Source of the DNA: Flavobacterium ovatum
GTDB taxonomy: Bacteria > Bacteroidota > Bacteroidia > Flavobacteriales > Flavobacteriaceae
Assembly (NCBI RefSeq): GCF_040703125.1
Contig: NZ_CP160035.1
Span: 1,364,001 to 1,428,000 of the forward strand
Length of the DNA: 64,000 bases
Direction of reading: 5' to 3'
Shown one piece after another: positions 1-64,000 of this stretch (the stretch's first letter is position 1; the number at the start of each line of letters is the position of its first letter). The translations under genes were made by a program, and so were the position numbers. Below the pieces are notes generated by a model. It was not told the origin of the DNA. It made no database searches and worked only from the letters and a program-made list of their open reading frames with translations.

Positions 1-2
1 CG

Positions 3-185
3 GCCTCTCAAGTGATTAGTGCGCATATCGTTCAAGAGGCCAAAAGGCAATTGGTTTACACTGATCGAACAATATCTGAAATAGGTTATAGTCTTGATTT
101 TAAGGATGTATCTCATTTTGTGAAATATTTTAAGAGACATACTGAGATTACACCACTTGTTTTCAAGCAAGCATCAATTATTTAA
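3..185 (+). CDS. AraC-family transcriptional regulator, C-terminal fragment
   Basis: The last 60 codons of a gene that begins before the window. The reading frame from base 3 ends at a TAA at 183-185. The peptide carries the second half of an AraC/XylS DNA-binding domain: a helix with EAKRQLVYTDRTISEIGYSLDF followed by DVSHFVKYFKRHTEITPLVFK, matching the usual 'tisEIAyelGFsd.syFsr.FKk..G.tP..yR' pattern. The effector-binding part is not visible, so the signal it senses is unknown. It is followed on the same strand by a TonB-dependent receptor, which it may regulate; that link rests only on position. Confidence 0.8.
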   Translation, partial: ASQVISAHIVQEAKRQLVYTDRTISEIGYSLDFKDVSHFVKYFKRHTEITPLVFKQASII

Positions 186-275
186 TAAAAACACATTTAT
201 ATACCTTAAAATCACCATATGTACCAAGGTTATTGTATTAATTACAGTATTTTTGGCATTCAAAAAAAAATTATA

Positions 276-2762
276 ATGAAATTAAATCAATTTGTTACAT
301 TCCTTGCGTTTCTAGTAACAGCTGCTGTTTTTGGTCAGGTCTCAGGAAAGGTCGTTGACGGAGATTTTCCGTTAGAATATGCTACAGCCACTTTGTTCTC
401 AACGCAAAATAAGACGGTAGTTGCAGGTGTTGTTTCCAATAATGACGGTACATTTAAAATTGGAAATTTGAAGAACGGAAATTACTACCTAGAAGTTTCT
501 TTTATAGGTTTCCAAAAAAAGACTTTCAATGATATTCTGATTAATAATAAAAATAAATCATTAAATGTTGGTGTTGTTTCTTTGATTTCGGGAGAAAATC
601 AACTTAGTAATGTAGTTATTAAATCTGAAAAAAGTACTGTTGTAAGCAAGATTGACCGTCAAGTTTATGATGCAAAGTCTTTTCAGAATAGTCAAGGTGG
701 TACCGCAACTGATGTGTTGAAAAATTTACCTTCTATTGCTATCGACAGTCAGGGCGACATTAGTGTAAGAGGAACTACTGGTTTTATGGTTTTGTTAAAT
801 GGTAAGCCTACACAAGGAAGTATTTCGACTATTTTGGGTCAGTTGCCAGCCAATGCAATTGATAGAGTAGAAGTAGTGACTGCTCCATCTGCTAAATATG
901 ATCCAGATGGGAAAGCAGGTATTTTGAATATTATCACCAAAAAAGGAGCTACCGATGGTTCTTATGCGCAAATTAACGTAAAAGGTGGATTCCCTTCTAT
1001 AGAAAATTACGACAATAAAGAAAATGCACAACGTTACGGAATTGACGGAACCTATAATTTCAAAAAAGATAAATGGGATGTTTCATTGGGTGGTAGTTTT
1101 GGAAGAAACGATATTCAAGGTCGTAGAGAAGGGTACGTTTTTACCAATAACGTAACCGAGAATTATAAAACCGAATTTCCTTCAGACGGAGAACGTAGTA
1201 CCAATGAGTTAAACTACAGCGGACGTTTTACGGTTGATTATACACCAAATACAGCGGATAATTTCTCTGTAGGTTTCTATGCAGGAAAACGTAAAAATGA
1301 CAGACAAGCCGATATTTATTACAACAATAAAAGAACCGATTTGACTACTGGAGCTGTTCTTAAAACTTTCGATTATTACAATGAAAATTTGAGAATTCGT
1401 GACGGTGATTTCGCTTTAGGAAGTTTTGATTATTCTCATAAATTTTTAGATAAATCAAAATTAACTGCTTCGGTTTTATATGAATATACTTTGTTGGGTG
1501 GTCCAACGACCAATTTGAACTTAGGATATACAGATCCTTCAATCGTATATCAAGACGAATACAATACCAATGACAATCCTTTATACGGAAGCAGAGCCCA
1601 ATTGGATTATGAATTCAAACCTTTTTCTTTTGGAAAACTAGAAGCGGGTTACCAATTTAGAAAACTAAAACACAACGGTAATTTTATTTACGAAAGACGT
1701 AATCTTACTTCTGGAGTATTCGAAATTGTTCCAGAGTTTACCAGTGTTGTAAACCTTGATCGTTTGATACATTCTGGATATTTGCAATTGAACGGAGCTA
1801 AAGAGAAATGGGAGTATGCTGCAGGGTTAAGATTAGAATCTATGAATCGTGATTTTTATCTAAAAGGATTCAATACAGCAGCAGAAAACCTAGAGTATGA
1901 TTATGTGAAATTGTTTCCATCAGCTTCGGCTCAATACACCATGGATAATAATGTAAAAGTGAAAGCGGCTTACAGCAAAAGAGTCGATCGTGCGCCAACG
2001 TACAAGATGAATCCATTTAAAGAAAGAGAGCACTCTGAGACTTTTGAACAAGGAGATAAAAATCTTCGTCCTGAGTTTACCGATTTAATCGAATTGGGAA
2101 TTAGTAAAAATTTCAAAAGCGGAAATTCGGTTTTTGCAACGGCTTACTATAGAGATGTTCAAAACTTGATTAATCGTGTCAATACACTTTCTTATACAAC
2201 TGCTGGTGTCTTGAACGATACTATTTTGGATAGAATCTATACCAATGTAGGTAGAGGAAAAACGATAGGACTGGAAGTTGGAACACAATTCAAACCAACA
2301 ACTAAATGGACGAACTTTATAGGGGCGAACGTATATAACTTCAATATTGATGGAAGTTACGACGGAAAAAGAATCAATTCTAATGCGATTCAGTATTCTA
2401 TAAATGCCAACAGTACTTATAACTTTTCAAGTACAACTTCTATGCAGTTTACGTTGAATTATTTATCTGAAAAAATTACGGCACAAGGAGAAGATTCTCG
2501 TTTTTATTCGCCAAATTTAACTTTGAGAAAAACATTCTTAGACAATCAATTGGTAGCGACTTTGCAATGGCAAAATATAGATATGGGATTGTTGAATACC
2601 AACGAACAACGTATTACAACCTACAATCCGGGGGAATATTATACCACAACCAATTATGTATATGAGGTAGATATGGTTCTCTTGAATTTATCATACACCT
2701 TTAATAAATCAAAAAACAAAGCTAAATTTATCGATAGTGAATTTGGTAAAAAAGAATTCTAG
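276..2762 (+). CDS. TonB-dependent outer-membrane receptor (outer membrane beta-barrel family)
   Basis: Outer-membrane protein of 828 residues. The ATG at 276 is preferred over an in-frame one at 219 because it places a signal peptide (MKLNQFVTFLAFLVTAAVFG, then Q) at the N terminus. The mature protein starts with a carboxypeptidase-regulatory-like beta-sandwich (VSGKVVDGDFPLEYATATLF, about residues 22-105). A plug domain follows (DVLKNLPSIAIDSQGDISVRG, then VEVVTAPSAKYDPDGKAGILNI), and then a long beta-barrel rich in aromatic strands. This matches flavobacterial receptors with a C-terminal OMP_b-brl_3 barrel, distinct from SusC. No SusD partner is adjacent. The ligand is unknown; siderophores, peptides or metals are typical for the group. 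A terminator follows the stop. Confidence 0.9.
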   Translation: MKLNQFVTFLAFLVTAAVFGQVSGKVVDGDFPLEYATATLFSTQNKTVVAGVVSNNDGTFKIGNLKNGNYYLEVSFIGFQKKTFNDILINNKNKSLNVGVVSLISGENQLSNVVIKSEKSTVVSKIDRQVYDAKSFQNSQGGTATDVLKNLPSIAIDSQGDISVRGTTGFMVLLNGKPTQGSISTILGQLPANAIDRVEVVTAPSAKYDPDGKAGILNIITKKGATDGSYAQINVKGGFPSIENYDNKENAQRYGIDGTYNFKKDKWDVSLGGSFGRNDIQGRREGYVFTNNVTENYKTEFPSDGERSTNELNYSGRFTVDYTPNTADNFSVGFYAGKRKNDRQADIYYNNKRTDLTTGAVLKTFDYYNENLRIRDGDFALGSFDYSHKFLDKSKLTASVLYEYTLLGGPTTNLNLGYTDPSIVYQDEYNTNDNPLYGSRAQLDYEFKPFSFGKLEAGYQFRKLKHNGNFIYERRNLTSGVFEIVPEFTSVVNLDRLIHSGYLQLNGAKEKWEYAAGLRLESMNRDFYLKGFNTAAENLEYDYVKLFPSASAQYTMDNNVKVKAAYSKRVDRAPTYKMNPFKEREHSETFEQGDKNLRPEFTDLIELGISKNFKSGNSVFATAYYRDVQNLINRVNTLSYTTAGVLNDTILDRIYTNVGRGKTIGLEVGTQFKPTTKWTNFIGANVYNFNIDGSYDGKRINSNAIQYSINANSTYNFSSTTSMQFTLNYLSEKITAQGEDSRFYSPNLTLRKTFLDNQLVATLQWQNIDMGLLNTNEQRITTYNPGEYYTTTNYVYEVDMVLLNLSYTFNKSKNKAKFIDSEFGKKEF

Positions 2763-2782
2763 ATCAATCTAGATTATATTTT

Positions 2783-2822
2783 AAAAGCGCATTTGGAATT
2801 AGTTTCGAATGCGCTTTTTTAT
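2783..2822 (+). terminator. Rho-independent terminator after the TonB receptor
   Basis: The stem AAAAGCGCATT pairs with AATGCGCTTTT across a short loop and is followed by a T run. It lies 20 bases past the receptor stop codon. Confidence 0.8.
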
Positions 2823-2889
2823 TTTAACCAACTGAAAATAAAATAGTTTGCAATTGTTGATAATTTTTTCAATTTAGATTAAGGCTTAT

Positions 2890-2921
2890 TTTGTGTGCGT
2901 CTAAAGAAGTTAGTATATTTG
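2890..2921 (+). promoter_or_regulatory. Bacteroidota promoter for the DUF3127 gene
   Basis: TTTG at 2890-2893 and TATATTTG at 2914-2921 are separated by 20 bases, fitting the Bacteroidota -33/-7 consensus TTTG-N19-TAnnTTTG. A roughly 90-base untranslated leader would follow before the ATG at 3016. Confidence 0.6.
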
Positions 2922-3015
2922 TCAAATAGAAGTTTCCCGTTCAGGGATTTTTTTGTCTAAAGCAAAAATATTCTAGTCAACAATCGAATATAAACAAAAA
3001 TTAAATATAGAGAAG

Positions 3016-3390
3016 ATGGAAGTTATTGGTAGAGTTAAAGTGATTAATCCAGAGCAACAAGTAAGTGCGGCATTCAAGAAAAGAGAATTAGTTGTTACTA
3101 CTGAAGAACAATATCCTCAACATATATTAGTTGAGTTTACTCAAGATAAATGTGATTTATTAAACAATTACGGAGTAGGAGAATCAGTAAAAGTTTCTAT
3201 CAATTTAAGAGGTAGAGAATGGGTTAACCCACAAGGAGAAACTAGATATTTTAACAGTATCCAAGGATGGAGAATTGAAAAAGCAGGTGCAGAAGCTCCA
3301 AATGCTCAAGCTCCAGCGGCACCAGCAGCTCCAGTTTTTACTCCAGCAACTAACTTAAACGAAGAAGAAGCTGACGATTTACCGTTTTAA
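3016..3390 (+). CDS. DUF3127 domain protein, SSB-like
   Basis: A 124-residue cytoplasmic protein. Residues 1-90 look like a small OB-fold beta-barrel of the DUF3127 family (MEVIGRVKVINPEQQVS, then ILVEFTQDKCDLL and VSINLRGREWVNPQGE). A flexible Ala/Pro-rich linker follows (APAAPAAPVF) and then an acidic tip EEADDLPF. The layout copies single-stranded DNA-binding protein (OB fold, disordered linker, acidic C-terminal tip ending in DDLPF), which in SSB recruits repair and replication partners. A nucleic-acid-binding role is therefore likely but not shown. It stands alone between its own promoter and terminator. Confidence 0.85.
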   Translation: MEVIGRVKVINPEQQVSAAFKKRELVVTTEEQYPQHILVEFTQDKCDLLNNYGVGESVKVSINLRGREWVNPQGETRYFNSIQGWRIEKAGAEAPNAQAPAAPAAPVFTPATNLNEEEADDLPF

Positions 3391-3413
3391 TTAAAAACGA
3401 AAAATAGAAAATG

Positions 3414-3441
3414 AGCCTTGATTTTTTCAAGGCTTTTTTTG
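3414..3441. terminator. Terminator hairpin between convergent genes
   Basis: AGCCTTGA pairs with TCAAGGCT over a T-rich loop and is followed by TTTTTTT on the plus strand. It ends the DUF3127 transcript and lies just before the stop codon of the convergent PAP2 gene. Confidence 0.75.
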
Positions 3442-3444
3442 TGT

Positions 3445-4173
3445 CTAAAAGTTAGGTCGAATGATAGCGCCAATCCCAATTTGATTCCCAAATTGCGGAT
3501 AAATCAAAGCTGTTCCTTTATTCTTTTTTCCAAAATGAAGGTTTTGTAAAGGATTGTAGTAGGAAACCAAGAATCCTGTTGCTAAACCAATTCCTGCTCC
3601 TGCCAAAACATCCGAAGCATAATGTTTGTTGTTGGCAATTCGTAACATACCTGTAGCCGTAGCAAATAGAAAGCCACTACTCGCATACCAAATACTTGAA
3701 TCTTTATACTCTTGGAACAAAAGAGCGGCATTTGTAAAAGCAATTGCAGAATGCCCCGAAGGAAAACTCAATTGATCTGAGTCATCAGGACGGTTGGCTT
3801 TAACCGTATTTTTTAATCCAGTAACTAAAACATAAGTCAAAACATTGGCCGTAATAATTGAAATCGTTTGGTGTTTACTATTATTTTTTGGTTCAAAACC
3901 CAATAGTTTCCCCGCATAAATTTGTGCCATCGGGACAAAAACCGTCACATTATCAAGTTGCGTATGAAAGTTAGGTCCAAACCGTGAGTCGGCTTTATTT
4001 TGAATATCCTGATTAATTGTAGTATTTAGTAATAATGCCCCGGTAGTGACTAATCCCGCTGAAACATAGAATGGTGTGTAGCTGATTTTCTTAGTAGTTG
4101 ATAAACTGTCCAGCGACTGGCAATGTATCAAGTTGCTCATCAAAATTAAAACAACAAAAAAATAATTTTTCAT
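3445..4173 (-). CDS. PAP2-superfamily membrane phosphatase
   Basis: A 242-residue protein of the PAP2 / type 2 phosphatidic acid phosphatase superfamily. The start at 4173 is chosen because it gives an N-terminal export signal (MKNYFFVVLILMSNLIHCQS); the frame is open 42 bases further upstream. The three superfamily signatures are present: KNTVKANRP (C1), PSGHSA (C2, with the catalytic histidine) and NNKHYASDVLAG (C3, histidine and aspartate). Between them are several hydrophobic segments. Such enzymes hydrolyse lipid phosphates such as undecaprenyl pyrophosphate or phosphatidic acid on the periplasmic side. The substrate cannot be told from sequence alone. Confidence 0.85.
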   Translation of the reverse strand: MKNYFFVVLILMSNLIHCQSLDSLSTTKKISYTPFYVSAGLVTTGALLLNTTINQDIQNKADSRFGPNFHTQLDNVTVFVPMAQIYAGKLLGFEPKNNSKHQTISIITANVLTYVLVTGLKNTVKANRPDDSDQLSFPSGHSAIAFTNAALLFQEYKDSSIWYASSGFLFATATGMLRIANNKHYASDVLAGAGIGLATGFLVSYYNPLQNLHFGKKNKGTALIYPQFGNQIGIGAIIRPNF

Positions 4174-4360
4174 ATTACAGAAGTCAAAATTGCTATTCAA
4201 ATTTATGAAAACCATTAAGAAATTAAGACATAATGCTTCTTGATTTCTTAATGGTTTAACTATTAAATGTCTAATTCAAATCTATAGATAGTGGCATAAT
4301 CCATTTCAATCCATTAGTTTTGTAAAAGTAAGCGTATCATTTTATTTAGTTGTCAAAGTT

Positions 4361-5002
4361 ATGGTTTATTTGTCCCAAGAGTTGTTTTTTCCACCGGTTT
4401 CCGAAGCTAATTATGATGGGATCTTAGCTATAGGAGGTGATTTGTCGCCCGAAAGATTGCAGTTAGCCTATAGCAGTGGCATATTCCCATGGTTCGAGGA
4501 GGATGACCCCATTCTTTGGTGGTCGCCAAACCCTCGCATGGTCTTGTTCCTTGACGAACTCAAAGTATCCAAAAGCATGCGCAACATCCTCAATCGGGAT
4601 ATTTTCAAAGTAACTTTTAATAAAGATTTTCGTGGGGTAATTTCCAATTGCCAACACATCAAACGTGACGGACAAAACGGTACTTGGATTACCAACAACA
4701 TGATCGATGCCTACTGCAATTTACACGAATTAGGCATCGCGCAATCTGTTGAGGTTTGGCAAAATGATGAACTTGTAGGCGGTTTGTATGGCGTAGATAT
4801 GGGACACATTTTCTGTGGCGAAAGCATGTTCTCCAAAGTATCCAACGCTTCCAAGGTCGCTTTTGTCAGCCTCGTCAATCATCTAAAAGACAAAAACTAC
4901 CAACTCCTAGATTGCCAAGTCTACAACCCTCACCTCGAAAGTCTAGGTTGCCGCGAAATAGAAAGAGATGATTTTATGAAGATTCTTCGAAAAGAAGTAT
5001 AA
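4361..5002 (+). CDS. aat: Leucyl/phenylalanyl-tRNA--protein transferase
   Basis: A 213-residue cytoplasmic enzyme that adds Leu or Phe from aminoacyl-tRNA to the N terminus of proteins beginning with Arg or Lys, marking them for ClpAP-type degradation (N-end rule). Family hallmarks are GDLSPERLQLAYSSGIFPW near the N terminus, WWSPNPRMVLF, the GTWITNNMIDAY segment, QSVEVW, GGLYGVDMG and FCGESMFSK. The length is usual for the family. It has its own transcription unit and no clpS or clpA gene is next to it in this window. Confidence 0.95.
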   Translation: MVYLSQELFFPPVSEANYDGILAIGGDLSPERLQLAYSSGIFPWFEEDDPILWWSPNPRMVLFLDELKVSKSMRNILNRDIFKVTFNKDFRGVISNCQHIKRDGQNGTWITNNMIDAYCNLHELGIAQSVEVWQNDELVGGLYGVDMGHIFCGESMFSKVSNASKVAFVSLVNHLKDKNYQLLDCQVYNPHLESLGCREIERDDFMKILRKEV

Positions 5003-5101
5003 ACTTTTTAAGTGTCTATTAGAAACTACACTCATAAAAAAATTCGAGAAATTATTTAAATTTCGTACCAATTCGAGAAATTCGTGTCTTAGTTTTATTT
5101 A

Positions 5102-5248
5102 GTGCCCAATCCAGCTGTCCGTTACAAGTCCTCCTTCAAAAACCTTTTTTTCTAAAGTCATAAAAGGAGCTTCCTGCCGGTCGCTCTTTTATTCCTAGAA
5201 AAAATAGGTTTTTTCAGTCCGGGCTTTTCACTGCCATCTGGGGCAGTA
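5102..5248 (-). repeat. Flavobacterial dispersed intergenic repeat, family B
   Basis: About 147 bases that, unlike the surrounding AT-rich DNA, contain conserved-looking GC-rich blocks: GTGCCCAATCCAGCTGTCC, CTTCCTGCCGGTCGCTCTTT and CTGCCATCTGGGGCAG (itself a near hairpin). Inner complementary segments (AAAACCTTTTTTTCT and AGAAAAAATAGGTTTTTT) suggest a folded element. I recognise it as resembling non-coding repeats common in Flavobacterium genomes. Only this one copy is in the window, so the assignment is an inference from memory. Confidence 0.45.
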
Positions 5249-5642
5249 TATCATTGATGTTAAGGTTTTCTTTTGAGTTTTTTGATTTCTATTATGCTTC
5301 CTGCCTGTGTTCTAATATCCAATTTGTATTGAATCCCTTTCTGGCATTGGCCACCCAAAAAGATACCGCTATAGTTCTCAATTCTGTGTTTGCAATAATC
5401 TTCACCTTAAATGTGAGCAAAGCAGGAAATTGAAAATTTATTAAAAATGATTTTACAATAAAATTTAAGCAAGTCAGTATCTCATTGTAGTCCATCCTTT
5501 GCAAACTAAAAATAAATAAATTTAAAATACTGAAAACCATATGTTTTAGTCTTTAAGACATATATGACAAAAAAATATCCTCAAATATTTAATTTAGCGA
5601 TAATGCATAACCAGTTGTTTTATTAACCAAAAAAACCAAAAA
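5249..5642. other. Intergenic stretch without a supported gene
   Basis: An AT-rich spacer between the repeat and the large secreted protein. A minus-strand open frame (5292-5540, 82 codons) has no recognisable domain and no good start context, so it is not called. The last 100 bases probably hold the promoter and leader of the next gene, but no clear -33/-7 pair was found. Confidence 0.4.
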
Positions 5643-8600
5643 ATGAAAAGAAAATTATTTAAGAAACATTTTTTAATAAGTAGACAGTGTACTTATGGAC
5701 TAAATGTAACTACTCCTAGTTTAGGAGAAGAAATTAAGGAAATATCACGTTTGTTGATGTTAACAATACTGATGATGATTACGTCTTATTCGGGCTATAG
5801 TCAAATAGTGACTGTTCAAGGAGAAACCTCTTTAAAAAAATGGGATAAAATTTCTCTTTCGTTAACGCTACCCTCTGATATAAGTGAAACAGATTCAAAC
5901 TTTAAAGATAACCGTATGGATGTTGTCTTTACTGATGCTCAAGGAAACAATATTAGAGTGCCTGGTTTTTTTGCGGCCGATGGAGATGCTGCAAATACAA
6001 GTGCTACTAGTGGAAAAATATTCAAAGCTTTTTTAAGACCAGATAGGATAGGGAACTGGACTTATAGGGTTTTGTTTTACTCGGGTACTGATGTTGCTTT
6101 GAAAGAAGTGAATCAGTTGCCAAATCCTACTTATGATATTGCAGGTACTGTTGGAGTTGTCGTAGCGTCAAATGTAGCTTTACCAGATTTACGAGCCAAA
6201 GGCCGATTGAAATATCAAATAAGTGGAGATATTGACGAACGTCGTTATTTGAAATGGTCGGAAACGGGTGAGCATTTTTTGAAATTTGGTCCAGATTCTC
6301 CTGAAAATCTATTTGATTATAACGATTTTGACCATGAGGGAAATAAAAATAGTTGTGGACTTTGTACGGAGCACTCTTTTACTCCTCATGCTGCTGATTG
6401 GGAAGTTGGAGACCCTACTTGGAAAAGTAATAAAGGTAAAAACTTAATAGGGGCTATCAATTATCTTAGAAAGCAACTAATGAATTCTATGTCTATGTCT
6501 CTTTTTGGAGGAGATGATAAAAACGTATTTGCTTGGACTCTAACTAATGAAAAATATAAATATGATGTTTCTAAATTAGAACAATGGGAAATTATTTTAG
6601 ATCATGCAGAAAAGAATGGTTTGGTCGTACATTTAAAATTGGCTGAAGCAGAAAATTGGAATGCTTTAGATGCTAATCAACTTAAGATTTTCTATAGAGA
6701 AATGGTTGCTAGGTTTGGTCATCATTTAGGTTTAGAATGGAATATTTCTGAAGAGTTTGGAGGTAGTGTTGAGACTGATGCTTCAAAAGCAATAGATCGA
6801 ATCAATTGGCTAGCAGATATTGATCCTTGGCAAAATCATAGAGTGTTTCATACCTATCCTGGTAAGCATGAGATACATTACAATTACTTATTAGCTAATA
6901 ATGCACGAATTACAGGTGCTTCTATTCAAAGTGCAAAAACTACAGGATATGATGATGCTTATGATGGTAAGTCGGGTATTAAAACATGGATTGAAAAATC
7001 GAAACTAGCGGGTACTCCATGGGTAGTTGCAAGTGACGAACAAAATCCTGGCTCAACAGGTATGTTTACTTCTACTGATATAAATAACGATCAAGTAGCT
7101 CCAGAAGCTAGAACGAAAATTCTTTGGAAAGGATTAATTGCCGGTGGTGCAGGTGTAATGTGGTATGGTGGATCTGAAGGAGATTTTAAAACTGAAAATT
7201 TTAACAGGTTCAATACTTTGTTCCAATGGACTAAAATTGCTATTTTACAATTTTTTGAAGGGAATGGACTTCAATATTGGAAAATGCAAAATACAGATGC
7301 TTTAACAAGTGGTAACCTTAATAGATGCTTGTCTGAAGCAGGAAAAACTTATGTTGTTTACTTAGAAAAGGGAGGTACTACCAACCTAAATTTAACAGGG
7401 CAAACAGGAATATATACTGTTAAATGGTTTGATCCTAGAAACGGTGGTTCATTAAGAAATGGTACGGTGACCTCTCTAAATGGAGGTGCAAATTTGAGTA
7501 TTGGAGCTGCTCCGGATAATTTAACTTCTGACTGGGTAGCCTTGATTACTAGAAATGACGGACAAAATATTAGTGTAACAGGATTAAGTTTAAGCCAACC
7601 CGCAAATTCATTATATGTTAATGATGAAATAAGTCTTATTACTACTTTTACACCTACAAACGCTACAAATAAAACTTTAACTTGGACGACAAGTAATCCA
7701 AGTGTAGCAACTGTTAGCACTACTGGTATTATCAAAGGTATTGGTATAGGTCAAGCTACAATTACTGCAACGACTCAGGATGGAAATTTTGCTAAATCGG
7801 CAACAATAACTGTGGTTGAAGCACCTGTGATTGTTGAACCAGATGCTGGATGTCCTTTTGAAGAACAAAATGGACTCTTAGTTATAGAGGCCGAAAGTGC
7901 TACGGGATATGCAGCTGCTAAGTTTACTCTAGAAACGGGAGACGTAGGTGTTACATCTCCTACAGGAGCAGGTTATCTACGATATTCTGGTCCTAATAAT
8001 TTTAATACTAGTTCGACTGGAAATACGCTAACCTATAAAATTAAAATAAACAATCCTGGAACGTATAGGTTTTTATGGAGAAACGTTAGAGATCCTCAAG
8101 CGGCGACATCAGATGCAGGAAATGATGCATGGCTATTGATTAAGGGAAACAATGTCAGGTTTTATGGGATAAAAACTGGGGTTGAATATAATTTAGTTAA
8201 CCCTACGAAAGTGTGGATACAAAAATCTGATTTTGTTTTTGAATGTTATGGTGAAAGTGGAAATGTCAATGGATTGAGTTTGTGGGCTGATTTCCCTACT
8301 GCGGGTGAGTATACAATTCAATATGCAGGAAGATCCACAGGACACTGTGTTGACAGACTAATGTTATTTAAAGATGATAAATTTAATGATGCTAAAAATG
8401 TCAATACTCCTGAATCGGCAAGAATTGGAGTTGATTGTAGTGCTCCAACAACAGATTGTACGAATGTAACTTTAAATGCTGTTGATTTTCCAGTAACACA
8501 AGTTTCTGGTTTTGTACAAGGATATGTTGACGCCGCTAGAGGTGCGATGGCAATCAATGCAGCGCAACACAAAGACGTTTTTGCAGCTGTTAAACAGATA

Positions 8601-9503
8601 TTTTCAGGTAAAAATGGTACTTATAATATCACTTTAACAACTTTAGCGGAATTAGATGGGGAGTCAAGTTATAAACTAAAAGTTGGAGGTGTATATGTTG
8701 GAACATATCAAAATCCCGAGACTACAGTTGATTATACTCCTACAACTAAAACATGGCAAGATGTGGTAGTTAACAACGGAGACGAGATTCAAGTAGAATT
8801 CAATTCTAATACTAATGGAAAAGTTCCTGAGGGTACTACAACAGCGTTCTCTAGAGGTAGGTGGACCAAATTAGAGTTTGCTTGTAAAGGAGCAACAGTA
8901 GATCCGCCTACTGTTAGTGAAGTGATTGCTTTTGATAATTTTCCAGTTTCTTTTAGCAATCAATCAAATACTTATTCATTTAAGGTGATTTATACTGCTA
9001 CAGAATCAAGAGAGATTAATGTAGCTATAAAATCTCCTAGTAACGTACATATTATGGAGAGTAAATTAACCGTTGTTGCAGGTGTAAATAAAACCGCCAC
9101 CGTAAATGTAACTGTAGCTACTCAGCTTCCTGTCGGAACAAATTATAAATTTGTTACAGCAATACGTCCAATAGGCGGTAGTTTTGCAACTAATATTGAT
9201 CAAAAGATTAGTTATGCTAATATTACAGATGCTCCTTTATCTGTTCAAAATAATAAATTGAATGCTAACGTTAATGTGCATCCTAATCCAATTGGAGCTA
9301 GTAAAATAAGTATAGAAGTAGGATACTTTAATAGTTATTTCTCATATGTGATTACAGATATTAACGGTCGTGTGGTTACTTCAGGGACATCAAAGAGTAA
9401 AAATATAGATATTTCCTCGGATGCTTTAATATCTAAAGGTGTTTATATCTTAAAAATAAGCGATAAAGAGGGCAATGAGTATGTCAAAAAATTAATAAAA
9501 TAA
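5643..9503 (+). CDS. Secreted multidomain DUF5060 protein, probable glycoside hydrolase with T9SS sorting tail
   Basis: A 1286-residue exported protein. A basic 36-residue extension precedes the hydrophobic signal segment (LLMLTILMMITSYSGYSQ, to about residue 54). Domains in order: a DUF5060 N-terminal beta-sandwich (about 58-135, KKWDKISLSLTLP ... RPDRIGNWTYRVLF); a large region likely to be a TIM-barrel catalytic module (about 190-600) with LGLEWNISEEFGG and VVASDEQNPG carrying candidate acidic residues; a Big_2 bacterial Ig-like domain (about 645-730, TWTTSNPSVATVSTTGIIKG); two carbohydrate-binding-like beta modules (about 755-905 and 925-1060); another beta domain; and a T9SS type A C-terminal sorting domain (NVHPNPIGAS ... 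KGVYILKISDKEGNEYVKKLIK). DUF5060 usually accompanies GH-like barrels acting on plant or algal polysaccharides. The substrate is unknown. Confidence 0.8.
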   Translation: MKRKLFKKHFLISRQCTYGLNVTTPSLGEEIKEISRLLMLTILMMITSYSGYSQIVTVQGETSLKKWDKISLSLTLPSDISETDSNFKDNRMDVVFTDAQGNNIRVPGFFAADGDAANTSATSGKIFKAFLRPDRIGNWTYRVLFYSGTDVALKEVNQLPNPTYDIAGTVGVVVASNVALPDLRAKGRLKYQISGDIDERRYLKWSETGEHFLKFGPDSPENLFDYNDFDHEGNKNSCGLCTEHSFTPHAADWEVGDPTWKSNKGKNLIGAINYLRKQLMNSMSMSLFGGDDKNVFAWTLTNEKYKYDVSKLEQWEIILDHAEKNGLVVHLKLAEAENWNALDANQLKIFYREMVARFGHHLGLEWNISEEFGGSVETDASKAIDRINWLADIDPWQNHRVFHTYPGKHEIHYNYLLANNARITGASIQSAKTTGYDDAYDGKSGIKTWIEKSKLAGTPWVVASDEQNPGSTGMFTSTDINNDQVAPEARTKILWKGLIAGGAGVMWYGGSEGDFKTENFNRFNTLFQWTKIAILQFFEGNGLQYWKMQNTDALTSGNLNRCLSEAGKTYVVYLEKGGTTNLNLTGQTGIYTVKWFDPRNGGSLRNGTVTSLNGGANLSIGAAPDNLTSDWVALITRNDGQNISVTGLSLSQPANSLYVNDEISLITTFTPTNATNKTLTWTTSNPSVATVSTTGIIKGIGIGQATITATTQDGNFAKSATITVVEAPVIVEPDAGCPFEEQNGLLVIEAESATGYAAAKFTLETGDVGVTSPTGAGYLRYSGPNNFNTSSTGNTLTYKIKINNPGTYRFLWRNVRDPQAATSDAGNDAWLLIKGNNVRFYGIKTGVEYNLVNPTKVWIQKSDFVFECYGESGNVNGLSLWADFPTAGEYTIQYAGRSTGHCVDRLMLFKDDKFNDAKNVNTPESARIGVDCSAPTTDCTNVTLNAVDFPVTQVSGFVQGYVDAARGAMAINAAQHKDVFAAVKQIFSGKNGTYNITLTTLAELDGESSYKLKVGGVYVGTYQNPETTVDYTPTTKTWQDVVVNNGDEIQVEFNSNTNGKVPEGTTTAFSRGRWTKLEFACKGATVDPPTVSEVIAFDNFPVSFSNQSNTYSFKVIYTATESREINVAIKSPSNVHIMESKLTVVAGVNKTATVNVTVATQLPVGTNYKFVTAIRPIGGSFATNIDQKISYANITDAPLSVQNNKLNANVNVHPNPIGASKISIEVGYFNSYFSYVITDINGRVVTSGTSKSKNIDISSDALISKGVYILKISDKEGNEYVKKLIK

Positions 9504-9532
9504 ATTTTCAGTAATCTCCAATCTTTGTACAG

Positions 9533-9562
9533 ACTCCTGGTCAAATCGGCCAGGAGTTTTTT
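9533..9562 (+). terminator. Terminator of the DUF5060 gene
   Basis: ACTCCTGG pairs with CCAGGAGT around a 9-base loop and is followed by TTTTT. It starts 29 bases past the stop codon. Confidence 0.85.
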
Positions 9563-9615
9563 ATGTGCCTACTACAATATAGTTGAGGTTTTCTCCAATC
9601 AATGTTCCAGAAAAA

Positions 9616-10326
9616 CTAAAAAGTTAATTTCACAAATCCCCATTCCAAAGTCTTGTACAAAACCAATTCATTCCTCAAAGTCGGCAGTCCAATTATTAAT
9701 TTCAAGGTTTCGTGCGCCATCATCGTACCAATCATCCCAGGCAACGTACCTAGTACGCCGTTAAAACTACAATTAGGAACATCTTTAGGGTTTGGAGGTT
9801 CCGGAAACAAATCACGTAAATTTTTACTCCCTTGATGGTTAAAAACCGCAAGTTGTCCTTCAAAACCGAGGATACTACCGTAAACCAATGTTTTGCCCAA
9901 TTCGACACAAGTATCATTCACTAAATAGCGTGTTCCGAAATTATCCGAACCATCCACTACAATATCAAATTGACTAATGATTCGAGCCGCATTTTCAATA
10001 GTTAATTTCTCTTCAAAAGCCAAAACTTCAATCAACGGATTTAGTTTCTTGACAGTAGCTTTTGCAGTAGTAGCTTTAGGTAGACCTACTTGATCTTCAG
10101 TATAAAGAATTTGTCTGTGAAGATTATGAATTTCGATCCTGTCAAAATCTACTATGCCAATGGTTCCTACACCTGCCGTAGCTATATATTGCAAAATCGG
10201 ACAGCCCAAACCACCAGCGCCAATCACAAGTACTTTGGCTTGTTTAAGTTTTACCTGTCCCTCGTCACCTATTTCGGGTAAAATAACCTGTCGGTTGTAT
10301 CGTAAAAAATCTTGTATAACGCTCAT
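9616..10326 (-). CDS. thiF: ThiF/HesA/MoeB-type adenylyltransferase, last gene of the thi operon
   Basis: A 236-residue E1-like enzyme expected to adenylate the C-terminal Gly-Gly of ThiS so that it can receive sulfur for thiazole synthesis. It has the Rossmann ATP-binding loop VIGAGGLGCP, the DFDRIEIHNLHRQ segment with the ATP-contacting Asn/Arg residues, VDGSDNFGTRYLVND, and a candidate catalytic cysteine in VPNCSFNGVLGTLPG. The two CxxC pairs that bind zinc in E. coli ThiF and MoeB are not visible; only three cysteines are present. Assignment to thiF rather than moeB rests on its place at the 3' end of the thiamine operon. It is separated from thiH by a triplicated repeat. Confidence 0.85.
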   Translation of the reverse strand: MSVIQDFLRYNRQVILPEIGDEGQVKLKQAKVLVIGAGGLGCPILQYIATAGVGTIGIVDFDRIEIHNLHRQILYTEDQVGLPKATTAKATVKKLNPLIEVLAFEEKLTIENAARIISQFDIVVDGSDNFGTRYLVNDTCVELGKTLVYGSILGFEGQLAVFNHQGSKNLRDLFPEPPNPKDVPNCSFNGVLGTLPGMIGTMMAHETLKLIIGLPTLRNELVLYKTLEWGFVKLTF

Positions 10327-10410
10327 TTTTATTTGAGTGAAAAGTGAATAGTAATTAGTGGTAAATCTGCAATCAATCCCGAAGCTTCGGGACGTTAATC
10401 ATCAATCAAA

Positions 10411-10863
10411 AATCATTTAAAGCTCTTGTCTCAAACCTTTTTTTGAAATACAATTGAACTATTTGTTAAGCTAAGCTTGTCGAAACAATTTTTGGGTAGA
10501 AACGTCAATTTTGCCAAAGTCGAACCATCTGCAATCAAAAATCGTTAATCAAAAATCTTAAATCATTTAAAGCTCTTGTCTCAAACCTTTTTTTGAAATA
10601 CAATTGAACTATTTGTTAAGCTAAGCTTGTCGAAACAATTTTTGGGTAGAAACGTCAATTTTGCCAAAGTCGAACCATCTGCAATCAAAAAAAATAGTTA
10701 ATCAAAAATCTTAAATCATTTAAAGCTCTTGCCTCAAACCTTTTTTTGAAATACAATTGAACTATTTCTTAAGCTAAGCTTGTCGAAACAATTTTTGGGT
10801 AGAAACGTCAATTTTGCCAAAGTCGAACCATCTGCAATCAAAAATCGTTAATCAAAAATCTTA
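10411..10863. repeat. Three tandem copies of a ~150-bp sequence after thiH
   Basis: Near-identical units start at 10411, 10561 and 10714 (periods of 150, 153 and 150 bases); only a few bases differ, such as a 3-base insertion and a GTC/GCC change. The copies at 10558 and 10711 begin with TTAAATCATTT, the same bases that encode the last codons and stop of thiH at 10861. The array looks like repeated slippage or unequal recombination at this short homology. The unit has no open frame worth calling and contains the motif AAGCTTGTCGAAACAATTT, a relative of palindromic bits seen elsewhere. Just outside, 10377-10392 is a perfect 16-base palindrome, TCCCGAAGCTTCGGGA. Confidence 0.95.
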
Positions 10864-11979
10864 AATCATTTTATAACTTCTGTCCCAATCCTTCCAAACC
10901 GGTTCATAGCCTCTTTGAGTAATCATTTCAGCTATTTCAGCGACAGAACGCTCATCGCTAATCTCAAATTGTTCCAATGATTGTGGGTCCACTACGTAAC
11001 CGCCCGGATTTGTTTTAGAGCCCGCACTCATACTCGTAGTTCCAATCGGGATAATATTATTGCGAAACTTTTCATTCTCACGAGTCGAAATAGAAATTTC
11101 CAAATCTTCGTTCCATAATCGATAAGCGCAAATGAGTTGTGTTAAATCTTTGTCATCCATAATAAAGTTGGGAGGAACGGTTCCTTCTGCAGGTCGCAAT
11201 CGCGGAAAAGAAACTGAATATTTTGTGCGCCAATACGTTTTCTGTAAATAGTCCAAATGCAAGGCGTTGAAAAAACTATCCGTGCGCCAATCTTCTAATC
11301 CCAATAAAACACCTAAACCTATTTTGTGAATCCCCGCTTTCCCAATGCGATCTGGTGTGTCTAATCGGAAATCAAAATTAGATTTCTTTCCTTTGGTATG
11401 ATACTTTTTATACACCTCCTGATGATACGTTTCTTGATATACCAAAACGGAGTAAACGCCTGCTTCATGCAATCGTTCGTATTCTTCTTGCGACAGCGGT
11501 TGCACTTCTACAGAAATGGTCGAGAAGTCTTTTTTGATAACATCAATAGCATTCAGGAAATAATTGATGTTTACGGTGTAATTCGCTTCACCTGTAACTA
11601 ACAATACATGGTCAAATCCTAGGGTTTTCAAAGCTTGGACTTCTTGTTTGATTTCTGAATCCATCAAAGTTTTGCGTTTGATTTTGTTATCCAAACTAAA
11701 ACCGCAATAAGTACAAATGTTCTGGCATTCATTACTCAAGTACAGAGGCGCGTACATTTGGATGGTTCTTCCAAAACGCTTTTTGGTTAATTCGTGACAT
11801 TCTTGCGCCATTTGCTCCAAATAAGGCTGAGCAGCAGGAGAAATCAGAACCAAAAAGTCATCCAAATTGCGCTTGGTTTTGGCAAGTGCTTGCTCGACTT
11901 GCTTTGCCGTGCTAGCATATATTTTGGATTGAATTTCATCCCAATTGTATTTTTCAAAAATAGATTTAAAAGTTGTCAT
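10861..11979 (-). CDS. thiH: 2-iminoacetate synthase ThiH (radical SAM)
   Basis: A 372-residue radical SAM enzyme that cleaves tyrosine to give dehydroglycine (2-iminoacetate) and p-cresol for thiazole formation with ThiG. The start at 11979 (MTTFKSIFEKYNWDEIQ) is preferred over an open extension to 12021 because family members begin with this segment. The CxxxCxxC cluster motif is CQNICTYC within LYLSNECQNICTYCGFSLDN. GEANYTVNINYFL, EVQPLSQEEYERL and VYQETYHQEVYKKYH are typical ThiH segments. It sits downstream of thiG, from which it is separated by an inserted GxxExxY cassette. Use of ThiH rather than ThiO agrees with an anaerobic-style thiazole route, normal for Bacteroidota. Confidence 0.95.
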   Translation of the reverse strand: MTTFKSIFEKYNWDEIQSKIYASTAKQVEQALAKTKRNLDDFLVLISPAAQPYLEQMAQECHELTKKRFGRTIQMYAPLYLSNECQNICTYCGFSLDNKIKRKTLMDSEIKQEVQALKTLGFDHVLLVTGEANYTVNINYFLNAIDVIKKDFSTISVEVQPLSQEEYERLHEAGVYSVLVYQETYHQEVYKKYHTKGKKSNFDFRLDTPDRIGKAGIHKIGLGVLLGLEDWRTDSFFNALHLDYLQKTYWRTKYSVSFPRLRPAEGTVPPNFIMDDKDLTQLICAYRLWNEDLEISISTRENEKFRNNIIPIGTTSMSAGSKTNPGGYVVDPQSLEQFEISDERSVAEIAEMITQRGYEPVWKDWDRSYKMI

Positions 11980-12015
11980 TTTAATTTTTATTTTGCACAA
12001 ATGCATGTTTTTTTG

Positions 12016-12506
12016 TTGCACGCAGATTTTGCAGATTTTAAATTTTATTTGCTATTCGTTTAATATCATTTAAAATTGAGGTAGTGTTGAAATTCACTAG
12101 TATTCCTAGTCTTTTATCTGTCAGTTTTAAATAATTTATTACTTGTTTGTAAAGGATTGGAGCTAATTCTTCGACAGATTTTAATTCAATAATTACTTTG
12201 TCTTCTACCAATAGATCAATTCTAAAAGCAACATCTAAAATGATATTATCGTAAGGTATTGTAATTTCAAATTGTCTGTCAACTTTCAATTCTAATTTTG
12301 TCAACTCATAATATAGAGCGCTTTCATAGACAGATTCAAATAATCCTGGGCCGAGTGTATTATAAACTTTGAATATTGCACCTCTAATTTTAAAGGAAAT
12401 GTCATTTTCTGTCATTTTGTAAAAATTCAGTTCCTTTAAAAATAGTTAAATTCTTTCAATTGAATCAAAAAAATATCTGCGAAAATCTGTCAAAATCTGC
12501 GTGCAA
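12016..12506. mobile_element. Inverted-repeat cassette carrying a GxxExxY gene, inserted between thiG and thiH
   Basis: A 491-base block bounded by matching inverted repeats. The left end (12016-12039) reads TTGCACGCAGATTTTG then CAGATTTT; the right end (12482-12506), read on the other strand, gives TTGCACGCAGATTTTG then ACAGATTTT, the same with one extra base. The only gene inside is the GxxExxY protein, whose stop codon overlaps the left repeat. No transposase is present, so any movement would need help in trans. No clear target duplication was found. The surrounding genes are an otherwise contiguous thi operon, which supports insertion. Confidence 0.65.
12038..12415 (-). CDS. GxxExxY protein (PD-(D/E)XK nuclease-like family)
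   Basis: A 125-residue protein of the GxxExxY family (Pfam PDDEXK_3). The signature is GPGLFESVYESAL near residues 22-34. The nuclease-like core follows: an acidic residue in DVAFRIDLLVEDK and the IELKSVEEL strand with E and K, then ILYKQVINYLKLTDKRLGILVNF. The fold belongs to the restriction-endonuclease-like superfamily, but no biochemical role is established that I know of. It lies inside the thiamine operon although unrelated to it, and is flanked by inverted repeats, so it is likely cargo of a small mobile cassette co-transcribed with thi genes. Confidence 0.85.
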   Translation of the reverse strand: MTENDISFKIRGAIFKVYNTLGPGLFESVYESALYYELTKLELKVDRQFEITIPYDNIILDVAFRIDLLVEDKVIIELKSVEELAPILYKQVINYLKLTDKRLGILVNFNTTSILNDIKRIANKI

Positions 12507-12514
12507 TTAAACTT

Positions 12515-13291
12515 CTATTCGTATAAAAATGCTGTCAACGGACTAGACGCCACCGCATGCTTGTACTGCTGTCCCAATTTGGCTTCGAATGCTTTTCGAC
12601 CTGCAATAACAGCTTCCTTAAAAGCTTCCGCCATTAATCGTGGATTTCCAGCAACAGCAATTGCAGTGTTGACCAAAACGGCATCCGCTCCTAATTCCAT
12701 TGCTTTGGCGGCATCGGACGGAGCGCCAATGCCAGCGTCAATAATTACGGGGACTTTACTTTGCTCGATGATAATTTCCAGAAAGTCTATAGTTTTTAAA
12801 CCTTTGTTGCTCCCAATTGGCGAACCCAATGGCATAACGGCAGCCGTTCCAGCATCTTCCAATCGCTTGCAAAGAACAGGATCAGCATGGATATATGGTA
12901 AAACAATAAAACCCAATTTAGCCAACTCTTCAGTCGCTCTCAGCGTTTCAATCGCGTCGGGCATTAAGTATTTTGGGTCTGGATGAATTTCGAGTTTTAA
13001 CCAATTTGTTTCTAAAGCTTCTCTGGCGAGTTGTGCTGCAAAAATGGCTTCTTTCGCATTTCTAGCCCCTGAAGTATTGGGTAATAAGTTGATCCTTGGA
13101 TGTTTTAAATGTGACAAAATAGCATCGGTGTCTGTCTCTAAATCCATACGCTTTAAAGCTACGGTAACTAATTCGGATTCGGATGCCAATATAGCCTCTT
13201 CCATTTGTCTATTCGAACCAAATTTCCCTGTTCCTAGAAACAAGCGTGATCGCAGTTCTTTATCTCCAATTTTAAATAAGGACGTATCCAT
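12515..13291 (-). CDS. thiG: Thiazole synthase ThiG
   Basis: A 258-residue TIM-barrel enzyme that builds the thiazole ring from deoxyxylulose phosphate, 2-iminoacetate and ThiS-thiocarboxylate. Diagnostic segments: [19 protein letters not shown] at the N terminus, [11 protein letters not shown] with the Schiff-base lysine, [62 protein letters not shown] for phosphate binding, and [31 protein letters not shown]. Its 5' end overlaps thiE by 20 bases, indicating translational coupling. Confidence 0.97.
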
Positions 13292-13910
13292 ATAATTTTT
13301 CGTTAAGTTGTGTGATTAATTTTGTTTTGAAATCACTTTCAGTAATTAAACCTGAAGTGGCAATTCCGTGAATTCCTGTTTTAACAATAGATTCAACATC
13401 ATCTAATTTAATTCCTCCAATGGCATAAATAGGTATGGTAATTTCCGCTTGTTTCAATTGGTCAAGGATGGATTTATAGCCATCCAACCCTAAGACGGGG
13501 CTTAAGTTCTCTTTGGTAGTTGTAAAACGAAAAGGGCCTAGTCCTACATAATTACATCCGTTAGAAACGTGTGAAAGAATATCTTCATAGGTGTTTGCCG
13601 TTCCTCCAATGATTTTTGCTTCTCCCAAAATGCTTCTTGCTTCAAGAATACTCATATCAGTTAGGCCTAAGTGTACACCGTCGGCATCCATTTGTTGTGT
13701 TAGATATACGTTGTCATTGATGATGAAAGTAGCGAGGTATTCGGCGCATAACATTTTTACGGCTTCTGCCAATTTGAAAGTGTCATCTGAAAATTGTTTT
13801 TTGTAACGCATCTGGATCCAGTCACAACCATTATCGAGGGCTTGGTGGATATTGAATAATTGTTCTTCTACTGTTATCCCTTGTGAAATGTATTGTAAGC
13901 GATTATACAT
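13272..13910 (-). CDS. thiE: Thiamine phosphate synthase ThiE
   Basis: A 212-residue TIM-barrel enzyme that joins HMP-pyrophosphate with thiazole phosphate to make thiamine phosphate. It carries [13 protein letters not shown] (substrate-binding QxR-type strand), [40 protein letters not shown] and [30 protein letters not shown]. Of the two ThiE/TenI-like genes in the operon this one keeps the canonical IINDN...DGVHLG and GLGP motifs best, so it is the likelier catalyst. It overlaps thiD by 8 bases and thiG by 20. Confidence 0.93.
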
Positions 13911-14658
13911 AATGATATCCTAGTTGAGTGGGGTTAGATAATAAAAAGTTGTCAATATAATCTTTACTGTTTTTACAAGCTGTAAATAGATTTTGTTCCA
14001 ATGCTAAATTGGCTGTTATTGCTGCTGATAAAACACAACCAGAGCCGTGTTTTTCGTATGCTTGATTTTTTTTTGGCGAAAGCCGAAAGAAACGGTCTTT
14101 GGTATACAGATAATCGGTGCCTACATCCTCTGGATTATGACCTCCTTTGAGTAATACGGGACAGTGAATGGTTAGTTTTTTTAGTGTATTTTCAATAGTT
14201 GAATCGTGGTTTCCTAATTGTACGATCTCAGTATAATTAGGTGTAATTAATTCTAATTGTTTCAAAATAGCAACCAACTCATTTTCATTATTTAGTTCTA
14301 AAAATTTGAATTCAGTTGATGATTTTAAAACGGTATCCCAAACAATTTTCGTTGTTGGTGAACGTTTTTTTATCGAAAAAACAATCGCTTTCAGATATTC
14401 TAATGAAGGTATAATGCCGATTTTTACAGCTTTAATATCATAGGAAGTAAACAACGTTTCAATTGATTGTAATACAAAGTCTAGTGCTGTCCATTGAATG
14501 GAAATAAACTCTTTATCGGTCTGAATGGTATTACCTGTATTAATCGCAAAACCATACACCCGATGTTGCTCAAAGGTCTTGATGTCAGCCAAAACACCTG
14601 CGCCAGCCGAAGGGTCAAAACCCGCTATGCTCAGTACGAAAGGACGATTTGTTGGCAT
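13903..14658 (-). CDS. thiD: Hydroxymethylpyrimidine/phosphomethylpyrimidine kinase ThiD
   Basis: A 251-residue ribokinase-fold enzyme that phosphorylates HMP and then HMP-phosphate in the pyrimidine branch. Family segments: VLSIAGFDPSAGAGVLADIKTFEQH at the N terminus, VKIGIIPSLEYLKAI, WDTVLKSS, LITPNYTEIVQLG, CPVLLKGGHNPEDVGTDYL and the anion-hole region KHGSGCVLSAAITANLAL with the catalytic-region GSGC. It overlaps both neighbours (thiE by 8 bases, the TenI-like gene by 28). Confidence 0.95.
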   Translation of the reverse strand: MPTNRPFVLSIAGFDPSAGAGVLADIKTFEQHRVYGFAINTGNTIQTDKEFISIQWTALDFVLQSIETLFTSYDIKAVKIGIIPSLEYLKAIVFSIKKRSPTTKIVWDTVLKSSTEFKFLELNNENELVAILKQLELITPNYTEIVQLGNHDSTIENTLKKLTIHCPVLLKGGHNPEDVGTDYLYTKDRFFRLSPKKNQAYEKHGSGCVLSAAITANLALEQNLFTACKNSKDYIDNFLLSNPTQLGYHYV

Positions 14659-15230
14659 AATATAAAATTTTTAATAGGTTGTGTTCTGTTCCAAATAGTT
14701 CCTAAAAGCGCTACATCATCAAAACCAGATTCTAGTGTTTTTTGGATATTAGAAAATTCAATTCCACCTAATGCAATTAACTTGGTATTGAAATTGGTTC
14801 TGTTTTTTATGTCTTCAAATAAATTGGTTTTGGGAACGTAATTTTCTTTCGAAATACTTTCAAAAACAGGACTTAAAAAGGAATAATCAAATTTTGAATC
14901 TAAGGCATTGAATTCGGTAATAGAGTGAGTCGAGGTTGATAGCCTAAATCCTTGATCTTTTACTATCTCAAAATCTTTATTGCTGACCGCCTCACGAAGA
15001 TTTGTAGCAAAGTGAATTCGGTTAATTTTTAATAAAGTCGCTAAATGATGATGGTTGTGTAATACCAATTTCGATCGATAGTCCAATCCAATACCTTCAA
15101 CGAAAACTTTCATTTCCTCTTCAGAAAAGTTAGGTTTTCGAACATGAAATAACTCCATCCCTTCCTCAAAAAGAGAATGGATGGTCGCTATTTCATTTGG
15201 TACTGCTGTCGGATTGGATATGATTACCAT
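14631..15230 (-). CDS. Second ThiE/TenI-like protein of the thi operon
   Basis: A 199-residue TIM-barrel protein of the thiamine phosphate synthase/TenI superfamily. The ATG at 15230 is preferred: the frame is open to 15257 but only with a TTG, and the ATG follows a TAAAATAAAAA stretch like many Bacteroidota translation starts. It shows MVIISNPTAVPNEI, ELFHVRKPNFSEEEM (phosphate-binding HVRKP) and KLIALGGIEFSNIQKTLESGFDDVALLGTIW, but lacks the canonical IINDN and DGVHLG strings (here LVLHNHHHLATLLKINRIHFA). TenI in B. subtilis aromatises the thiazole tautomer; this copy could do that or be a divergent ThiE. Such a gene directly after thiC is, as I recall, usual in flavobacteria. Confidence 0.8.
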   Translation of the reverse strand: MVIISNPTAVPNEIATIHSLFEEGMELFHVRKPNFSEEEMKVFVEGIGLDYRSKLVLHNHHHLATLLKINRIHFATNLREAVSNKDFEIVKDQGFRLSTSTHSITEFNALDSKFDYSFLSPVFESISKENYVPKTNLFEDIKNRTNFNTKLIALGGIEFSNIQKTLESGFDDVALLGTIWNRTQPIKNFILCQQIVLSY

Positions 15231-15362
15231 AGTTTTTATTTTAGAGACAAGAGACAAGAGGCAAGAGACAAGAAGTAGGAAGTAAGAAGGAAGTTGTTTG
15301 TGAAAAATTTCATAGTCTTTTTTCTTTCTTCTTGTCTCTATTCTCTATTTTCTATTTTCTTT

Positions 15363-17195
<1,833 letters not shown>

Positions 17196-17255
17196 TTATT
17201 AGTTATGAATTGTAAGTTATGGGTTGGATACTGAGTACTGCGACTGCACATTAAA

Positions 17256-17462
17256 TTAGCCGCCTTGAGTGGCTGAGATTATAAGAATATCGTCAGTTTC
17301 GGATAGGTGATGGTGGTCCCAATTGGATTTTGGGATTACGTTGCTGTTTATGGCGACAGCAATGCCATTTTGTTTTTGGGGAATTTCAAGGTCGAGCAGT
17401 GCTTGAATACTCAGTGCATCTGCGGTAAATTGCTTAATCTGGTTGTTGATTTTTAGTTCCAT
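17256..17462 (-). CDS. thiS: Sulfur carrier protein ThiS
   Basis: A 68-residue ubiquitin-like protein ending in the required Gly-Gly (IISATQGG). The C-terminal glycine is adenylated by ThiF and converted to a thiocarboxylate that donates sulfur to ThiG. The N terminus MELKINNQIKQF and the central segment GIAVAINSNVIPKSNW fit the family. It is the first gene of the operon, about 80 bases downstream of the riboswitch core. Confidence 0.93.
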   Translation of the reverse strand: MELKINNQIKQFTADALSIQALLDLEIPQKQNGIAVAINSNVIPKSNWDHHHLSETDDILIISATQGG

Positions 17463-17539
17463 TCCTCTTGAATTTAGTATAAGTTATACTTTAGGAATGG
17501 CTACAAAGTGCCCGAAATCGGGACCACGGAAGTCATCGT

Positions 17540-17617
17540 ACTTTTCCCTACGCTAGTATGAACTAGATCAGGTTCAGAGGGTAATTCTCAGCCTACAATG
17601 TTGTAGACACCCCTAAA
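17540..17617 (-). promoter_or_regulatory. TPP riboswitch (THI element)
   Basis: Read on the minus strand, the conserved THI-box sequence is clear: TTAGGGGTG, then GGCTGAGAATTACCC, then CTGAACCTGATCTAGTTC and ATACTAGCGTAGGGAAAA. These are the thiamine-pyrophosphate-binding strands, with CTGAGA and the ACCTGATCT-x-TAATACTAGCG-like arm. A CCCGATTTCGGG hairpin (17509-17520) lies between the aptamer and thiS and may act as the switching stem. Binding of TPP would turn off the whole thiS-to-thiF operon. Confidence 0.95.
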
Positions 17618-17625
17618 GTGAGCTG

Positions 17626-17633
17626 CAAATGTA
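17626..17633 (-). promoter_or_regulatory. Putative -7 element of the thiamine operon
   Basis: On the minus strand the sequence TACATTTG matches TAnnTTTG and lies about 10 bases before the riboswitch, so the transcript would begin almost at the aptamer. No good -33 TTTG was found at the usual distance. Confidence 0.5.
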
Positions 17634-17705
17634 TAAAAAATTATGAAGTATAGGTTATAAATTAGAAGTTATTTACAACTGCGACTTTATACTGTACACT
17701 AAATA

Positions 17706-18266
17706 CTAATTTCTTGTCCAGCAACTAGCCAAGTGATCATTGACCATTCCAGTTGCTTGCATGTGGGCATAAATGACAGTAGAACCTACGAATTTGAAGC
17801 CTCGTTTTTTTAAATCTTTACTGATTGTATCAGAAAGTAGAGTAGTGGCAGGAACTTCTTTTAGAGATGGTGGATTGTTTATAATGGGTTTTCCGTCTGC
17901 AAAATTCCAAATATATTTTGAGAAACTTCCGAATTCTTCTTGGATTTTGATAAAAGCTTGTGCATTGGTGACAGCTGAATAGATTTTTAGTTTATTGCGA
18001 ATGATTCCAGCGTCTTGTAATAAATCTAATATTTTATCATCATTGTAGTGGGCAATTTTTGTATAATCGAAATTGTCAAAAGCTTTACGGAAATTTTCTC
18101 TTTTGTTGAGTATGGTAATCCAACTGAGTCCTGCTTGAAAGGTTTCGAGGATGAGGAATTCGAATAAAGTGGCGTCATCGTAAACGGGTTTCCCCCATTC
18201 GTTGTCGTGATATTCTTTATATAGGTCAGAGGATAAACACCAAGCGCATCTTATTTTGTCTTCCAT
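17706..18266 (-). CDS. tag: DNA-3-methyladenine glycosylase I
   Basis: A 186-residue helix-hairpin-helix glycosylase that removes 3-methyladenine from alkylated DNA. It begins KIRCAWCLSSDLYKEYHDNEWG, with the first zinc-ligand cysteine and the substrate-contacting YHDNEWG. It continues LFEFLILETFQAGLSWITILNKRENFR and GFKFVGSTVIYAHMQATGMVNDHLASCW, which holds the C-terminal His and Cys ligands. Length and motifs are standard. It stands alone downstream of the thiamine operon promoter, on the same strand. Confidence 0.95.
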   Translation of the reverse strand: MEDKIRCAWCLSSDLYKEYHDNEWGKPVYDDATLFEFLILETFQAGLSWITILNKRENFRKAFDNFDYTKIAHYNDDKILDLLQDAGIIRNKLKIYSAVTNAQAFIKIQEEFGSFSKYIWNFADGKPIINNPPSLKEVPATTLLSDTISKDLKKRGFKFVGSTVIYAHMQATGMVNDHLASCWTRN

Positions 18267-18364
18267 TGAATTGTAGTTTTAGGAAATCAAATATAATAAA
18301 AAAGAAAATGCCTGTAGTTTATAAGGCTTTGGAGTTTAACGTATGTAGTTCTGTTAAATGAAAA

Positions 18365-18394
18365 AATCCCATTCGGATAAACCGAATGGGATTT
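18365..18394 (-). terminator. Terminator of the ribosomal operon after tsf
   Basis: AAATCCCATTCGG pairs with CCGAATGGGATTT around ATAAA. On the minus strand it lies 27 bases past the tsf stop codon and is followed by a T run. Confidence 0.85.
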
Positions 18395-18420
18395 CATGTT
18401 TTATAAAAAGTTGTTTTAGA

Positions 18421-19245
18421 TTAACCTAAAGCAGCTCTTTTGAATCCAGTAACGATAAGATCTTTGTCTAAAGATTTAACATAAGCAGCAACGCTTAATT
18501 TGTTGTCTTTGATGTAATCTTGGTTAACTAAAGTATTGTCTTTAAAGAAACGAGCCAATTTACCTTTAGCAATATTGTCTAACATAGCTTCTGGTTTACC
18601 TTCTTGACGTAGTAAGTCTTTAGCGATTTCGATTTCTTTTTCGATAGTTGCAGCGTCAACACCAGCTTCGTTCAAAGCGATAGGAGACATTGCAGCAGCT
18701 TGCATAGCAACATTTCTAGAAACTTCGTCAGCACCAGCAGGAGCAGCAGATAAAGCTACCAAAGTAGCGATTTTGTTTCCAGAGTGGATATAAGATCCAA
18801 CGAAAGCACCTTCTAATTTCTCAAAAGTTCTGATTTCTAATTTTTCTCCGATAACACCTGTTTGTTCAATTAACTTTTCAGCAACAGTGATTCCTTTGTA
18901 CTCAGCCGCTAAGAAAGCTTCTAGAGTGTCAAAGTTCAATGCTAGATTAGCCAATTCAGTCGCCATAGTTACAAAACTTTCGTTCATCCCTACGAAGTCA
19001 GTCTCACAGTTTAATGTGATTACAACCCCAGCAGTTTTATCAGCGTTAACAATAGCAATTGCAGCTCCTTCTGTAGATTCTCTATCAGAACGGTTAGCCG
19101 CTACTTTTTGTCCTTTTTTACGTAGGTTTTCGATCGCTAAATCAAAATCTCCGTCCGCTTCAACTAATGCTTTTTTGCAGTCCATCATTCCTGCGCCAGT
19201 AGCTGTTCTTAATTTATTTACGTCTGCAGCAGTTATTGTTGCCAT
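18421..19245 (-). CDS. tsf: Elongation factor Ts
   Basis: A 274-residue guanine-nucleotide exchange factor for EF-Tu. The N-terminal UBA-like domain is MATITAADVNKLRTATGAGMMDCKKAL; the dimerisation core contains VVITLNCETDFVGMNESF (the TDFV signature that contacts EF-Tu), SYIHSGNKIATLVAL and NVAMQAAAMSPIAL. It follows rpsB with a 147-base gap, the usual bacterial pairing. Confidence 0.97.
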   Translation of the reverse strand: MATITAADVNKLRTATGAGMMDCKKALVEADGDFDLAIENLRKKGQKVAANRSDRESTEGAAIAIVNADKTAGVVITLNCETDFVGMNESFVTMATELANLALNFDTLEAFLAAEYKGITVAEKLIEQTGVIGEKLEIRTFEKLEGAFVGSYIHSGNKIATLVALSAAPAGADEVSRNVAMQAAAMSPIALNEAGVDAATIEKEIEIAKDLLRQEGKPEAMLDNIAKGKLARFFKDNTLVNQDYIKDNKLSVAAYVKSLDKDLIVTGFKRAALG

Positions 19246-19392
19246 TTCTTTGTATATTTTAAGATTATTTTTTATGTAAAAAAAAGAAATTCCAATCCTA
19301 AAATCCCAAATTCCAATTTTATTAAATCATCAATTTATAGTTGACTTTTTATATGGAATTTGGAATTTTAGTATTGGAATATACTATTTAAT

Positions 19393-20226
19393 TTATTCTT
19401 TAGTTTCAGTTGCAGGTGCATCAGCTTCTGGTGCAGCAGGTGCAACAGTTTCAGCTACTGGAGCAGCTTCAGTTGCAACAGCTTTAGCAGCAGGAGCAGC
19501 AGCTGGTTTGTCAGCAGCTTCACCTTCTTTTTCAGAACCTCTTTCAGAAAGTCCTTCTGTAACTGCAGCAGTTACTAAAGATAAAATTTTGTCAATTGAT
19601 TTAGAAGCATCATCATTAGATGGAATAACATAATCTACCTCACGTGGGTCAGAGTTTGTATCAACCATTGCAAAAACTGGAATGTTTAATTTTTGAGCTT
19701 CTTTTATTGCGATGTGTTCCGCTTTGATATCTACTACGAATAATGCAGCAGGTAATCTAGACATATCAGCGATTGAACCTAAATTTTTCTCTAATTTAGC
19801 ACGAAGACGATCAACTTGTAAACGCTCTTTCTTAGAAAGGGTCATGAAAGTACCATCTTTCTTCATTTTATCAATAGTAGCCATTTTTTTAACGGCTTTA
19901 CGGATAGTTACGAAGTTAGTTAGCATTCCACCAGGCCATCTTTCAGTGATGTAAGGCATGTTTGCAGCTTTTGCTTTTTCGGCAACGATGTCTTTTGCTT
20001 GTTTTTTGGTAGCAACAAATAATATTTTTCTACCTGATGCAGCAATCTTTTTCATAGCTTCACTAGCTTCTTCGATTTTTGCTGCAGTTTTATATAGATT
20101 GATAATGTGAATACCATTACGTTCCATATAAATGTAAGGAGCCATATTTGGATCCCATTTTCTAGTCATGTGTCCAAAATGAACACCTGCTTCTAGTAAG
20201 TCTTTTACTTCTACTTTGTTTGACAT
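19393..20226 (-). CDS. rpsB: Small ribosomal subunit protein uS2
   Basis: A 277-residue 30S protein. Signatures: LLEAGVHFGHMTRKWDPNMAPYIY at the N terminus, ILFVATKKQAKDIV, RWPGGMLTNF and FVVDIKAEHIAIKEAQKLNIPVFAMVDTNSDP. The last 50 residues are an extra Ala/Pro/Glu-rich tail (KPAAAPAAKAVATEAAP and onward). That tail is low complexity and probably disordered, a feature often seen in Bacteroidota S2. Confidence 0.97.
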   Translation of the reverse strand: MSNKVEVKDLLEAGVHFGHMTRKWDPNMAPYIYMERNGIHIINLYKTAAKIEEASEAMKKIAASGRKILFVATKKQAKDIVAEKAKAANMPYITERWPGGMLTNFVTIRKAVKKMATIDKMKKDGTFMTLSKKERLQVDRLRAKLEKNLGSIADMSRLPAALFVVDIKAEHIAIKEAQKLNIPVFAMVDTNSDPREVDYVIPSNDDASKSIDKILSLVTAAVTEGLSERGSEKEGEAADKPAAAPAAKAVATEAAPVAETVAPAAPEADAPATETKE

Positions 20227-20394
20227 TTTTTGTTTAGTTTACGTTCTGTTGATTAGCAATGTATAAATGGCGATTTCTCGGCTAAATACATTTAGATGCT
20301 AAACTAATTCCTACCTCAGTAGGCAACAACAACATTGTTTTTTAATTCAAATAATAAACGAAGTCTTGCGCATAATTGAACAAGACGGGTAATA

Positions 20395-20781
20395 TTAACG
20401 TTTAGAGAACTGGAATTTCTTACGAGCTTTCTTCTGACCGAATTTCTTACGTTCAACCATTCTTGGATCTCTTGTTAATAAACCTTCTGGTTTCAATATG
20501 CCTCTGTTTTCAGCATTAACTTCACACATAACACGTGCTAATGCCATTCTTACAGCTTCTGCTTGACCAGTTGAACCACCTCCGTAAACATTTACTTTTA
20601 CGTCAAAGTTAGCTGCATTTTCTGTCATAGATAATGGTTGCAAAACTTTGTACTGTAAAGTAGCTGTTGGGAAGTAAGTTGCGAATTCTTTTTTGTTTAC
20701 AGTGATTACTCCTGTTCCTTCCGAAACATAAACACGTGCAACAGCGGTTTTTCTTCTACCGATTTTGTGAATAACTCCCAT
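20395..20781 (-). CDS. rpsI: Small ribosomal subunit protein uS9
   Basis: A 128-residue 30S protein with the classic C terminus KKFGQKKARKKFQFSKR that reaches the P site, and the N-terminal IHKIGRRKTAVARVYV. YGGGSTGQAEAVRMALARVM is the family core. It starts directly at the end of rplM (1-base overlap), so the two are translationally coupled. Confidence 0.97.
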   Translation of the reverse strand: MGVIHKIGRRKTAVARVYVSEGTGVITVNKKEFATYFPTATLQYKVLQPLSMTENAANFDVKVNVYGGGSTGQAEAVRMALARVMCEVNAENRGILKPEGLLTRDPRMVERKKFGQKKARKKFQFSKR

Positions 20782-21236
20782 TACTTAAGATCGTTTAGGT
20801 TAACAGTTCTTGGTTTTTGAGCTCCTTGTTTGTGCTCAGTTCCAACAACTACATTTAGATTTCTAAAAAGTTCAGCTCCTAATTTGTTCTTAGGTAACAT
20901 TCCTTTTATTGCTTTTTCTACTAAGGTTGCAGGGTTTTTTGCTTGCAATACTTTAGCAGTTAAAGTTCTTTGTCCTCCTGGGTAACCTGTATGACGCATG
21001 TAAATTTTGTCATCCATTTTTTTACCTGTAAGGTTGATTTTTTCTGAGTTGATAACGATTACGTTATCTCCACAGTCAACGTGTGGTGAGTAACTTGGCT
21101 TGTACTTACCTCTCAAAATCATAGCGACTTTTGAAGCAAGACGACCTAAGTTATGACCATCTGCATCTACAACGATCCACTCTTTTACAGAGTTTGCTTT
21201 TGTTGTAGAAATTGTCTTGTAGCTTAATGCGTTCAC
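20781..21236 (-). CDS. rplM: Large ribosomal subunit protein uL13
   Basis: A 151-residue 50S protein and first gene of the rplM-rpsI-rpsB-tsf cluster. Signatures: WIVVDADGHNLGRLASKVAMILRGK, YSPHVDCGDNVIVINSEKI, MRHTGYPGG and AIKGMLPKNKLG. The transcript starts about 45 bases upstream at a well-formed Bacteroidota promoter. Confidence 0.97.
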   Translation of the reverse strand: MNALSYKTISTTKANSVKEWIVVDADGHNLGRLASKVAMILRGKYKPSYSPHVDCGDNVIVINSEKINLTGKKMDDKIYMRHTGYPGGQRTLTAKVLQAKNPATLVEKAIKGMLPKNKLGAELFRNLNVVVGTEHKQGAQKPRTVNLNDLK

Positions 21237-21281
21237 AATAATAAATTTTAATTAAACATTCCATCCCCTATAAAGGGGTTG

Positions 21282-21312
21282 CAAAAGTACAATTAATTAT
21301 TTTAAATACAAA
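21282..21312 (-). promoter_or_regulatory. Promoter of rplM-rpsI-rpsB-tsf
   Basis: On the minus strand TTTG (21309-21312) is followed after 19 bases by TACTTTTG (21282-21289), a full match to TTTG-N19-TAnnTTTG. The initial transcribed region contains a short GGGG/CCCC hairpin (CCCCTATAAAGGGG at 21265-21278). Confidence 0.7.
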
Positions 21313-21629
21313 TACCATAAATGATTATTTTATTTACGGTTTTGTCTGATTATCAATTGTCTATTTTGTTTCATTTATAGTTACTATGGTTTTTGGCTTT
21401 TAAGAGGTCATTTGTTGTAACAGTTAAATTTATTATGAAGTGTTTTTGTCTTTTTTTATGGTGTTGTTTAATTCATTATCTTGCGCTTTGGAATCTGATT
21501 TTTCGTCTTGTCTTAAACGTTTTACTTTAAGTAGAGTCTTAATAGGAAAAATGTAGTAATGTTAGAAATTGCACTCCTATATTAATGTATAAGGTTTTGT
21601 TGTTTTGTAATTCTGTCATGAGGACTGGA
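21313..21629. other. Intergenic spacer
   Basis: An AT-rich spacer between the divergent rplM promoter and a structured repeat. No open frame, RNA gene or convincing hairpin was seen. Confidence 0.4.
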
Positions 21630-21731
21630 TTTTGCGTGAGGGATAGTAGCGGAAATCCTTTTTTGGGCTCTTTTGCCCAAAAAAGATTGTAGCGAATAGC
21701 CCGACCCGTTTTTTTTACGGGGCACGCCCAA
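21630..21731 (-). repeat. Two-hairpin dispersed repeat, copy 1 (family A)
   Basis: Read on the minus strand: TTGGGCGTGCCCCG, an A-rich loop closed by CGGG, TCGGGCTATTCGCTACAATC, a second hairpin (TGGGCaaaaGAGCCCA inside T/A runs), then AGGATTTCCGCTACTATCCC and TCACGCAAAA. The same skeleton occurs in copy 2 at 62124-62228 with different hairpin sequences, and partially at 27412-27566. It is non-coding in all frames. Confidence 0.85.
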
Positions 21732-21794
21732 AAAAAATAAACTTTTATTTGTTAATCGAGTTTCAGTTTTTAAGAATATAAAAATATCACCGTT

Positions 21795-22835
21795 ATGAAA
21801 GTAAAAGCAACTCTTAAGCAAATTGCAAAAGAACTTAATGTATCTGTTTCAACCGTTTCTAAGGCTCTTAATAATAGTCCAGAGATAAGTGAATTGACTA
21901 AAGTTAAAATTAAGGAGTATGCAAAACTTAAAAATTATAAACCCAATGTTATTGGGCTGAACCTTAAGAATAGGAAAACTAAAACCATTGGGGTGATTAT
22001 ACCTAATATATTGAATTCTTTTTACGCCAAGGTTTTTAGTGGTATCGAGAAAGTGGCCGATAAGCAAGGGTATAATGTGATTACGTGTATTTCGAATGAG
22101 TCGATTGTAAAGGAAGTGAACACTTTGGAGATGTTGAGTAATGGAACAATTGATGGATTTATTTTGTCGGTTTCTGAGGAGGCTCAAAAATTACAGGATT
22201 ACTCCCATTTTTCAAATATCATTAATGAGGGTACTCCAATAGTAATGTTTGATCGAATTGCAGATGAAATAGAGTGCGACAAAGTGATTGTAGACGATTT
22301 TGATTCAGGACGTAATGTTACGCAACGATTGATTAAACAGGGATGTAAAAATATTGCTTTGATTTCATCTATTGAAAATTTAAGTGTTGGAAAATTAAGA
22401 AGTGAAGGTTATTTGAAGGCTTTGATTGATAATGGAATTCCTATAAATGAAAATATTATCCTTAGAACGGATTGTGAAGAGGATATGAAGTCTAAAATAG
22501 AAGGGATTTTTAATAACAATACGATTGATGCTGTTTTTGCTCTGGATGAAAACGATTCGGTTGCGGCTTTGAGAGTCGCAATCAAAAATGGTTATAATAT
22601 CCCGGAGGATTTGTCTATTGTGGGTTTTGCTGATGGAATTCTAGCTTCTAGAAGATTGTCTCCGAGTTTGAGCACCGTAAGTCAACATGGAGTTGAAATT
22701 GGCGAAGTAGCTGCGAAACTATTAATTGACCGATTAGAAAATGAAGATGAAATCGAGCCACCCTACGAAACTATTATCATCAAGACTAAACTGAAAGAAA
22801 GAGAATCTTCTCGTTCTAAAAAGAAGAAAAAATAA
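21795..22835 (+). CDS. LacI-family transcriptional regulator
   Basis: A 346-residue repressor or activator. The N-terminal LacI HTH is ATLKQIAKELNVSVSTVSKALNNSPEISELTKVKIKEYAKLKNYKPN, including the hinge helix. A periplasmic-binding-protein-like sensor follows (IGVIIPNILNSFYAKVFSGIEKVADKQGYNVI ... DGFILSVSEEAQ ... VDDFDSGRNVTQRLIKQGCKNIALIS ... SLSTVSQHGVEIGEVAAKLLIDRL). It ends in a short lysine-rich tail, SRSKKKKK. LacI proteins usually sense a sugar or sugar phosphate, but no sugar-use genes are next to it, so its targets are unknown. Confidence 0.92.
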   Translation: MKVKATLKQIAKELNVSVSTVSKALNNSPEISELTKVKIKEYAKLKNYKPNVIGLNLKNRKTKTIGVIIPNILNSFYAKVFSGIEKVADKQGYNVITCISNESIVKEVNTLEMLSNGTIDGFILSVSEEAQKLQDYSHFSNIINEGTPIVMFDRIADEIECDKVIVDDFDSGRNVTQRLIKQGCKNIALISSIENLSVGKLRSEGYLKALIDNGIPINENIILRTDCEEDMKSKIEGIFNNNTIDAVFALDENDSVAALRVAIKNGYNIPEDLSIVGFADGILASRRLSPSLSTVSQHGVEIGEVAAKLLIDRLENEDEIEPPYETIIIKTKLKERESSRSKKKKK

Positions 22836-22904
22836 AGTATTCGGGTTGATGAAATTTAAACACGAATTGGAATTAATTGAAGTCAATAATTTAGTTTCTG
22901 ACAT

Positions 22905-22942
22905 AAAAAAAACCATTCTTATTTTTAAGAATGGTTTTTTTT
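22905..22942. terminator. Bidirectional terminator
   Basis: AAAAAACCATTCTT pairs with AAGAATGGTTTTTT around a short T-rich loop. It serves the convergent lacI-type and DUF2490 genes from both sides. Confidence 0.85.
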
Positions 22943-22971
22943 ATGCTCTATTAAGATATTGGTTTCTTGAT

Positions 22972-23784
22972 TTAGATTTTTGTAAAATCTAAATTATGTG
23001 TATAACCGACTGTTATGGTGTGGTTATTTTCTCGGCTAATTCCGTCTCCTTTTTCGGAGAATTGATTTAGATAGCCAACTTGAATATTGGAATCTTTGGT
23101 AAAACGCCATCCCAAAGCTGCTGATAATCGGTTTTGGTCAAAGACGTTTGCGGCTACGCGTTCGCCAATATTGACGAAAATTTCGTCAGCAACAGCTAGA
23201 AATAAGGTGTTGTCTTCCATTTGAGCACTTGTTAAAGGAACTTGTACTCTAAAACGGTATCTTGCTCTATGTCTTAGTTTCCAGTAGCCTTCTTCTGGGT
23301 CATCGTATCTCAAATAATCAGAGGATAAACTAGTTCCAAAATTTTTAAACGACTGTGTCCATCTTTGTTCTAGTCTAAAACGGCTATCAAAAGAGAAGCG
23401 ACCACTGTTGTTGTGATTGATAACTAATTGTTCCCAAATACGATGTTCGTTAAATTTATGATCATTGAATCTTGAGGGTATTGCTTCTGCAAATTCTCCA
23501 TAAGCTGCCGTTTCTATATGTGCCCAACCAGCAGTCACCATCACATCCTTGCTGACATTATAGTCAAGCCCAAATCGGAACATGCTTTGCATTGGGTTTT
23601 TAAATCCTTGATTTCTACGCATTTGGTATTCTGTGTGGAGTCCCCATTTTTCGGTCAGTTTATGGTTTCCGTTGTAGCTCATCCAGACATTCGTTTGGTC
23701 TACTTTTGTGTTGGTTTGTGCCCACGAAAAGGAAGTGACTGCAATTAAAAGGCTTAGGCTAAGGTTTTTTTTTAATTTTCTCAA
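22972..23784 (-). CDS. DUF2490 outer-membrane beta-barrel-like protein
   Basis: A 270-residue exported protein. The signal peptide is MRKLKKNLSLSLLIAVTSFSWAQ. The mature part shows alternating amphipathic strands with many aromatics (WGLHTEYQMRR, DVMVTAGWAHIET, GRFSFDSRFRLEQRW, YRFRVQVPL, NHTITVGYTHNLDF) and ends near an aromatic/hydrophobic terminus, consistent with an outer-membrane barrel. It matches DUF2490, whose function is not known. It stands alone and converges on the LacI-type regulator. Confidence 0.85.
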   Translation of the reverse strand: MRKLKKNLSLSLLIAVTSFSWAQTNTKVDQTNVWMSYNGNHKLTEKWGLHTEYQMRRNQGFKNPMQSMFRFGLDYNVSKDVMVTAGWAHIETAAYGEFAEAIPSRFNDHKFNEHRIWEQLVINHNNSGRFSFDSRFRLEQRWTQSFKNFGTSLSSDYLRYDDPEEGYWKLRHRARYRFRVQVPLTSAQMEDNTLFLAVADEIFVNIGERVAANVFDQNRLSAALGWRFTKDSNIQVGYLNQFSEKGDGISRENNHTITVGYTHNLDFTKI

Positions 23785-24141
23785 AATTAGTAATAGGTTT
23801 TAAAAGTTTTTTTACAAAAATATCATTTACATCCATTTTTGGCCTCAATAAAAATCTTAATTTAATGTTATATTCTTTGTTAAAGGAAGGCGTTTTGAAA
23901 GGGTGTTGTGAAATTGTTGTAAATCAGTAAGTCTTTTTTTTTGTAAAGGGAATATAAAAGGAGTCTTCTTGTGCTTAAAAAGGAAAACCATTCGAGCAGA
24001 AAACAAGAATGGTTTTTATAGGTTGTTTGAAATCGTCAATAATAAATGAATTTTCTTGTCGGTGAGATCAAAAATCCAAATTCGTTAATCTACAATCGTT
24101 AATTAATTATAATGATTATGATCTTCGGAGGCTAAAGGGAT
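23785..24141. other. Spacer between polA and the DUF2490 gene
   Basis: The region holds an inverted repeat, GAAAACCATTC (23983-23993) against GAATGGTTTTT (24007-24017). On the minus strand this can act as a terminator for polA. Sequence toward 23785 should contain the DUF2490 promoter, but no clear -33/-7 pair was found. No gene is supported. Confidence 0.5.
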
Positions 24142-26988
24142 TTAGTGCGCTTCCAGCCAATTTTTCCCCATTCCTAAATCAACTACCAAAGGAACATCAA
24201 GCTTAAAAGCCGTTTCCATTTCGTGTTTAATCATCGGTTGAATTTTTTCTAGTTCGCTGTTGTGTACATCAAAGACAAGCTCATCATGTACTTGAAGTAG
24301 CATTTTTGATTTCCAGTTGTCGGCAATCAGTTTATTGTGAATATTAATCATCGCAATTTTGATAATATCTGCCGCCGAACCTTGAATAGGAGCGTTGACT
24401 GCATTACGTTCTGCGCCACCACGCACAATTGCGTTTTGAGAGTTAATGTCTTTCAAATAGCGACGACGACCTAAAACCGTTTGTACATAACCATTGTCTC
24501 TCGCAAAATCAACTTGTTCGCTGATGTATGATTTTAATTGAGGATATGATTTGTAATACGCTTCAATTAAATCGGCACTTTCCGAGCGGGAAAGATTCGT
24601 TTGGTTCGAAAGTCCAAAGGCCGAAACCCCGTATATAATTCCAAAGTTGACCGTTTTGGCGTGGCTACGTTGTTCCTTGGTTACTTCTTCAAGCGGAATA
24701 TTAAATACTTTGGCAGCAGTTGATTTGTGTATGTCTTCGTTATTTTTAAAAGCTGCAATCATGTTCTCTTCGCCACTCAATGCTGCAATTACACGCAATT
24801 CAATTTGCGAGTAATCGGCAGAAATCAAAGTGTAGTTTTCGTCACGAGGCACAAATGCTTTACGAATCAAGCGTCCTCTTTCAGTACGAACCGGAATATT
24901 TTGTAAGTTCGGGTTGTTAGAACTCAAACGTCCCGTAGCTGCTACTGTTTGCATGTAATCGGTATGTACGCGTCCAGTCTTAGCATCTACTTGATTAGGC
25001 AAAGCATCAATATAGGTACTTTGCAATTTTACCATTTGGCGCCATTCTAGAATGTCACGTACAATTTCGTGGTCGTTGACTAGATAACTCAAAACCTCTT
25101 CGCCAGTAGCATATTGACCTGTTTTTGTTTTCTTTTGTTTGGGGCCACCAATTTTTAATTTGTCAAATAATATGTCACCCAATTGTTTTGGCGAAGCCAA
25201 GTTAAATGTCTCTCCAGCAGTTTCATATATTTTTTGTTCCAAAGCATTACTTTCTACAGCCATTTCGGTTGACATGGCTTTTAAAAAGGGAACATCTAGG
25301 TTGATTCCTTCTGTTTCCATAGCGGCAAGCACAGGAACAAGTGGAATTTCGATTTCGTCAAATAATTTTTGTGTGCCTGTTTTTTCCAGTTCAACCGCAA
25401 AAAGTTCTTTTAATTGAAAAGTTACATCGGCATCTTCGGCGGCATATTCTTTAACTTCCTCTATTGCGATATCGCGCATCGATTTTTGGTTTTTTCCTTT
25501 TTTTCCAATCAAGGCTTCAATTGATTTTGGAGAATATTTCAAATAAGTTTCTGCCAAAATATCCATATTATGACGCATATCAGGATTAATCAAATAATGC
25601 GCAATCATGGTATCAAACAATTTTCCGGCTACTTTAATATGGTAGTTCGCTAGAATCTTTAAATCATATTTAATGTTCTGACCAATTTTTTCGATTGCTG
25701 CATTCTCAAAAAACGGAATAAATTTGGCTGACAAAACCTTTGCTTCCTCCTGGTTTTCTGGAAACGGTACATAAAAACCTTTTCCTTTCTCCCAGGCGAA
25801 CGAAATTCCGACCAACTCCGCATGCAAAGCATCTAATCCAGTAGTTTCGGTATCAAAACAAACAGAAGTCTGCTTTTGTAAATTTTGCAACAACAATTTT
25901 ATTCCCAAATCACCTTGTACAATCTGGTAGGAGTGAGGCGTGTTTTCAAGTGTACTGTAAAATGATTGATGCGCGACTTCTGAATCTTGTCCCGAAGTAG
26001 TAGCCGAAAACAAGTCAAATTGGTCGTCGTTTTTCGGTTGTGGTTTTTTGTATAGTTTTGAGTCGTCAGCTGGCGCACCTTCAGTTGGTTCAGCCGAAGC
26101 TTGATTTCTAAAAATAGCGTCAAACTGCTCCGCCATTCTTCTAAACTCCAATTCGTTAAAAAGTTCATCCGTTTTCGCCACATCAGGAGTCGATAGCTCA
26201 TAGTCTTTTTCGTCAAAAGTCACTGGGCAATCTAGTAAAATTGTAGCTAGTCTTTTCGATAAAAGTCCGAGTTCTTTATTTGCTTCAATTTTAAGTTTTA
26301 TAGCACCTTTCAGTTCGTGGGTATTCTCCAAAAGGTTTTCCATCGAGCCATAAGCCGCCAAGAATTTCTTCGCCGTTTTCTCGCCTACACCAGGCAATCC
26401 CGGAATATTATCGGCAGCGTCACCCATCATTCCAAGAAAATCAATCACTTGTTCGGGTCTTTCGATTTCAAATTTGGCCAAAACCTCAGGAATTCCCCAT
26501 ATCTCAATGCCATTCCCCATACGGGCAGGCTTGTACATAAAGATGTTTTCAGACACCAATTGGGCAAAATCCTTATCCGGAGTCACCATATATACTTTGT
26601 AATTTTCCTTTTCTGCTTGTTTGGCAATGGTACCAATCAAATCATCGGCTTCAAAACCCGCAACTTCAATAATCGGAATGTGCATCGCATTTAGTAATGC
26701 CTGAATATAAGGAACTGCAATCTTAATCGCCTCGGGTGTCGCGTCACGATTCGCCTTGTATTCTGGGAAAATTTCGTTACGCAAAGCACTTCCACCTTTG
26801 TCAAACGCCACCGCCAAATGGTCGGGTTTCTCACGCTTAATTACATCCATCAACGAGTTCATAAACCCCATAATGGCAGACGTATCCATTCCCTTAGAGT
26901 TGATTCTCGGATTTTTTATAAAAGCATAATAGCCTCTAAAGATTAAAGCGTAGGCATCGAGTAAAAAAAGACGTTTTTGAGCAGACAT
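24142..26988 (-). CDS. polA: DNA polymerase I
   Basis: A 948-residue, three-domain repair and Okazaki-fragment polymerase. The N-terminal 5'-3' exonuclease runs to about residue 290 (LFLLDAYALIFRGYYAF, VEADD-like AGFEADDLIGTIAK, MGDAADNIPGLPGVGEKTA). The 3'-5' proofreading domain keeps its acidic residues (CFDTETTGLD, IGQNIKYDLKI, YAAEDADVTFQL). The polymerase domain has motif A LISADYSQIELRVIAALSG, the O-helix RSHAKTVNFGIIYGVSAFGL and motif C LLQVHDELVFDV. It is a useful comparison for the compact PolA-like protein on the island. Confidence 0.97.
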   Translation of the reverse strand: MSAQKRLFLLDAYALIFRGYYAFIKNPRINSKGMDTSAIMGFMNSLMDVIKREKPDHLAVAFDKGGSALRNEIFPEYKANRDATPEAIKIAVPYIQALLNAMHIPIIEVAGFEADDLIGTIAKQAEKENYKVYMVTPDKDFAQLVSENIFMYKPARMGNGIEIWGIPEVLAKFEIERPEQVIDFLGMMGDAADNIPGLPGVGEKTAKKFLAAYGSMENLLENTHELKGAIKLKIEANKELGLLSKRLATILLDCPVTFDEKDYELSTPDVAKTDELFNELEFRRMAEQFDAIFRNQASAEPTEGAPADDSKLYKKPQPKNDDQFDLFSATTSGQDSEVAHQSFYSTLENTPHSYQIVQGDLGIKLLLQNLQKQTSVCFDTETTGLDALHAELVGISFAWEKGKGFYVPFPENQEEAKVLSAKFIPFFENAAIEKIGQNIKYDLKILANYHIKVAGKLFDTMIAHYLINPDMRHNMDILAETYLKYSPKSIEALIGKKGKNQKSMRDIAIEEVKEYAAEDADVTFQLKELFAVELEKTGTQKLFDEIEIPLVPVLAAMETEGINLDVPFLKAMSTEMAVESNALEQKIYETAGETFNLASPKQLGDILFDKLKIGGPKQKKTKTGQYATGEEVLSYLVNDHEIVRDILEWRQMVKLQSTYIDALPNQVDAKTGRVHTDYMQTVAATGRLSSNNPNLQNIPVRTERGRLIRKAFVPRDENYTLISADYSQIELRVIAALSGEENMIAAFKNNEDIHKSTAAKVFNIPLEEVTKEQRSHAKTVNFGIIYGVSAFGLSNQTNLSRSESADLIEAYYKSYPQLKSYISEQVDFARDNGYVQTVLGRRRYLKDINSQNAIVRGGAERNAVNAPIQGSAADIIKIAMINIHNKLIADNWKSKMLLQVHDELVFDVHNSELEKIQPMIKHEMETAFKLDVPLVVDLGMGKNWLEAH

Positions 26989-27272
26989 AATAAAAATAAT
27001 TTGGACGTAAAAATAAACAAAGCTTTTTAAAAACAGTCATTTTCGAGCTTCATTATTAAATTTGGTTCTTCTGGAAATATTGTGAAATTCATAAACTAAT
27101 ATAAATACTTCAATGATTTGTCAGTTCGAGGAGTAATTTTTATTCTAAAAAAAAGCAATATAAAATGACGTTATTTGAATGTTAGCACTTCTAATTCCCC
27201 TCTTGAGAGGGGCTAGGGGTGTGTTTTTTTAAGTATTTGTAAGTCAAGTATTTAAGCTAAAATATCATAGGA
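26989..27272. other. Spacer upstream of polA with short palindromic repeats
   Basis: No gene is supported. It includes CCCCTCTTGAGAGGGG (27197-27212), a palindromic flavobacterial-type intergenic motif, followed by CTAGGGGTGTG. The polA promoter should be here on the minus strand but was not recognised. Confidence 0.4.
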
Positions 27273-27310
27273 AGCGAAGTCGAGATGGGATAATGGGTCT
27301 CGACTTCGCT
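27273..27310. repeat. 13-bp inverted repeat
   Basis: AGCGAAGTCGAGA at 27273-27285 and TCTCGACTTCGCT at 27298-27310 form a perfect inverted repeat with a 12-base loop. It is a typical small palindromic element of flavobacterial intergenic DNA. Confidence 0.8.
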
Positions 27311-27411
27311 CGACTTGAGGAAAACTAGTACTGCTTACAATAACTCTTCTAATTTAAAATTTATTCTTTCACACAAATACCAAATAGAACCTTAAATTTT
27401 AAAAGAATCAT

Positions 27412-27566
27412 TTGGGCGTGCCACCAAACCAAAAATGAGCCATTCTGTTTGTGGTCAGAGGCTCTTTTTTGTTTTGCTGTCGTGCTCCCGACGCTTCGGG
27501 ACGTTGCAAGTTCTCAACAAGTTCCGCTGTCGCTTCACTTGTTTGCGGGCTTTACACTACAAAATG
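27412..27566 (+). repeat. Diverged family-A intergenic repeat
   Basis: Starts TTGGGCGTGCC as in the family-A elements and ends with GCGGGCTTTACACTAC, the counterpart of CGGGCTATCCGCTAC. Between them the hairpins are replaced by longer sequence including GAGCC...GGCTC arms and the palindrome TCCCGACGCTTCGGGA. It is judged to be the same family by its ends only. Confidence 0.5.
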
Positions 27567-27703
27567 GTTCACTGAACACCTATTTATAATATAAATTAGG
27601 CGAAGTAATCACTCACGCAGGCTTGTGGTAAATGTTGAAGTTTTTTTTTGGATTTAATGTTTTGATATTAGTGTAAATAAAGAGGGTAGTAGGTAAACCA
27701 ATT

Positions 27704-27970
27704 TTAATGTTTTTTCTCTAGTTGATCCACTGTAATAATTCTAAAAGTATGAGAGTTAACCGTGATTTTGATGTTCTTTTCAACGTTGGTAACATAAAAG
27801 TTTTTTCCGATTTTATTAAAAAACCGCTCTTCTGTTTCGGTAATAATATCCAAAAGTGTTTTTTCTATTTCAGCAATAGATAGATTTGTTTTTAGTTTCT
27901 TGTTTATTCTCCCATAAACAAGGTCGGTATAGGAAATATTATTTATAATTTCAGATTTGTTGATGCTCAT
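27704..27970 (-). CDS. DUF3781 domain protein
   Basis: An 88-residue cytoplasmic protein matching DUF3781: NNISYTDLVYGRINKKL, a central IEKTLLDIITETEERFFNKIGKNFYV, and VEKNIKITVNSHTFRIITVDQL. It is almost the entire domain. The function of the family is unknown to me. It is a single gene downstream of, and on the same strand as, the hybrid kinase, with about 130 bases between them. Confidence 0.85.
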   Translation of the reverse strand: MSINKSEIINNISYTDLVYGRINKKLKTNLSIAEIEKTLLDIITETEERFFNKIGKNFYVTNVEKNIKITVNSHTFRIITVDQLEKKH

Positions 27971-28101
27971 TTTGTAGTTAATTTTTGATTATATTTGAAA
28001 TGTTCGTCTTGTGTGAGGATACAAAACGGATTCGCTTTATTCCTCGCGTATGACTGCATTGACTGCTTACTTTTAAGTGAATTTAAATCAAATTCCATGT
28101 T

Positions 28102-29802
28102 TTAGGAACCCATGTTTTTTGTAATTTCTTCAATTTGATTTAATAAATCTTCAGGTTCAAAAGGTTTGTAAATAAAACCATTCATTCCGCTAGAAAATAT
28201 TTTATTCTTCACTTCCATAAATACGGATGCTGATAAAGCTAAAATAGGGATTAAAGTGTTGAATTTCCGAATCTCCATCGAAGCTGTATATCCATCCATT
28301 ACTGGCATTTGGATATCCATAAGTACAACATCGTATTTTTTCTTTTTGAACATGTCTACGGCAATTTGACCATCATATGCGACATCTACTATAAGTTGTT
28401 CTTTTTCGAGTATTTGTTTTGCCACCATGACATTTATTTTATTGTCTTCAACTAGTAATACTCTTTCTCCATTGAAATTATATTTTTTCTTTTGAGTAGG
28501 ATGTATTAATTCTTGGTCCAATGTTAGTTTTAATTCTAAATCAAAATAAAATCGACTTCCTGAGCCTAATTTACTTTCAATTTTAATTTCAGAATTCATT
28601 GCCTCAATAATACTCTTGACAATAGGCAGGCCTAGACCGGTTCCTCCATAAATCCTATTAGTGTCTGTAGAGGCTTGTGTAAATGCCTCCCAAATTTCAT
28701 CATGCTTATCTTCTGGAATACCTATTCCAGTATCGATTACTTCAGTATGCAATATTAGGCTGTGTTTTGTGAGTTGTTTACATGTTGTTATTAAAGTTAC
28801 GGTTCCTTTATCGGTGAACTTTATTGCATTTGTGACGAGGTTGTTAATCACTTGATTGTACCGAATTATATCCATCCAAACAATAGGTAAAGTGTCATCA
28901 ATTTCTAAATTCATAGAAATACCTTTTCGGAAGCAATTTGCTTCATGAATTTTTTTTATCTGCTTTATGGATGCCCCTATGTCAGTAGGTATTGGGTCTA
29001 ATTCAACGACGTTAGATTCCATTTTGCTGTAATCTAGGACATTGTTTAAAAGATTCAGTAATATCTTCCCTGAATAATTTAAAGCTTCAATGTTTTCTAA
29101 TTGGTCTTCTCTTGGATTAGTATCTCCCAAAATATATGAAAGGCCAATAACTGCATTAAGTGGCGTACGAATCTCATGACTCATTGTACTCAAAAATTTA
29201 GACTTTGAATTAGATGATTCAATGGCTTCTTCTCGTTTATCATGAATTTCGGAATAATAGCGTTCATTGTTTTTTGAAAATTGTATTAGTTGGTAGGTGA
29301 TCAAAAAAACCGTACTAATAATTGAGATTGGGTACACAATTGTTGATGCAATAGTAGTATCCATTTTTGTTTCGGAAAATAGATTGAAATTAGTTATATG
29401 TAGTAGTGTCCAGAATATTGCTGAAAGTGCTGAAAAAAAGATAATATAGTTCTTCTCTCTTCTAAAGGAAAATATTGTGAAAGGAAGTCCTAATGGGTAC
29501 ATTAATATAAATTCAACACTTCCAGTTTTCCCTATAAAAGAGGCTGCTGCTGCTACACTTAAATTTAATGTGATAAGATAGAGTATTCTTGCCAGTGTAA
29601 AGTTGCCTTTTTTAGCTATAATAGCAGCCACAATGAATAGTATAGCGGAAGTTCCCGTATTGTAGCTTAAGATGTCCATTTTTAAAAAATTTAATAATAG
29701 ACACCATATAATTGCTAGTGAAGCGGTAATTAAGGATAAAGAATATACCATTTTTACTCTTCTTATAGAGAATTCTGTATTTTTATTATTTTCTTCTTTC
29801 AT
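28102..29802 (-). CDS. Hybrid sensor histidine kinase/response regulator
   Basis: A 566-residue membrane protein. The N-terminal 180 residues contain about six hydrophobic segments with no large extracytoplasmic loop, suggesting sensing within or at the membrane. The HisKA domain has the phosphoacceptor in FLSTMSHEIRTPLNAVIGL (about residue 208). The ATPase domain has NLVTNAIKFTDKG (N box), DTGIGIPEDKHDEIWEAF (G1) and GGTGLGLPIVKSI (G2). A C-terminal receiver follows (RVLLVEDNKINVMVA, phosphoacceptor aspartate in VVLMDIQMPVMDGY, SASVF and YKPF). No output domain is fused, so a partner must act downstream. The signal is unknown. Confidence 0.93.
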   Translation of the reverse strand: MKEENNKNTEFSIRRVKMVYSLSLITASLAIIWCLLLNFLKMDILSYNTGTSAILFIVAAIIAKKGNFTLARILYLITLNLSVAAAASFIGKTGSVEFILMYPLGLPFTIFSFRREKNYIIFFSALSAIFWTLLHITNFNLFSETKMDTTIASTIVYPISIISTVFLITYQLIQFSKNNERYYSEIHDKREEAIESSNSKSKFLSTMSHEIRTPLNAVIGLSYILGDTNPREDQLENIEALNYSGKILLNLLNNVLDYSKMESNVVELDPIPTDIGASIKQIKKIHEANCFRKGISMNLEIDDTLPIVWMDIIRYNQVINNLVTNAIKFTDKGTVTLITTCKQLTKHSLILHTEVIDTGIGIPEDKHDEIWEAFTQASTDTNRIYGGTGLGLPIVKSIIEAMNSEIKIESKLGSGSRFYFDLELKLTLDQELIHPTQKKKYNFNGERVLLVEDNKINVMVAKQILEKEQLIVDVAYDGQIAVDMFKKKKYDVVLMDIQMPVMDGYTASMEIRKFNTLIPILALSASVFMEVKNKIFSSGMNGFIYKPFEPEDLLNQIEEITKNMGS

Positions 29803-30764
29803 AGGGATGGTAAATTTTCATCAATAAATGTATCATTTTTTAATTAGAGTACCTTGTTTTTGATTTTTTTTATGAAAATAAAAGAATATAAAGCTTGTTA
29901 AATTTTATTTTTTATGCTTTTTATCGATGTTTAATGCTTTTTGTAGATTCCGTAATGTAGAGGGAGCTGATTTATATACACGAATTGCAAACCCACTACT
30001 AATGTCGAAGATTTTTATTTCTATCTTAGAGTAGCTGATTTTGTGAGTTAACAGCATGTTATCCAGTTATCAGTGCTTGCTTTTATTTTGAAAGTAGCGA
30101 GTAGTGTTTGCAACGCGGTTTGTTGGTGATAAATGAATATCTAATAATTCTGAAGAGTGCGGTTCTGCTAGTTTTTTTTAATCATTACAAGTAGATTCTA
30201 AAGATTTGCGTTGCAAATGCTACGTTTTTTTCGGTTATAATTTAAATTGGTACTCGATGCAGTTAAGTACCAGGTATCAGGGTAAACGAGTTGTGCAAAC
30301 GATAATATTAGGTGTTTCAATTGTTATGTATCCGAAGTCGGGAGACTTCGGATAGCGGGCTTACAATCCTTGTTCGTCCTAAATTCATCTTTGTTTATTT
30401 CAATCCCACAATATGGGCAGGTGCATTTTTTTTCGTCTTTTTTATGTTCTTGGATTCTCTCGATAAATGCAGAGCTTATTATTCCTGTTGGAAGATCGAG
30501 CCGACTTTGTGTATTTATTTCTGATGCTCAACTTTCTGGGGATTTTATAATGCTATGAGTGACAGGAAAACAAAAAATGCAACTCATTATAAGTTGCTTT
30601 AACCTAAATTTTCCCGTTGTAAACGCTACGTTTTTTGGTTTTAATTTAATTAGGTACTCTGCGCAGTCCAATACTAGGGTTTATGGCACACTGATACCAG
30701 TGGGAGGTTGATATTGGCAGGAACAATCTCAAATCAAGTTGATGTCTGGTTTTGCTTAATTGCT
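29803..30764. other. Gene-poor region with degenerate repeats, left of the IS66 element
   Basis: Contains two diverged direct repeats (30207-30283 and 30611-30690) that share TGCTACG/CGCTACG followed by TTTTTT, a conserved TAATTTAA-ttGGTACTC block and GTCCAATAC/GTTAAGTAC. It also has a 10-bp hairpin, ATCCGAAGTC/GACTTCGGAT at 30332-30355, and a decayed reading frame (30324-30527). The stretch 30737-30756 is the displaced 3' end of the terC-like gene. Confidence 0.55.
30324..30527 (-). pseudogene. Remnant frame with a CxCxxC zinc-knuckle-like motif
   Basis: An open frame of 67 codons on the minus strand without an ATG. It reads LPTGIISSAFIERIQEHKKD, then KKCTCPYCGIEINKDEF. The CTCPYC string resembles the zinc-binding start of HNH nucleases or zinc ribbons. 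The downstream part runs into a palindromic repeat. It is probably the trace of a lost gene, and the family cannot be named with confidence. Confidence 0.3.
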
Positions 30765-30835
30765 GTATCCGCCCGACGAACCACATATTTTTTAGATTAA
30801 CCTAAGGTATTAGTTTTGTTCTAAACAATTTAGAC

Positions 30836-31117
30836 ATGGACAAAAATGAATTTATGTTATCCCAAGTAGAATCTTGGAAACAAAGTGGACTTTCACAACA
30901 AGGGTATTGCGATCAAGCAGGTATTAAATTAGGAACCTTCAGCTATTGGATACGAAAAAGCAAAAATGAAGAAGCACAAAGCGGAGGTTTTATTGCACTG
31001 AAAAAACCAGTTTTAGCTTTAGAAAACAAATACGAAATCGTTTACCCTAATGGAGTTGTGCTGCGAGTGGATACGGATAATTTAAGTGAACTTTCGGCTT
31101 TAGTAAACCTATATTAG
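30836..31117 (+). CDS. tnpA: IS66 accessory protein TnpA
   Basis: A 93-residue HTH-containing accessory protein of IS66. The N-terminal half fits the family: SQVESWKQSGLSQQGYCDQAGIKLGTFSYWIRK. The C-terminal strand segment is YEIVYPNGVVLRVDTDNLSELSALV. It is needed with TnpB and TnpC for transposition in studied IS66 members. Its TAG stop shares one base with the GTG start of tnpB. Confidence 0.9.
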   Translation: MDKNEFMLSQVESWKQSGLSQQGYCDQAGIKLGTFSYWIRKSKNEEAQSGGFIALKKPVLALENKYEIVYPNGVVLRVDTDNLSELSALVNLY

Positions 31118-31455
31118 TGTTTAGCCTTAGTAGTTCACATACCTTTTTGCTCTACCCCAAAGTTTGCGATATGCGCAAAAGCTTTAATGGTTTGTGTGGT
31201 CTTGTTACCAATGAATTAGGACGCGTAGCACACAGTGGAGAAGTATTCATTTTTATCAATCGCAATAATAATCAGATGAAACTTTTGCACTGGGAATCTG
31301 GTGGTTTTGTTCTTTATCACAAGCGCTTAGAGCAAGGGACTTTTGCTGGTTCAACCGGTACTAAATTGCAAATTAATTGGAGTGATTTGGTGTTGATGAT
31401 CGAAGGAATTCAAATCATAAAAAGCAATAAAAAAAGGAGATTTTCTTTGGAATAA
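31117..31455 (+). CDS. tnpB: IS66 accessory protein TnpB (IS66 Orf2)
   Basis: A 112-residue protein of the IS66 Orf2 family. The core is LLYPKVCDMRKSFNGLCGLV, VFIFINRNNNQMKLLHWESGGFVLYHKRLEQGTF and INWSDLVLMIEGI. It likely starts at the GTG overlapping the tnpA stop; the next in-frame ATG (31171) would cut conserved residues. Confidence 0.92.
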   Translation: MFSLSSSHTFLLYPKVCDMRKSFNGLCGLVTNELGRVAHSGEVFIFINRNNNQMKLLHWESGGFVLYHKRLEQGTFAGSTGTKLQINWSDLVLMIEGIQIIKSNKKRRFSLE

Positions 31456-31504
31456 AACAGCCCTAAGCCTTGGTAAATATAGGATTTTGACGTATATTTA
31501 GCCT

Positions 31505-33160
31505 ATGGAAATAGACCTAGATAACGTATCAAAACAGGAACTTTTTGAGCTTTTAACTAAAGCTCAAAAAAACATGTTTGTGCTGGATAAAACTATTTTT
31601 GAACAAAGTGAAACTATTTCTGTTCAAGGTAAAACTATCTCCAAACAAGATAAAAAACTTGTTAAGCTTGAAAAAAAGGAAGTCGTGTTAGAAGGTAAAG
31701 CTTCTAAATTAGAAGGTAAAGCTTTTAAATTAGAAGAACGAGTTGAAGAACTTCAACGTTTAGTAGAATTACTGCGCCGTATGCAGTTTGGTCAAAAACG
31801 AGAGCGTTTTGAAGATCCTTCTCAAACTACTTTACCTTTAGATCTAGAACAAGAGCTCCTGCAAGAACAAGAAGAAGTTATCAAAGAAGAAATCACTTAT
31901 TCTCGTTCTAAAAAGAAACATCCTGGCAGGGCTAAACTTCCGGATCATTTACCAGTTGAAGAAATCGAGATTTACCCTGAAGGAGATTTATCTGATCAGG
32001 TTTGTATTGGCAAAGAAACTACAGATGTGCTTGATTATGTTCCGGGACACTTTAAAATCAAAAGATATATCCGATACAAATACGCGACTAAGGATAAAGA
32101 CAATACTAAGATATCCATCGGGGATTTACCCGAAAGAATCATAGATAAAGGAATACCCTCAGAAGGACTACTAGCCACTATCTTAGTAGATAAATATGTG
32201 GATCACCTTCCGCTATATCGTCAAAAGCAACGGTTCTCTAGAGAAGATATCGATATTGCTTCTTCTACAATAGATGGTTGGGCGGCTCAGAGCATGGATG
32301 CTTTAAAACCCTTGTATGAGAAGCTGGTTATGGATATCAAAAATGAAGGTTACCTTCAAGTTGATGAAACCACCATCAAGGTTTTAGACGACAAGAAAAA
32401 AGACAAAACGCATCTCGGTTATTATTGGGTGTATCATGCCCCAATATCAAAACTTGTAATGTTCAATTACAGCCCTACTCGTGCAAGTAGCGCTGCACTA
32501 CCTATTTTGCAAAACTTTAAAGGTTACTTGCAAACAGACGGATATGCAGGCTACAAAGCTTATGGAAAAAAATCAGATATTACTCATCTGGGCTGTTGGG
32601 CACACGCTAGGCGAGAATTTGAAAGAGCATTAGATAATGACAAGCAAAAAGCACAACATGTTTTAGTTGAAATACAAAAGCTATATGCGGTGGAGCGCAA
32701 AACAAAAGAACAAAACCTTAGACCTGAGCAAATCAAAGAGCTGAGGCTTCAGGAAAGCTTACCTATTATAAACGAACTAGGTAAATGGATGTTTTTGCAA
32801 ATCAAACTAACCCTACCAAAAAGTCAGATTGGCAAAGCTCTTGCATACTCTCAAACAAGATGGGATAATTTATCGGCATACCTATTAGATGGCAACTTGC
32901 AAATAGATAATAATCTGGTGGAAAATGCAATCAGACCAGTAGCCATAGGTAGAAAGAATTATCTTTTTGCCGGATCGCACGATGCTGCTCAAAGAGCGGC
33001 TATGGCCTATACCTTTTTTACTAACTGCAAAAAACATAACGTAAATCCTTTTGAGTGGCTAAAATATACCCTTGAGAATATCCAATCTATAAACCACAAG
33101 AATATTAAAGACTTGTATCCCCACAATTACAAGCAACTAGCGGAATCTACACCATTGTAA
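31505..33160 (+). CDS. tnpC: IS66 transposase TnpC
   Basis: A 551-residue DDE transposase. The N-terminal coiled coil is unusually repetitive (KASKLEGKAFKLEERVEELQ, with short EGKA repeats), followed by LLRRMQFGQKRERF, typical of the family. The zinc-finger-like segment is weak. The catalytic domain includes LQVDETTIKVLD, GYLQTDGYAGYKAYG, THLGCWAHARREFERAL and LQIDNNLVENAIRPVAIGRKNYLFAGSH. It appears full length and intact, so the element may still be active. Confidence 0.93.
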   Translation: MEIDLDNVSKQELFELLTKAQKNMFVLDKTIFEQSETISVQGKTISKQDKKLVKLEKKEVVLEGKASKLEGKAFKLEERVEELQRLVELLRRMQFGQKRERFEDPSQTTLPLDLEQELLQEQEEVIKEEITYSRSKKKHPGRAKLPDHLPVEEIEIYPEGDLSDQVCIGKETTDVLDYVPGHFKIKRYIRYKYATKDKDNTKISIGDLPERIIDKGIPSEGLLATILVDKYVDHLPLYRQKQRFSREDIDIASSTIDGWAAQSMDALKPLYEKLVMDIKNEGYLQVDETTIKVLDDKKKDKTHLGYYWVYHAPISKLVMFNYSPTRASSAALPILQNFKGYLQTDGYAGYKAYGKKSDITHLGCWAHARREFERALDNDKQKAQHVLVEIQKLYAVERKTKEQNLRPEQIKELRLQESLPIINELGKWMFLQIKLTLPKSQIGKALAYSQTRWDNLSAYLLDGNLQIDNNLVENAIRPVAIGRKNYLFAGSHDAAQRAAMAYTFFTNCKKHNVNPFEWLKYTLENIQSINHKNIKDLYPHNYKQLAESTPL

Positions 33161-33162
33161 CA

Positions 33163-34122
33163 TTACGCTCCTATGAATAATCGCATCGTATAAAACAACA
33201 TGTAGTTGCTCGGGTGGATACTAATTGCTAATGATGCAATAATTGAAGTTAATAGAATGGCAGAAATGATTATCAGTGCTATAAATATAGGAATTGGATA
33301 AATGTCAGACAGGAACATTTTTATACCTATAAAAATCAGAATTAGTGATAAACCAACTTTTAAGAATCGGAAGACACCGTGCATACCTGCAAGTGCAAAG
33401 TATAAAGATCGTAATCCGAGAATTGCAAAAGCATTAGAAGTGTAAACAATAAATGGATCATTAGTGATTGCTAATATTGCGGGGATAGAGTCCACGGCAA
33501 AAATTAAATCACTTACTTCAACCATTAATAATACAATAAATAAAGGAGTAGCGTAAGTCTTAGTATCTTGTTTTACAAAGAATTTACTACCTTGAAAAGT
33601 TTTTGTTACAGGGAATATTTTCTTAAACAAACGGACAACTGGATTTTTATCAGGATCAATTTTTTGCTCGTCCTGCAAGAGCATTTTAATTCCTGTGAAA
33701 ACAAGAAATATCGCAAATAAGTAAATAATCCAATGGAATTGATTGATGAGTGCTATACCAGCGAAAATAAAAATCGCCCGCATAACCAATGCACCAAGGA
33801 TGCCCCAAAAAAGAATTTTATGTTGATAAATGGACGGAACGTTAAAATAAGAAAATATTAAGATGAAAATAAAAATATTGTCAACACTAAGTGATTTCTC
33901 AATCAAATATCCTGTTAAAAATTCTAATGCTTTTTCTTTGCCAAACAAGTGGTAAATTCCGTAGTTGAAAACTAAAGCAAGTGAAATCCATGCAAAAGTC
34001 CATATAAGTGCTTCTTTTACTTTTACTTCATGTTCCTTACGGTGAAATACACCTAAGTCTAAGATTAACATTATCAAAACAAAAACATTAAACCCTATCC
34101 AATACCAAATATTAATTTCCAT
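33163..34122 (-). CDS. TerC/Alx-family membrane protein with C terminus rewritten by IS66
   Basis: A 319-residue integral membrane protein of the TerC family (Mn2+ export or tellurite-resistance related). About nine hydrophobic segments are present, with the family motifs DLGVFHRKEHEV, LIEKSLSVDNIFIFILIFSYF and VEVSDLIFAVDSIPAILAITNDPFIVYTSNAFAILGLRSLYF (the acidic residues line the ion path). The last 19 residues (SIHPSNYMLFYTMRLFIGA) are encoded inside the right end of the IS66 element. Joining across the target duplication gives the ancestral end ASLAIKQNQTST and then a TGA. The core is intact, so the protein probably still works. Confidence 0.92.
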   Translation of the reverse strand: MEINIWYWIGFNVFVLIMLILDLGVFHRKEHEVKVKEALIWTFAWISLALVFNYGIYHLFGKEKALEFLTGYLIEKSLSVDNIFIFILIFSYFNVPSIYQHKILFWGILGALVMRAIFIFAGIALINQFHWIIYLFAIFLVFTGIKMLLQDEQKIDPDKNPVVRLFKKIFPVTKTFQGSKFFVKQDTKTYATPLFIVLLMVEVSDLIFAVDSIPAILAITNDPFIVYTSNAFAILGLRSLYFALAGMHGVFRFLKVGLSLILIFIGIKMFLSDIYPIPIFIALIIISAILLTSIIASLAISIHPSNYMLFYTMRLFIGA

Positions 34123-34461
34123 AATTATATAGTTTTAATTTTATAAAAACAGGTACTTGTAAATAAGGACATAATGTAAACAATGGGTATTATGGACTGG
34201 TAAAGTTTAGGTTTTTTTAAGGGTATTAAATTACGATTAATTTGAAAATAAAGTAAAAAGATGAAGTTTTTTTAGCAAAACTTTATAATGTTCTTTCATT
34301 AAATAAGGTGGTGTTTACACTTAAAACGATAGTGCAGATTTGTAATCCATGCTTATTTCAATATTATATTCAATTTCTTGTTTTGTTGCAGTTTACTAAG
34401 TTAAAATATAGTTGTGTTGAATTATTAAAAGGTATATTGCTTGAAATCTTAAAAGTTAGAA
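34123..34461. other. Divergent intergenic region
   Basis: A spacer between the terC-like gene and the PAS protein, which point away from each other, so both promoters must be here. AT-rich; no recognisable riboswitch, RNA gene or strong -33/-7 pair was found. Confidence 0.4.
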
Positions 34462-35073
34462 ATGAAACATTTTGAAGAAACAAAAGCATTGCTACATAAT
34501 TCAGTTCTGTTTTATATAATTACGGCTAGCATGGATGGTAATTATTCTTATGTGAATGAAAATTATTCTAGAGAATTTTCGCACATTAACAACAGTTTAG
34601 TTGGTCAGCCTTGTTATATTACAATGCATCCTGATGATATGAATACGTGTGTTGAAGTTTCAGCTAAATGCTTTGAGAATCCGGGTAAATTATTTCTAGC
34701 AACAATTAGAAAACACGATGGAAGAGGTGGTTATGTTTATACTCAGTGGGAATATAAAGCAATGTTTGATGATCAAAATAATCCAGCTGGGATATTTTGT
34801 CTAGGATATAATATAACAAAATATGTTGCTGAAGAATTACAGCTACAAAATTCACGGGTAGAAAACGAGAAAAATTTGGTAAAAATCGAAAAAATGATTT
34901 TTCAACAATCACATCTTATACGGGCTCCTTTAAGTAATATAATGGGACTTACTGATATTTTAGATAAAACACTAATGGATAGTAATACGAGTAATATTTG
35001 TGATATGATATCCGAAAGCGCAAACCAATTGGATGACGTTATTAAAAGTATTGTAAATATTGGTAGAATGTAA
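34462..35073 (+). CDS. PAS domain protein with a histidine-kinase DHp helix but no ATPase domain
   Basis: A 203-residue soluble protein. Residues 15-125 form a PAS domain (VLFYIITASMDGNYSYVNENYSREF, then YTQWEYKAMFDDQNNPAGIFCLGYNITKY). A helix follows, then a HisKA-like dimerisation helix QQSHLIRAPLSNIMGLTDIL with histidine 151, arginine and proline in the usual phosphoacceptor pattern. It ends after the second DHp helix, and no HATPase sequence follows before or after the stop in any frame. It could be a phosphotransfer or decoy partner for another kinase, or a truncated kinase. Single gene. Confidence 0.75.
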   Translation: MKHFEETKALLHNSVLFYIITASMDGNYSYVNENYSREFSHINNSLVGQPCYITMHPDDMNTCVEVSAKCFENPGKLFLATIRKHDGRGGYVYTQWEYKAMFDDQNNPAGIFCLGYNITKYVAEELQLQNSRVENEKNLVKIEKMIFQQSHLIRAPLSNIMGLTDILDKTLMDSNTSNICDMISESANQLDDVIKSIVNIGRM

Positions 35074-35442
35074 TGTATTTGCCGTTTATTATCCATGTTT
35101 GGGGAATTCTACTAGCTAGTAGTTTACGTGTGAGCCTTCTTTGTTACATCTCAAATATGCGATATCCAAAGTTCTAGTTTTTGCCAAATAGGTAAGGTGT
35201 TTTTACAAATTAGATGATTGAATTCCAAGCTATTTTAACTAATCTTGATAGAAATTAAAGTCCGTTATAGCAGGTATTTGTTTATAAAGATAGTAAAGGA
35301 CAGTAGGAGGGATATTCTTGATATTCAATAATTGTTTGCTCCTTGAAATCAGTAGTTAATTCAGTATTTCTTGCGTTAAAGTTTAATTAATTAGGGACCG
35401 TTTCTTTGATATAAGTTGTTATTTTGTGTAAAAATTAGTCCA
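35074..35442. other. Intergenic spacer
   Basis: No open frame, RNA or strong hairpin was recognised. It separates the PAS protein from the metallophosphoesterase on the same strand. Confidence 0.4.
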
Positions 35443-36675
35443 ATGGGTTTTAGATTATTGTTTTTTTTCTCGATATTATTGATTGTGGAGGTTTACGCCT
35501 ACCAAGCGATCAAGACGCTCATTAAGGGAAAATGGTTGTTGATGGGGTATTCGGTTTTGAGTGTTTTTCTCTTTGTATATATTGTGTATTCATTTTTAAG
35601 TTTTGACCGTTCTGTTGGGCAAACCAAGCATACTATGTTTGCAATGGGATTGATGTTGTTGGTTTATATTCCTAAGATTGTGTTGGCTTTGGTTTTACTA
35701 GGTGAGGATTTGTATCGATTGATTTCGGGAATGTTTCGTGCGGCTGTTGGTGATTCTTCGGAAGGTTTTTTGGCAGCTCGACGTACTTTTGTGAGTCAGA
35801 TTGGTTTGACATTGGCATCGATTCCGTTTTTATCTTTGATTTACGGAATGACGATAGGGAAGTATAATTACAAAGTCATCAATCAGCGCATTTATTTTCC
35901 AGATTTACCAGAGGCTTTTGATGGTTTTACGATTACACAAATTTCGGATGTGCATTCGGGTAGCTTTGATGATGCTGAAAAAATCAATTACGCTATTGAT
36001 TTGGTTAATGAGCAAAACTCGGATATGGTTTTATTTACGGGTGATATTGTGAATACTCACGCCACAGAAATGCACCCTTGGATTGAGACTTTCAAACGTA
36101 TTCATAAACCTGCTTACGGGAAATATTCGGTTTTAGGGAATCATGATTATGGTGAATATTTGGATTGGAAAACTCAAAAAGAGAAAGACGATAACTTTGA
36201 AGCTATCAAGAAACTGTATGGTGATATTGACTTTGAGTTATTGTTGAATGAACATCGTTTTATTGAAAAAGGTGAAGATAAAATAGCCTTAATTGGAGTT
36301 GAAAATTGGGGTCGTAGTTTTAAAAAAGCAGGAGATATCAATAAGGCATCTCATGGGGTAGCTAATGAAGATTTTAAAATTGTAATGAGTCATGATCCTT
36401 CCCATTGGGATTATGAATTAAAAGAACACGAAAAGAATTTTCAATTGACATTTTCAGGACATACACACGGAATGCAGTTTGGAATTGAAATTCCAGGTGT
36501 TTTCAAGTGGAGTTTGGCGCAGTATATGTACCCCCAATGGGCAGGTTTGTATGAAGTTTTGGGACGTTATATCTATGTAAACCGTGGTTTTGGCTTCCAT
36601 GCATACCCTGGAAGAGTAGGAATTATGCCTGAAATCACGGTGATAGAACTAAAAAAAGGAGAGAAAGTAACATAA
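35443..36675 (+). CDS. Membrane-anchored metallophosphoesterase
   Basis: A 410-residue protein. The ATG at 35443 (MGFRLLFFFSILLIVEVYAY) is chosen over a TTG at 35416. The first 150 residues hold about four membrane segments. The calcineurin-like phosphoesterase domain (about 165-400) has all metal-binding blocks: ITQISDVHSGSF, DMVLFTGDIVNTH, VLGNHDYGEY, VMSHDPSHWD and LTFSGHTHGMQFG. It resembles YkuE-like enzymes. Substrate unknown; lipid-linked or cell-wall pyrophosphates are possible. Confidence 0.9.
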   Translation: MGFRLLFFFSILLIVEVYAYQAIKTLIKGKWLLMGYSVLSVFLFVYIVYSFLSFDRSVGQTKHTMFAMGLMLLVYIPKIVLALVLLGEDLYRLISGMFRAAVGDSSEGFLAARRTFVSQIGLTLASIPFLSLIYGMTIGKYNYKVINQRIYFPDLPEAFDGFTITQISDVHSGSFDDAEKINYAIDLVNEQNSDMVLFTGDIVNTHATEMHPWIETFKRIHKPAYGKYSVLGNHDYGEYLDWKTQKEKDDNFEAIKKLYGDIDFELLLNEHRFIEKGEDKIALIGVENWGRSFKKAGDINKASHGVANEDFKIVMSHDPSHWDYELKEHEKNFQLTFSGHTHGMQFGIEIPGVFKWSLAQYMYPQWAGLYEVLGRYIYVNRGFGFHAYPGRVGIMPEITVIELKKGEKVT

Positions 36676-36750
36676 TTCGTTAAAAATGCTACATTTGCAC
36701 ATTAAATATCTATTTTTTTAGTAGATTTAAAATATTAAATTTTTGGTTTT

Positions 36751-37047
36751 ATGTCAAAATTCGGAGAACTTATAAGCGCACATGTTCCTGTGTTAATAGA
36801 CTTTTACACAGAATGGAACGAAGCATCATTGTCTATGCATCCTGTCATTAAGGATGTAGCAGCAGCACTTGGCGATAAAGCTAAGGTGATTAAAATTGAT
36901 GTGGATAAAAATCAAGAATTGGCTGAGGCCTTACGAATCAAGGGACTTCCTACTTTGATGATTTACAAAGATGGGCAAATGATTTGGAGACAGTCAGGCG
37001 AGTTAGATGCTAATAGTATTATTGCCATTGTTCAAGAGCAATTGTAG
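36751..37047 (+). CDS. Thioredoxin-fold protein lacking the redox cysteines
   Basis: A 98-residue thioredoxin-like protein. The fold markers are present: VPVLIDFYTEW, KVIKIDVDKNQELAEALRIKGLPTLMIYKDGQ with the cis-proline loop GLPT. The active-site WCGPC is replaced by WNEAS (residues 22-26), and there is no cysteine anywhere in the protein. It cannot do thiol-disulfide exchange and is more likely a binding or chaperone-like protein. It follows the phosphoesterase by 75 bases on the same strand. Confidence 0.88.
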   Translation: MSKFGELISAHVPVLIDFYTEWNEASLSMHPVIKDVAAALGDKAKVIKIDVDKNQELAEALRIKGLPTLMIYKDGQMIWRQSGELDANSIIAIVQEQL

Positions 37048-37055
37048 CTTTGTAA

Positions 37056-37691
37056 TTAGGGTATCTTAGCGTATTGATAGTTTTTTTGATCAATAAATTC
37101 CAATACTTTAGGTAGCGTGTATTTCAAGTTTTGAAATGCTTTGACGCTGTCATGAAATATAATTATACTTCCTGGTTTAATATTTGAAATTACATTTTTA
37201 AGGCACTTTTCCTTCGAAATGGTGGTGTCAAAATCTGCGCTCAATACATCCCACATGATAATTTTATACCCTTGTCTTTTTAATTTGTCTAACTGAGCAG
37301 TATTCATCTTGCCATAAGGAGGGCGAAAAAGATTAGTCTTCAAGCCAAATTTCGAAAATGTCTTAGCGCAATGTTTTACATTTTTAAGGTATTCTTTGGT
37401 GGTGGTTTTCCAGCCGTTCAAATGATTGTAGGTGTGATTGCCAATAGCATGTTTACGCTCAATTATCTTTTTGAATAATTGAGGTTCGTCCTCAATGTTT
37501 TTTCCAAGACAAAAGAAAGTTGCTGTGGCATTGTGTTTTTGCAGTTGGTCTAGCACCCAATTAGTTATTTCTGGGGTAGGTCCATCATCAAAACTTAGGT
37601 ATATTTTGTTTTCTGCATTAGGAATGTCCCATACGTATTTTGAAAATATCCATTTAATTAATGAATTTGTTTTTATCCAGTAAAAGCTCAT
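37056..37691 (-). CDS. Polysaccharide deacetylase (NodB homology)
   Basis: A 211-residue carbohydrate esterase 4 protein. The start at 37691 (MSFYWIKTNSLIKWIF) is preferred over an open extension to 37745, because the extension overlaps the terminator hairpin of the upstream gene. Motifs: YLSFDDGPTPE (motif 1, catalytic and metal aspartates), GNHTYNHLNG (motif 2, metal histidines), LFRPPYGKMN (motif 3), MWDVLSADFD (motif 4) and IIIFHDS (motif 5). A hydrophobic N-terminal segment is weak. It likely deacetylates peptidoglycan or another N-acetylated glycan. Confidence 0.9.
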   Translation of the reverse strand: MSFYWIKTNSLIKWIFSKYVWDIPNAENKIYLSFDDGPTPEITNWVLDQLQKHNATATFFCLGKNIEDEPQLFKKIIERKHAIGNHTYNHLNGWKTTTKEYLKNVKHCAKTFSKFGLKTNLFRPPYGKMNTAQLDKLKRQGYKIIMWDVLSADFDTTISKEKCLKNVISNIKPGSIIIFHDSVKAFQNLKYTLPKVLEFIDQKNYQYAKIP

Positions 37692-37723
37692 TTTGATAGG
37701 TGTTTTTAGAGATATTAAGTTAT

Positions 37724-37765
37724 AAAAAAGTGCAGCAATTTCCAAATAATTGCTGCACTTTTTTA
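37724..37765 (-). terminator. Terminator of the DUF2723 gene
   Basis: AAAAAAGTGCAGCAATT pairs with AATTGCTGCACTTTTTT around 7 bases. The symmetry allows termination from both sides. It lies 22 bases past the stop of the 1095-residue gene. Confidence 0.88.
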
Positions 37766-37786
37766 TAGGACTTTATTCTGCTTGAT

Positions 37787-40700
37787 TTATTCTTTGTCTC
37801 TGCCAAAATGTTGAAACATTTCAATATAAGTATTGAATGTTTTTTTGTTTTTTTCGTAGAAGGTCAAATCTCCATTTTCTTTCATTACTTGTAGTAAACT
37901 TCTATAGCGCTCAATGTCAGTAATAATGTCAATAGCGATTTCCGATTGCTCTGCAGGGCTTAATTTGCTGTAGTAATTAAGGCTTTCTCTGTATTTACCT
38001 ATTAGTTTGTTTAGTAATTCTTGTGCTTTGGTTACATCGTTTGTTTGATAGTATCCTTTAGTGAAAGGTTCTATTAAAGAATAGTATCCAAATTTCTCTA
38101 AAGGCATTTTGGTAATAGCTAAATCAATTACTTTTTTAGCTTTGTCTATTTTACCTTCTTCGATTAGTTTGTCCATCAAACGAGCCAGATTGGTTCGGTA
38201 AGTGATACTTTCTCTTCTGGTTTCAGGATCGTGATAGATTTTGTCGCTATCGCTGTTACCCCAATCCCATGACATGATGATGTTGTACATTTTATCGGAA
38301 TCAATTTGTCCCATGTCTAGTGGGCTTCCGTCTTTTGGAATTGCAGTTTTCAATGGAACTAATCTGTAAACCATTCCGTCAAGTTGTAGGTATTCTTTCA
38401 TCCATAGATAATCTTCATTATCGTATGCGCCTCCACTGAAGTAAATAGGTCTTTTCCAGTTGTTGTTAGCAATGATGTCAAGCATCATCAATCTGTTTTT
38501 ATACAAAGCACTTCCTTTGATGTCAATATCGATATAAGGAACAATCGAGTCGTTGTATTTTGGTGCAACAACCTTGTTTTGAATTATGGCATTTCTGTCA
38601 ACAGGAATTCTTATTTTATTGGTTGGGAAAAAATGGATTGTTTGTCCGTTTTGCAAACCTACAGTTGATTTAGGATTTTTGATGAATTCTATTAAATCTT
38701 TCAATTCCCATCTGCTTTCTGTCTTTGGAATATAAGCCACATAGTCTAATTTATCACCCACATACTGATCGTGAGTGAATGAAATAGGCAGTGCGTCTGA
38801 TTCGTAGGTTTTCATTTTCATTTGGTCAATATACCAATCCGTCATGAAAAGACTTGTGTTGACAATTTTAATATCGGTTCTAATTTTTTCAATTTCTTGT
38901 GCATACCACAAAGGAAAGGTGTCATTATCTCCAATGGTGAAAAGTATAGCGTTTTGGTCGCAAGAGCTCAAATAAGCTTTGGCCATTGAAAGAGCGGTGT
39001 ATTTGTCAGAGCGATCGTGGTCGTCCCAGTTTTGGGCAGCCATAATAACAGGAGCTGTTAACAAGCAAGCTGAAATAATAATAGGTCCTGCGATTTTTGG
39101 GGATAAATAAGTTTGTAAGCTTTCGTACAATGAATAAACTCCAAATCCTACCCATATAGCAAAGACATAAAAGGAGCCCACTAAAGCGTAGTCACGTTCT
39201 CTTGGTTCAAAAGGTCTTTCATTTAGGTAGATTTTTAATGCGATTCCCAAAAATAAAAATAGCATTAATAAAACGTAAAAGCTCTTGCGTTCTTTGCCAG
39301 CGTGGTACATGATTCCAATTAATCCAAGGATAAAGGGGATAAAATAATAGGTATTCCTTCCTTTGTTGTTTAATACATCTGATGGGAGATTTTCTTGAGA
39401 GCCTAAATGAGTTTCATCAATAAATTTGATTCCGCTCAGCCAGTTTCCGTCTAAACTATCATATCTTCCTTGATTGTCACTTTGTCTTCCAACAAAATTC
39501 CACATTAAATACCTCCAATACATATAGCCAAATTGGTATTCAACCATAAAACTGAAATTATCTGCAGTTGTTGGTTTTTCTATAATTAAGTATTCGCCGT
39601 AGCTTTTTAAGAACTTTACATAACCATCGTTGTCGATTTGTTTTTGAGCGTAGGCTAATCTGAATTCTGAAACTGTTTTTTCTACTTCATTTTTTAATTG
39701 AGCAATAGCTTTGTTGTAATCTTCTTCAGAGATTTTGCTAGCATCAATTCCATATTTAGATAAATCTTCCTCGTAAGGATAGTTCGGGTTTATTTTGAAT
39801 GTTGGTGCGCTTGTGAAATTCATGTAGTTGGCAATATGCTCTGAGCTCCACATCCTTGGTAAGATGGTTTTATGATAGTCGTCACTGTTTTGTACAGCAT
39901 TTTTAAAGTTATTTACAATAACATATTTGCCTGTTTTGTAATCTCTTTCATAATTGGGGGCTTTGTCTAAATAAGGTGTTTTAGGGTCTAGTCCAGCAAA
40001 AGTTTCTGTGTATTGAGGTCCGTAAAATAAAGGGTTTACTCCATATTGTTCTCTATTGTAGTAAGCTAATACCTCTGCGGCATCTGAAGGTTTGTTTTCA
40101 TTAATAACCGTATTGGCATTGGCGCGAATTGGAAGCATTAACCAAGTTGAAAAACCGATCAAGATAAATAAGATTGATAGAAGTAAAGTGTTGTAATGTA
40201 TAAGTCCTTTTACTTTGGTGTATTTTAATCCAAAATAGAAGAAAACAGCAAGGAATAGGCCAACTATGATGGTTCCTGAGTCAAATGGCATTCCAAGGTT
40301 GTTGACCATGAAAATTTCAGTTTTACCAATGAAAGCCATTGTTAGCGGTAATAATAATTTGAAAATAAATAGTAAAACAGATATTACTACAATGTTTGCA
40401 ATAATAAAATTTTTGACGGTAACTGTTTTATAATGTTTAAAATAATAGAGTAATCCAATGGATGGAATTGCTAATAGTGCCATAAAGTGAACTCCAAAAG
40501 AAAGTCCGATGACAAGTGAAATGACTAGTAGCCATTTGTTTCCTTTAGGTTTGTCCATATCTTGTTCCCATCGTAAGCCAAGCCAAAAAAGTAAGGCGAT
40601 GAATAAGGAAGCCATGGCATATACTTCGGCTTCAACTGCATTAAACCAGAAACTATCCGAAAATGTATATACAAGAGCACCTACAAATGAGCTTCCTAGG

Positions 40701-41074
40701 ATAGCAATGTTGTTTTCAGTAGTTAGGTCTTCTTTAGTTTTTCCTCCAATCATTTTGGTGAGAATCATTGTTGAAGACCAAAATAAGAAAAGTATGGTGA
40801 AGGCACTAGAAACAACAGAAGTCATATTGACCATTAAAGCGATATGTTGATTATCTATTGCAAACATTGCGAAAAATGCGCCAATCATTTGAAATAATGG
40901 AGCTCCAGGAGGGTGTCCTACTTCAAGTTTTGCTGAAGTTGCAATGTATTCACCACAATCCCAAAAACTCATTGTAGGTTCAACTGTTAAGCTGTAAGTG
41001 ATCAATGCTATTGCAAATGTGACCCAACCTACAAGAGTATTCCATTTATTGAAATTGAATGCTGCTTTACTCAT
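37787..41074 (-). CDS. DUF2723 / glycosyltransferase family 117-type membrane protein
   Basis: A 1095-residue integral membrane protein. The N-terminal half has about 12-13 membrane segments and the DUF2723 signature: LVGWVTFAIALITYSLTVEPTMSFWDCGEYIATSAKLEVGHPPGAPLF, carrying the early-loop acidic D-x-G-E pattern known from GT-C mannosyltransferase folds. The soluble C-terminal part follows a second membrane block (NERPFEPRERDYALVGSFYVFAIWVG ... FTIGDNDTFPLWYAQEI) and ends in a helical repeat-like region. The family is widespread in Bacteroidota and is now annotated as GT117, thought to transfer a sugar from a lipid donor. The exact substrate is unknown. Confidence 0.88.
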   Translation of the reverse strand: MSKAAFNFNKWNTLVGWVTFAIALITYSLTVEPTMSFWDCGEYIATSAKLEVGHPPGAPLFQMIGAFFAMFAIDNQHIALMVNMTSVVSSAFTILFLFWSSTMILTKMIGGKTKEDLTTENNIAILGSSFVGALVYTFSDSFWFNAVEAEVYAMASLFIALLFWLGLRWEQDMDKPKGNKWLLVISLVIGLSFGVHFMALLAIPSIGLLYYFKHYKTVTVKNFIIANIVVISVLLFIFKLLLPLTMAFIGKTEIFMVNNLGMPFDSGTIIVGLFLAVFFYFGLKYTKVKGLIHYNTLLLSILFILIGFSTWLMLPIRANANTVINENKPSDAAEVLAYYNREQYGVNPLFYGPQYTETFAGLDPKTPYLDKAPNYERDYKTGKYVIVNNFKNAVQNSDDYHKTILPRMWSSEHIANYMNFTSAPTFKINPNYPYEEDLSKYGIDASKISEEDYNKAIAQLKNEVEKTVSEFRLAYAQKQIDNDGYVKFLKSYGEYLIIEKPTTADNFSFMVEYQFGYMYWRYLMWNFVGRQSDNQGRYDSLDGNWLSGIKFIDETHLGSQENLPSDVLNNKGRNTYYFIPFILGLIGIMYHAGKERKSFYVLLMLFLFLGIALKIYLNERPFEPRERDYALVGSFYVFAIWVGFGVYSLYESLQTYLSPKIAGPIIISACLLTAPVIMAAQNWDDHDRSDKYTALSMAKAYLSSCDQNAILFTIGDNDTFPLWYAQEIEKIRTDIKIVNTSLFMTDWYIDQMKMKTYESDALPISFTHDQYVGDKLDYVAYIPKTESRWELKDLIEFIKNPKSTVGLQNGQTIHFFPTNKIRIPVDRNAIIQNKVVAPKYNDSIVPYIDIDIKGSALYKNRLMMLDIIANNNWKRPIYFSGGAYDNEDYLWMKEYLQLDGMVYRLVPLKTAIPKDGSPLDMGQIDSDKMYNIIMSWDWGNSDSDKIYHDPETRRESITYRTNLARLMDKLIEEGKIDKAKKVIDLAITKMPLEKFGYYSLIEPFTKGYYQTNDVTKAQELLNKLIGKYRESLNYYSKLSPAEQSEIAIDIITDIERYRSLLQVMKENGDLTFYEKNKKTFNTYIEMFQHFGRDKE

Positions 41075-41263
41075 GTGTAAAAATTTAGTTGTATTTTTAA
41101 AGTTGCAAAGAAAATGTTTTTTTATTGAAAGTGTAGGGCATTAACAAAATTTTCTAGGAAACTACTATCAAATAGTAAATGGTTGATTTTTAGTTACTTT
41201 TGTAAAGGGTGAGCTAGTAATTTTTTAAAATGAAACTTTTTTTGATAAAAAGTAAAAAAAAAG

Positions 41264-41294
41264 TTTGCAGAAACTAAATATTATTATAAATTTG
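41264..41294 (+). promoter_or_regulatory. Promoter of tRNA-Gln
   Basis: TTTG at 41264-41267, a 19-base spacer and TAAATTTG at 41287-41294 match the Bacteroidota consensus exactly. The tRNA begins 20 bases further on. Confidence 0.85.
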
Positions 41295-41314
41295 CACCCG
41301 CATTCAAACGCTAT

Positions 41315-41385
41315 TGGTCTATGGTGTAATGGTAACACTACTGTTTTTGGTGCAGTCATTCAAGGTTCGAGTCCTTGTAGACCAA
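41315..41385 (+). tRNA. tRNA-Gln (anticodon TTG)
   Basis: 71 bases fold as a cloverleaf. The acceptor stem TGGTCTA pairs with TAGACCA. The D arm holds GTGTAATGGTAACAC. The anticodon stem ACTGT/GCAGT encloses the loop TTTTGGT with anticodon TTG. The T arm is CAAGG-TTCGAGT-CCTTG. Discriminator A; CCA is not encoded. Its 3' end is the attachment site of the downstream island, and the last 16 bases are repeated at 56288-56304. Confidence 0.97.
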
Positions 41386-41386
41386 C
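41370..41386 (+). repeat. Left attachment site (attL) of the island
   Basis: AGTCCTTGTAGACCAAC, the 3' end of tRNA-Gln plus one base, is duplicated exactly at 56288-56304. The tRNA remains whole after integration. Confidence 0.92.
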
Positions 41387-41400
41387 TGGTATTTTTGAAG

Positions 41401-41440
41401 AACCCCGTAAACATTATGTTTACGGGGTTTTCTTTTTTTT
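41401..41440 (+). terminator. Terminator supplied by the island downstream of tRNA-Gln
   Basis: AACCCCGTAAAC pairs with GTTTACGGGGTT around ATTAT, followed by a T-rich run. It replaces the native tRNA terminator, which now lies at 56311-56341 beyond the right junction. Confidence 0.88.
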
Positions 41441-41441
41441 G

Positions 41442-41462
41442 GCGTAGTAAATCACGTAGTAA
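41442..41462. promoter_or_regulatory. Candidate integrase arm-type site, left
   Basis: Two direct copies of CGTAGTAA-like sequence 13 bases apart (GCGTAGTAAATC then ACGTAGTAA). The same 21-base arrangement recurs at 56142-56162 near the right end, with only three internal bases changed. Confidence 0.55.
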
Positions 41463-41522
41463 TTTGCTGTTATGAAATGGAATGTATTGAAGAATATGAA
41501 ATTAATATCTATTTAATTTCAT

Positions 41523-42092
41523 TCATTCAATAACAAAGCTATTCTGCCTATTTATTAGCGTGTCTCTATTTTTAATCTTTAAGATTGAATCTTTATAGCT
41601 AATTTGGTGCAACAGTAAAAAGGTATCATATTTAAAGAGATGAAAACAGATGTTTTCAAGATTAAGGTCTGTAATTTCAATTTCATAACTACCAATCTTA
41701 CCTGTTTCAAATTCTTCGATGTAAATACCTATTTTTTGTTCTTCTTCACCTAATGTTACTTTGCTGTTGTAAGTGGGGAATATTGAGTATTCAGGGCTTA
41801 AATCAGCCATTTTAAATTTACTTATTTTTTTTCCGTCATACCAGATTTCAATTTGATTTTTGTTTGTATCCTTTAAGCCGAATAGAGTAGTTGCTTTTAG
41901 ATCATAATGTGACTGAATATTGCTTAGCAATAGCTTAGGGTAAAAAAAAGGGTCAATTATAGCTTGGTGTAAAGTTTGATTTGTTCTTTTGGCGATTTGT
42001 TCAAAGTACTCTTTTTGGATAGATTCCAATTCAATTTTTTTCAATGACCAACCGTCGCCGTATAAATTTATTTTTAATTTTGTAGCCATCAT
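41523..42092 (-). CDS. Hypothetical protein of the island
   Basis: A 189-residue protein that I do not recognise. Two adjacent ATG codons start it (MMATKLKINLYGDGW). It has no signal peptide or membrane segment; it looks mostly beta with mixed charge (IEIWYDGKKISKF, EEQKIGIYIEEFETGKIGSYEIEITDL). A decayed second copy of its first 25 codons lies at 42640-42705, so the gene family has been duplicated and partly lost. It is the gene closest to the left attachment site. Function unknown; it could be an accessory or immunity-type gene, but nothing here proves that. Confidence 0.7.
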   Translation of the reverse strand: MMATKLKINLYGDGWSLKKIELESIQKEYFEQIAKRTNQTLHQAIIDPFFYPKLLLSNIQSHYDLKATTLFGLKDTNKNQIEIWYDGKKISKFKMADLSPEYSIFPTYNSKVTLGEEEQKIGIYIEEFETGKIGSYEIEITDLNLENICFHLFKYDTFLLLHQISYKDSILKIKNRDTLINRQNSFVIE

Positions 42093-42639
42093 TTCACGAA
42101 GGTAACATTTCTAAAGATAGCAATAAGTAGCAATAAGTAGCTAGTATTGTAAGTCCTTTAGGAATATTTGTCTTGATTATATTATATTGGTGAAATTGAT
42201 TAGCATCAGTCTGATTGAAATTGATCAATAGTTATCAAAGAAATAATTTTGAATATAAATTAGTTTTTAAATAGTTAAATAATTAATATTAAATTATTTA
42301 TTGATTCTCGCTATTTAACGTGAAATATGCTAAATATAAGTGTAAACCATTTTATTTCTAACTAATAAATTAGTAATAAAAGTGCCTACGTCCAATTATA
42401 ATCTTGTATGTTTTTGTATGTGTTGGACTCTAACTCTAACTCTCAATATTTAGACTCTTTTTTAATAAATAAAACTGAATTCAGATTAAATAAAATTAGT
42501 CTTGTGGTGTCCTATGTAGCTTTGTGCTTTCAACAGTGTGGTAAATCAAATTTAATTGTTATCACCCAGTAAATTAAAATCTAATCCCCATTCAATTTCT
42601 TTCCAACATCATCCTGTCTTTTGGTAGGCAGGACTAAGG
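42093..42639. other. Non-coding island DNA
   Basis: A very AT-rich region with many stops in all frames. Short repeats are present, for example CAATAAGTAG repeated at 42120-42138 and TCTAACTCTAACTCT at 42428-42442. No gene was recognised. Confidence 0.4.
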
Positions 42640-42705
42640 ATCTGGTTCCACTTTCTTAAATGACTAAATATTACCATATAAATTTATTTTGAGTTTTGAA
42701 TCCAT
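42640..42705 (-). pseudogene. Decayed N-terminal copy of the 189-residue gene
   Basis: Translation from the ATG at 42705 gives MDSKLKINLYGNI, a stop (TAG), then SFKKVEPDP. This aligns residue for residue with MATKLKINLYGDGWSLKKIELES of the intact gene at 41523-42092, with the TGG tryptophan codon changed to TAG. The similarity then fades. It is a remnant of a paralogue. Confidence 0.75.
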
Positions 42706-42923
42706 CTTTTTCTTTGCTTTTCACATAGTCTTATAATTATTAAATCCAGAGAGAAAAGTTTTGTGCAATTTAGAGAAGTTACACAAATCAATCGTTTATC
42801 AAAAGGTAATTTATTCCAAGTTTATCTATCACAGTATTCGTAAATTCTTGATAGGAAACCTTAAAAGTGGTTTTGACAGAAAGTAAGGTTTATTAAGTCA
42901 TAATAGTAAAAAAAGATTTACTT

Positions 42924-43106
42924 AACCCGTTGGGTGAAATTAAAACAATAGTTTATTTTATATCTATTGTCACATTGAGCTTGTCGAAATGTATCTTAAA
43001 CGAGGTCTTCGACAGGCTCAGACTGACATTTTTGGTCTAAATGACTTTAGATTTAGATTAGAATCGTCATTTTTTAGTGATTCTGAGTAATTTCACCCAA
43101 CGGGTT
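42924..43106. mobile_element. MITE-like element with 19-bp terminal inverted repeats
   Basis: The ends are perfect inverted copies of AACCCGTTGGGTGAAATTA (42924-42942 and 43088-43106). A 5-base direct repeat, TACTT, flanks it (42919-42923 and 43107-43111). The 183-base element holds no gene. Inside is another imperfect inverted repeat (CATTGAGCTTGTCGAAATG against CTTCGACAGGCTCAG). Classic MITE anatomy. Confidence 0.9.
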
Positions 43107-43373
43107 TACTTATACAATTCCAAGTCATGACTATTTAAATAAATTTTATCAATAAATTAGAAATATTACTGATGTCAAATGCTTTATATTTAAAGCTATA
43201 GGTCTAGATTAATTTATTTTGAAGCATTACGATTAAAGAAACAGATTTTCGTTTTTTTTTGTAATATTTCTAAAAAAGCTTAACAGATATACTAATTATT
43301 ATCTTGAGTGGCAGACTGTAAAAAATGTACCTCTGAAATAAAGATTTTAGTAATCGAATTCAAAATTTGCTAA

Positions 43374-43586
43374 TTATAAATCATTTAAAGACTTCATTCC
43401 ACTTCTTCTTATTTTATCTAAAATTTCATTAAGCGCATTTTTTGGGTCAGAATCGATTAATTTACCATTTCGGTCTAATTATTTGTCTAAATCACTATCG
43501 CACCTTAAATCGACTGACAATACTGTTATTAGTGCCTTATCTTTTGTTTTTTTAAATTTTTCATGATTAAAAATTTGACGGTACAT
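43374..43586 (-). pseudogene. Short gene interrupted by one stop codon
   Basis: An ATG at 43586 opens a 70-codon frame broken only by a TAA at 43479-43481. Before the stop: MYRQIFNHEKFKKTKDKALI and onward to SDLDK. After it: LDRNGKLIDSDPKNALNEIL and onward, ending at a second TAA. The frame otherwise looks coding. It begins 27 bases past the end of the 469-residue gene and may have been the last gene of the operon. Family not recognised. Confidence 0.45.
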
Positions 43587-43612
43587 TTTGAAATAAGTTT
43601 AAAAGTACAAAA

Positions 43613-45022
43613 TCATATCGGAAAATCTCTGTTAATCTTAATAAGTCTATTTAATTCATCGCAATATTTACTGTTACTCCCTAAATATTGAGAATATATA
43701 AAATTGAATCTTTTTAATGTAACAAATGATGAAACATTAAATTCTTCAAAAAATGGTTCTTCTATGTCAAAAGGAAGATTATAACTTGATTGGAATATTT
43801 TATTTAATAACTCTCCATCTAGGGGAATAAAACAACGTACAGGTAAACCAAAATCTACTTTTTCTATCCGATTTTCCCCATACTTAACAATTTCTAAGCA
43901 ATTGTTATGACCGCCATCAATATAGAAAAAAGAATTTTCGGATTTTATACCAAATCTTTCAAGACTCGGTTCATCAAATCTTAATGCGCTCAAATCTCTG
44001 ACAGAACTAGATTTATATGGGGGGCTATAAAGTCCTGGATACCAATTCTGAATTAATTCAAAATTATCAGCATCAAAGTATGCCAACTCACCACCACTTA
44101 AATTGCCTTCTTCAGATACAATACAACATTCATTTTTTAAATCAAATACAGATATTCTGTTATTTTTCTTGACATCTATAACCTGATATATCCCATTTAT
44201 TCTAACACCCAAGCCATAATCCCCATATGAACGTACAATAGAATAGGGCGTTGCCCATTGTTCATCACCTAAAATACCATGTCTAGCATAAAGTGGATGT
44301 TCTGATGTTGATATGGTAGAGCTCAAAAAATTCCAATCTGCTATAGTTGGTAAAAGCCAGCCGTAAGGGACAAAATTATATTTGTTTCTTTTAATGTTTT
44401 TATATAAAACATCATTCTCATCAATTGTATATTCAGTATTTTCAAAAGCTAAGTTTTTGGCAAACCAAATAGAATATTGGTTTACATATAAAGGATATTC
44501 TTTACCGTCTCGTGAGTCAAAGAAAAACAATTCTTCATCTTTTATTATTATGCCTTTTTCTTTGTCTACCCATTGAACATCGATATTCTGGTAAAGAGTA
44601 TCTTTATTAAAAGACTCTTTCTTGTCCGACGAATCCTTTTGTGCAATTGACTTGTCTAAGATGACCTCGTTCGTATCATTATCTACTACTAATATCCTGT
44701 TTTCACCAATTTCTAGCCCTGTTTTTATTGATTTGAAGTATCGCTTAATGCATTCAGGACTAATCTCTAATCTGATTCTGTCTACGACAACTTCTATAAC
44801 ATAATTTTCGTCAGAATCAATTTTTAAATTATTCTCTAAATCTTTAAGTTTTCCATTAACACAAATTTTTAGAAAACCTGAGTCATAGAATTTAAAAAGT
44901 TGACGATCTAAGTCAATCTGTGTAGTATAATTAACAGAAACAAGAATATTAACTCTTTTGTTTAAATGGTTTTTTAAATGTTCTTTAATCAGATTATTAA
45001 TAGTAGGTATATCTGTTTTCAT
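43613..45022 (-). CDS. UvrA-segment / FISUMP-like fusion protein of the RiPP-like operon
   Basis: A 469-residue protein with two recognisable parts. Residues about 22-125 resemble the stretch of UvrA that precedes its first zinc finger: LDRQLFKFYDSGFLKICVNG, DLENNLKIDSDENYVIEVVV then DRIRLE, and KSIKTGLEIGENRILVVD, compared with UvrA 'f..lr..GfvrvrvDGei.dLd...kl.k..khtIEvVVDRl ... etAL.lg.G'. No Walker motifs are present, so it is not an ATPase. Residues about 165-235 resemble the FISUMP (Fibrobacter succinogenes major paralogous) pattern: FFDSRDGKEYPLYVNQYSIW, FAKNLAFEN, PYGWLLPTIADW. The C-terminal 200 residues are unassigned. No signal peptide. Last intact gene of the operon, 28 bases after the phosphoesterase. 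Role unknown. Confidence 0.7.
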   Translation of the reverse strand: MKTDIPTINNLIKEHLKNHLNKRVNILVSVNYTTQIDLDRQLFKFYDSGFLKICVNGKLKDLENNLKIDSDENYVIEVVVDRIRLEISPECIKRYFKSIKTGLEIGENRILVVDNDTNEVILDKSIAQKDSSDKKESFNKDTLYQNIDVQWVDKEKGIIIKDEELFFFDSRDGKEYPLYVNQYSIWFAKNLAFENTEYTIDENDVLYKNIKRNKYNFVPYGWLLPTIADWNFLSSTISTSEHPLYARHGILGDEQWATPYSIVRSYGDYGLGVRINGIYQVIDVKKNNRISVFDLKNECCIVSEEGNLSGGELAYFDADNFELIQNWYPGLYSPPYKSSSVRDLSALRFDEPSLERFGIKSENSFFYIDGGHNNCLEIVKYGENRIEKVDFGLPVRCFIPLDGELLNKIFQSSYNLPFDIEEPFFEEFNVSSFVTLKRFNFIYSQYLGSNSKYCDELNRLIKINRDFPI

Positions 45023-45050
45023 ATTATTCGTTACTTAGGTTATATTACAT

Positions 45051-45803
45051 TTAATTTTTTTTCGTTCGAAAGTCAGTATACTTATCAGCTGTCATTAATG
45101 AAATGGAAATTACAATTCCGTTTTCTGCTATTTTGAAACATTCTAATATCTTAGCTGTTTTATCACTCAAAAGTAATCCCGTCAAAAAACCACCGTAACC
45201 ACATTCGGTATTTATATTTATCCCCTTTTGATTATAACTCACTTCCTCTGTAAGTCTATGACCGTGGATAAATCTTTTACCTTTCCAGGCAGGATCGAAG
45301 TCATAATTCCAAATCAATTCTTCTTGTATCTTTTCATTTATATCTTGCTGTGTATCTCTAAGTGGTGCATGAACAAAAATAAATTGTGATGTTTCAAAAT
45401 AGAGATGAGTGTTTTGCAAAAAATTCACAACTTGGCTCTGAAAATCACCTGGCGATATTAACCAATCCGCATATGCTTGTTCTCTGGTTCGAGAATCGTA
45501 CCCTTGCGGATGTTCTTTACCATTTATCAAATCCAATAACATCTGATCGTGATTGCCCCTTAAAAACACCCAATCAGGATTGCTCTCTTTGGCTGATATA
45601 AGTGTTTTTAAAACTTGCATACACGAATATTGAGGAACTAAATTTTCTGATATAGCTTCTTTTCCATTATTTTTATAATCTACATAATCACCTAGGAAAA
45701 CTGCTCTAGCTCTACATTGTCCTGCTACGGCTACAGCAGATTCTGCCGCCTTGAAACATCCGTGAATATCTCCAAAAGCCATATATTTTACTTTGCTACT
45801 CAT
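45051..45803 (-). CDS. Calcineurin-like (PPP-type) phosphoesterase of the RiPP-like operon
   Basis: A 250-residue soluble phosphoesterase. All PPP metal motifs are there: FGDIHG (D12, H14), LGDYVDYKNNG (D39, D42), LRGNHDQML (N84, H85), FVHAPL (H145) and FIHGHRL (H180, H182). It is close to bis(5'-nucleosyl)-tetraphosphatase or Ser/Thr phosphatase-like enzymes. Its start overlaps the stop of the ATP-grasp gene by 4 bases (ATGA), so the two are coupled and may act on the same substrate or product. It may remove a phosphate or AMP from a peptide or sugar, or act in self-protection; this is inference. Confidence 0.88.
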   Translation of the reverse strand: MSSKVKYMAFGDIHGCFKAAESAVAVAGQCRARAVFLGDYVDYKNNGKEAISENLVPQYSCMQVLKTLISAKESNPDWVFLRGNHDQMLLDLINGKEHPQGYDSRTREQAYADWLISPGDFQSQVVNFLQNTHLYFETSQFIFVHAPLRDTQQDINEKIQEELIWNYDFDPAWKGKRFIHGHRLTEEVSYNQKGININTECGYGGFLTGLLLSDKTAKILECFKIAENGIVISISLMTADKYTDFRTKKN

Positions 45804-46537
45804 GATGCGAATTCTTTTTTAATCCAACTAGCAAAAAGTTCTGCCGAATTAACAGCATGTCGATCCGATGATTCTCCAGGATTTACTTCTACGACAAACT
45901 CTGGTGTAGCATCAATTGTATAATAGCGACTACCTAATTTATTTAGCCTCTTAGTTGCTTCTATTACCACTTCAGGTATAATATTGTACCTGTGGTATAT
46001 GTTGCCATTCAGCACCCAATAACGTTCTTCTTGTTGAATCTTCTCTGGTTCAATAAATTTTCTGATGGCATACTTACCATCAAAAATAAACTCATCATAT
46101 AACTTTTTCATTTCTTCCAAAGAAGTAGTGGGGTAGACTGATTTACCTTCCTCAACATGCTCTAAAGCCTTTGCATCTTTTTTTATAAACGCTTTATCCC
46201 AACCTTTATCATAAATTAATTTAGGGACTTCCTGATTTAATTCATCGACAAAAAAGGTTTCAATACTTAAATCTGCGATATGTGGATAATATGTAGATAA
46301 GCGTGTATAATCTATAAGATTTTGAAATTTGTTGATAAATCGTTTATCCTGTGGATATTTTTCTTCTTGATATATACAAAACCCCCTGTGCATTAAATTT
46401 TCAGAGTTACTATCTGGATCTAAACCAACTGTAATCCCAGCCTTCTGCATTGCTTCGGCTTCTTCTTTCCATAGCCAATGAATCTCTTGTGTATTTACTT
46501 CTGATGAAGGATAAATAATTTGAAATTTTTTTTTCAT
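45800..46537 (-). CDS. ATP-grasp enzyme, R2K-like clade
   Basis: A 245-residue ATP-grasp protein. It has the lysine-bearing strand KAFIKKDAKALEH (K119/K120), the RKFIEPEKIQQEERYWVLNGN segment (R159, R172) and the metal-binding end YTIDATPEFVVEVNPGESSD (D209, E217, N219). The arrangement resembles the R2K group of ATP-grasp enzymes. ATP-grasp enzymes form amide, ester or thioester bonds through acyl phosphates; in RiPP clusters they cross-link side chains or add residues. Substrate here is unknown; the candidate precursor in the same operon is an obvious possibility. There is a 72-base gap after the glycosyltransferase and a 4-base overlap with the phosphoesterase. Confidence 0.75.
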   Translation of the reverse strand: MKKKFQIIYPSSEVNTQEIHWLWKEEAEAMQKAGITVGLDPDSNSENLMHRGFCIYQEEKYPQDKRFINKFQNLIDYTRLSTYYPHIADLSIETFFVDELNQEVPKLIYDKGWDKAFIKKDAKALEHVEEGKSVYPTTSLEEMKKLYDEFIFDGKYAIRKFIEPEKIQQEERYWVLNGNIYHRYNIIPEVVIEATKRLNKLGSRYYTIDATPEFVVEVNPGESSDRHAVNSAELFASWIKKEFAS

Positions 46538-46609
46538 AAGTAATTTAATTCTTTTTTATTGATAAAATAATATCAACCTCCTTTAAGTTTTTCCGAAACC
46601 ATTTTTCAC

Positions 46610-48190
46610 TTATAAATCATCTGGCACCAAATAACCCAACTGAACTAGTTCCTGAACCAATTCTATATTTTTTTGATTATTAGGGTAAAATATTGGATCA
46701 TCCATAGTATTTACACTTTTTCTTAAATACATCCAATTGGTCTCATTGTATCTCTTGATTCGAGGACCAGGAAAACCAAATTCTACAATTGCTTTCTCTT
46801 CCTCCCAAAGTTTTATACGCCAAAATCCACGATAACCGTTTCCTTTCACAATTTCTTGAGGACTGGAATAGGTGGTATAAAGCCCTTGTATAGCTGTAAA
46901 AAAGTGAGGCTCTGAAAACCATCCGACACCTATATCTCCCGTACCATCAACATAAAGTCCCTCTGGATAAAGTTTTGAGTTTAATTTAACGGCTTCTTGG
47001 AACGAATTAGGTGCTTGTTCCATCCATTTGTCAAAACGTTCTTTTGAACGCCAATTTCCTATTGGTGCTTCTTCTGGAAGAATTCTAAGAAATTTAAATG
47101 CTTCTGCTTTTAATAATTCAATGGATTTATCGGGATTACATTCGTTAGTGATCCATTCGGCATTGAAGTGTTTATTTTCAATCTGTTGTTTTTTTGTCCA
47201 TGATTTAATTTTAATAATCTCTTCGCTTAGTTGTTTTAAACTGTAACGTACACCTCCAAGTGTAGGGTAAGTTTTAACTACACCTCCTTTAATCGATGCT
47301 AATTGTCCCAAACCACAAAAGTCTGAAACAACTGTTGGCAAGCCACATAGTATAGCTTCTCTTGGCGTAATACCAAAATTTTCATCTTCATGAAAGGAAG
47401 GATAAACAAAACAATCTGCCGACCAAAATAAACTTCGAAGAGTATGGTGATCCATTGATTTTAGACAAATCAAATCACAGAATTTATTAGATTCTAGTAT
47501 TTCTCTATCAAAAAACTGTGAAAAGGTTGTGTGGTTAGCATTGCTTTGATAAATAAAAAAGTCAGGTTCAAAATCACCAACCAATGTAACTCTAATATTT
47601 TGTTCACCAGAGATATTCAATGCTCTTATAAGCTGGGCTATACCTTTATTTGCAATAAATCTACCAGCATAAACAATATGAAAGCATTCCTTTTTTACTT
47701 TAAACCATTTTTTTGCACTTTCCCTTTCAATATCAGTAGGTAAACAAAATATATCGGTGTTTAATTTAGGTACAAGAACCCCCAATGTAGGGGCTACTTC
47801 ACCTAAGCCATTATATAACTGTTTGCTTTGTTTTTGACTTGTAACAATATTAAGCGTTGCTTCCCTGAAAGTCCATCGATTTAGAAATCCCCCAGTTGTC
47901 ATAAGTGCTCCTTTGGTATGTTGTAACAACCGACAAGCTAAATCATCAGGTGGGTTTTCGTGAAATGTAGCAAAAATGACATCATCCTGAGTACACAGTT
48001 GTTTTAGTAACTCCGAATCTTGGCTAGGGCTCACTTTGATGATTTCTCCGATTTTAGCCAATGATTCAAAATAATGAGCTTTCAAATAATTTACAGAGGT
48101 ACTTGCATCTAATACTGGGAAGTTTTCATGCGTATCCTCATCCAAGTTTGAATAAAAATCAAATTCCGATATAGGTACAATAAAACGCAT
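46610..48190 (-). CDS. GT4-type glycosyltransferase with a C-terminal extension
   Basis: A 526-residue GT-B fold glycosyltransferase. Residues about 165-370 carry the group 1 signatures: FHIVYAGRFIANKGIAQLIRAL, the E-x7-E motif in YPSFHEDENFGITPREAILCG (E270, E278) and LPTVVSDFCGLGQL. The N-terminal acceptor domain is divergent. After about residue 375 an extra domain of 150 residues (QAPNSFQEAVKLNSKLYPEG, GVGWFSEPHFFTAIQGLYTT, NGYRGFWRIKLWEEEKAIVE) is not part of the family as I know it. In this operon it may glycosylate the peptide product. It starts 17 bases after the cyclase-like gene. Confidence 0.82.
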   Translation of the reverse strand: MRFIVPISEFDFYSNLDEDTHENFPVLDASTSVNYLKAHYFESLAKIGEIIKVSPSQDSELLKQLCTQDDVIFATFHENPPDDLACRLLQHTKGALMTTGGFLNRWTFREATLNIVTSQKQSKQLYNGLGEVAPTLGVLVPKLNTDIFCLPTDIERESAKKWFKVKKECFHIVYAGRFIANKGIAQLIRALNISGEQNIRVTLVGDFEPDFFIYQSNANHTTFSQFFDREILESNKFCDLICLKSMDHHTLRSLFWSADCFVYPSFHEDENFGITPREAILCGLPTVVSDFCGLGQLASIKGGVVKTYPTLGGVRYSLKQLSEEIIKIKSWTKKQQIENKHFNAEWITNECNPDKSIELLKAEAFKFLRILPEEAPIGNWRSKERFDKWMEQAPNSFQEAVKLNSKLYPEGLYVDGTGDIGVGWFSEPHFFTAIQGLYTTYSSPQEIVKGNGYRGFWRIKLWEEEKAIVEFGFPGPRIKRYNETNWMYLRKSVNTMDDPIFYPNNQKNIELVQELVQLGYLVPDDL

Positions 48191-48207
48191 TTTTCTAATT
48201 TTGAATA

Positions 48208-49356
48208 TTAGCTTTTTTCAAATAAACCATTCAGCCATACCGCTAGCGAGACTCTAGATTCTATTCCTTGATACATCGTTTTTTGAGCATCACGTAAATC
48301 TTGGTTCAGCAAATCATTAGTATTCTGAGAAGAAAAATAGGGGTTAGCCGTTATGTCATAAGCATGTTCAAAGAGCTTTCGAATTGTAGGAACTGCATTC
48401 AATAAACCATCAATATACAATCCCCAAAAATCTGCGCAATATGTGTAATTAATTAGCTCTTGTGGCAAAAAGTCTTTAAAAAACTGTCTAGCCCATAATT
48501 TAGTATTATCCTCTCCTTGTCCTAAACGTAAATTATATACAGTATTCATGATACCCAAATCGGCATAAAAAGGAACTACTTCTATGCCATGAGGTGCATA
48601 AGCGAGATCATCCAACCACGAATCTCTAAAAACCTGAGGCATCCAAGTGCATTCACGTGCATCCAATTGAATTGGTTCTGCAAATAAATTATCACCTCCA
48701 CTACCCGTCAAAAGTACCTCTACACCCATCTTTTGACATTCAATTGCCATAGCTTTATTAGTATGATAATTCAAATTAAGCATGTCAGGATGTTGGTGAG
48801 CCGGTACTTTTTCCAATTGACTTAATGGTAAATAATCTTCAAAATCAATTAAAACAGTATTTTTACCTAAAGGTGCAATTAATTCTTGGATATATCTTTC
48901 GGTTCTAAATTCATAACGGCTAGAACTCATTCCGACTAATGAAAAAGAAATTTTAAAATGTTTTAATAATGTAATAATTATACTAGAATCAAAACCACCA
49001 CTGAGTTGTACACCAATATGTTTTGATTTATACTGGTCAAAAAAAATGGCACTAGCTTCCAGAAAATCATTGATATCTGTGTACTGCAACTTCGGTTGAA
49101 AACAAGGGTCTGTTAAAATCTTCTTCTCTACATTCCACAGCATTCCTGAATAAACTGGAAGAATATCTTCAATTACTGGTTGACATTGTGATCGGTTTAA
49201 TGCACCGAGTTTTACATTTTTTTCAAAAATTTCAGGCTGAATATTTTTCCAAATCCCTTTGCTGTGATTTTTCCATATTTGGGGTAGTTTTTCTCCTGTA
49301 GACAATAAGCGGAAATGTGCGCTAGGTTCTTCTATATAGTTTGAAGCTATTTTCAT
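48208..49356 (-). CDS. Asparagine-synthetase-like protein, probable lasso-peptide-type cyclase (C protein)
   Basis: A 382-residue protein with the ATP-pyrophosphatase domain of class B asparagine synthetases. The PP-loop is VQLSGGFDSSIIITLL (S119-S125), followed by the VLLTGSGGDNLFAE motif. The N-terminal 110 residues are a reduced glutaminase-like part without a catalytic N-terminal cysteine. In lasso-peptide systems such proteins (McjC type) adenylate an Asp or Glu side chain and close the macrolactam. The ATG at 49356 overlaps the stop of the B2 gene as TAATG; an open extension to 49392 is less likely. Shorter than McjC (about 500 residues). Alternative: another AsnB-like amidotransferase. 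Confidence 0.8.
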   Translation of the reverse strand: MKIASNYIEEPSAHFRLLSTGEKLPQIWKNHSKGIWKNIQPEIFEKNVKLGALNRSQCQPVIEDILPVYSGMLWNVEKKILTDPCFQPKLQYTDINDFLEASAIFFDQYKSKHIGVQLSGGFDSSIIITLLKHFKISFSLVGMSSSRYEFRTERYIQELIAPLGKNTVLIDFEDYLPLSQLEKVPAHQHPDMLNLNYHTNKAMAIECQKMGVEVLLTGSGGDNLFAEPIQLDARECTWMPQVFRDSWLDDLAYAPHGIEVVPFYADLGIMNTVYNLRLGQGEDNTKLWARQFFKDFLPQELINYTYCADFWGLYIDGLLNAVPTIRKLFEHAYDITANPYFSSQNTNDLLNQDLRDAQKTMYQGIESRVSLAVWLNGLFEKS

Positions 49357-49907
49357 TAATATATGGCCGCTACAGGTTGAAAATTTATCCACATATTATC
49401 GTAACAATCTGGTTGTATGCCGTCTTCAATAATCCATGCATGCATCGATTTTGAAGGCAGAAATATGCCAATAAACATAACGCCTTCCTTTGCGAATTTT
49501 TTAGATGTACTAGCAGCAAACAAAGATCTAGGATAACATAAATCATTTTGAATACCACCTGGATAAAGTTTGCGAAAATAATCAATGGCTTCCTGAGAAG
49601 AGTCAAATATTGGACGACCAAAATTAGCTGCTATTTTACCTAGTAAGAATGAAACTTTACAAGTCTTGATTAATGCAAAAACATAAAATTTAATAAAAAT
49701 ATCATTGATAAAATCATCGTTTTTAAAAACCCCTTTTCTCAAAAGGTATGGCTTATTACAACTATGGATTGCTTTTTCTAACTTTTTATTAGGAACTTGC
49801 TGGCTTATTTTCTTCAATTTCATTTCCTTTTCTAGTAGCAATCCAGTTACTGGATCGAAAACATATTGAAAAGTAGAATGAGAAATTGGTAGGGAAATAA
49901 TATTCAT
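49356..49907 (-). CDS. Lasso-peptide-type B2 protein (transglutaminase-like leader peptidase)
   Basis: A 183-residue protein. The C-terminal half fits the transglutaminase-like core of lasso B2/McjB proteins: the catalytic cysteine in QNDLCYPRSLFAAS (C124), the strand EGVMFIGIFLPSKSMHAWIIEDG with histidine 156 and an acidic residue (E161 or D162). B2 proteins remove the leader from the precursor. The N-terminal 80 residues are divergent (MNIISLPISHSTFQYVFDP). It overlaps the upstream 92-residue gene by 4 bases (ATGA) and the cyclase by 1 base, so all three are tightly coupled. Confidence 0.78.
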   Translation of the reverse strand: MNIISLPISHSTFQYVFDPVTGLLLEKEMKLKKISQQVPNKKLEKAIHSCNKPYLLRKGVFKNDDFINDIFIKFYVFALIKTCKVSFLLGKIAANFGRPIFDSSQEAIDYFRKLYPGGIQNDLCYPRSLFAASTSKKFAKEGVMFIGIFLPSKSMHAWIIEDGIQPDCYDNMWINFQPVAAIY

Positions 49908-50182
49908 ATATAAAAAATTTCCGAAGAGATTATTCTCATAACTTTCCCACTTCCATTAAAAATACCATTCGGGTTATTTGAATTTTCAGAAATTATAATT
50001 TCTAAACTTTCACCTAGTAAATCTTTTATAGAACAGTTCATATTTATGTTGGAAAATTTAATTGTAAGCTCATCCTTATTACCAAAGTCGAAAGTATTAT
50101 CAAGAGCATAAGATCTAACACGTAGTATAGCCAAATCATCTCCAATACATTCTCTTATAGTTCCGTAAATTATATTTGCCAT
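49904..50182 (-). CDS. Small protein in the position of a RiPP recognition (B1) gene
   Basis: A 92-residue protein that I do not recognise. It is mainly beta by pattern (NIIYGTIRECIGDDLAILRV, KDELTIKFSNINM, GESLEIIISENSN, GKVMRIISSEIFYI). In lasso clusters the gene before B2 is usually B1, a PqqD-like leader-binding domain of about 85-90 residues. Size and position fit, but the sequence does not show a clear PqqD pattern. It overlaps B2 by 4 bases. A role as a leader-binding partner is a guess from context. Confidence 0.65.
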   Translation of the reverse strand: MANIIYGTIRECIGDDLAILRVRSYALDNTFDFGNKDELTIKFSNINMNCSIKDLLGESLEIIISENSNNPNGIFNGSGKVMRIISSEIFYI

Positions 50183-50228
50183 ATTTTAATAAATAACCGA
50201 AAACATTATGAAATTTTAAACAATCCTA

Positions 50229-50384
50229 CTATTTACGGATTTCATCCATTTGATTTCCTAAACTTTGTAAATCTTGAAGGTGCTTCGCTCCATCTTCAAT
50301 AATTTTTTTAAATGCTTCTTTTTGATCATTAGTAAGTTCTGATTCCTCTAGTGTTTCTAAAAGCAATTTGACACATTCTTCCAT
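50229..50384 (-). CDS. 51-residue acidic helical protein
   Basis: ATG at 50384, TAG at 50229-50231. It begins MEECVKLLLETLEESELTND and ends LQSLGNQMDEIRK. It looks all-helical and acidic with heptad-like leucines, one cysteine and no glycine-rich core. It lies between the candidate precursor and the 92-residue gene. It could be a second precursor, a leader-like helper or an immunity peptide; nothing distinguishes these. Confidence 0.5.
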   Translation of the reverse strand: MEECVKLLLETLEESELTNDQKEAFKKIIEDGAKHLQDLQSLGNQMDEIRK

Positions 50385-50495
50385 TTTTATATTATTTTAA
50401 TTATTATCATTTGGTCACATTGGTTAAAAACACATTTCTGGTGCATTACCCAAAACAATACCCTTAAAATCACAACCCTTAAGCAGAATAATTAT

Positions 50496-50527
50496 AAAGT
50501 GTGAAGGCGTTTATTACCCCACACTTT
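50496..50527 (-). terminator. Stem-loop between the candidate precursor and the biosynthetic genes
   Basis: On the minus strand AAAGTGTG pairs with CACACTTT, extended by GG/CC, across an AT-rich loop. It lies 14 bases past the precursor stop. No long T run follows, so it may be a partial terminator or an mRNA-stabilising hairpin of the kind found after RiPP precursor genes. Confidence 0.55.
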
Positions 50528-50540
50528 ATTTTTACATCAT

Positions 50541-50699
50541 TTAATAAGTATCATAACTAGTACTAGTCTTTTGGGTTTTCCAATCCACACCATTTTGGTC
50601 ACGTGTTCCACCACTTTTTCTTCCTTTAATAGCAGTGTGATCAGCATGAATTTTTGCTCCGTAAGCTAACTCGACAATTCTTTTTACTAAATTTTTCAT
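50541..50699 (-). CDS. Candidate RiPP (lasso-like) precursor peptide, 52 residues
   Basis: ATG at 50699, TAA at 50541-50543, with an AAAAAAATG start context. The peptide opens with a basic, helix-prone leader (MKNLVKRIVELAYGAKIHAD). The C-terminal part is polar and Gly/Thr/Ser-rich: GRKSGGTRDQNGVDWK, then TQKTSTSYDTY. Glycine 31 lies eight residues before Asp39, which would give a nine-membered Gly-Asp macrolactam (GTRDQNGVD) with the tail WKTQKTSTSYDTY. Gly26 to Asp34 has the same spacing. The usual leader Thr at -2 is Ser29 in the first choice. First gene of the operon and followed by a stem-loop. The tail is rich in Thr, Ser and Tyr, fitting a glycosyltransferase substrate. Confidence 0.55.
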   Translation of the reverse strand: MKNLVKRIVELAYGAKIHADHTAIKGRKSGGTRDQNGVDWKTQKTSTSYDTY

Positions 50700-50830
50700 T
50701 TTTTTAATATTTATTATCTTTCCTACTCTTTAAAGGATTTTCGGACAACTCCTTTTTTTTAACAGCAATCCGTATGGATATCTAATCTTACAAATCAAAT
50801 TAAAAATAAGTTAGAAAAAGAGGCGATTTT

Positions 50831-50866
50831 GTTCTAAATTAATTATTTTTGGTTCTAATTTAGAAC
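50831..50866. promoter_or_regulatory. Palindromic operator upstream of the XRE regulator
   Basis: GTTCTAATTTAGAAC (50852-50866) is a perfect 15-base palindrome four bases before the regulator ATG. A further half-site, GTTCTAA, lies at 50831-50837. A -7-like TATTTTTG (50844-50851) sits between them, so binding would block transcription. Probably the autoregulatory site of the XRE protein and perhaps a control point for the divergent operon. Confidence 0.6.
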
Positions 50867-50870
50867 TTTT

Positions 50871-51227
50871 ATGAAAGCAGATATTGGAAATAAAATCAGA
50901 AAGATTAGAGAATTAAAAGGTTTAACACAAGATTACATGGCTAACCAACTGGAAATGTCACAACGTGCGTATTCTAAAATAGAGAATAATGATATTAAAC
51001 TTGACTGGAATAGAATTGAAAGTATTTCTAAAATATTAGATATAGAACCTATTGACTTGGTTTCTTTTGAAGATAATTTGGTTTTTAATAATTGTTCACA
51101 TTCAGGAAAAGCTCATATAATGTATAACAATAACTTTCCAGAGGAACTCAAAAAAAGCTACGAAGATCGTATTAGTCATTTAGATCAAGAAGTGCTATTT
51201 TTAAGAAGCTTATTGGAAAAAAAATAA
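50871..51227 (+). CDS. XRE-family helix-turn-helix regulator
   Basis: A 118-residue DNA-binding protein. The N-terminal HTH_3 domain is IGNKIRKIRELKGLTQDYMANQLEMSQRAYSKIENNDIKLDW and the ILDIEPIDLVSF helix. The C-terminal end is a short coiled coil (SYEDRISHLDQEVLFLRSLLEKK), probably for dimerisation. It is transcribed divergently from the RiPP-like operon, with a palindromic operator overlapping its own promoter, so it most likely controls that operon and itself. Confidence 0.88.
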   Translation: MKADIGNKIRKIRELKGLTQDYMANQLEMSQRAYSKIENNDIKLDWNRIESISKILDIEPIDLVSFEDNLVFNNCSHSGKAHIMYNNNFPEELKKSYEDRISHLDQEVLFLRSLLEKK

Positions 51228-51890
51228 AGTTGTTAGAAGCTCTTATTTTGTTTTTTAATGACTTTATTAATTTTCTTCGATAGTTTAAACAGCATAAAAA
51301 TTTCCTAAAATTTGGAATAGCAACAATAGTCAACTCGATGCAATTTCGCCGTACGTTTGTTCTACTGGACGAAGCATCACCAATTTAATCATTACAATAA
51401 ATAATCGTAATTTTCTGATACTACCAATTATTACTATTAATAAAAATCACAAATTATTAAATTAATCATTAATAGCCTATTAGTACTGGTGTGTTAATTT
51501 TTTTCGATTAGGGTCAATATAGTATAATACTATTAAAATAATACTATATTTCATATTGTTATATATGCCACTATTTTCACTAAAAAAACACATTATAGCA
51601 CGCCATCACTCACTTAAATCGTAATTTCAACCTATTTTTATTACGGTTAATTACCCATCGCAATTATAACTAGACAATCAAAACAGATTTTAAAAAGCCA
51701 AAGGTTAGATTTTGTTCCTTATTTCTTTGCAATAAACATAACCTCAATAATCAGCTTAAAAAAGATTAACAGAGAAAAGACTAAACTTCATCACAAATTA
51801 TTTGTATAAGATTAATGATCCCAGCAGATTAATGCTGCTGGCTACTTGATTCTCTATGATGAATTAAGTGCTTTAAATCTTTTCAAGTGC
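51228..51890. other. AT-rich region with inverted repeats before the PolA-like gene
   Basis: No gene supported. Notable structures are ATATAGTAT/ATACTATAT at 51517-51549 within extremely AT-rich sequence and CCAGCAG/CTGCTGG at 51821-51841 directly before the next reading frame. AT-rich repeats beside a polymerase-like gene could mark a replication origin, but no iterons were recognised. Confidence 0.4.
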
Positions 51891-53162
51891 ATGTATCAAA
51901 TAATAAATTTTAATTACAAATCAGCTCTCTTTACACAAATTGACGCTACCACCCTACAACTACTATCTTTATCTTCAGACTGCTACATAAACAACAGGGA
52001 ATTGATGTCTGATTTAAGTAATATAGAATTGCCTCTACAGGACAGAAACAAATCAGTGAAAAAAATATTAGAATTTTTAATATATCTGGAACATGAAGTA
52101 AAATTAGGTGGCACTTCTACTTTAATAATTCCGCTCCAAGTTTTTGAAAGCTACTTTTCGCCAAATTCTTATACTAAGTATCAATTAATACTTAAAGACT
52201 TGAAGATTTTAACCAATGTACCACACGATGATGGATCTTGGTACAAATATTTTGACAAGAAAAAATGCGAAACGAGCAAAACTGACTTAGGATTAGCAAA
52301 GAACTACAGAGTACATAATAATTATCTTGATAATGATGATTTAGTGTTGATAATATTTAATAATAAAATTAAAAATTCAATAGTTACAGTTACAAATCAC
52401 ATCCTTAAGCTTCCAAAAAAATACATAAACACTATAAAAAGTCTTAAAATAAATATTGGAAATGCGCTACAGGCAGAATTAAATGAATATCACAAACAGA
52501 AAATCAATTTTTCACAATTAAAATATCGAATTTCTCGAATTTTTGATGCTAGAAATAACAGGTTTATTAAATATGGAAAGAAAGTCAATAGAATTTATCA
52601 TTCATTTAGTAACATAAGCAAAGTAACTCGACAGCATTTCAATATTAATTTTTTTGAAATTGATATAACAAATTGTCAACCAACACTGTTAATAGCTTAT
52701 TTAGTGGACAACCAATATAAGTTAGATATGAACTATCAAACTGATTGTGAAAACGGCACTTTTTACGAAAGATTTATTGATTTGACAGATATTAGGTATT
52801 CCTTTGGTGATGATCTCGGTGATTTCAAAGAAGCTAGATCGACCACTAAGTCAATAATCTACAAAAATATCTTTTTCGGGTTCAATCCAAGAAATAAATG
52901 TAATAAGCGTTTTCGAGAAATATACCCCAATGTTTGGGAATCTTTATCTAAAATTAAACATGATAAAAGGTCTTTAGCAGCTGAACTTCAAAATATTGAA
53001 TCGCTATTATTCAATAGCTTAGTTCCTAAAAAAAGTAAATATTACTATACGTTACATGACGCAATATTCTATTCAAGTGATGGGGATACTTGTGAGCTAG
53101 AACAGCAAATAGTTGATTTTTTTGCTATTCGAAATATCAATGTTAAAATTGAAAAACGATAA
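51891..53162 (+). CDS. Compact family-A DNA polymerase-like protein of the island
   Basis: A 423-residue protein from the ATG at 51891; the frame is open to a TTG at 51846. The C-terminal half shows the three family-A polymerase motifs in order. Motif A is FFEIDITNCQPTLLIAYL (D at 52662), in the place of ADYSQIELR. The O-helix is RSTTKSIIYKNIFFGF (R at 52836), keeping R-x3-K-x3-aromatic-x3-aromatic, followed by FREIYPNVWESLSKI. Motif C is YTLHDAIFYSS (HD at 53055-53060), in the place of VHDELVF. HSFSNISKVTRQHF, before motif A, aligns with the LQNIPVRTERGR region of PolA. There are no exonuclease domains. The N-terminal 240 residues are unassigned. It may replicate or repair the excised element. 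Confidence 0.7.
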   Translation: MYQIINFNYKSALFTQIDATTLQLLSLSSDCYINNRELMSDLSNIELPLQDRNKSVKKILEFLIYLEHEVKLGGTSTLIIPLQVFESYFSPNSYTKYQLILKDLKILTNVPHDDGSWYKYFDKKKCETSKTDLGLAKNYRVHNNYLDNDDLVLIIFNNKIKNSIVTVTNHILKLPKKYINTIKSLKINIGNALQAELNEYHKQKINFSQLKYRISRIFDARNNRFIKYGKKVNRIYHSFSNISKVTRQHFNINFFEIDITNCQPTLLIAYLVDNQYKLDMNYQTDCENGTFYERFIDLTDIRYSFGDDLGDFKEARSTTKSIIYKNIFFGFNPRNKCNKRFREIYPNVWESLSKIKHDKRSLAAELQNIESLLFNSLVPKKSKYYYTLHDAIFYSSDGDTCELEQQIVDFFAIRNINVKIEKR

Positions 53163-53292
53163 TTAAAAAACTAGACATAAACAATTTGTAAAATAAATTA
53201 AAAAAAACGCAAAATTAACTAAACTTTTGATTGTCCAAAATATATAAGATATGTGATTGCAACGAAGCAACACATATTAAACAAATAAAAAA

Positions 53293-53466
53293 ATGGAATA
53301 TGGTGAATACGTAGGCACAAAAGAAGCGATGATTATCCTAGGCATAAAAAGCGAAACTACAATTATAAAACATGAAAAATCGGGTAAAATTAAAGCTTAC
53401 AGACCTTTTGCGAATAGAAAAAGATTTAAGGTTTCAGAGTTGCTGAATATACAGTCTAAGAAATAG
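53293..53466 (+). CDS. Excisionase-like HTH protein
   Basis: A 57-residue protein too short for routine calls: MEYGEYVGTKEAMIILGIKS, then ETTIIKHEKSGKIKAYRPFA, ending NRKRFKVSELLNIQSKK. It matches the MerR/excisionase-type HTH_17 pattern (helix-turn-helix, then a wing with basic residues and 'y...g.kryrfkvseLl'). Small proteins of this kind direct excision or regulate the integrase in integrative elements. It follows the PolA-like gene by 130 bases. Confidence 0.75.
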   Translation: MEYGEYVGTKEAMIILGIKSETTIIKHEKSGKIKAYRPFANRKRFKVSELLNIQSKK

Positions 53467-53549
53467 CTTTACTCACATCTTTATTTTGTAAAAAAAGCTT
53501 ATAGCGAATATATTTAGTACACTAACTTTTTTAATAATTAAAATATTCT

Positions 53550-53918
53550 ATGAAATACATATTCAATTTTTATGGCAGAAGTGGTGAATGGAATGAGGAT
53601 ACTCAAAGTTTTATCCTCGAATTCCGTTCGTCAGATGATATCAACTCATATTATGATCACATTAGAGCTAAGTGCTACCAAACTAATTTTAATCTCGATC
53701 CTTACAATTTTAATGCGTATGGAAAATTCGAACTTGATAATGAAAGTTATATTATTCATGCACCAGTACAATCAAACTTCGATCACAACTGGTATGAATA
53801 TCACAGTATGAGTAAAAGATATGTTGAAATATCACCACTAAATCGTGATTCTTTTCTCTTGAAAAAAGCAAGAAGAGATACTATTAATCAGATTATTAAT
53901 TATATAGTATGGCAATAA
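53550..53918 (+). CDS. Hypothetical protein of the island
   Basis: A 122-residue soluble protein that I do not recognise. It is rich in aromatic, Asn and Asp residues (MKYIFNFYGRSGEWNEDTQS, FNAYGKFELDNESYIIHAPV, FDHNWYEYHSMSKRYVEISP) and ends in a basic helix, SFLLKKARRDTINQIINYIV. No cysteine motif other than one Cys, no signal peptide. Neighbours are excisionase-like and recombinase genes on the same strand. Confidence 0.6.
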   Translation: MKYIFNFYGRSGEWNEDTQSFILEFRSSDDINSYYDHIRAKCYQTNFNLDPYNFNAYGKFELDNESYIIHAPVQSNFDHNWYEYHSMSKRYVEISPLNRDSFLLKKARRDTINQIINYIVWQ

Positions 53919-54049
53919 AAATAATAATATTTTAATAGGGTTGATATTTTTTTTACAATACTCTATCGTGCAAATAGGTTCATTTATAGGGCATACTCTA
54001 AAAGGACACGGTTTCTAGCAACCAATTTATATCTTTTAATATGTATGTT

Positions 54050-54080
54050 TTTGCCACTCTAAAAATATACACTATATTTG
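54050..54080 (+). promoter_or_regulatory. Promoter of the serine recombinase gene
   Basis: TTTG (54050-54053), a 19-base spacer and TATATTTG (54073-54080) form a full Bacteroidota promoter, 19 bases before the ATG. Confidence 0.75.
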
Positions 54081-54098
54081 CTTGATAAATATCTTCTC

Positions 54099-54698
54099 AT
54101 GGCAAAAGTTAAATATGTAAGAGTATCAACAGATGATCAAAATACAGCTCGTCAAGAAATAAATAATAACGACTTTTCGAAAATCTACATAGATAAAGAA
54201 TCTGGGGCAATCAAGTTCGCAGAAAGGAAGGAAGCGAAGAAACTTATAGCGGATATTGATAAAGGGAATATTAATGAAATTCACATATCTTCTGTCGATC
54301 GTTTAGGAAGAAATATTATCGACATCTTGACAATGATTGAATATTTCAACCAACGGCAAATTAAATTATTTGTCGAAAATATTGGTATGTTTTCCCTGTT
54401 AGACGAAAATATACCAAATCCATCATTTAAAATGATTGTAAGCGTTTTGGGGAATGTGGCAGAAATGGAACGCCATAATATGCTAGAGAGACAGAAACAA
54501 GGGATTTATCTCGCTAAAGCCAAAGGGACTTACAAAGGAAGACTTTATGGTACTAAATTGACAGACGATCAGTTACTGGTAAAATATAAGTCAGTGGCTA
54601 AAGAGTTAAGAAATGGTGAGTCTCTTAGACGAGCTGCTAAGATAGGGCAGTGTAGTTTAGGTACAGCTCAGAAGATTCAACGAATATTGTCGAAATGA
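54099..54698 (+). CDS. Serine recombinase (resolvase/invertase family)
   Basis: A 199-residue site-specific recombinase. The ATG at 54099 is chosen; an upstream TTG overlaps the -7 promoter box. The catalytic domain has VKYVRVSTDDQNTARQE with the nucleophile serine, the FAERKEAKKLIADI segment, ISSVDRLGRNIIDIL with catalytic arginines, and MVSVLGNVAEMERHNMLERQKQGIYLAKAKG (E helix region). The C-terminal HTH is SLRRAAKIGQCSLGTAQKIQRIL. Probably a resolvase or inversion enzyme of the island; integration itself is served by the tyrosine integrase nearby. Confidence 0.9.
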   Translation: MAKVKYVRVSTDDQNTARQEINNNDFSKIYIDKESGAIKFAERKEAKKLIADIDKGNINEIHISSVDRLGRNIIDILTMIEYFNQRQIKLFVENIGMFSLLDENIPNPSFKMIVSVLGNVAEMERHNMLERQKQGIYLAKAKGTYKGRLYGTKLTDDQLLVKYKSVAKELRNGESLRRAAKIGQCSLGTAQKIQRILSK

Positions 54699-54737
54699 AG
54701 ACTTTGGTAAGTCAAAACTAAATTCGGTAATGTCTAA

Positions 54738-56129
54738 TCAATATTTGTAAAGTTCAGAACCTTTATCATTTAGTATTCTAATTAAATCAACTGCTTTTTG
54801 AGCCAATTTAGTTTTATCGTATGTTTGAACAATTGACGTATGCGTATGTTTAGGATGTGTCAAAGGTTCAATAGTTTCATCAGGTATTCCTAATTCTTTT
54901 AGATTTGTGATAAATGTGCTTCTGCAATCATGCGGTGTAAAAACATCGCACAATTTCTGTTTAGTGATCACTGCATCGTCAATCGTATAGTAATAATTTT
55001 TAATATCGACAATGTCTTCGAATTTTAAATGTTTTAGGAATTTAGTAATGTCTTTTCTAATGTTTGCTTGAGCGGGAAATTTAGGGAATTTATTATCGTT
55101 ATCCTTTAGGAAATTTTTTACGGGATCAAGAATTGGTAACACAACTGTTAATTCGTCCTTGTTCTCTTTGTTTTTTCTAATCTTAGTAGTGACACAAAAG
55201 TAGTTAGTTGAATTGTGCTGTAGGTTCTTAGGTTCTAATTCATGTAAGCAAACCATATCGCCAATCCTTAGCCCAGTAAAGCTTGATAATAAGATGTAGT
55301 TGCGGGCATGGGTGAATTCTCTAGAAGCACTCACTTCGGTATTGATGATGGTGGTGAGGTGTTCTGTAGTTAAAACTATTTCATTATTTATTTTTCTTCT
55401 CTTTATTTCATAATCTGCATTGCTATGATTAAATCCAATATGGATATTTTCCTTATAAGCAGCATTCAGAATAGCTCTGAAATGTTTGTTTTCTTTAGCG
55501 ATTGTATTATGAGCGTAATATACCTTGTTTTCAATTTTGTTTAAATCATTTATTACTTTAAAAAAATCCATGAATATTTCACCCGTTAATTTACCGAAAG
55601 ACAAGATGGTGTTTTTTTCGGATTCGTAATTTTCAATATGATTTTTTAAGTTGGTATATTGCTTTCCAGTGGCTTTTGACCATCTTTTTTTTGATGTTAT
55701 TTCAGCTGTTGTTCTACTCGTAACACTCTCTTCAATGTATTTTGTAATACTTATATCTTTTGAAGTGTCTTTGGTTTTTCCTAGTTTTAGAAGAATTATT
55801 TCTTTTAGTTCGTTATTTGACGGTTTTTTGTTGTGTTGGTTTTCGAAGATCTGTAACTGCTCGATGCTTGTGTCTTTTATTTTGTCCAATGCAATGTTTA
55901 TAGCAGAACCTTTTTTTCTAACATATGTTGTATTAGTGCAGTAATTTTTGTTGTCCCAATCTGCTTTTTTTATGGTAAAGCCAGTTGATAATTTTAATGG
56001 TAAGTATTTGTGTTTTTCAGTTTTTACATCGAACTCTCTTAGACCGTAAGAAAAATTTAAAAAGATTAGATGTTCACCAGAAGCATTTGGTTTTGATTCT
56101 AGGAAAAATGTATGTTTAGGTTTTGTCAT
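54738..56129 (-). CDS. int: Tyrosine-type site-specific integrase
   Basis: A 463-residue phage-type integrase. It has an N-terminal Arm-like domain (LNFSYGLREFDVKTEKHKYL), a SAM-like core-binding domain (about 110-220) and a catalytic domain with SSFTGLRIGDMVCL (first Arg), FTPHDCRSTFITNLKELG (H-x-x-R), then THPKHTHTSIVQTYDKTK (His and the nucleophile Tyr). It lies 160 bases inside the right attachment site, beside a CGTAGT repeat pair likely to bind its Arm domain. It is the best candidate for integration into tRNA-Gln. Confidence 0.93.
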   Translation of the reverse strand: MTKPKHTFFLESKPNASGEHLIFLNFSYGLREFDVKTEKHKYLPLKLSTGFTIKKADWDNKNYCTNTTYVRKKGSAINIALDKIKDTSIEQLQIFENQHNKKPSNNELKEIILLKLGKTKDTSKDISITKYIEESVTSRTTAEITSKKRWSKATGKQYTNLKNHIENYESEKNTILSFGKLTGEIFMDFFKVINDLNKIENKVYYAHNTIAKENKHFRAILNAAYKENIHIGFNHSNADYEIKRRKINNEIVLTTEHLTTIINTEVSASREFTHARNYILLSSFTGLRIGDMVCLHELEPKNLQHNSTNYFCVTTKIRKNKENKDELTVVLPILDPVKNFLKDNDNKFPKFPAQANIRKDITKFLKHLKFEDIVDIKNYYYTIDDAVITKQKLCDVFTPHDCRSTFITNLKELGIPDETIEPLTHPKHTHTSIVQTYDKTKLAQKAVDLIRILNDKGSELYKY

Positions 56130-56141
56130 AGGTTAAAAGTA

Positions 56142-56162
56142 GCGTAGTGATTCACGTAGTAA
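56142..56162. promoter_or_regulatory. Candidate integrase arm-type site, right
   Basis: GCGTAGTGATTC then ACGTAGTAA, matching the left-end site at 41442-41462 in 18 of 21 bases and in the same orientation. It lies just upstream of the integrase start codon. Confidence 0.55.
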
Positions 56163-56287
56163 AAGTATGGTTTAAATTGGAATTTGTTGGTATTAAATGA
56201 AATGTTTTTTTTTTATATAATTTTTCTTAACCCTTGATTTTGTTGGTAATTGAAAGGTTTTGATGTTCAATGATGTGTTAAGATAAT

Positions 56288-56304
56288 AGTCCTTGTAGAC
56301 CAAC
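56288..56304 (+). repeat. Right attachment site (attR) of the island
   Basis: AGTCCTTGTAGACCAAC repeats the 3' end of tRNA-Gln exactly. No tRNA body precedes it. The native tRNA terminator follows at once. Confidence 0.92.
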
Positions 56305-56310
56305 AGAAGA

Positions 56311-56341
56311 AGCCTCTCAAATTGAGAGGCTTTTTTTTTGT
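56311..56341 (+). terminator. Original tRNA-Gln terminator, separated by the island
   Basis: AAGCCTCTCAA pairs with TTGAGAGGCTT, followed by nine T. It lies directly beyond attR, where the tRNA terminator would be before insertion. Confidence 0.85.
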
Positions 56342-56353
56342 GTAAATTTGTAT

Positions 56354-57178
56354 TTAGATTTTAAAAGTAATTACAGGTTTAATAGCGTGATTCACTAGGT
56401 CTTCGCTTATGCTGCCAGTGAAAAAATGAGCGAGTCCAGTTCTACCATGAGTGCAAAGTCCAATTAAGTCAGCGTCTATTTCAGAAGAAAAATTGAGGAT
56501 TCCTTTTTCTACATTGGTGTCGTTGTAAAGATGGGTGGTGTAATTCCTAATATCAAAATTGGCTATAAATTCAGAAGTCATCCTTCTTGCTACAATTGTG
56601 CTTTTAAAGCTATTGGGGGTGCAAATGGTTACCAAGGTGATTTTTGCGTCGAAAATTTTAGCAAAATCAATCATTTTTTGAAAAGGACCTTTTGTTTCTG
56701 CTGAAAAGTCGGAAGCGAAAACGAAATTAGGTTCGTCTAGATTGATTTTGTCATTTTTCACAACTAAAACGGGGACGTCGGATTGGCGTACTACTTTTTC
56801 AGTGTTGGAGCCAACAAGAACTTCTTCAATTCCAGAGATGCCTTTAGATCCCATTACAATTAAATCAATTTCGTGGTTTTTTAAAAACGATAGTATTCCT
56901 TCTGAAGCCTTTTCGAATTTAACATGTTTACTGATAAAGATGTTGTTTAAGTGTTCTTTGTTGGATATTTCTTCAAGTACTTCTTTAGCTTTTTTGATAA
57001 ATAACATTATTTCTGGAATTGCTGCTGCTCCAGTAATGGCGTCGTTCATTTGGGTAGGAATTTCTAACATGTGAAGCAGCAGGATCTCAGAATTTGTTTT
57101 TTTTGCGATTACTGCGGCTGTTCTAAGTGCATTTTCAGCATGAATAGAAAAATCGGTTGGAACTAAAATTCGTTTCAT
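56354..57178 (-). CDS. Universal stress protein, two UspA domains
   Basis: A 274-residue cytoplasmic protein with tandem Usp domains. The first has MKRILVPTDFSIHAENALRTA and the ATP-binding-type loop MGSKGISGIEEVLVGSNTEKVVRQSDVPVLVV. The second is more divergent (FVFASDFSAETKGPFQKMID ... GLCTHGRTGLAHFFTGSISEDLVNHAIKPVITF). The GxxG...GS pattern in domain 1 suggests nucleotide binding. It is the first core gene right of the island. Confidence 0.92.
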   Translation of the reverse strand: MKRILVPTDFSIHAENALRTAAVIAKKTNSEILLLHMLEIPTQMNDAITGAAAIPEIMLFIKKAKEVLEEISNKEHLNNIFISKHVKFEKASEGILSFLKNHEIDLIVMGSKGISGIEEVLVGSNTEKVVRQSDVPVLVVKNDKINLDEPNFVFASDFSAETKGPFQKMIDFAKIFDAKITLVTICTPNSFKSTIVARRMTSEFIANFDIRNYTTHLYNDTNVEKGILNFSSEIDADLIGLCTHGRTGLAHFFTGSISEDLVNHAIKPVITFKI

Positions 57179-57261
57179 AATTTTAAGGTTTTTATTATGG
57201 GAAAAATCTTTGTTTTTGGCTTTAATAAAGGTAAGGAATATTTTAACATCAATCTATTTTT

Positions 57262-57290
57262 TTTGATTTATAAAAAAAACACTATATTTG
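57262..57290 (+). promoter_or_regulatory. Promoter of rimP-nusA-infB
   Basis: TTTG (57262-57265) and TATATTTG (57283-57290) with a 17-base spacer. The -7 box is a full match and the spacer is slightly short. Confidence 0.65.
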
Positions 57291-57318
57291 CATCGTTATT
57301 TATTAAAATCTAGATAAT

Positions 57319-57345
57319 GAGGGGACTAATAGGTCCCCTCTTTTT
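57319..57345 (+). terminator. Leader hairpin with T run just before rimP
   Basis: GAGGGGAC pairs with GTCCCCTC around TAATAG and is followed directly by TTTTT, the structure of an intrinsic terminator. It ends 9 bases before the rimP ATG and about 20 bases after the expected transcription start. It may attenuate the operon that encodes NusA, itself a termination factor. Confidence 0.65.
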
Positions 57346-57353
57346 ATAAAAAT

Positions 57354-57818
57354 ATGGTATTTAAAGAGAAAGTAAATTTATTGTTGTCAGAGGTGTTGTC
57401 TGAAAGGCCATCGCTCTTTTTAGTTGATGTAGTTATAACGGATACTTTTAAGGTCATTGTGACGATAGATGGTGATGAAGGGGTTGTTTTGCAGGATTGT
57501 ATTGATGTAAGCAGAGCGGTTGAGGGTAATTTAGATAGAGAAGAACAAGATTTTTCTTTGGAAGTAGCCTCTTTTGGAGTGGGTGGACCACTAAAATTTG
57601 TTAGACAATACAAAAAAAATGTAGGTAGAACTCTTATTGTGAAAACAGAAACAGAAAATATAGAAGCAGTGTTAGTGGAAGCTAATGATGATTTTGTAGT
57701 TTTGTCGTGGGAAGCAAGAGAGCCGAAAAAATTAGGAAAAGGTAAGGAGACAGTTCAAAAAAGAATAGAATTGTCTTATGGAGATATAAAAGAAGCAGTT
57801 GTTACAGTAACATTTTAA
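57354..57818 (+). CDS. rimP: Ribosome maturation factor RimP
   Basis: A 154-residue protein needed for 30S assembly. The N-terminal domain has [66 protein letters not shown], close to the family pattern 'yrlEVSSPGldRpL...f.k.iGk'. The C-terminal SH3-like domain follows. The P of SPG is replaced in this clade (SFGVGGPL). First gene of rimP-nusA-infB. Confidence 0.93.
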
Positions 57819-57831
57819 TTAAAGAATTCGC

Positions 57832-59085
57832 ATGGAAAATTTAGCATTAATCGATTCATTTTCAGAGTTTAAAGATAATAAACTTATTGATCGTGTAACG
57901 CTTATGGCGATTTTAGAAGATGTATTTAGAAATGCATTGAAGAAAAAATACGGTTCGGATGATAATTTTGATATCATCATCAATCCTGATAAAGGAGATA
58001 TGGAAATCTGGCAAAGAAGAGTTATCGTAGCAGATGATGATTTAGATTTAGATCACCTTGAAATTACTTTGACTGATGCTAGAAAAATCGAACCCGATTT
58101 TGAAATTGGTGAAGAAGTTTCTGAGGAAGTAAAGTTGGTTGATTTAGGAAGAAGAGCAATTTTGGCTTTGCGTCAAAATCTTATCTCTAAAATTCATGAA
58201 CATGACAATACAAATCTTTACAAACAATTTAAAGATTTAATTGGTGAGATATATACAGCCGAAGTGCATCACGTAAGACCTAGAGTTGTAATCTTGGTTG
58301 ATGATGAAGGAAATGAAATTGTTTTACCAAAAGAAAAACAAATTCCTTCTGACTTTTTCCGTAAAGGAGATAATGTTCGTGGTATTATTGAAAATGTTGA
58401 ATTGAAAGGGAATAAACCTCAAATTATCATGTCTAGAACTTCTGAGAAGTTTTTAGAGAAATTATTTGAACAAGAGATTCCTGAGGTTTTTGACGGTTTG
58501 ATTATGGTCAAAAATGTGGTAAGGATTCCAGGTGAAAAAGCTAAAGTTGCTGTGGAGACTTACGATGATAGAATTGATCCTGTAGGAGCTTGTGTGGGAA
58601 TGAAAGGTTCTCGTATTCACGGTATCGTTCGTGAATTAGGAAATGAAAATATTGACGTTATTAACTATACTAGTAATGTTCAATTATATATTACAAGAGC
58701 ATTAAGCCCTGCTAAAGTATCTTCGATTAAAATTAATGAAGAAGCTAAAAGAGCTGAAGTGTTTTTGAAATTAGAAGAGGTTTCTAAAGCTATTGGTCGT
58801 GGTGGGCATAATATCAGATTAGCTGGTCTTTTGACTGGTTATGAATTAGATGTTATCCGCGAAGGCGATATAGCTGGAGTTACAGCAGATGAAGATGATG
58901 TTGAGTTGACAGAGTTTTCAGATGAAATAGAAGCGTGGGTAATCGAAGAATTTGCTAAAATTGGATTGGATACTGCTAAGAGTATATTGAAGCAGGAAGT
59001 CGGAGATTTAGTTAGAAGAACAGACCTAGAAGAGGAAACAATTCTAGATGTAATGAAGATATTGAAAGAGGAATTTGATAGTTAG
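57832..59085 (+). CDS. nusA: Transcription termination/antitermination protein NusA
   Basis: A 417-residue protein. The N-terminal RNA-polymerase-binding domain is followed by S1 (GEIYTAEVHHVRPRVVILVDDEGNEIVLPKEKQIP) and two KH domains (RIDPVGACVGMKGSRIHGIVRELGNENIDVI ... EVSKAIGRGGHNIRLAGLLTGYELDVI). It ends after the KH region and a short acidic helical segment, with no long C-terminal repeats as in E. coli, normal for Bacteroidota. 13 bases after rimP. Confidence 0.97.
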   Translation: MENLALIDSFSEFKDNKLIDRVTLMAILEDVFRNALKKKYGSDDNFDIIINPDKGDMEIWQRRVIVADDDLDLDHLEITLTDARKIEPDFEIGEEVSEEVKLVDLGRRAILALRQNLISKIHEHDNTNLYKQFKDLIGEIYTAEVHHVRPRVVILVDDEGNEIVLPKEKQIPSDFFRKGDNVRGIIENVELKGNKPQIIMSRTSEKFLEKLFEQEIPEVFDGLIMVKNVVRIPGEKAKVAVETYDDRIDPVGACVGMKGSRIHGIVRELGNENIDVINYTSNVQLYITRALSPAKVSSIKINEEAKRAEVFLKLEEVSKAIGRGGHNIRLAGLLTGYELDVIREGDIAGVTADEDDVELTEFSDEIEAWVIEEFAKIGLDTAKSILKQEVGDLVRRTDLEEETILDVMKILKEEFDS

Positions 59086-59136
59086 TATTAAGTACTTCTA
59101 GCAACACAACGAAAAAGGTAATAATAAAAAGGTTTT

Positions 59137-61983
59137 ATGTCTGAAGAGAGAATTATTAGAATAAACAAAGTTTTAAGAGAATTGAATATTTCTTTGGAAA
59201 GAGCTGTGGATTATCTAAAAGATAAGGGGATTAGTATTGAGTCTAATCCAAACACAAAAATTTCTGATGACGTATACAATGTCTTGTGCGGTCAATTTGC
59301 GGGTGACAGAGGGAAGAAAGAGGCCTCTAAAGAAGTTGGAGAAGAAAGAAAAAAAGAGAAAGAGGCTTTACGTGTAGAAAGAGAAAATGAAATAGAAGAT
59401 AAGCGTAAGCACGATGAAGAGGAGCGCTTGAAACAACAAGAAGTTATTAAAGCGAGAGCTGTAATAGCTGGTCCTGTTCAAGTAGGGAAAATCGATCTTA
59501 ATCCAAAGAAAACTCCTGTGCCTCCAGTTCCGGCCCCTGCTAAAGCTGTTGTTGAGCCTGTTGAAGTGCTCAAAGAAAAAACAGTAGCAGAGGAGAAAAA
59601 GGAACCCAAAGAAGTTGCGCAAGAAAAACCTGTTTCAGACAAAAAAGAGCCTAAAAAACCTGTAGTTGAGGCTAAGGAAGTTAAAAAAGAGGCTTCTAAA
59701 GAAGAACCTAAAGTAGCTCCTAAGTCAGATGAAGCTCCTGTTGAAGAGGCTATCACTACACAGTATCAGAAATTGTCAGGTGCTAAATTGACGGGTCAAA
59801 CTATTGATTTGTCTCAATTTAACAAGCCTAAAAAGAAGAAAGAAGAACCTAAGATTACGCCTAATAAGCCAGGTGCACCAGGTGCAAGTGCTGCTGCTAA
59901 TAAAAATAAGCGTAAAAGAATTCCTTCTAAGCCGGGTACTCCTGGTGTTCCAGGTGCTGCAAATCCTAATAAGATTACGCCAAATGCTGGTGGAGGTGGT
60001 TACAATGCGAATAGAAGCTCTAGACCTGGTTTTGTAAAAGGAAATAGACCTGCTATTGTTGCTAAAGTTGAGCCAACTGAAGAAGAAGTAAAAAATCAAA
60101 TTCGTGAAACTTTAGAAAAACTTCAAGGTAAAAAAGGAGGAAAATCTAAAGCTGCGAAATATAGAAGAGACAAACGTGATACGCACCGTCAAAAATCTGA
60201 TGATGAGCAAAGAGCAATAGACGAAGGAAGTAAAACTATTAAAGTTACTGAGTTTGTTACGGTTGGTGAAATTGCAATCATGATGGATGTGCCGATTACT
60301 AAAGTAATTGGAACTTGTATGTCACTTGGAATCATGGTTACCATGAATCAACGTTTGGATGCTGAAACATTAACAATTGTTGCTGATGAGTTTGGTTATG
60401 AAGTTGAATTCATAACGGTTGACATTGAAGAAGCAATTGCAGTTGTAGAAGATAAGGAAGAAGATTTAGTATTTAGAGCGCCTATCGTAACAGTAATGGG
60501 TCACGTTGACCACGGTAAGACGTCTTTACTGGATTATATTCGTAAAGAAAATGTAATTGCAGGTGAGTCTGGAGGTATTACACAGCATATTGGTGCTTAT
60601 GGAGTAACTTTGGATAGCGGTCAAAAAATTGCATTCTTAGATACACCAGGTCACGAGGCGTTTACCGCGATGCGTGCCCGTGGAGCTCAAGTTACTGATA
60701 TTGCAATAATTGTAATTGCGGCGGATGATGACATCATGCCACAAACAAAAGAGGCGATCTCTCATGCACAAGCTGCAGGTGTCCCAATCATTTTTGCGAT
60801 AAACAAAATTGATAAGCCAAACTCAAATGTTGAGAAAATCAAAGAACGTTTGGCAAGTATGAACTTACTAGTAGAAGACTGGGGTGGGAAAATCCAATCT
60901 CATGATATCTCTGCAAAAGTAGGTACGGGAGTGCCAGATTTGTTAGAAAAAGTATTGCTTGAAGCTGAGATTTTAGATTTAAAATCAAATCCAAATAAAG
61001 CAGCTCAAGGAACGGTTGTAGAAGCGTTCTTAGATAAAGGTAAAGGTTATGTGTCTACAATTTTAGTACAACACGGTACTTTGAAAATTGGAGATTATAT
61101 GTTGGCTGGTAAACACCACGGTAAGATCAAGGCCATGCATGATGAAAGAGGAAATTCAGTATTAGTTGCTGGTCCTTCAACTCCTGTATCGGTATTAGGT
61201 TTAGATGGTGCTGCTACTGCAGGTGATAAGTTCAATATTTTTGAAGACGAAAAAGAAGCAAAACAAATTGCTGCTAAACGTTCTCAGTTAATGCGTGAAC
61301 AATCTGTACGTACACAACGTCATATTACACTTGATGAAATTGGTCGTCGTATCGCATTAGGTCAGTTTAAAGAATTGAACGTGATCCTTAAAGGGGATGT
61401 GGATGGTTCTGTTGAAGCGCTTTCTGATTCGTTCTCTAAATTGTCAACTGAAGAAATTCAAATTAATATCATTCATAAAGGTGTTGGAGCAATTACTGAA
61501 ACTGACGTTATGTTGGCTTCTGCTTCTGATGCAATCATTATCGGATTTAACGTTCGTCCTGCTGGAAACGCAAGACAATTGGCTGATAAAGAAGAAATCG
61601 ATATCCGTTACTACTCTATTATCTATGCAGCTATCGATGACTTGAAAGATGCGATGGAAGGAATGTTAGCTCCTGAGATGAAAGAAGAAGTTCTTGGTAC
61701 TGCTGAAATTAGAGAGTTGTTTAAAATCTCTAAAGTGGGTACTATTGCGGGATGTATGGTTATGGATGGTAAGATCCTTAGAAACGCTAAGATCAGAATT
61801 GTACGTGAAGGAGTTGTGGTTCATGAAGGTGAGCTAGTAGCGTTGAAACGTTTCAAAGATGATGTGAAAGAAGTAGCTAAAGGTTATGACTGTGGTATCC
61901 AAGTAAAAGGATACAACGACGTCGAAGAAAGAGATGTTATCGAATGTTATCATGAAGTAGCAATCAAGAAAAAACTGAAATAG
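59137..61983 (+). CDS. infB: Translation initiation factor IF-2
   Basis: A 948-residue GTPase that places fMet-tRNA on the 30S subunit. A short N-terminal IF2N segment (RINKVLRELNISLERAVDYLKDKG) is followed by a long charged and Pro/Lys-rich region to about residue 370. The G domain has G1 GHVDHGKTSLLD, G3 DTPGHEAFTAMRARG and G4 FAINKIDKP. It ends with domains II-IV, including IIHKGVGAITETDVMLA and YDCGIQVKGYNDV. Third gene of the operon. Confidence 0.97.
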   Translation: MSEERIIRINKVLRELNISLERAVDYLKDKGISIESNPNTKISDDVYNVLCGQFAGDRGKKEASKEVGEERKKEKEALRVERENEIEDKRKHDEEERLKQQEVIKARAVIAGPVQVGKIDLNPKKTPVPPVPAPAKAVVEPVEVLKEKTVAEEKKEPKEVAQEKPVSDKKEPKKPVVEAKEVKKEASKEEPKVAPKSDEAPVEEAITTQYQKLSGAKLTGQTIDLSQFNKPKKKKEEPKITPNKPGAPGASAAANKNKRKRIPSKPGTPGVPGAANPNKITPNAGGGGYNANRSSRPGFVKGNRPAIVAKVEPTEEEVKNQIRETLEKLQGKKGGKSKAAKYRRDKRDTHRQKSDDEQRAIDEGSKTIKVTEFVTVGEIAIMMDVPITKVIGTCMSLGIMVTMNQRLDAETLTIVADEFGYEVEFITVDIEEAIAVVEDKEEDLVFRAPIVTVMGHVDHGKTSLLDYIRKENVIAGESGGITQHIGAYGVTLDSGQKIAFLDTPGHEAFTAMRARGAQVTDIAIIVIAADDDIMPQTKEAISHAQAAGVPIIFAINKIDKPNSNVEKIKERLASMNLLVEDWGGKIQSHDISAKVGTGVPDLLEKVLLEAEILDLKSNPNKAAQGTVVEAFLDKGKGYVSTILVQHGTLKIGDYMLAGKHHGKIKAMHDERGNSVLVAGPSTPVSVLGLDGAATAGDKFNIFEDEKEAKQIAAKRSQLMREQSVRTQRHITLDEIGRRIALGQFKELNVILKGDVDGSVEALSDSFSKLSTEEIQINIIHKGVGAITETDVMLASASDAIIIGFNVRPAGNARQLADKEEIDIRYYSIIYAAIDDLKDAMEGMLAPEMKEEVLGTAEIRELFKISKVGTIAGCMVMDGKILRNAKIRIVREGVVVHEGELVALKRFKDDVKEVAKGYDCGIQVKGYNDVEERDVIECYHEVAIKKKLK

Positions 61984-62007
61984 AATTATTTCAGTTTATA
62001 AATAAAG

Positions 62008-62034
62008 AAATCCCGAGCAATCGGGATTTTTTGT
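62008..62034 (+). terminator. Terminator of rimP-nusA-infB
   Basis: AATCCCGA pairs with TCGGGATT around GCAA, followed by TTTT. It starts 25 bases past the infB stop. Confidence 0.85.
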
Positions 62035-62123
62035 GTTTAATAGTTTCGTTGTTGGTGGTTTTAAAAGAGTGTTTTAAAGCCTGTGAGTGTTGATTTGTTC
62101 TTCCGGTAGTTGTGTTGTTGAAG

Positions 62124-62228
62124 TTGGGCGTGCCCCGCCGAAAAAAGCGGGCCAGGCTATCCGTTTCAATCTTTTTGAGGAAGGAAAAGCCTCTAAAAAG
62201 GATTTTCACTGCTATCCTTCACGTAAAA
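62124..62228 (+). repeat. Two-hairpin dispersed repeat, copy 2 (family A)
   Basis: TTGGGCGTGCCCCG, an A-rich loop closed by CGGG, CCAGGCTATCCGTTTCAATC, a second hairpin (GAGGaaggaaaaGCCTC within T/A runs), then AGGATTTTCACTGCTATCC and TTCACGTAAAA. The skeleton matches copy 1 at 21630-21731 (opposite strand), while the inner hairpins differ in sequence but still pair. Confidence 0.85.
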
Positions 62229-62567
62229 GCACATCCATGAAAATATGTTGGACGCAATTGGGTTTACGCCAGAGATTATTTTTATCGTTTGATATATAGT
62301 ATTGAAAACTATTTACAATGCAGCCACAAGCTAGTCATTCCGCTTTGAATCCTTTACAAAGTGTTTTGGTGGCTAAAATTCATAAGGCAATTGGAAGTAG
62401 AGATTCCTCTTAAACGTATTAGTTTTACTTGGGATCCTACGTAAAATAACTTCATAGTCCGAAAAAAAAAACAAATAAGATTGTGAGCTTCACTCGAATA
62501 TTGATTTTATATCTTAATGAAAGTTGAAGGGTTCTATTTATTGTTTTTTTTGTTCATTTTAATACAT
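62229..62567. other. Intergenic region after the repeat
   Basis: A 31-codon frame from 62317 (MQPQASHSALNPLQSVLVAK and onward) is too short and unsupported to call. Otherwise AT-rich spacer. Confidence 0.4.
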
Positions 62568-62602
62568 AAAAAAAACCCGATTCTTTCGAATCGGGTTTTT
62601 TG
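62568..62602 (-). terminator. Terminator of rplU-rpmA
   Basis: AAAAAACCCGATTC pairs with GAATCGGGTTTTTT around TTTC. It lies on the minus strand 19 bases beyond the rpmA stop. Confidence 0.88.
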
Positions 62603-62620
62603 TTTAATTGAGAAAATCAA

Positions 62621-62887
62621 TTATGCTTCTACTTCGAATGGAAGGATTGAAACGTATGATTTGTTATCTCTTTTCTTTTGGAACTTTACAATTCCAGGTA
62701 CTCTTGCGTGTAATGTATGATCTTTACTGATATATACATTTTCACCTGGGTTGTGTTTTGAACCTCTTTGTCTTACGATGATGTTCCCTGCAATAGCAGC
62801 TTGTCCACCAAAAATCTTAACACCTAAACGTTTTGATTCTGATTCTCTACCATTCTTGGAACTACCGACACCTTTCTTGTGAGCCAT
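62621..62887 (-). CDS. rpmA: Large ribosomal subunit protein bL27
   Basis: An 88-residue 50S protein. It begins [29 protein letters not shown], with the conserved N-terminal extension that reaches the peptidyl-transferase centre, and continues [26 protein letters not shown]. It starts with MAHKKG directly, so no N-terminal cleavage is implied. 24 bases after rplU. Confidence 0.97.
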
Positions 62888-62911
62888 GACGTATTAGTTT
62901 TAATATTGTTA

Positions 62912-63334
62912 TTATTCTTGAGTATCCTCTTTTTTAGCTTTTGCAGCTTTTTTTGCTTTAGGAGCTTCTTCTTCAGTTGCTACTTCTGCCGCTGCTTTTT
63001 TAGGAGCTGCTTTCTTAGCGCCTGTTGCAGTGATTCCTTCGATTACAATTTGAGTAAGATATTGTCTATGACCGTTTCTTTTCTTGTACCCTTTTCTTCT
63101 TTTCTTTTTGAAAACGATAACTTTGTCTCCTTTTAAGTGTTGTAACACTTTAGCTTCTACTGAAGCACCTTCTATAACTGGGGCGCCTAAAGATACGTTT
63201 CCGTTGTCATCTAATAAAAGAACTTTGTCAAAAGAAACTTTTGAACCTTCTTCGTTAGTCAAACGGTTAACATAAACCTTTAAGTCTTTAGTTACTTTGA
63301 ACTGTTGCCCTGCTATCTCTACGATTGCATACAT
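62912..63334 (-). CDS. rplU: Large ribosomal subunit protein bL21 with C-terminal tail
   Basis: A 140-residue protein. Residues 1-100 are the L21 core (MYAIVEIAGQQFKVTKDLKV, VLLLDDNGNVSLGAP, VIVFKKKRRKGYKKRNGHRQYLTQI). About 38 residues of Lys/Ala/Glu-rich low-complexity tail follow (AKKAAPKKAAAEVATEEEAP), probably disordered; such tails are frequent in Bacteroidota ribosomal proteins. Confidence 0.96.
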   Translation of the reverse strand: MYAIVEIAGQQFKVTKDLKVYVNRLTNEEGSKVSFDKVLLLDDNGNVSLGAPVIEGASVEAKVLQHLKGDKVIVFKKKRRKGYKKRNGHRQYLTQIVIEGITATGAKKAAPKKAAAEVATEEEAPKAKKAAKAKKEDTQE

Positions 63335-63363
63335 ACTAATTGATTTATAAATTTTTAAGGTTG

Positions 63364-63394
63364 CAAATATACAACTTTAAATTTACTGTGCAAT
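63364..63394 (-). promoter_or_regulatory. Promoter of rplU-rpmA
   Basis: On the minus strand ATTG (63391-63394), a 19-base spacer and TATATTTG (63364-63371) fit the consensus. The rplU ATG lies 30 bases downstream. Confidence 0.7.
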
Positions 63395-63495
63395 TACTCT
63401 TTTCAAAAATATTTATTTTTAGTTTAAACTTTGTTTTTTAACGGTTTATAATGCTTTGAGTTCGCTTTTACCATATAAAAAACAAGATTGTTTTA

Positions 63496-63524
63496 TTGTC
63501 GATAAATAAAAAAAAGTATTTTTG
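63496..63524 (+). promoter_or_regulatory. Promoter of the M16 peptidase gene
   Basis: TTG (63496-63498), an 18-base spacer and TATTTTTG (63517-63524). The ATG lies 52 bases downstream. Confidence 0.55.
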
Positions 63525-63576
63525 ACAGATTAAGATTCTCTATACGTATTGTAAATACAGTTTTTTATTAATCCTT

Positions 63577-64000
63577 ATGAAAAAATATCTAATGGTGTTA
63601 AGTACTGCCCTTTTAGTTGGCGGAGCAACTGCAGCTCAAACTATAGCTTTTGAAGAATATAATCTGGAAAATGGTTTGCATGTAATTTTACATCAAGATC
63701 ATGATGTTCCAGTGATTGTTACTTCGGTAATGTACCATGTGGGGTCTAAGGATGAAAATCCTAATAAAACTGGTTTTGCTCACTTTTTTGAACATTTATT
63801 GTTTGAAGGGACTAAAAATATTGAAAGAGGTGAGTGGTTTAAAATTGTTTCTTCCAATGGAGGAGTGAATAACGCAAATACCTCTGATGATCGAACCTAT
63901 TACTATGAAGTTTTTCCTTCTAATAATTTGGAACTCGGACTTTGGATGGAGTCAGAGCGATTGATGCATCCTGTTATTAATCAAATTGGGGTGGATACAC
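63577..64000 (+). CDS. M16-family zinc metallopeptidase, 5' part
   Basis: The first 141 codons of a gene running past the window. Signal peptide MKKYLMVLSTALLVGGATAA, then QTIAFEEYNLENGLHVILHQ. The inverted zinc motif HxxEH is present as GFAHFFEHLLFEGT (M16 hallmark), followed by GGVNNANTSDDRTYYYEVFP and LWMESERLMHPVI. It is expected in the periplasm, degrading small peptides. A second M16 domain or partner gene would follow outside the window. Confidence 0.92.
   Translation, partial: MKKYLMVLSTALLVGGATAAQTIAFEEYNLENGLHVILHQDHDVPVIVTSVMYHVGSKDENPNKTGFAHFFEHLLFEGTKNIERGEWFKIVSSNGGVNNANTSDDRTYYYEVFPSNNLELGLWMESERLMHPVINQIGVDT

Follow-up and report, generated by a model that had tools for sequence, protein, structure and literature searches.

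The described system of the lasso B2/C type that lies closest to the locus analyzed here is BsfA of Bradymonas sediminis, which, in the available part of its description (PMC10368454), likewise has an AsnB-like cyclase, a transglutaminase-like peptidase, a Gly1–Asp ring and Ile/Val at leader position -2. The BsfA ring (Gly1–Asp8) is a predicted one, as the mature product was not detected, and BsfA is modified on Ser3 within it. However, BsfA is accompanied by B1, the leader motif YxxPxL and a kinase, whereas the present cassette lacks B1 and YxxPxL and carries an R2K ATP-grasp enzyme instead of the kinase; moreover, its ring is predicted to contain nine residues, and its cyclase is shorter and belongs to a separate clade. 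Paeninodin and pseudomycoidin likewise arise from lasso-type clusters with extra tailoring that includes addition of a sugar, but as far as the available text goes (PMC9266682) their sugar step uses a nucleotidyltransferase and a C-terminal Ser, unlike the GT4 enzyme of the cassette. Graspetides also pair an ATP-grasp enzyme with a short precursor; in the cassette, by contrast, ring closure is assigned to the AsnB-like enzyme, and R2K gave no match in NCBIfam and, among the ATP-grasp families of Pfam, matched R2K_3 alone. The main text of a graspetide survey does not mention R2K. R2K ATP-grasp enzymes have been predicted to be peptide ligases, and a role of R2K_3 in phage–host conflict was proposed by Burroughs et al. 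(PMC4431377); the genomic contexts given in the accessible portion of that paper (GNAT, ADP-ribosylglycohydrolase and R2K.2 genes) differ from that of the cassette, and the words transglutaminase, asparagine synthetase and lasso do not occur in that portion.

In the window, i.e., the whole stretch of 64,000 nucleotides of Flavobacterium ovatum DNA that was analyzed, nine reading frames run together on the minus strand (43613–50699), as the original prediction had described, and its overlaps of 1–4 bases are likewise present: 4 bases between the genes for a 92-residue protein and B2 (49904–49907), 1 base between B2 and C if C begins at ATG 49356 (giving 382 residues, rather than at GTG 49392 as first assumed), and 4 bases between R2K and a PPP-type phosphoesterase (45800–45803). 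Comparison of 12 loci reduces the conserved core of the cassette to the precursor, B2, C and R2K. Of the other enzymes to which a part in the pathway had been ascribed, R2K is thus retained (11/12 loci), whereas the 51- and 92-residue proteins, the glycosyltransferase (3/12), the phosphoesterase (2/12) and the UvrA/FISUMP-like protein do not hold as conserved parts; the glycosyltransferase, the phosphoesterase and the remaining proteins look accessory. Since the order precursor–B2–C–R2K is found again in distant MAGs, the arrangement goes beyond chance. The operon is real, with the 52-residue peptide as its key gene.

The precursor (52 residues; 50541–50699, minus strand; 168 homologues at E ≤ 1) consists of a 25-residue leader ending in Ile-Lys, the core GRKSGGTRD and an 18-residue tail. 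Its relatives precede the B2-like gene at all ten loci where that position is visible, with genes intervening in the window, L003 and L006. This is the opposite of the outcome named in advance as damaging to the original prediction, a consistent lack of short peptide genes at homologous loci, and upholds its proposal of a RiPP operon whose peptide is the likely substrate of B2 and the AsnB-like cyclase. When 596,488 bases (L002–L039) were scanned in six frames with a pattern derived from peptides already seen, nine matches resulted, all in the nine cassette loci (the one at L010 being a precursor new among them), and no match in the 27 remaining loci. The core motif Gly1-x-[K/L]3-[S/T]4-x-Gly6-x-x-Asp9 is present in 121/121 peptides, with Gly1, Ser/Thr4, Gly6 and Asp9 in every one and Lys3 in 120; this invariance is partly selected, because the profile used to collect the homologues already contained the motif. 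All 121 thus have the lasso type of core (Gly/Ala/Ser/Cys at position 1, Asp/Glu at 7–9), and the invariant spacing of Gly1 and Asp9 fits a predicted Gly1–Asp9 macrolactam ring within GRKSGGTRD. Position -2 of the leader, in contrast to the Thr of lasso leaders, is occupied by Ile (110) or Val (11), and YxxPxL was found in 0/120 precursors. The C-terminal residue is not invariant, being Asn in 74 of the 121. By comparison of the tails, 115 of which are distinct among the 121 peptides, this region is hypervariable: the mean tail identity is 38% in the 816 pairs whose leaders agree to 90% or more, and the value for distal tails (0.245) is hardly higher than that of a shuffled control (0.221). 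Some tails do resemble each other, however, 32 of 7381 pairs exceeding 80% identity.

Directly 5' of the precursor gene lies the 5' UTR RNA element RF02914 (DUF805b; 50720–50754, minus strand; Rfam 41.9 bits, cut-off 35.6), which recurs in L003, L006, L007, L008, L009 and L012 and at threshold is missing in L004, L005 and L010. Its predicted H-type pseudoknot is supported by covariation, as two-sided changes occur in all three helix pairs among seven sequences; a wider check gave 88/93 pairs. A stem-loop 3' of the precursor stop codon (50480–50540, minus strand; -16 kcal/mol, z -4.2 for the 61-nt piece and -1.7 when the 157-nt gap that holds it is taken in full) has a counterpart at the same position in 9/10 loci, L009 being the one without, and is predicted to be an attenuator or an mRNA 3' end.

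The B2-like leader peptidase (183 residues; 49356–49907, minus strand) has a transglutaminase fold with Cys124, His156 and Asp170, which are invariant in 12/12 aligned proteins, confirming the Cys and His already singled out from the sequence. With 5e-6 as the best value, 11 of the 12 family members match Transglut_core3 (PF13471) at E ≤ 1, the exception being the B2 of the window itself, so that with its Cys-His-Asp triad the family corresponds to a lasso B2 leader peptidase. Profile–profile comparison with six canonical Bacteroidota B2 proteins nevertheless gave an alignment limited to the HAW region, with a probability of 2%. The AlphaFold2 model (pLDDT 91) shows a beta-rich N-terminal extension, the first 65 residues being rich in beta structure; by sequence, no RRE/PqqD match was found in the cassette proteins, and no separate RRE or B1 was recognized. 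The cyclase C (48208–49356, minus strand; 275 homologues at E ≤ 1e-5) is a compact AsnB-like protein (Asn_synthase, PF00733, 44.9 bits, above cut-off) encoded in an operon-like run with the precursor, as a macrolactam synthetase of a lasso cluster would be. Its model (pLDDT 92) matches AsnB, carbapenam synthetase and beta-lactam synthetase, and relative to the asparagine-synthetase fold it is about 127 residues shorter at the N-terminus. In a tree of 16 family members, 7 lasso cyclases and 19 other AsnB-like rows, the family forms one clade (100/100, branch 3.2) that is not nested within the sampled lasso cyclases, a placement that had been named beforehand as counting against a lasso assignment; the seven lasso rows themselves do not form one clade, and several branches of the tree are long. 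The asparagine synthase model matches 20/20 C proteins and gives the highest scores; the lasso cyclase model matches 17/20.

The third core enzyme, R2K (45800–46537, minus strand; 371 homologues at E ≤ 1e-5), scores 25.4 bits against R2K_3, slightly below the cut-off of 26.3, and 4/11 members match that profile at E ≤ 0.01. E-x-N is the Mg-binding motif of ATP-grasp enzymes, and its Glu217 and Asn219 are invariant in 11/11 members; with the significant R2K_3 matches, this places the enzyme in the R2K clade, as a likeness shared with R2K family 3. Among the 98 listed lengths above 3 kb of contigs that carry C, 34 are found again, identical, in the R2K list, against a simulated chance level of 0.4 (maximum 4). 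The only precursor with Leu3 (L005) sits on the only one of the 12 contigs without R2K, one that stops 278 bases past C, and we therefore propose that R2K acts on Lys3 of the ring, an association that depends on a single lineage.

A 14.9-kb integrative element (41370–56304) carries the entire cassette as cargo in the window and is bounded by 17-bp direct repeats (AGTCCTTGTAGACCAAC) at 41370–41386, the 3' end of tRNA-Gln (41315–41386), and at 56288–56304. The element encodes a tyrosine integrase (54738–56129, minus strand), a resolvase (54078–54698, plus strand) and an excisionase-like HTH_17 protein (53293–53466, plus strand; below cut-off), and the empty attachment site was found in 11/19 related loci; the tRNA-Gln island of the original prediction is thereby established. 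Its statement that no ABC exporter is present also holds, as no ABC-signature ORF was found in the island or, within the reach of their contigs, close to the 11 relatives. No immunity gene was recognized. Twelve of 20 chosen neighbors gave a Pfam match, including Schlafen AlbA_2, HipA, 8xMP, kinase-VWA-PP2C, PD-(D/E)XK and SRA, which we take to be conflict-system types.

Read in this light, the cassette probably makes a lasso-like macrolactam RiPP by steps that are mostly putative; put more broadly, the predicted product of this mobile gene set is very probably a small ring-shaped peptide resembling a lasso, with a putative use, perhaps, in conflict between bacteria. The precursor would be transcribed behind the DUF805b element, whose structure is predicted, and the stem-loop past its stop would let precursor mRNA outnumber enzyme mRNA. 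B2 would bind the short leader, probably via its own beta-rich extension, and cleave after residue -1, on the N-terminal side of Gly1, with Ile/Val(-2) as a guide. C would then adenylate the Asp9 side chain and couple it to the Gly1 amine, closing a nine-residue ring, a role proposed because Gly1 and Asp9 are invariant and the fold is lactam-synthetase-like. R2K would introduce an amide into the peptide; the near-invariant Lys3 of the ring is the most likely site and the C-terminus (often Asn) a weaker candidate. At some loci GT4 and the phosphoesterase may tailor it further. The conserved leader and ring would serve as scaffold and the hypervariable tail as the part conferring specificity, probably toward a rival strain, phage or element. 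A cyclase lineage of its own, a near-constant ATP-grasp partner and a hypervariable tail suggest a peptide family that has gone unrecognized. If so, hundreds of peptides built on one scaffold would tend to be missed by tools that rely on RRE or canonical cyclases; a bacterial R2K_3 enzyme, whose function is so far a predicted one in the available text (PMC4431377), would acquire a substrate; a lasso-like scaffold of constant ring and variable tail would offer a naturally occurring library of peptides for recognition; and the orphan DUF805b element would be linked to a RiPP operon.

Judged by its sequence, the cassette is not an ordinary lasso cluster, because the cyclase forms a separate clade and lacks about 127 residues, position -2 is Ile/Val, YxxPxL is absent and no separate RRE is recognized; "lasso-like" in the original prediction therefore stands, whereas describing it as a lasso pathway that has unusual tailoring is too restrictive, with the cyclase outside and Thr(-2) and YxxPxL missing. 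That the cluster is nevertheless an ordinary, diverged one, in which B2 would be a fused B whose RRE has shrunk, C a lasso cyclase that has been truncated, R2K and GT4 tailoring enzymes particular to the lineage and the predicted product threaded, is possible, if somewhat on the doubtful side: PF13471 membership and the beta-rich extension of B2, Gly1–Asp9, the match of 17/20 C proteins to the lasso cyclase model, the scattered lasso cyclases and the Ile(-2) precedent in BsfA (PMC10368454, in the part available) speak for it, but the very long branch of the C clade, the 0/120 count for YxxPxL, the lack of an RRE by sequence and a nearly obligate R2K, unlike a tailoring enzyme, do not. Departing further from lasso peptides, a separate non-lasso ring-forming RiPP class, with an RRE-less pathway, a distinct lineage of glutaminase-stripped cyclases, obligatory R2K acylation (by an amino acid or a different acyl moiety) of Lys3 in a constant nine-residue ring, and a hypervariable tail that mobile elements carry in conflict islands and that gives target specificity without dedicated export, is offered only tentatively and seems rather unlikely.

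We also consider it unlikely, to a slightly greater degree, that the modified peptide stays within the producer, without export, as an anti-phage or element-competition part whose tail tracks phage or plasmid targets. Consistent with such a function are the lack of an ABC exporter in 12/12 loci within their contigs, the carriage of the cassette as integrative-element cargo in the window, and the role proposed for R2K_3 (PMC4431377, accessible text). Neighbors such as Schlafen AlbA_2 and HipA, presumably of conflict-system types, also agree with it; they vary among loci, however, and no toxin or sensor is conserved, PADLOC matches in the cassette region are limited to a divergent HTH regulator and a weak hit of the 51-residue protein, and the exporter result covers the ABC type only. 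It is highly improbable that cyclization does not occur at all and that B2, as a transamidase or isopeptidase, with C and R2K attaches the peptide as a tag to a protein or small molecule; the predicted ligase activity of R2K enzymes (PMC4431377, same portion), the Asn end of 74/121 precursors and the best score of C against asparagine synthase would suit a tag, but the invariant Gly1/Asp9 spacing equals that of a lasso ring, hypervariable tails would be odd for a tag, and the C-terminus is not invariant.

The accessory genes differ in their distribution. The GT4 glycosyltransferase (46610–48190, minus strand; Glycos_transf_1, 56.4 bits) has a C-terminal extension and relatives in only L002 and L004 among the 11 other loci, pointing to a putative, optional tailoring enzyme; its presence beside a lasso-type cluster, at first taken as unusual, is not, since glycosyltransferases accompany 36% of complete lasso clusters in a rumen survey (PMC7533575, in the part available). 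The optional calcineurin/PPP-type phosphoesterase (45051–45803, minus strand; Metallophos, 41.6 bits; NinI-like phosphatase phrog_246, 97 bits) has a relative in L004 only, and no support turned up for the editing or protecting role once suggested for it. The 51-residue (50229–50384) and 92-residue (49904–50182) proteins, both on the minus strand, are without relatives in other loci; the former weakly matches PDC-S23 in PADLOC (E 9e-4), and no similarity of the latter to lasso B1/RRE was found. The UvrA-interaction-domain/FISUMP-like protein (43613–45022, minus strand; UvrA_inter, 44.2 bits, above cut-off; FISUMP under cut-off in both libraries) has no relatives in the 11 other loci, and its gene starts 28 bases 3' of the phosphoesterase gene. 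On the plus strand, at 50871–51227, lies the divergent Xre-type HTH regulator (HTH_3, 38.8 bits).

The minus-strand reading frames of the original prediction were located in the window at 43613-50699. They begin with the 52-aa precursor peptide (50541-50699), followed by a 51-aa protein (50229-50384), a 92-aa protein (49904-50182), a protein resembling the transglutaminase-like leader peptidase B2 (49356-49907), the AsnB-like cyclase C (48208-49356, counted from its ATG), the GT4 glycosyltransferase (46610-48190), the R2K-clade ATP-grasp enzyme (R2K; 45800-46537, with an R2K_3 match just under the cut-off), a PPP-type phosphoesterase (45051-45803) and a UvrA_inter/FISUMP-like protein (43613-45022). 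The assignments of C, GT4, the phosphoesterase and UvrA_inter are backed by Pfam, NCBIfam and PHROGs; the last protein has a stand-alone UvrA interaction (UvrB-binding) domain and, after it, a weak FISUMP-like region that stays under the cut-off. PADLOC matches in the window cassette are confined to a divergent HTH regulator and the 51-aa protein, the latter match being weak (PDC-S23, E 9e-4). The 92-aa protein was considered as a B1 and rejected, and the 51-aa and 92-aa proteins, which have no relatives in other loci, were rejected as alternative precursors.

Comparison with other genomes separates a small conserved unit from its varied surroundings. A genome scan with C found at least 38 loci; 11 (L002-L012) are true relatives, 33-51% identical across most of its length, and the other 27 (L013-L039), with partial matches at E of about 2e-4 to 5e-7, were classed as generic AsnB-like. 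The relatives stem from several Bacteroidia MAGs, plus bins carrying the labels (as given) Akkermansiaceae, Erysipelotrichaceae and Campbellbacteria. Among these 12 loci, the window included, B2 and C occur as a pair in 12 (in L004 with the phosphoesterase gene between them), and, with several contigs ending early, R2K was found in 11, GT4 in three (window, L002, L004) and the phosphoesterase in two (window, L004); no counterparts of the 51-aa, 92-aa and UvrA/FISUMP proteins were found in L002-L012. C is rare, being carried by 1/60, 1/395 and 2/393 genomes, and the window genome has one precursor match and one C match. Homologues of C number 275 at E ≤ 1e-5, the best 120 of which span 314-400 residues; the sets analyzed below are the best 120 of 168 for the precursor, of 275 for C and of 371 for R2K.

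Precursor homologues lie upstream of B2 in L003-L006, L008, L009 and L012, as identified by homology, and in L007 and L010, where they were missed by the first homology search and placed by eye or motif; the L010 peptide is encoded inside an over-long B2 frame and was revealed by a six-frame scan. That scan, with the pattern [IV]xGx[KRLQ][ST]xGxxD over the 596,488 bases of L002-L039, returned nine matches that are the nine precursor places; the pattern was derived from known peptides, and the new information is L010 and the lack of stray matches. Other genes intervene between precursor and B2 in the window, in L003 (190 aa) and in L006 (an 8xMP membrane protein), and elsewhere the precursor directly precedes B2; the contigs of L002 and L011 start too near B2 to show its position. 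The L006 gene, for an octameric membrane protein, lies at 1395-2108 (+). The extra genes in the slot between precursor and B2 thus vary among loci, and it could be an immunity slot.

A profile search yielded 168 precursor homologues at E ≤ 1. In the best 120 of these plus the L007 peptide, Gly1, Ser/Thr4, Gly6 and Asp9 occur in all 121 and Lys3 in 120, position -2 of the leader is Ile in 110 and Val in 11, and position -7 is Ala in 116, an invariance that is partly selected because the search profile held the motif, and with which the loci found by context agree. The tails of the same 121 peptides are of 115 distinct kinds, with Asn as the final residue in 74. Mean identity over 7381 pairs of 122 peptides is 0.52 for the leader (-12 to -1), 0.67 for the ring and 0.32 for the tail. 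Where leaders match at 90% or more (816 pairs), tails average 0.38 and exceed 0.8 in 13 pairs; in distal tails identity is 0.245, versus 0.221 when one member is shuffled.

Taken comparatively, this evidence gives good support to the cassette as one that would direct a lasso-like macrolactam RiPP, with the ring proposed to close between Gly1 and Asp9. For the window's core the calculated monoisotopic masses are 3035.433 in linear form and 3017.423 as the Gly1-Asp9 macrolactam, a difference of 18.011 Da. Strict membership in the lasso peptides is not supported by the sequences, because the hallmarks Thr(-2) and YxxPxL (the latter in 0/120 leaders, best 120 of 168 precursors) fail, and so does membership of the lasso cyclase clade, as judged from a tree of 42 rows chosen from those available, in which the label 'asn' marks rows where no B1/B2 was detected close by, lasso cyclases possibly among them. 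Excerpts of the study of the lasso precursor BsfA report that Ile(-2) can serve there and that modification of a ring Ser is possible, the mature product being undetected; the BsfA system differs in having a B1, YxxPxL and a kinase of its own (PMC10368454). That the cassette forms a class of its own, apart from lasso peptides, is conceivable and rather doubtful. Double-glycine leader processing was rejected, as a Gly-Gly/Ala/Ser leader end occurs in 0/120 (best 120 of 168). Canonical lasso B2 genes are present in other genomes of the class (L048, 1342-1791 (+); L049, 1474-1941 (-); and L050-L053), four of them with B1, and offer a reference against which this family can be compared.

The partnership of R2K with C was also evaluated in metagenomic contigs, with equal length as a proxy for the same contig. 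Among the best 120 of each, 34 of 98 C contigs longer than 3 kb, and 32 of 71 longer than 5 kb, recur at exactly equal length among R2K contigs; chance recurrence, simulated with smoothed lengths above 3 kb, averaged 0.4 and never exceeded 4. R2K thus belongs with C, the metagenome lists agreeing with the locus counts. What it modifies is suggested by a single lineage: L005 has the sole precursor with Leu3, and its 4.6-kb contig has no R2K, with no R2K start in the 278 bases 3' of C, where a short frame looks HipA-like on visual inspection; on the opposite side there is a HipA gene. Lys3 may therefore be the R2K substrate. Since ATP-grasp enzymes couple a carboxylate to an amine, as is established for the superfamily, the simplest product would be Lys3 with an aminoacyl or acyl group on its side chain; there is precedent in the lasso peptide albusnodin, which carries an acetylated lysine. 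An alternative target for R2K is the Asn-rich C-terminus of the peptide.

In the accessible portions of the open-licence PMC literature, neither this cassette nor any pairing of R2K with lasso peptides was found described, and the cassette is not described in excerpts of PMC9266682, PMC10352776, PMC8939145, PMC13352647, PMC11118758, PMC7470986 and PMC12710340. Burroughs et al. predicted R2K_3 proteins to be peptide ligases with conflict roles, and the excerpted text makes no mention of AsnB or transglutaminase (PMC4431377). According to excerpts of a rumen survey, glycosyltransferases occur in 36% of complete lasso clusters (PMC7533575), and therefore GT4 is not the odd part of the cassette. 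Co-expression of lasso-peptide families with adjacent defence systems, described in the available part of PMC11118758, is an indirect parallel.

The window cassette lies within an integrative element (41370-56304) bounded by 17-bp repeats and carrying tyrosine integrase, excisionase-like and resolvase genes; a phage origin was considered and rejected. In a survey of 19 related same-genus loci anchored on the Usp gene, tRNA-Gln lies within about 50-210 bases of that gene in 12, the remaining seven having no tRNA-Gln inside the stretch examined, and 11 of the 12 show on the other side the DUF2723-like 1095-aa gene (window 37787-41074), the arrangement of the empty site. The island proteins of 438 aa (51846-53162 (+)), 122 aa (53550-53918 (+)) and 189 aa (41523-42092 (-)) match no significant Pfam family; the first is, as a guess, a candidate for a replication-type protein encoded by the element. 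Of 20 hand-picked neighbour genes in other loci, 12 have Pfam matches, including Schlafen AlbA_2, HipA, 8xMP, kinase/VWA/PP2C, DUF2971, PD-(D/E)XK and SRA, families that occur in conflict loci, and eight have none. Kinase, VWA and PP2C genes lie 3' of the cassette in L008 (12204-15553 (+)). No ABC-signature frames were found near cassettes as far as the contigs extend.

RNA structures flank the precursor gene on both sides. A stem-loop lies 3' of its stop codon in 9/10 loci (absent in L009), its place being kept while sequences differ; in L010 it resembles a complete intrinsic terminator, and in the window a 61-nt piece has a z of -4.2, the entire 157-nt gap being less remarkable (z -1.7). This would be the usual RiPP arrangement that yields precursor in excess. 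Directly upstream of the precursor gene is the Rfam element RF02914 (DUF805b) in 7/10 loci (window, L003, L006-L009 and L012), with none above threshold at L004, L005 and L010. The covariance model displays one stem; in the element (window 50720-50754 (-); L003, L006-L009, L012, L055-L085) a second helix pairs loop nucleotides 5' of GAAAA with those 3' of AGAGTA. In the seven cassette sequences 3/3 of its pairs show two-sided changes, and over 31 loci including the window 88/93 pairs form (shuffle mean 76, maximum 82), a check that kept L061, an evident chance pattern match. This covariation identifies DUF805b as an H-type pseudoknot; a search of the open-licence PMC literature listed no paper on the DUF805b RNA. 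With E ≤ 0.001 the element occurs in 112/198 genomes of the class (over the cut-off in 75), with up to 11 matches per genome and one copy in the window genome, and the genes 3' of it are varied and unrelated (12 loci with a script-listed gene); being common in the class and upstream of unrelated genes, it appears to be a regulatory element of general use. Three further RNAs of the window, one TPP riboswitch and a pair of Flavo-1 RNAs, lie at 17528-17624 (-), 21629-21710 (+) and 62146-62228 (-); Flavo-1 RNAs suit a Flavobacteriaceae host.
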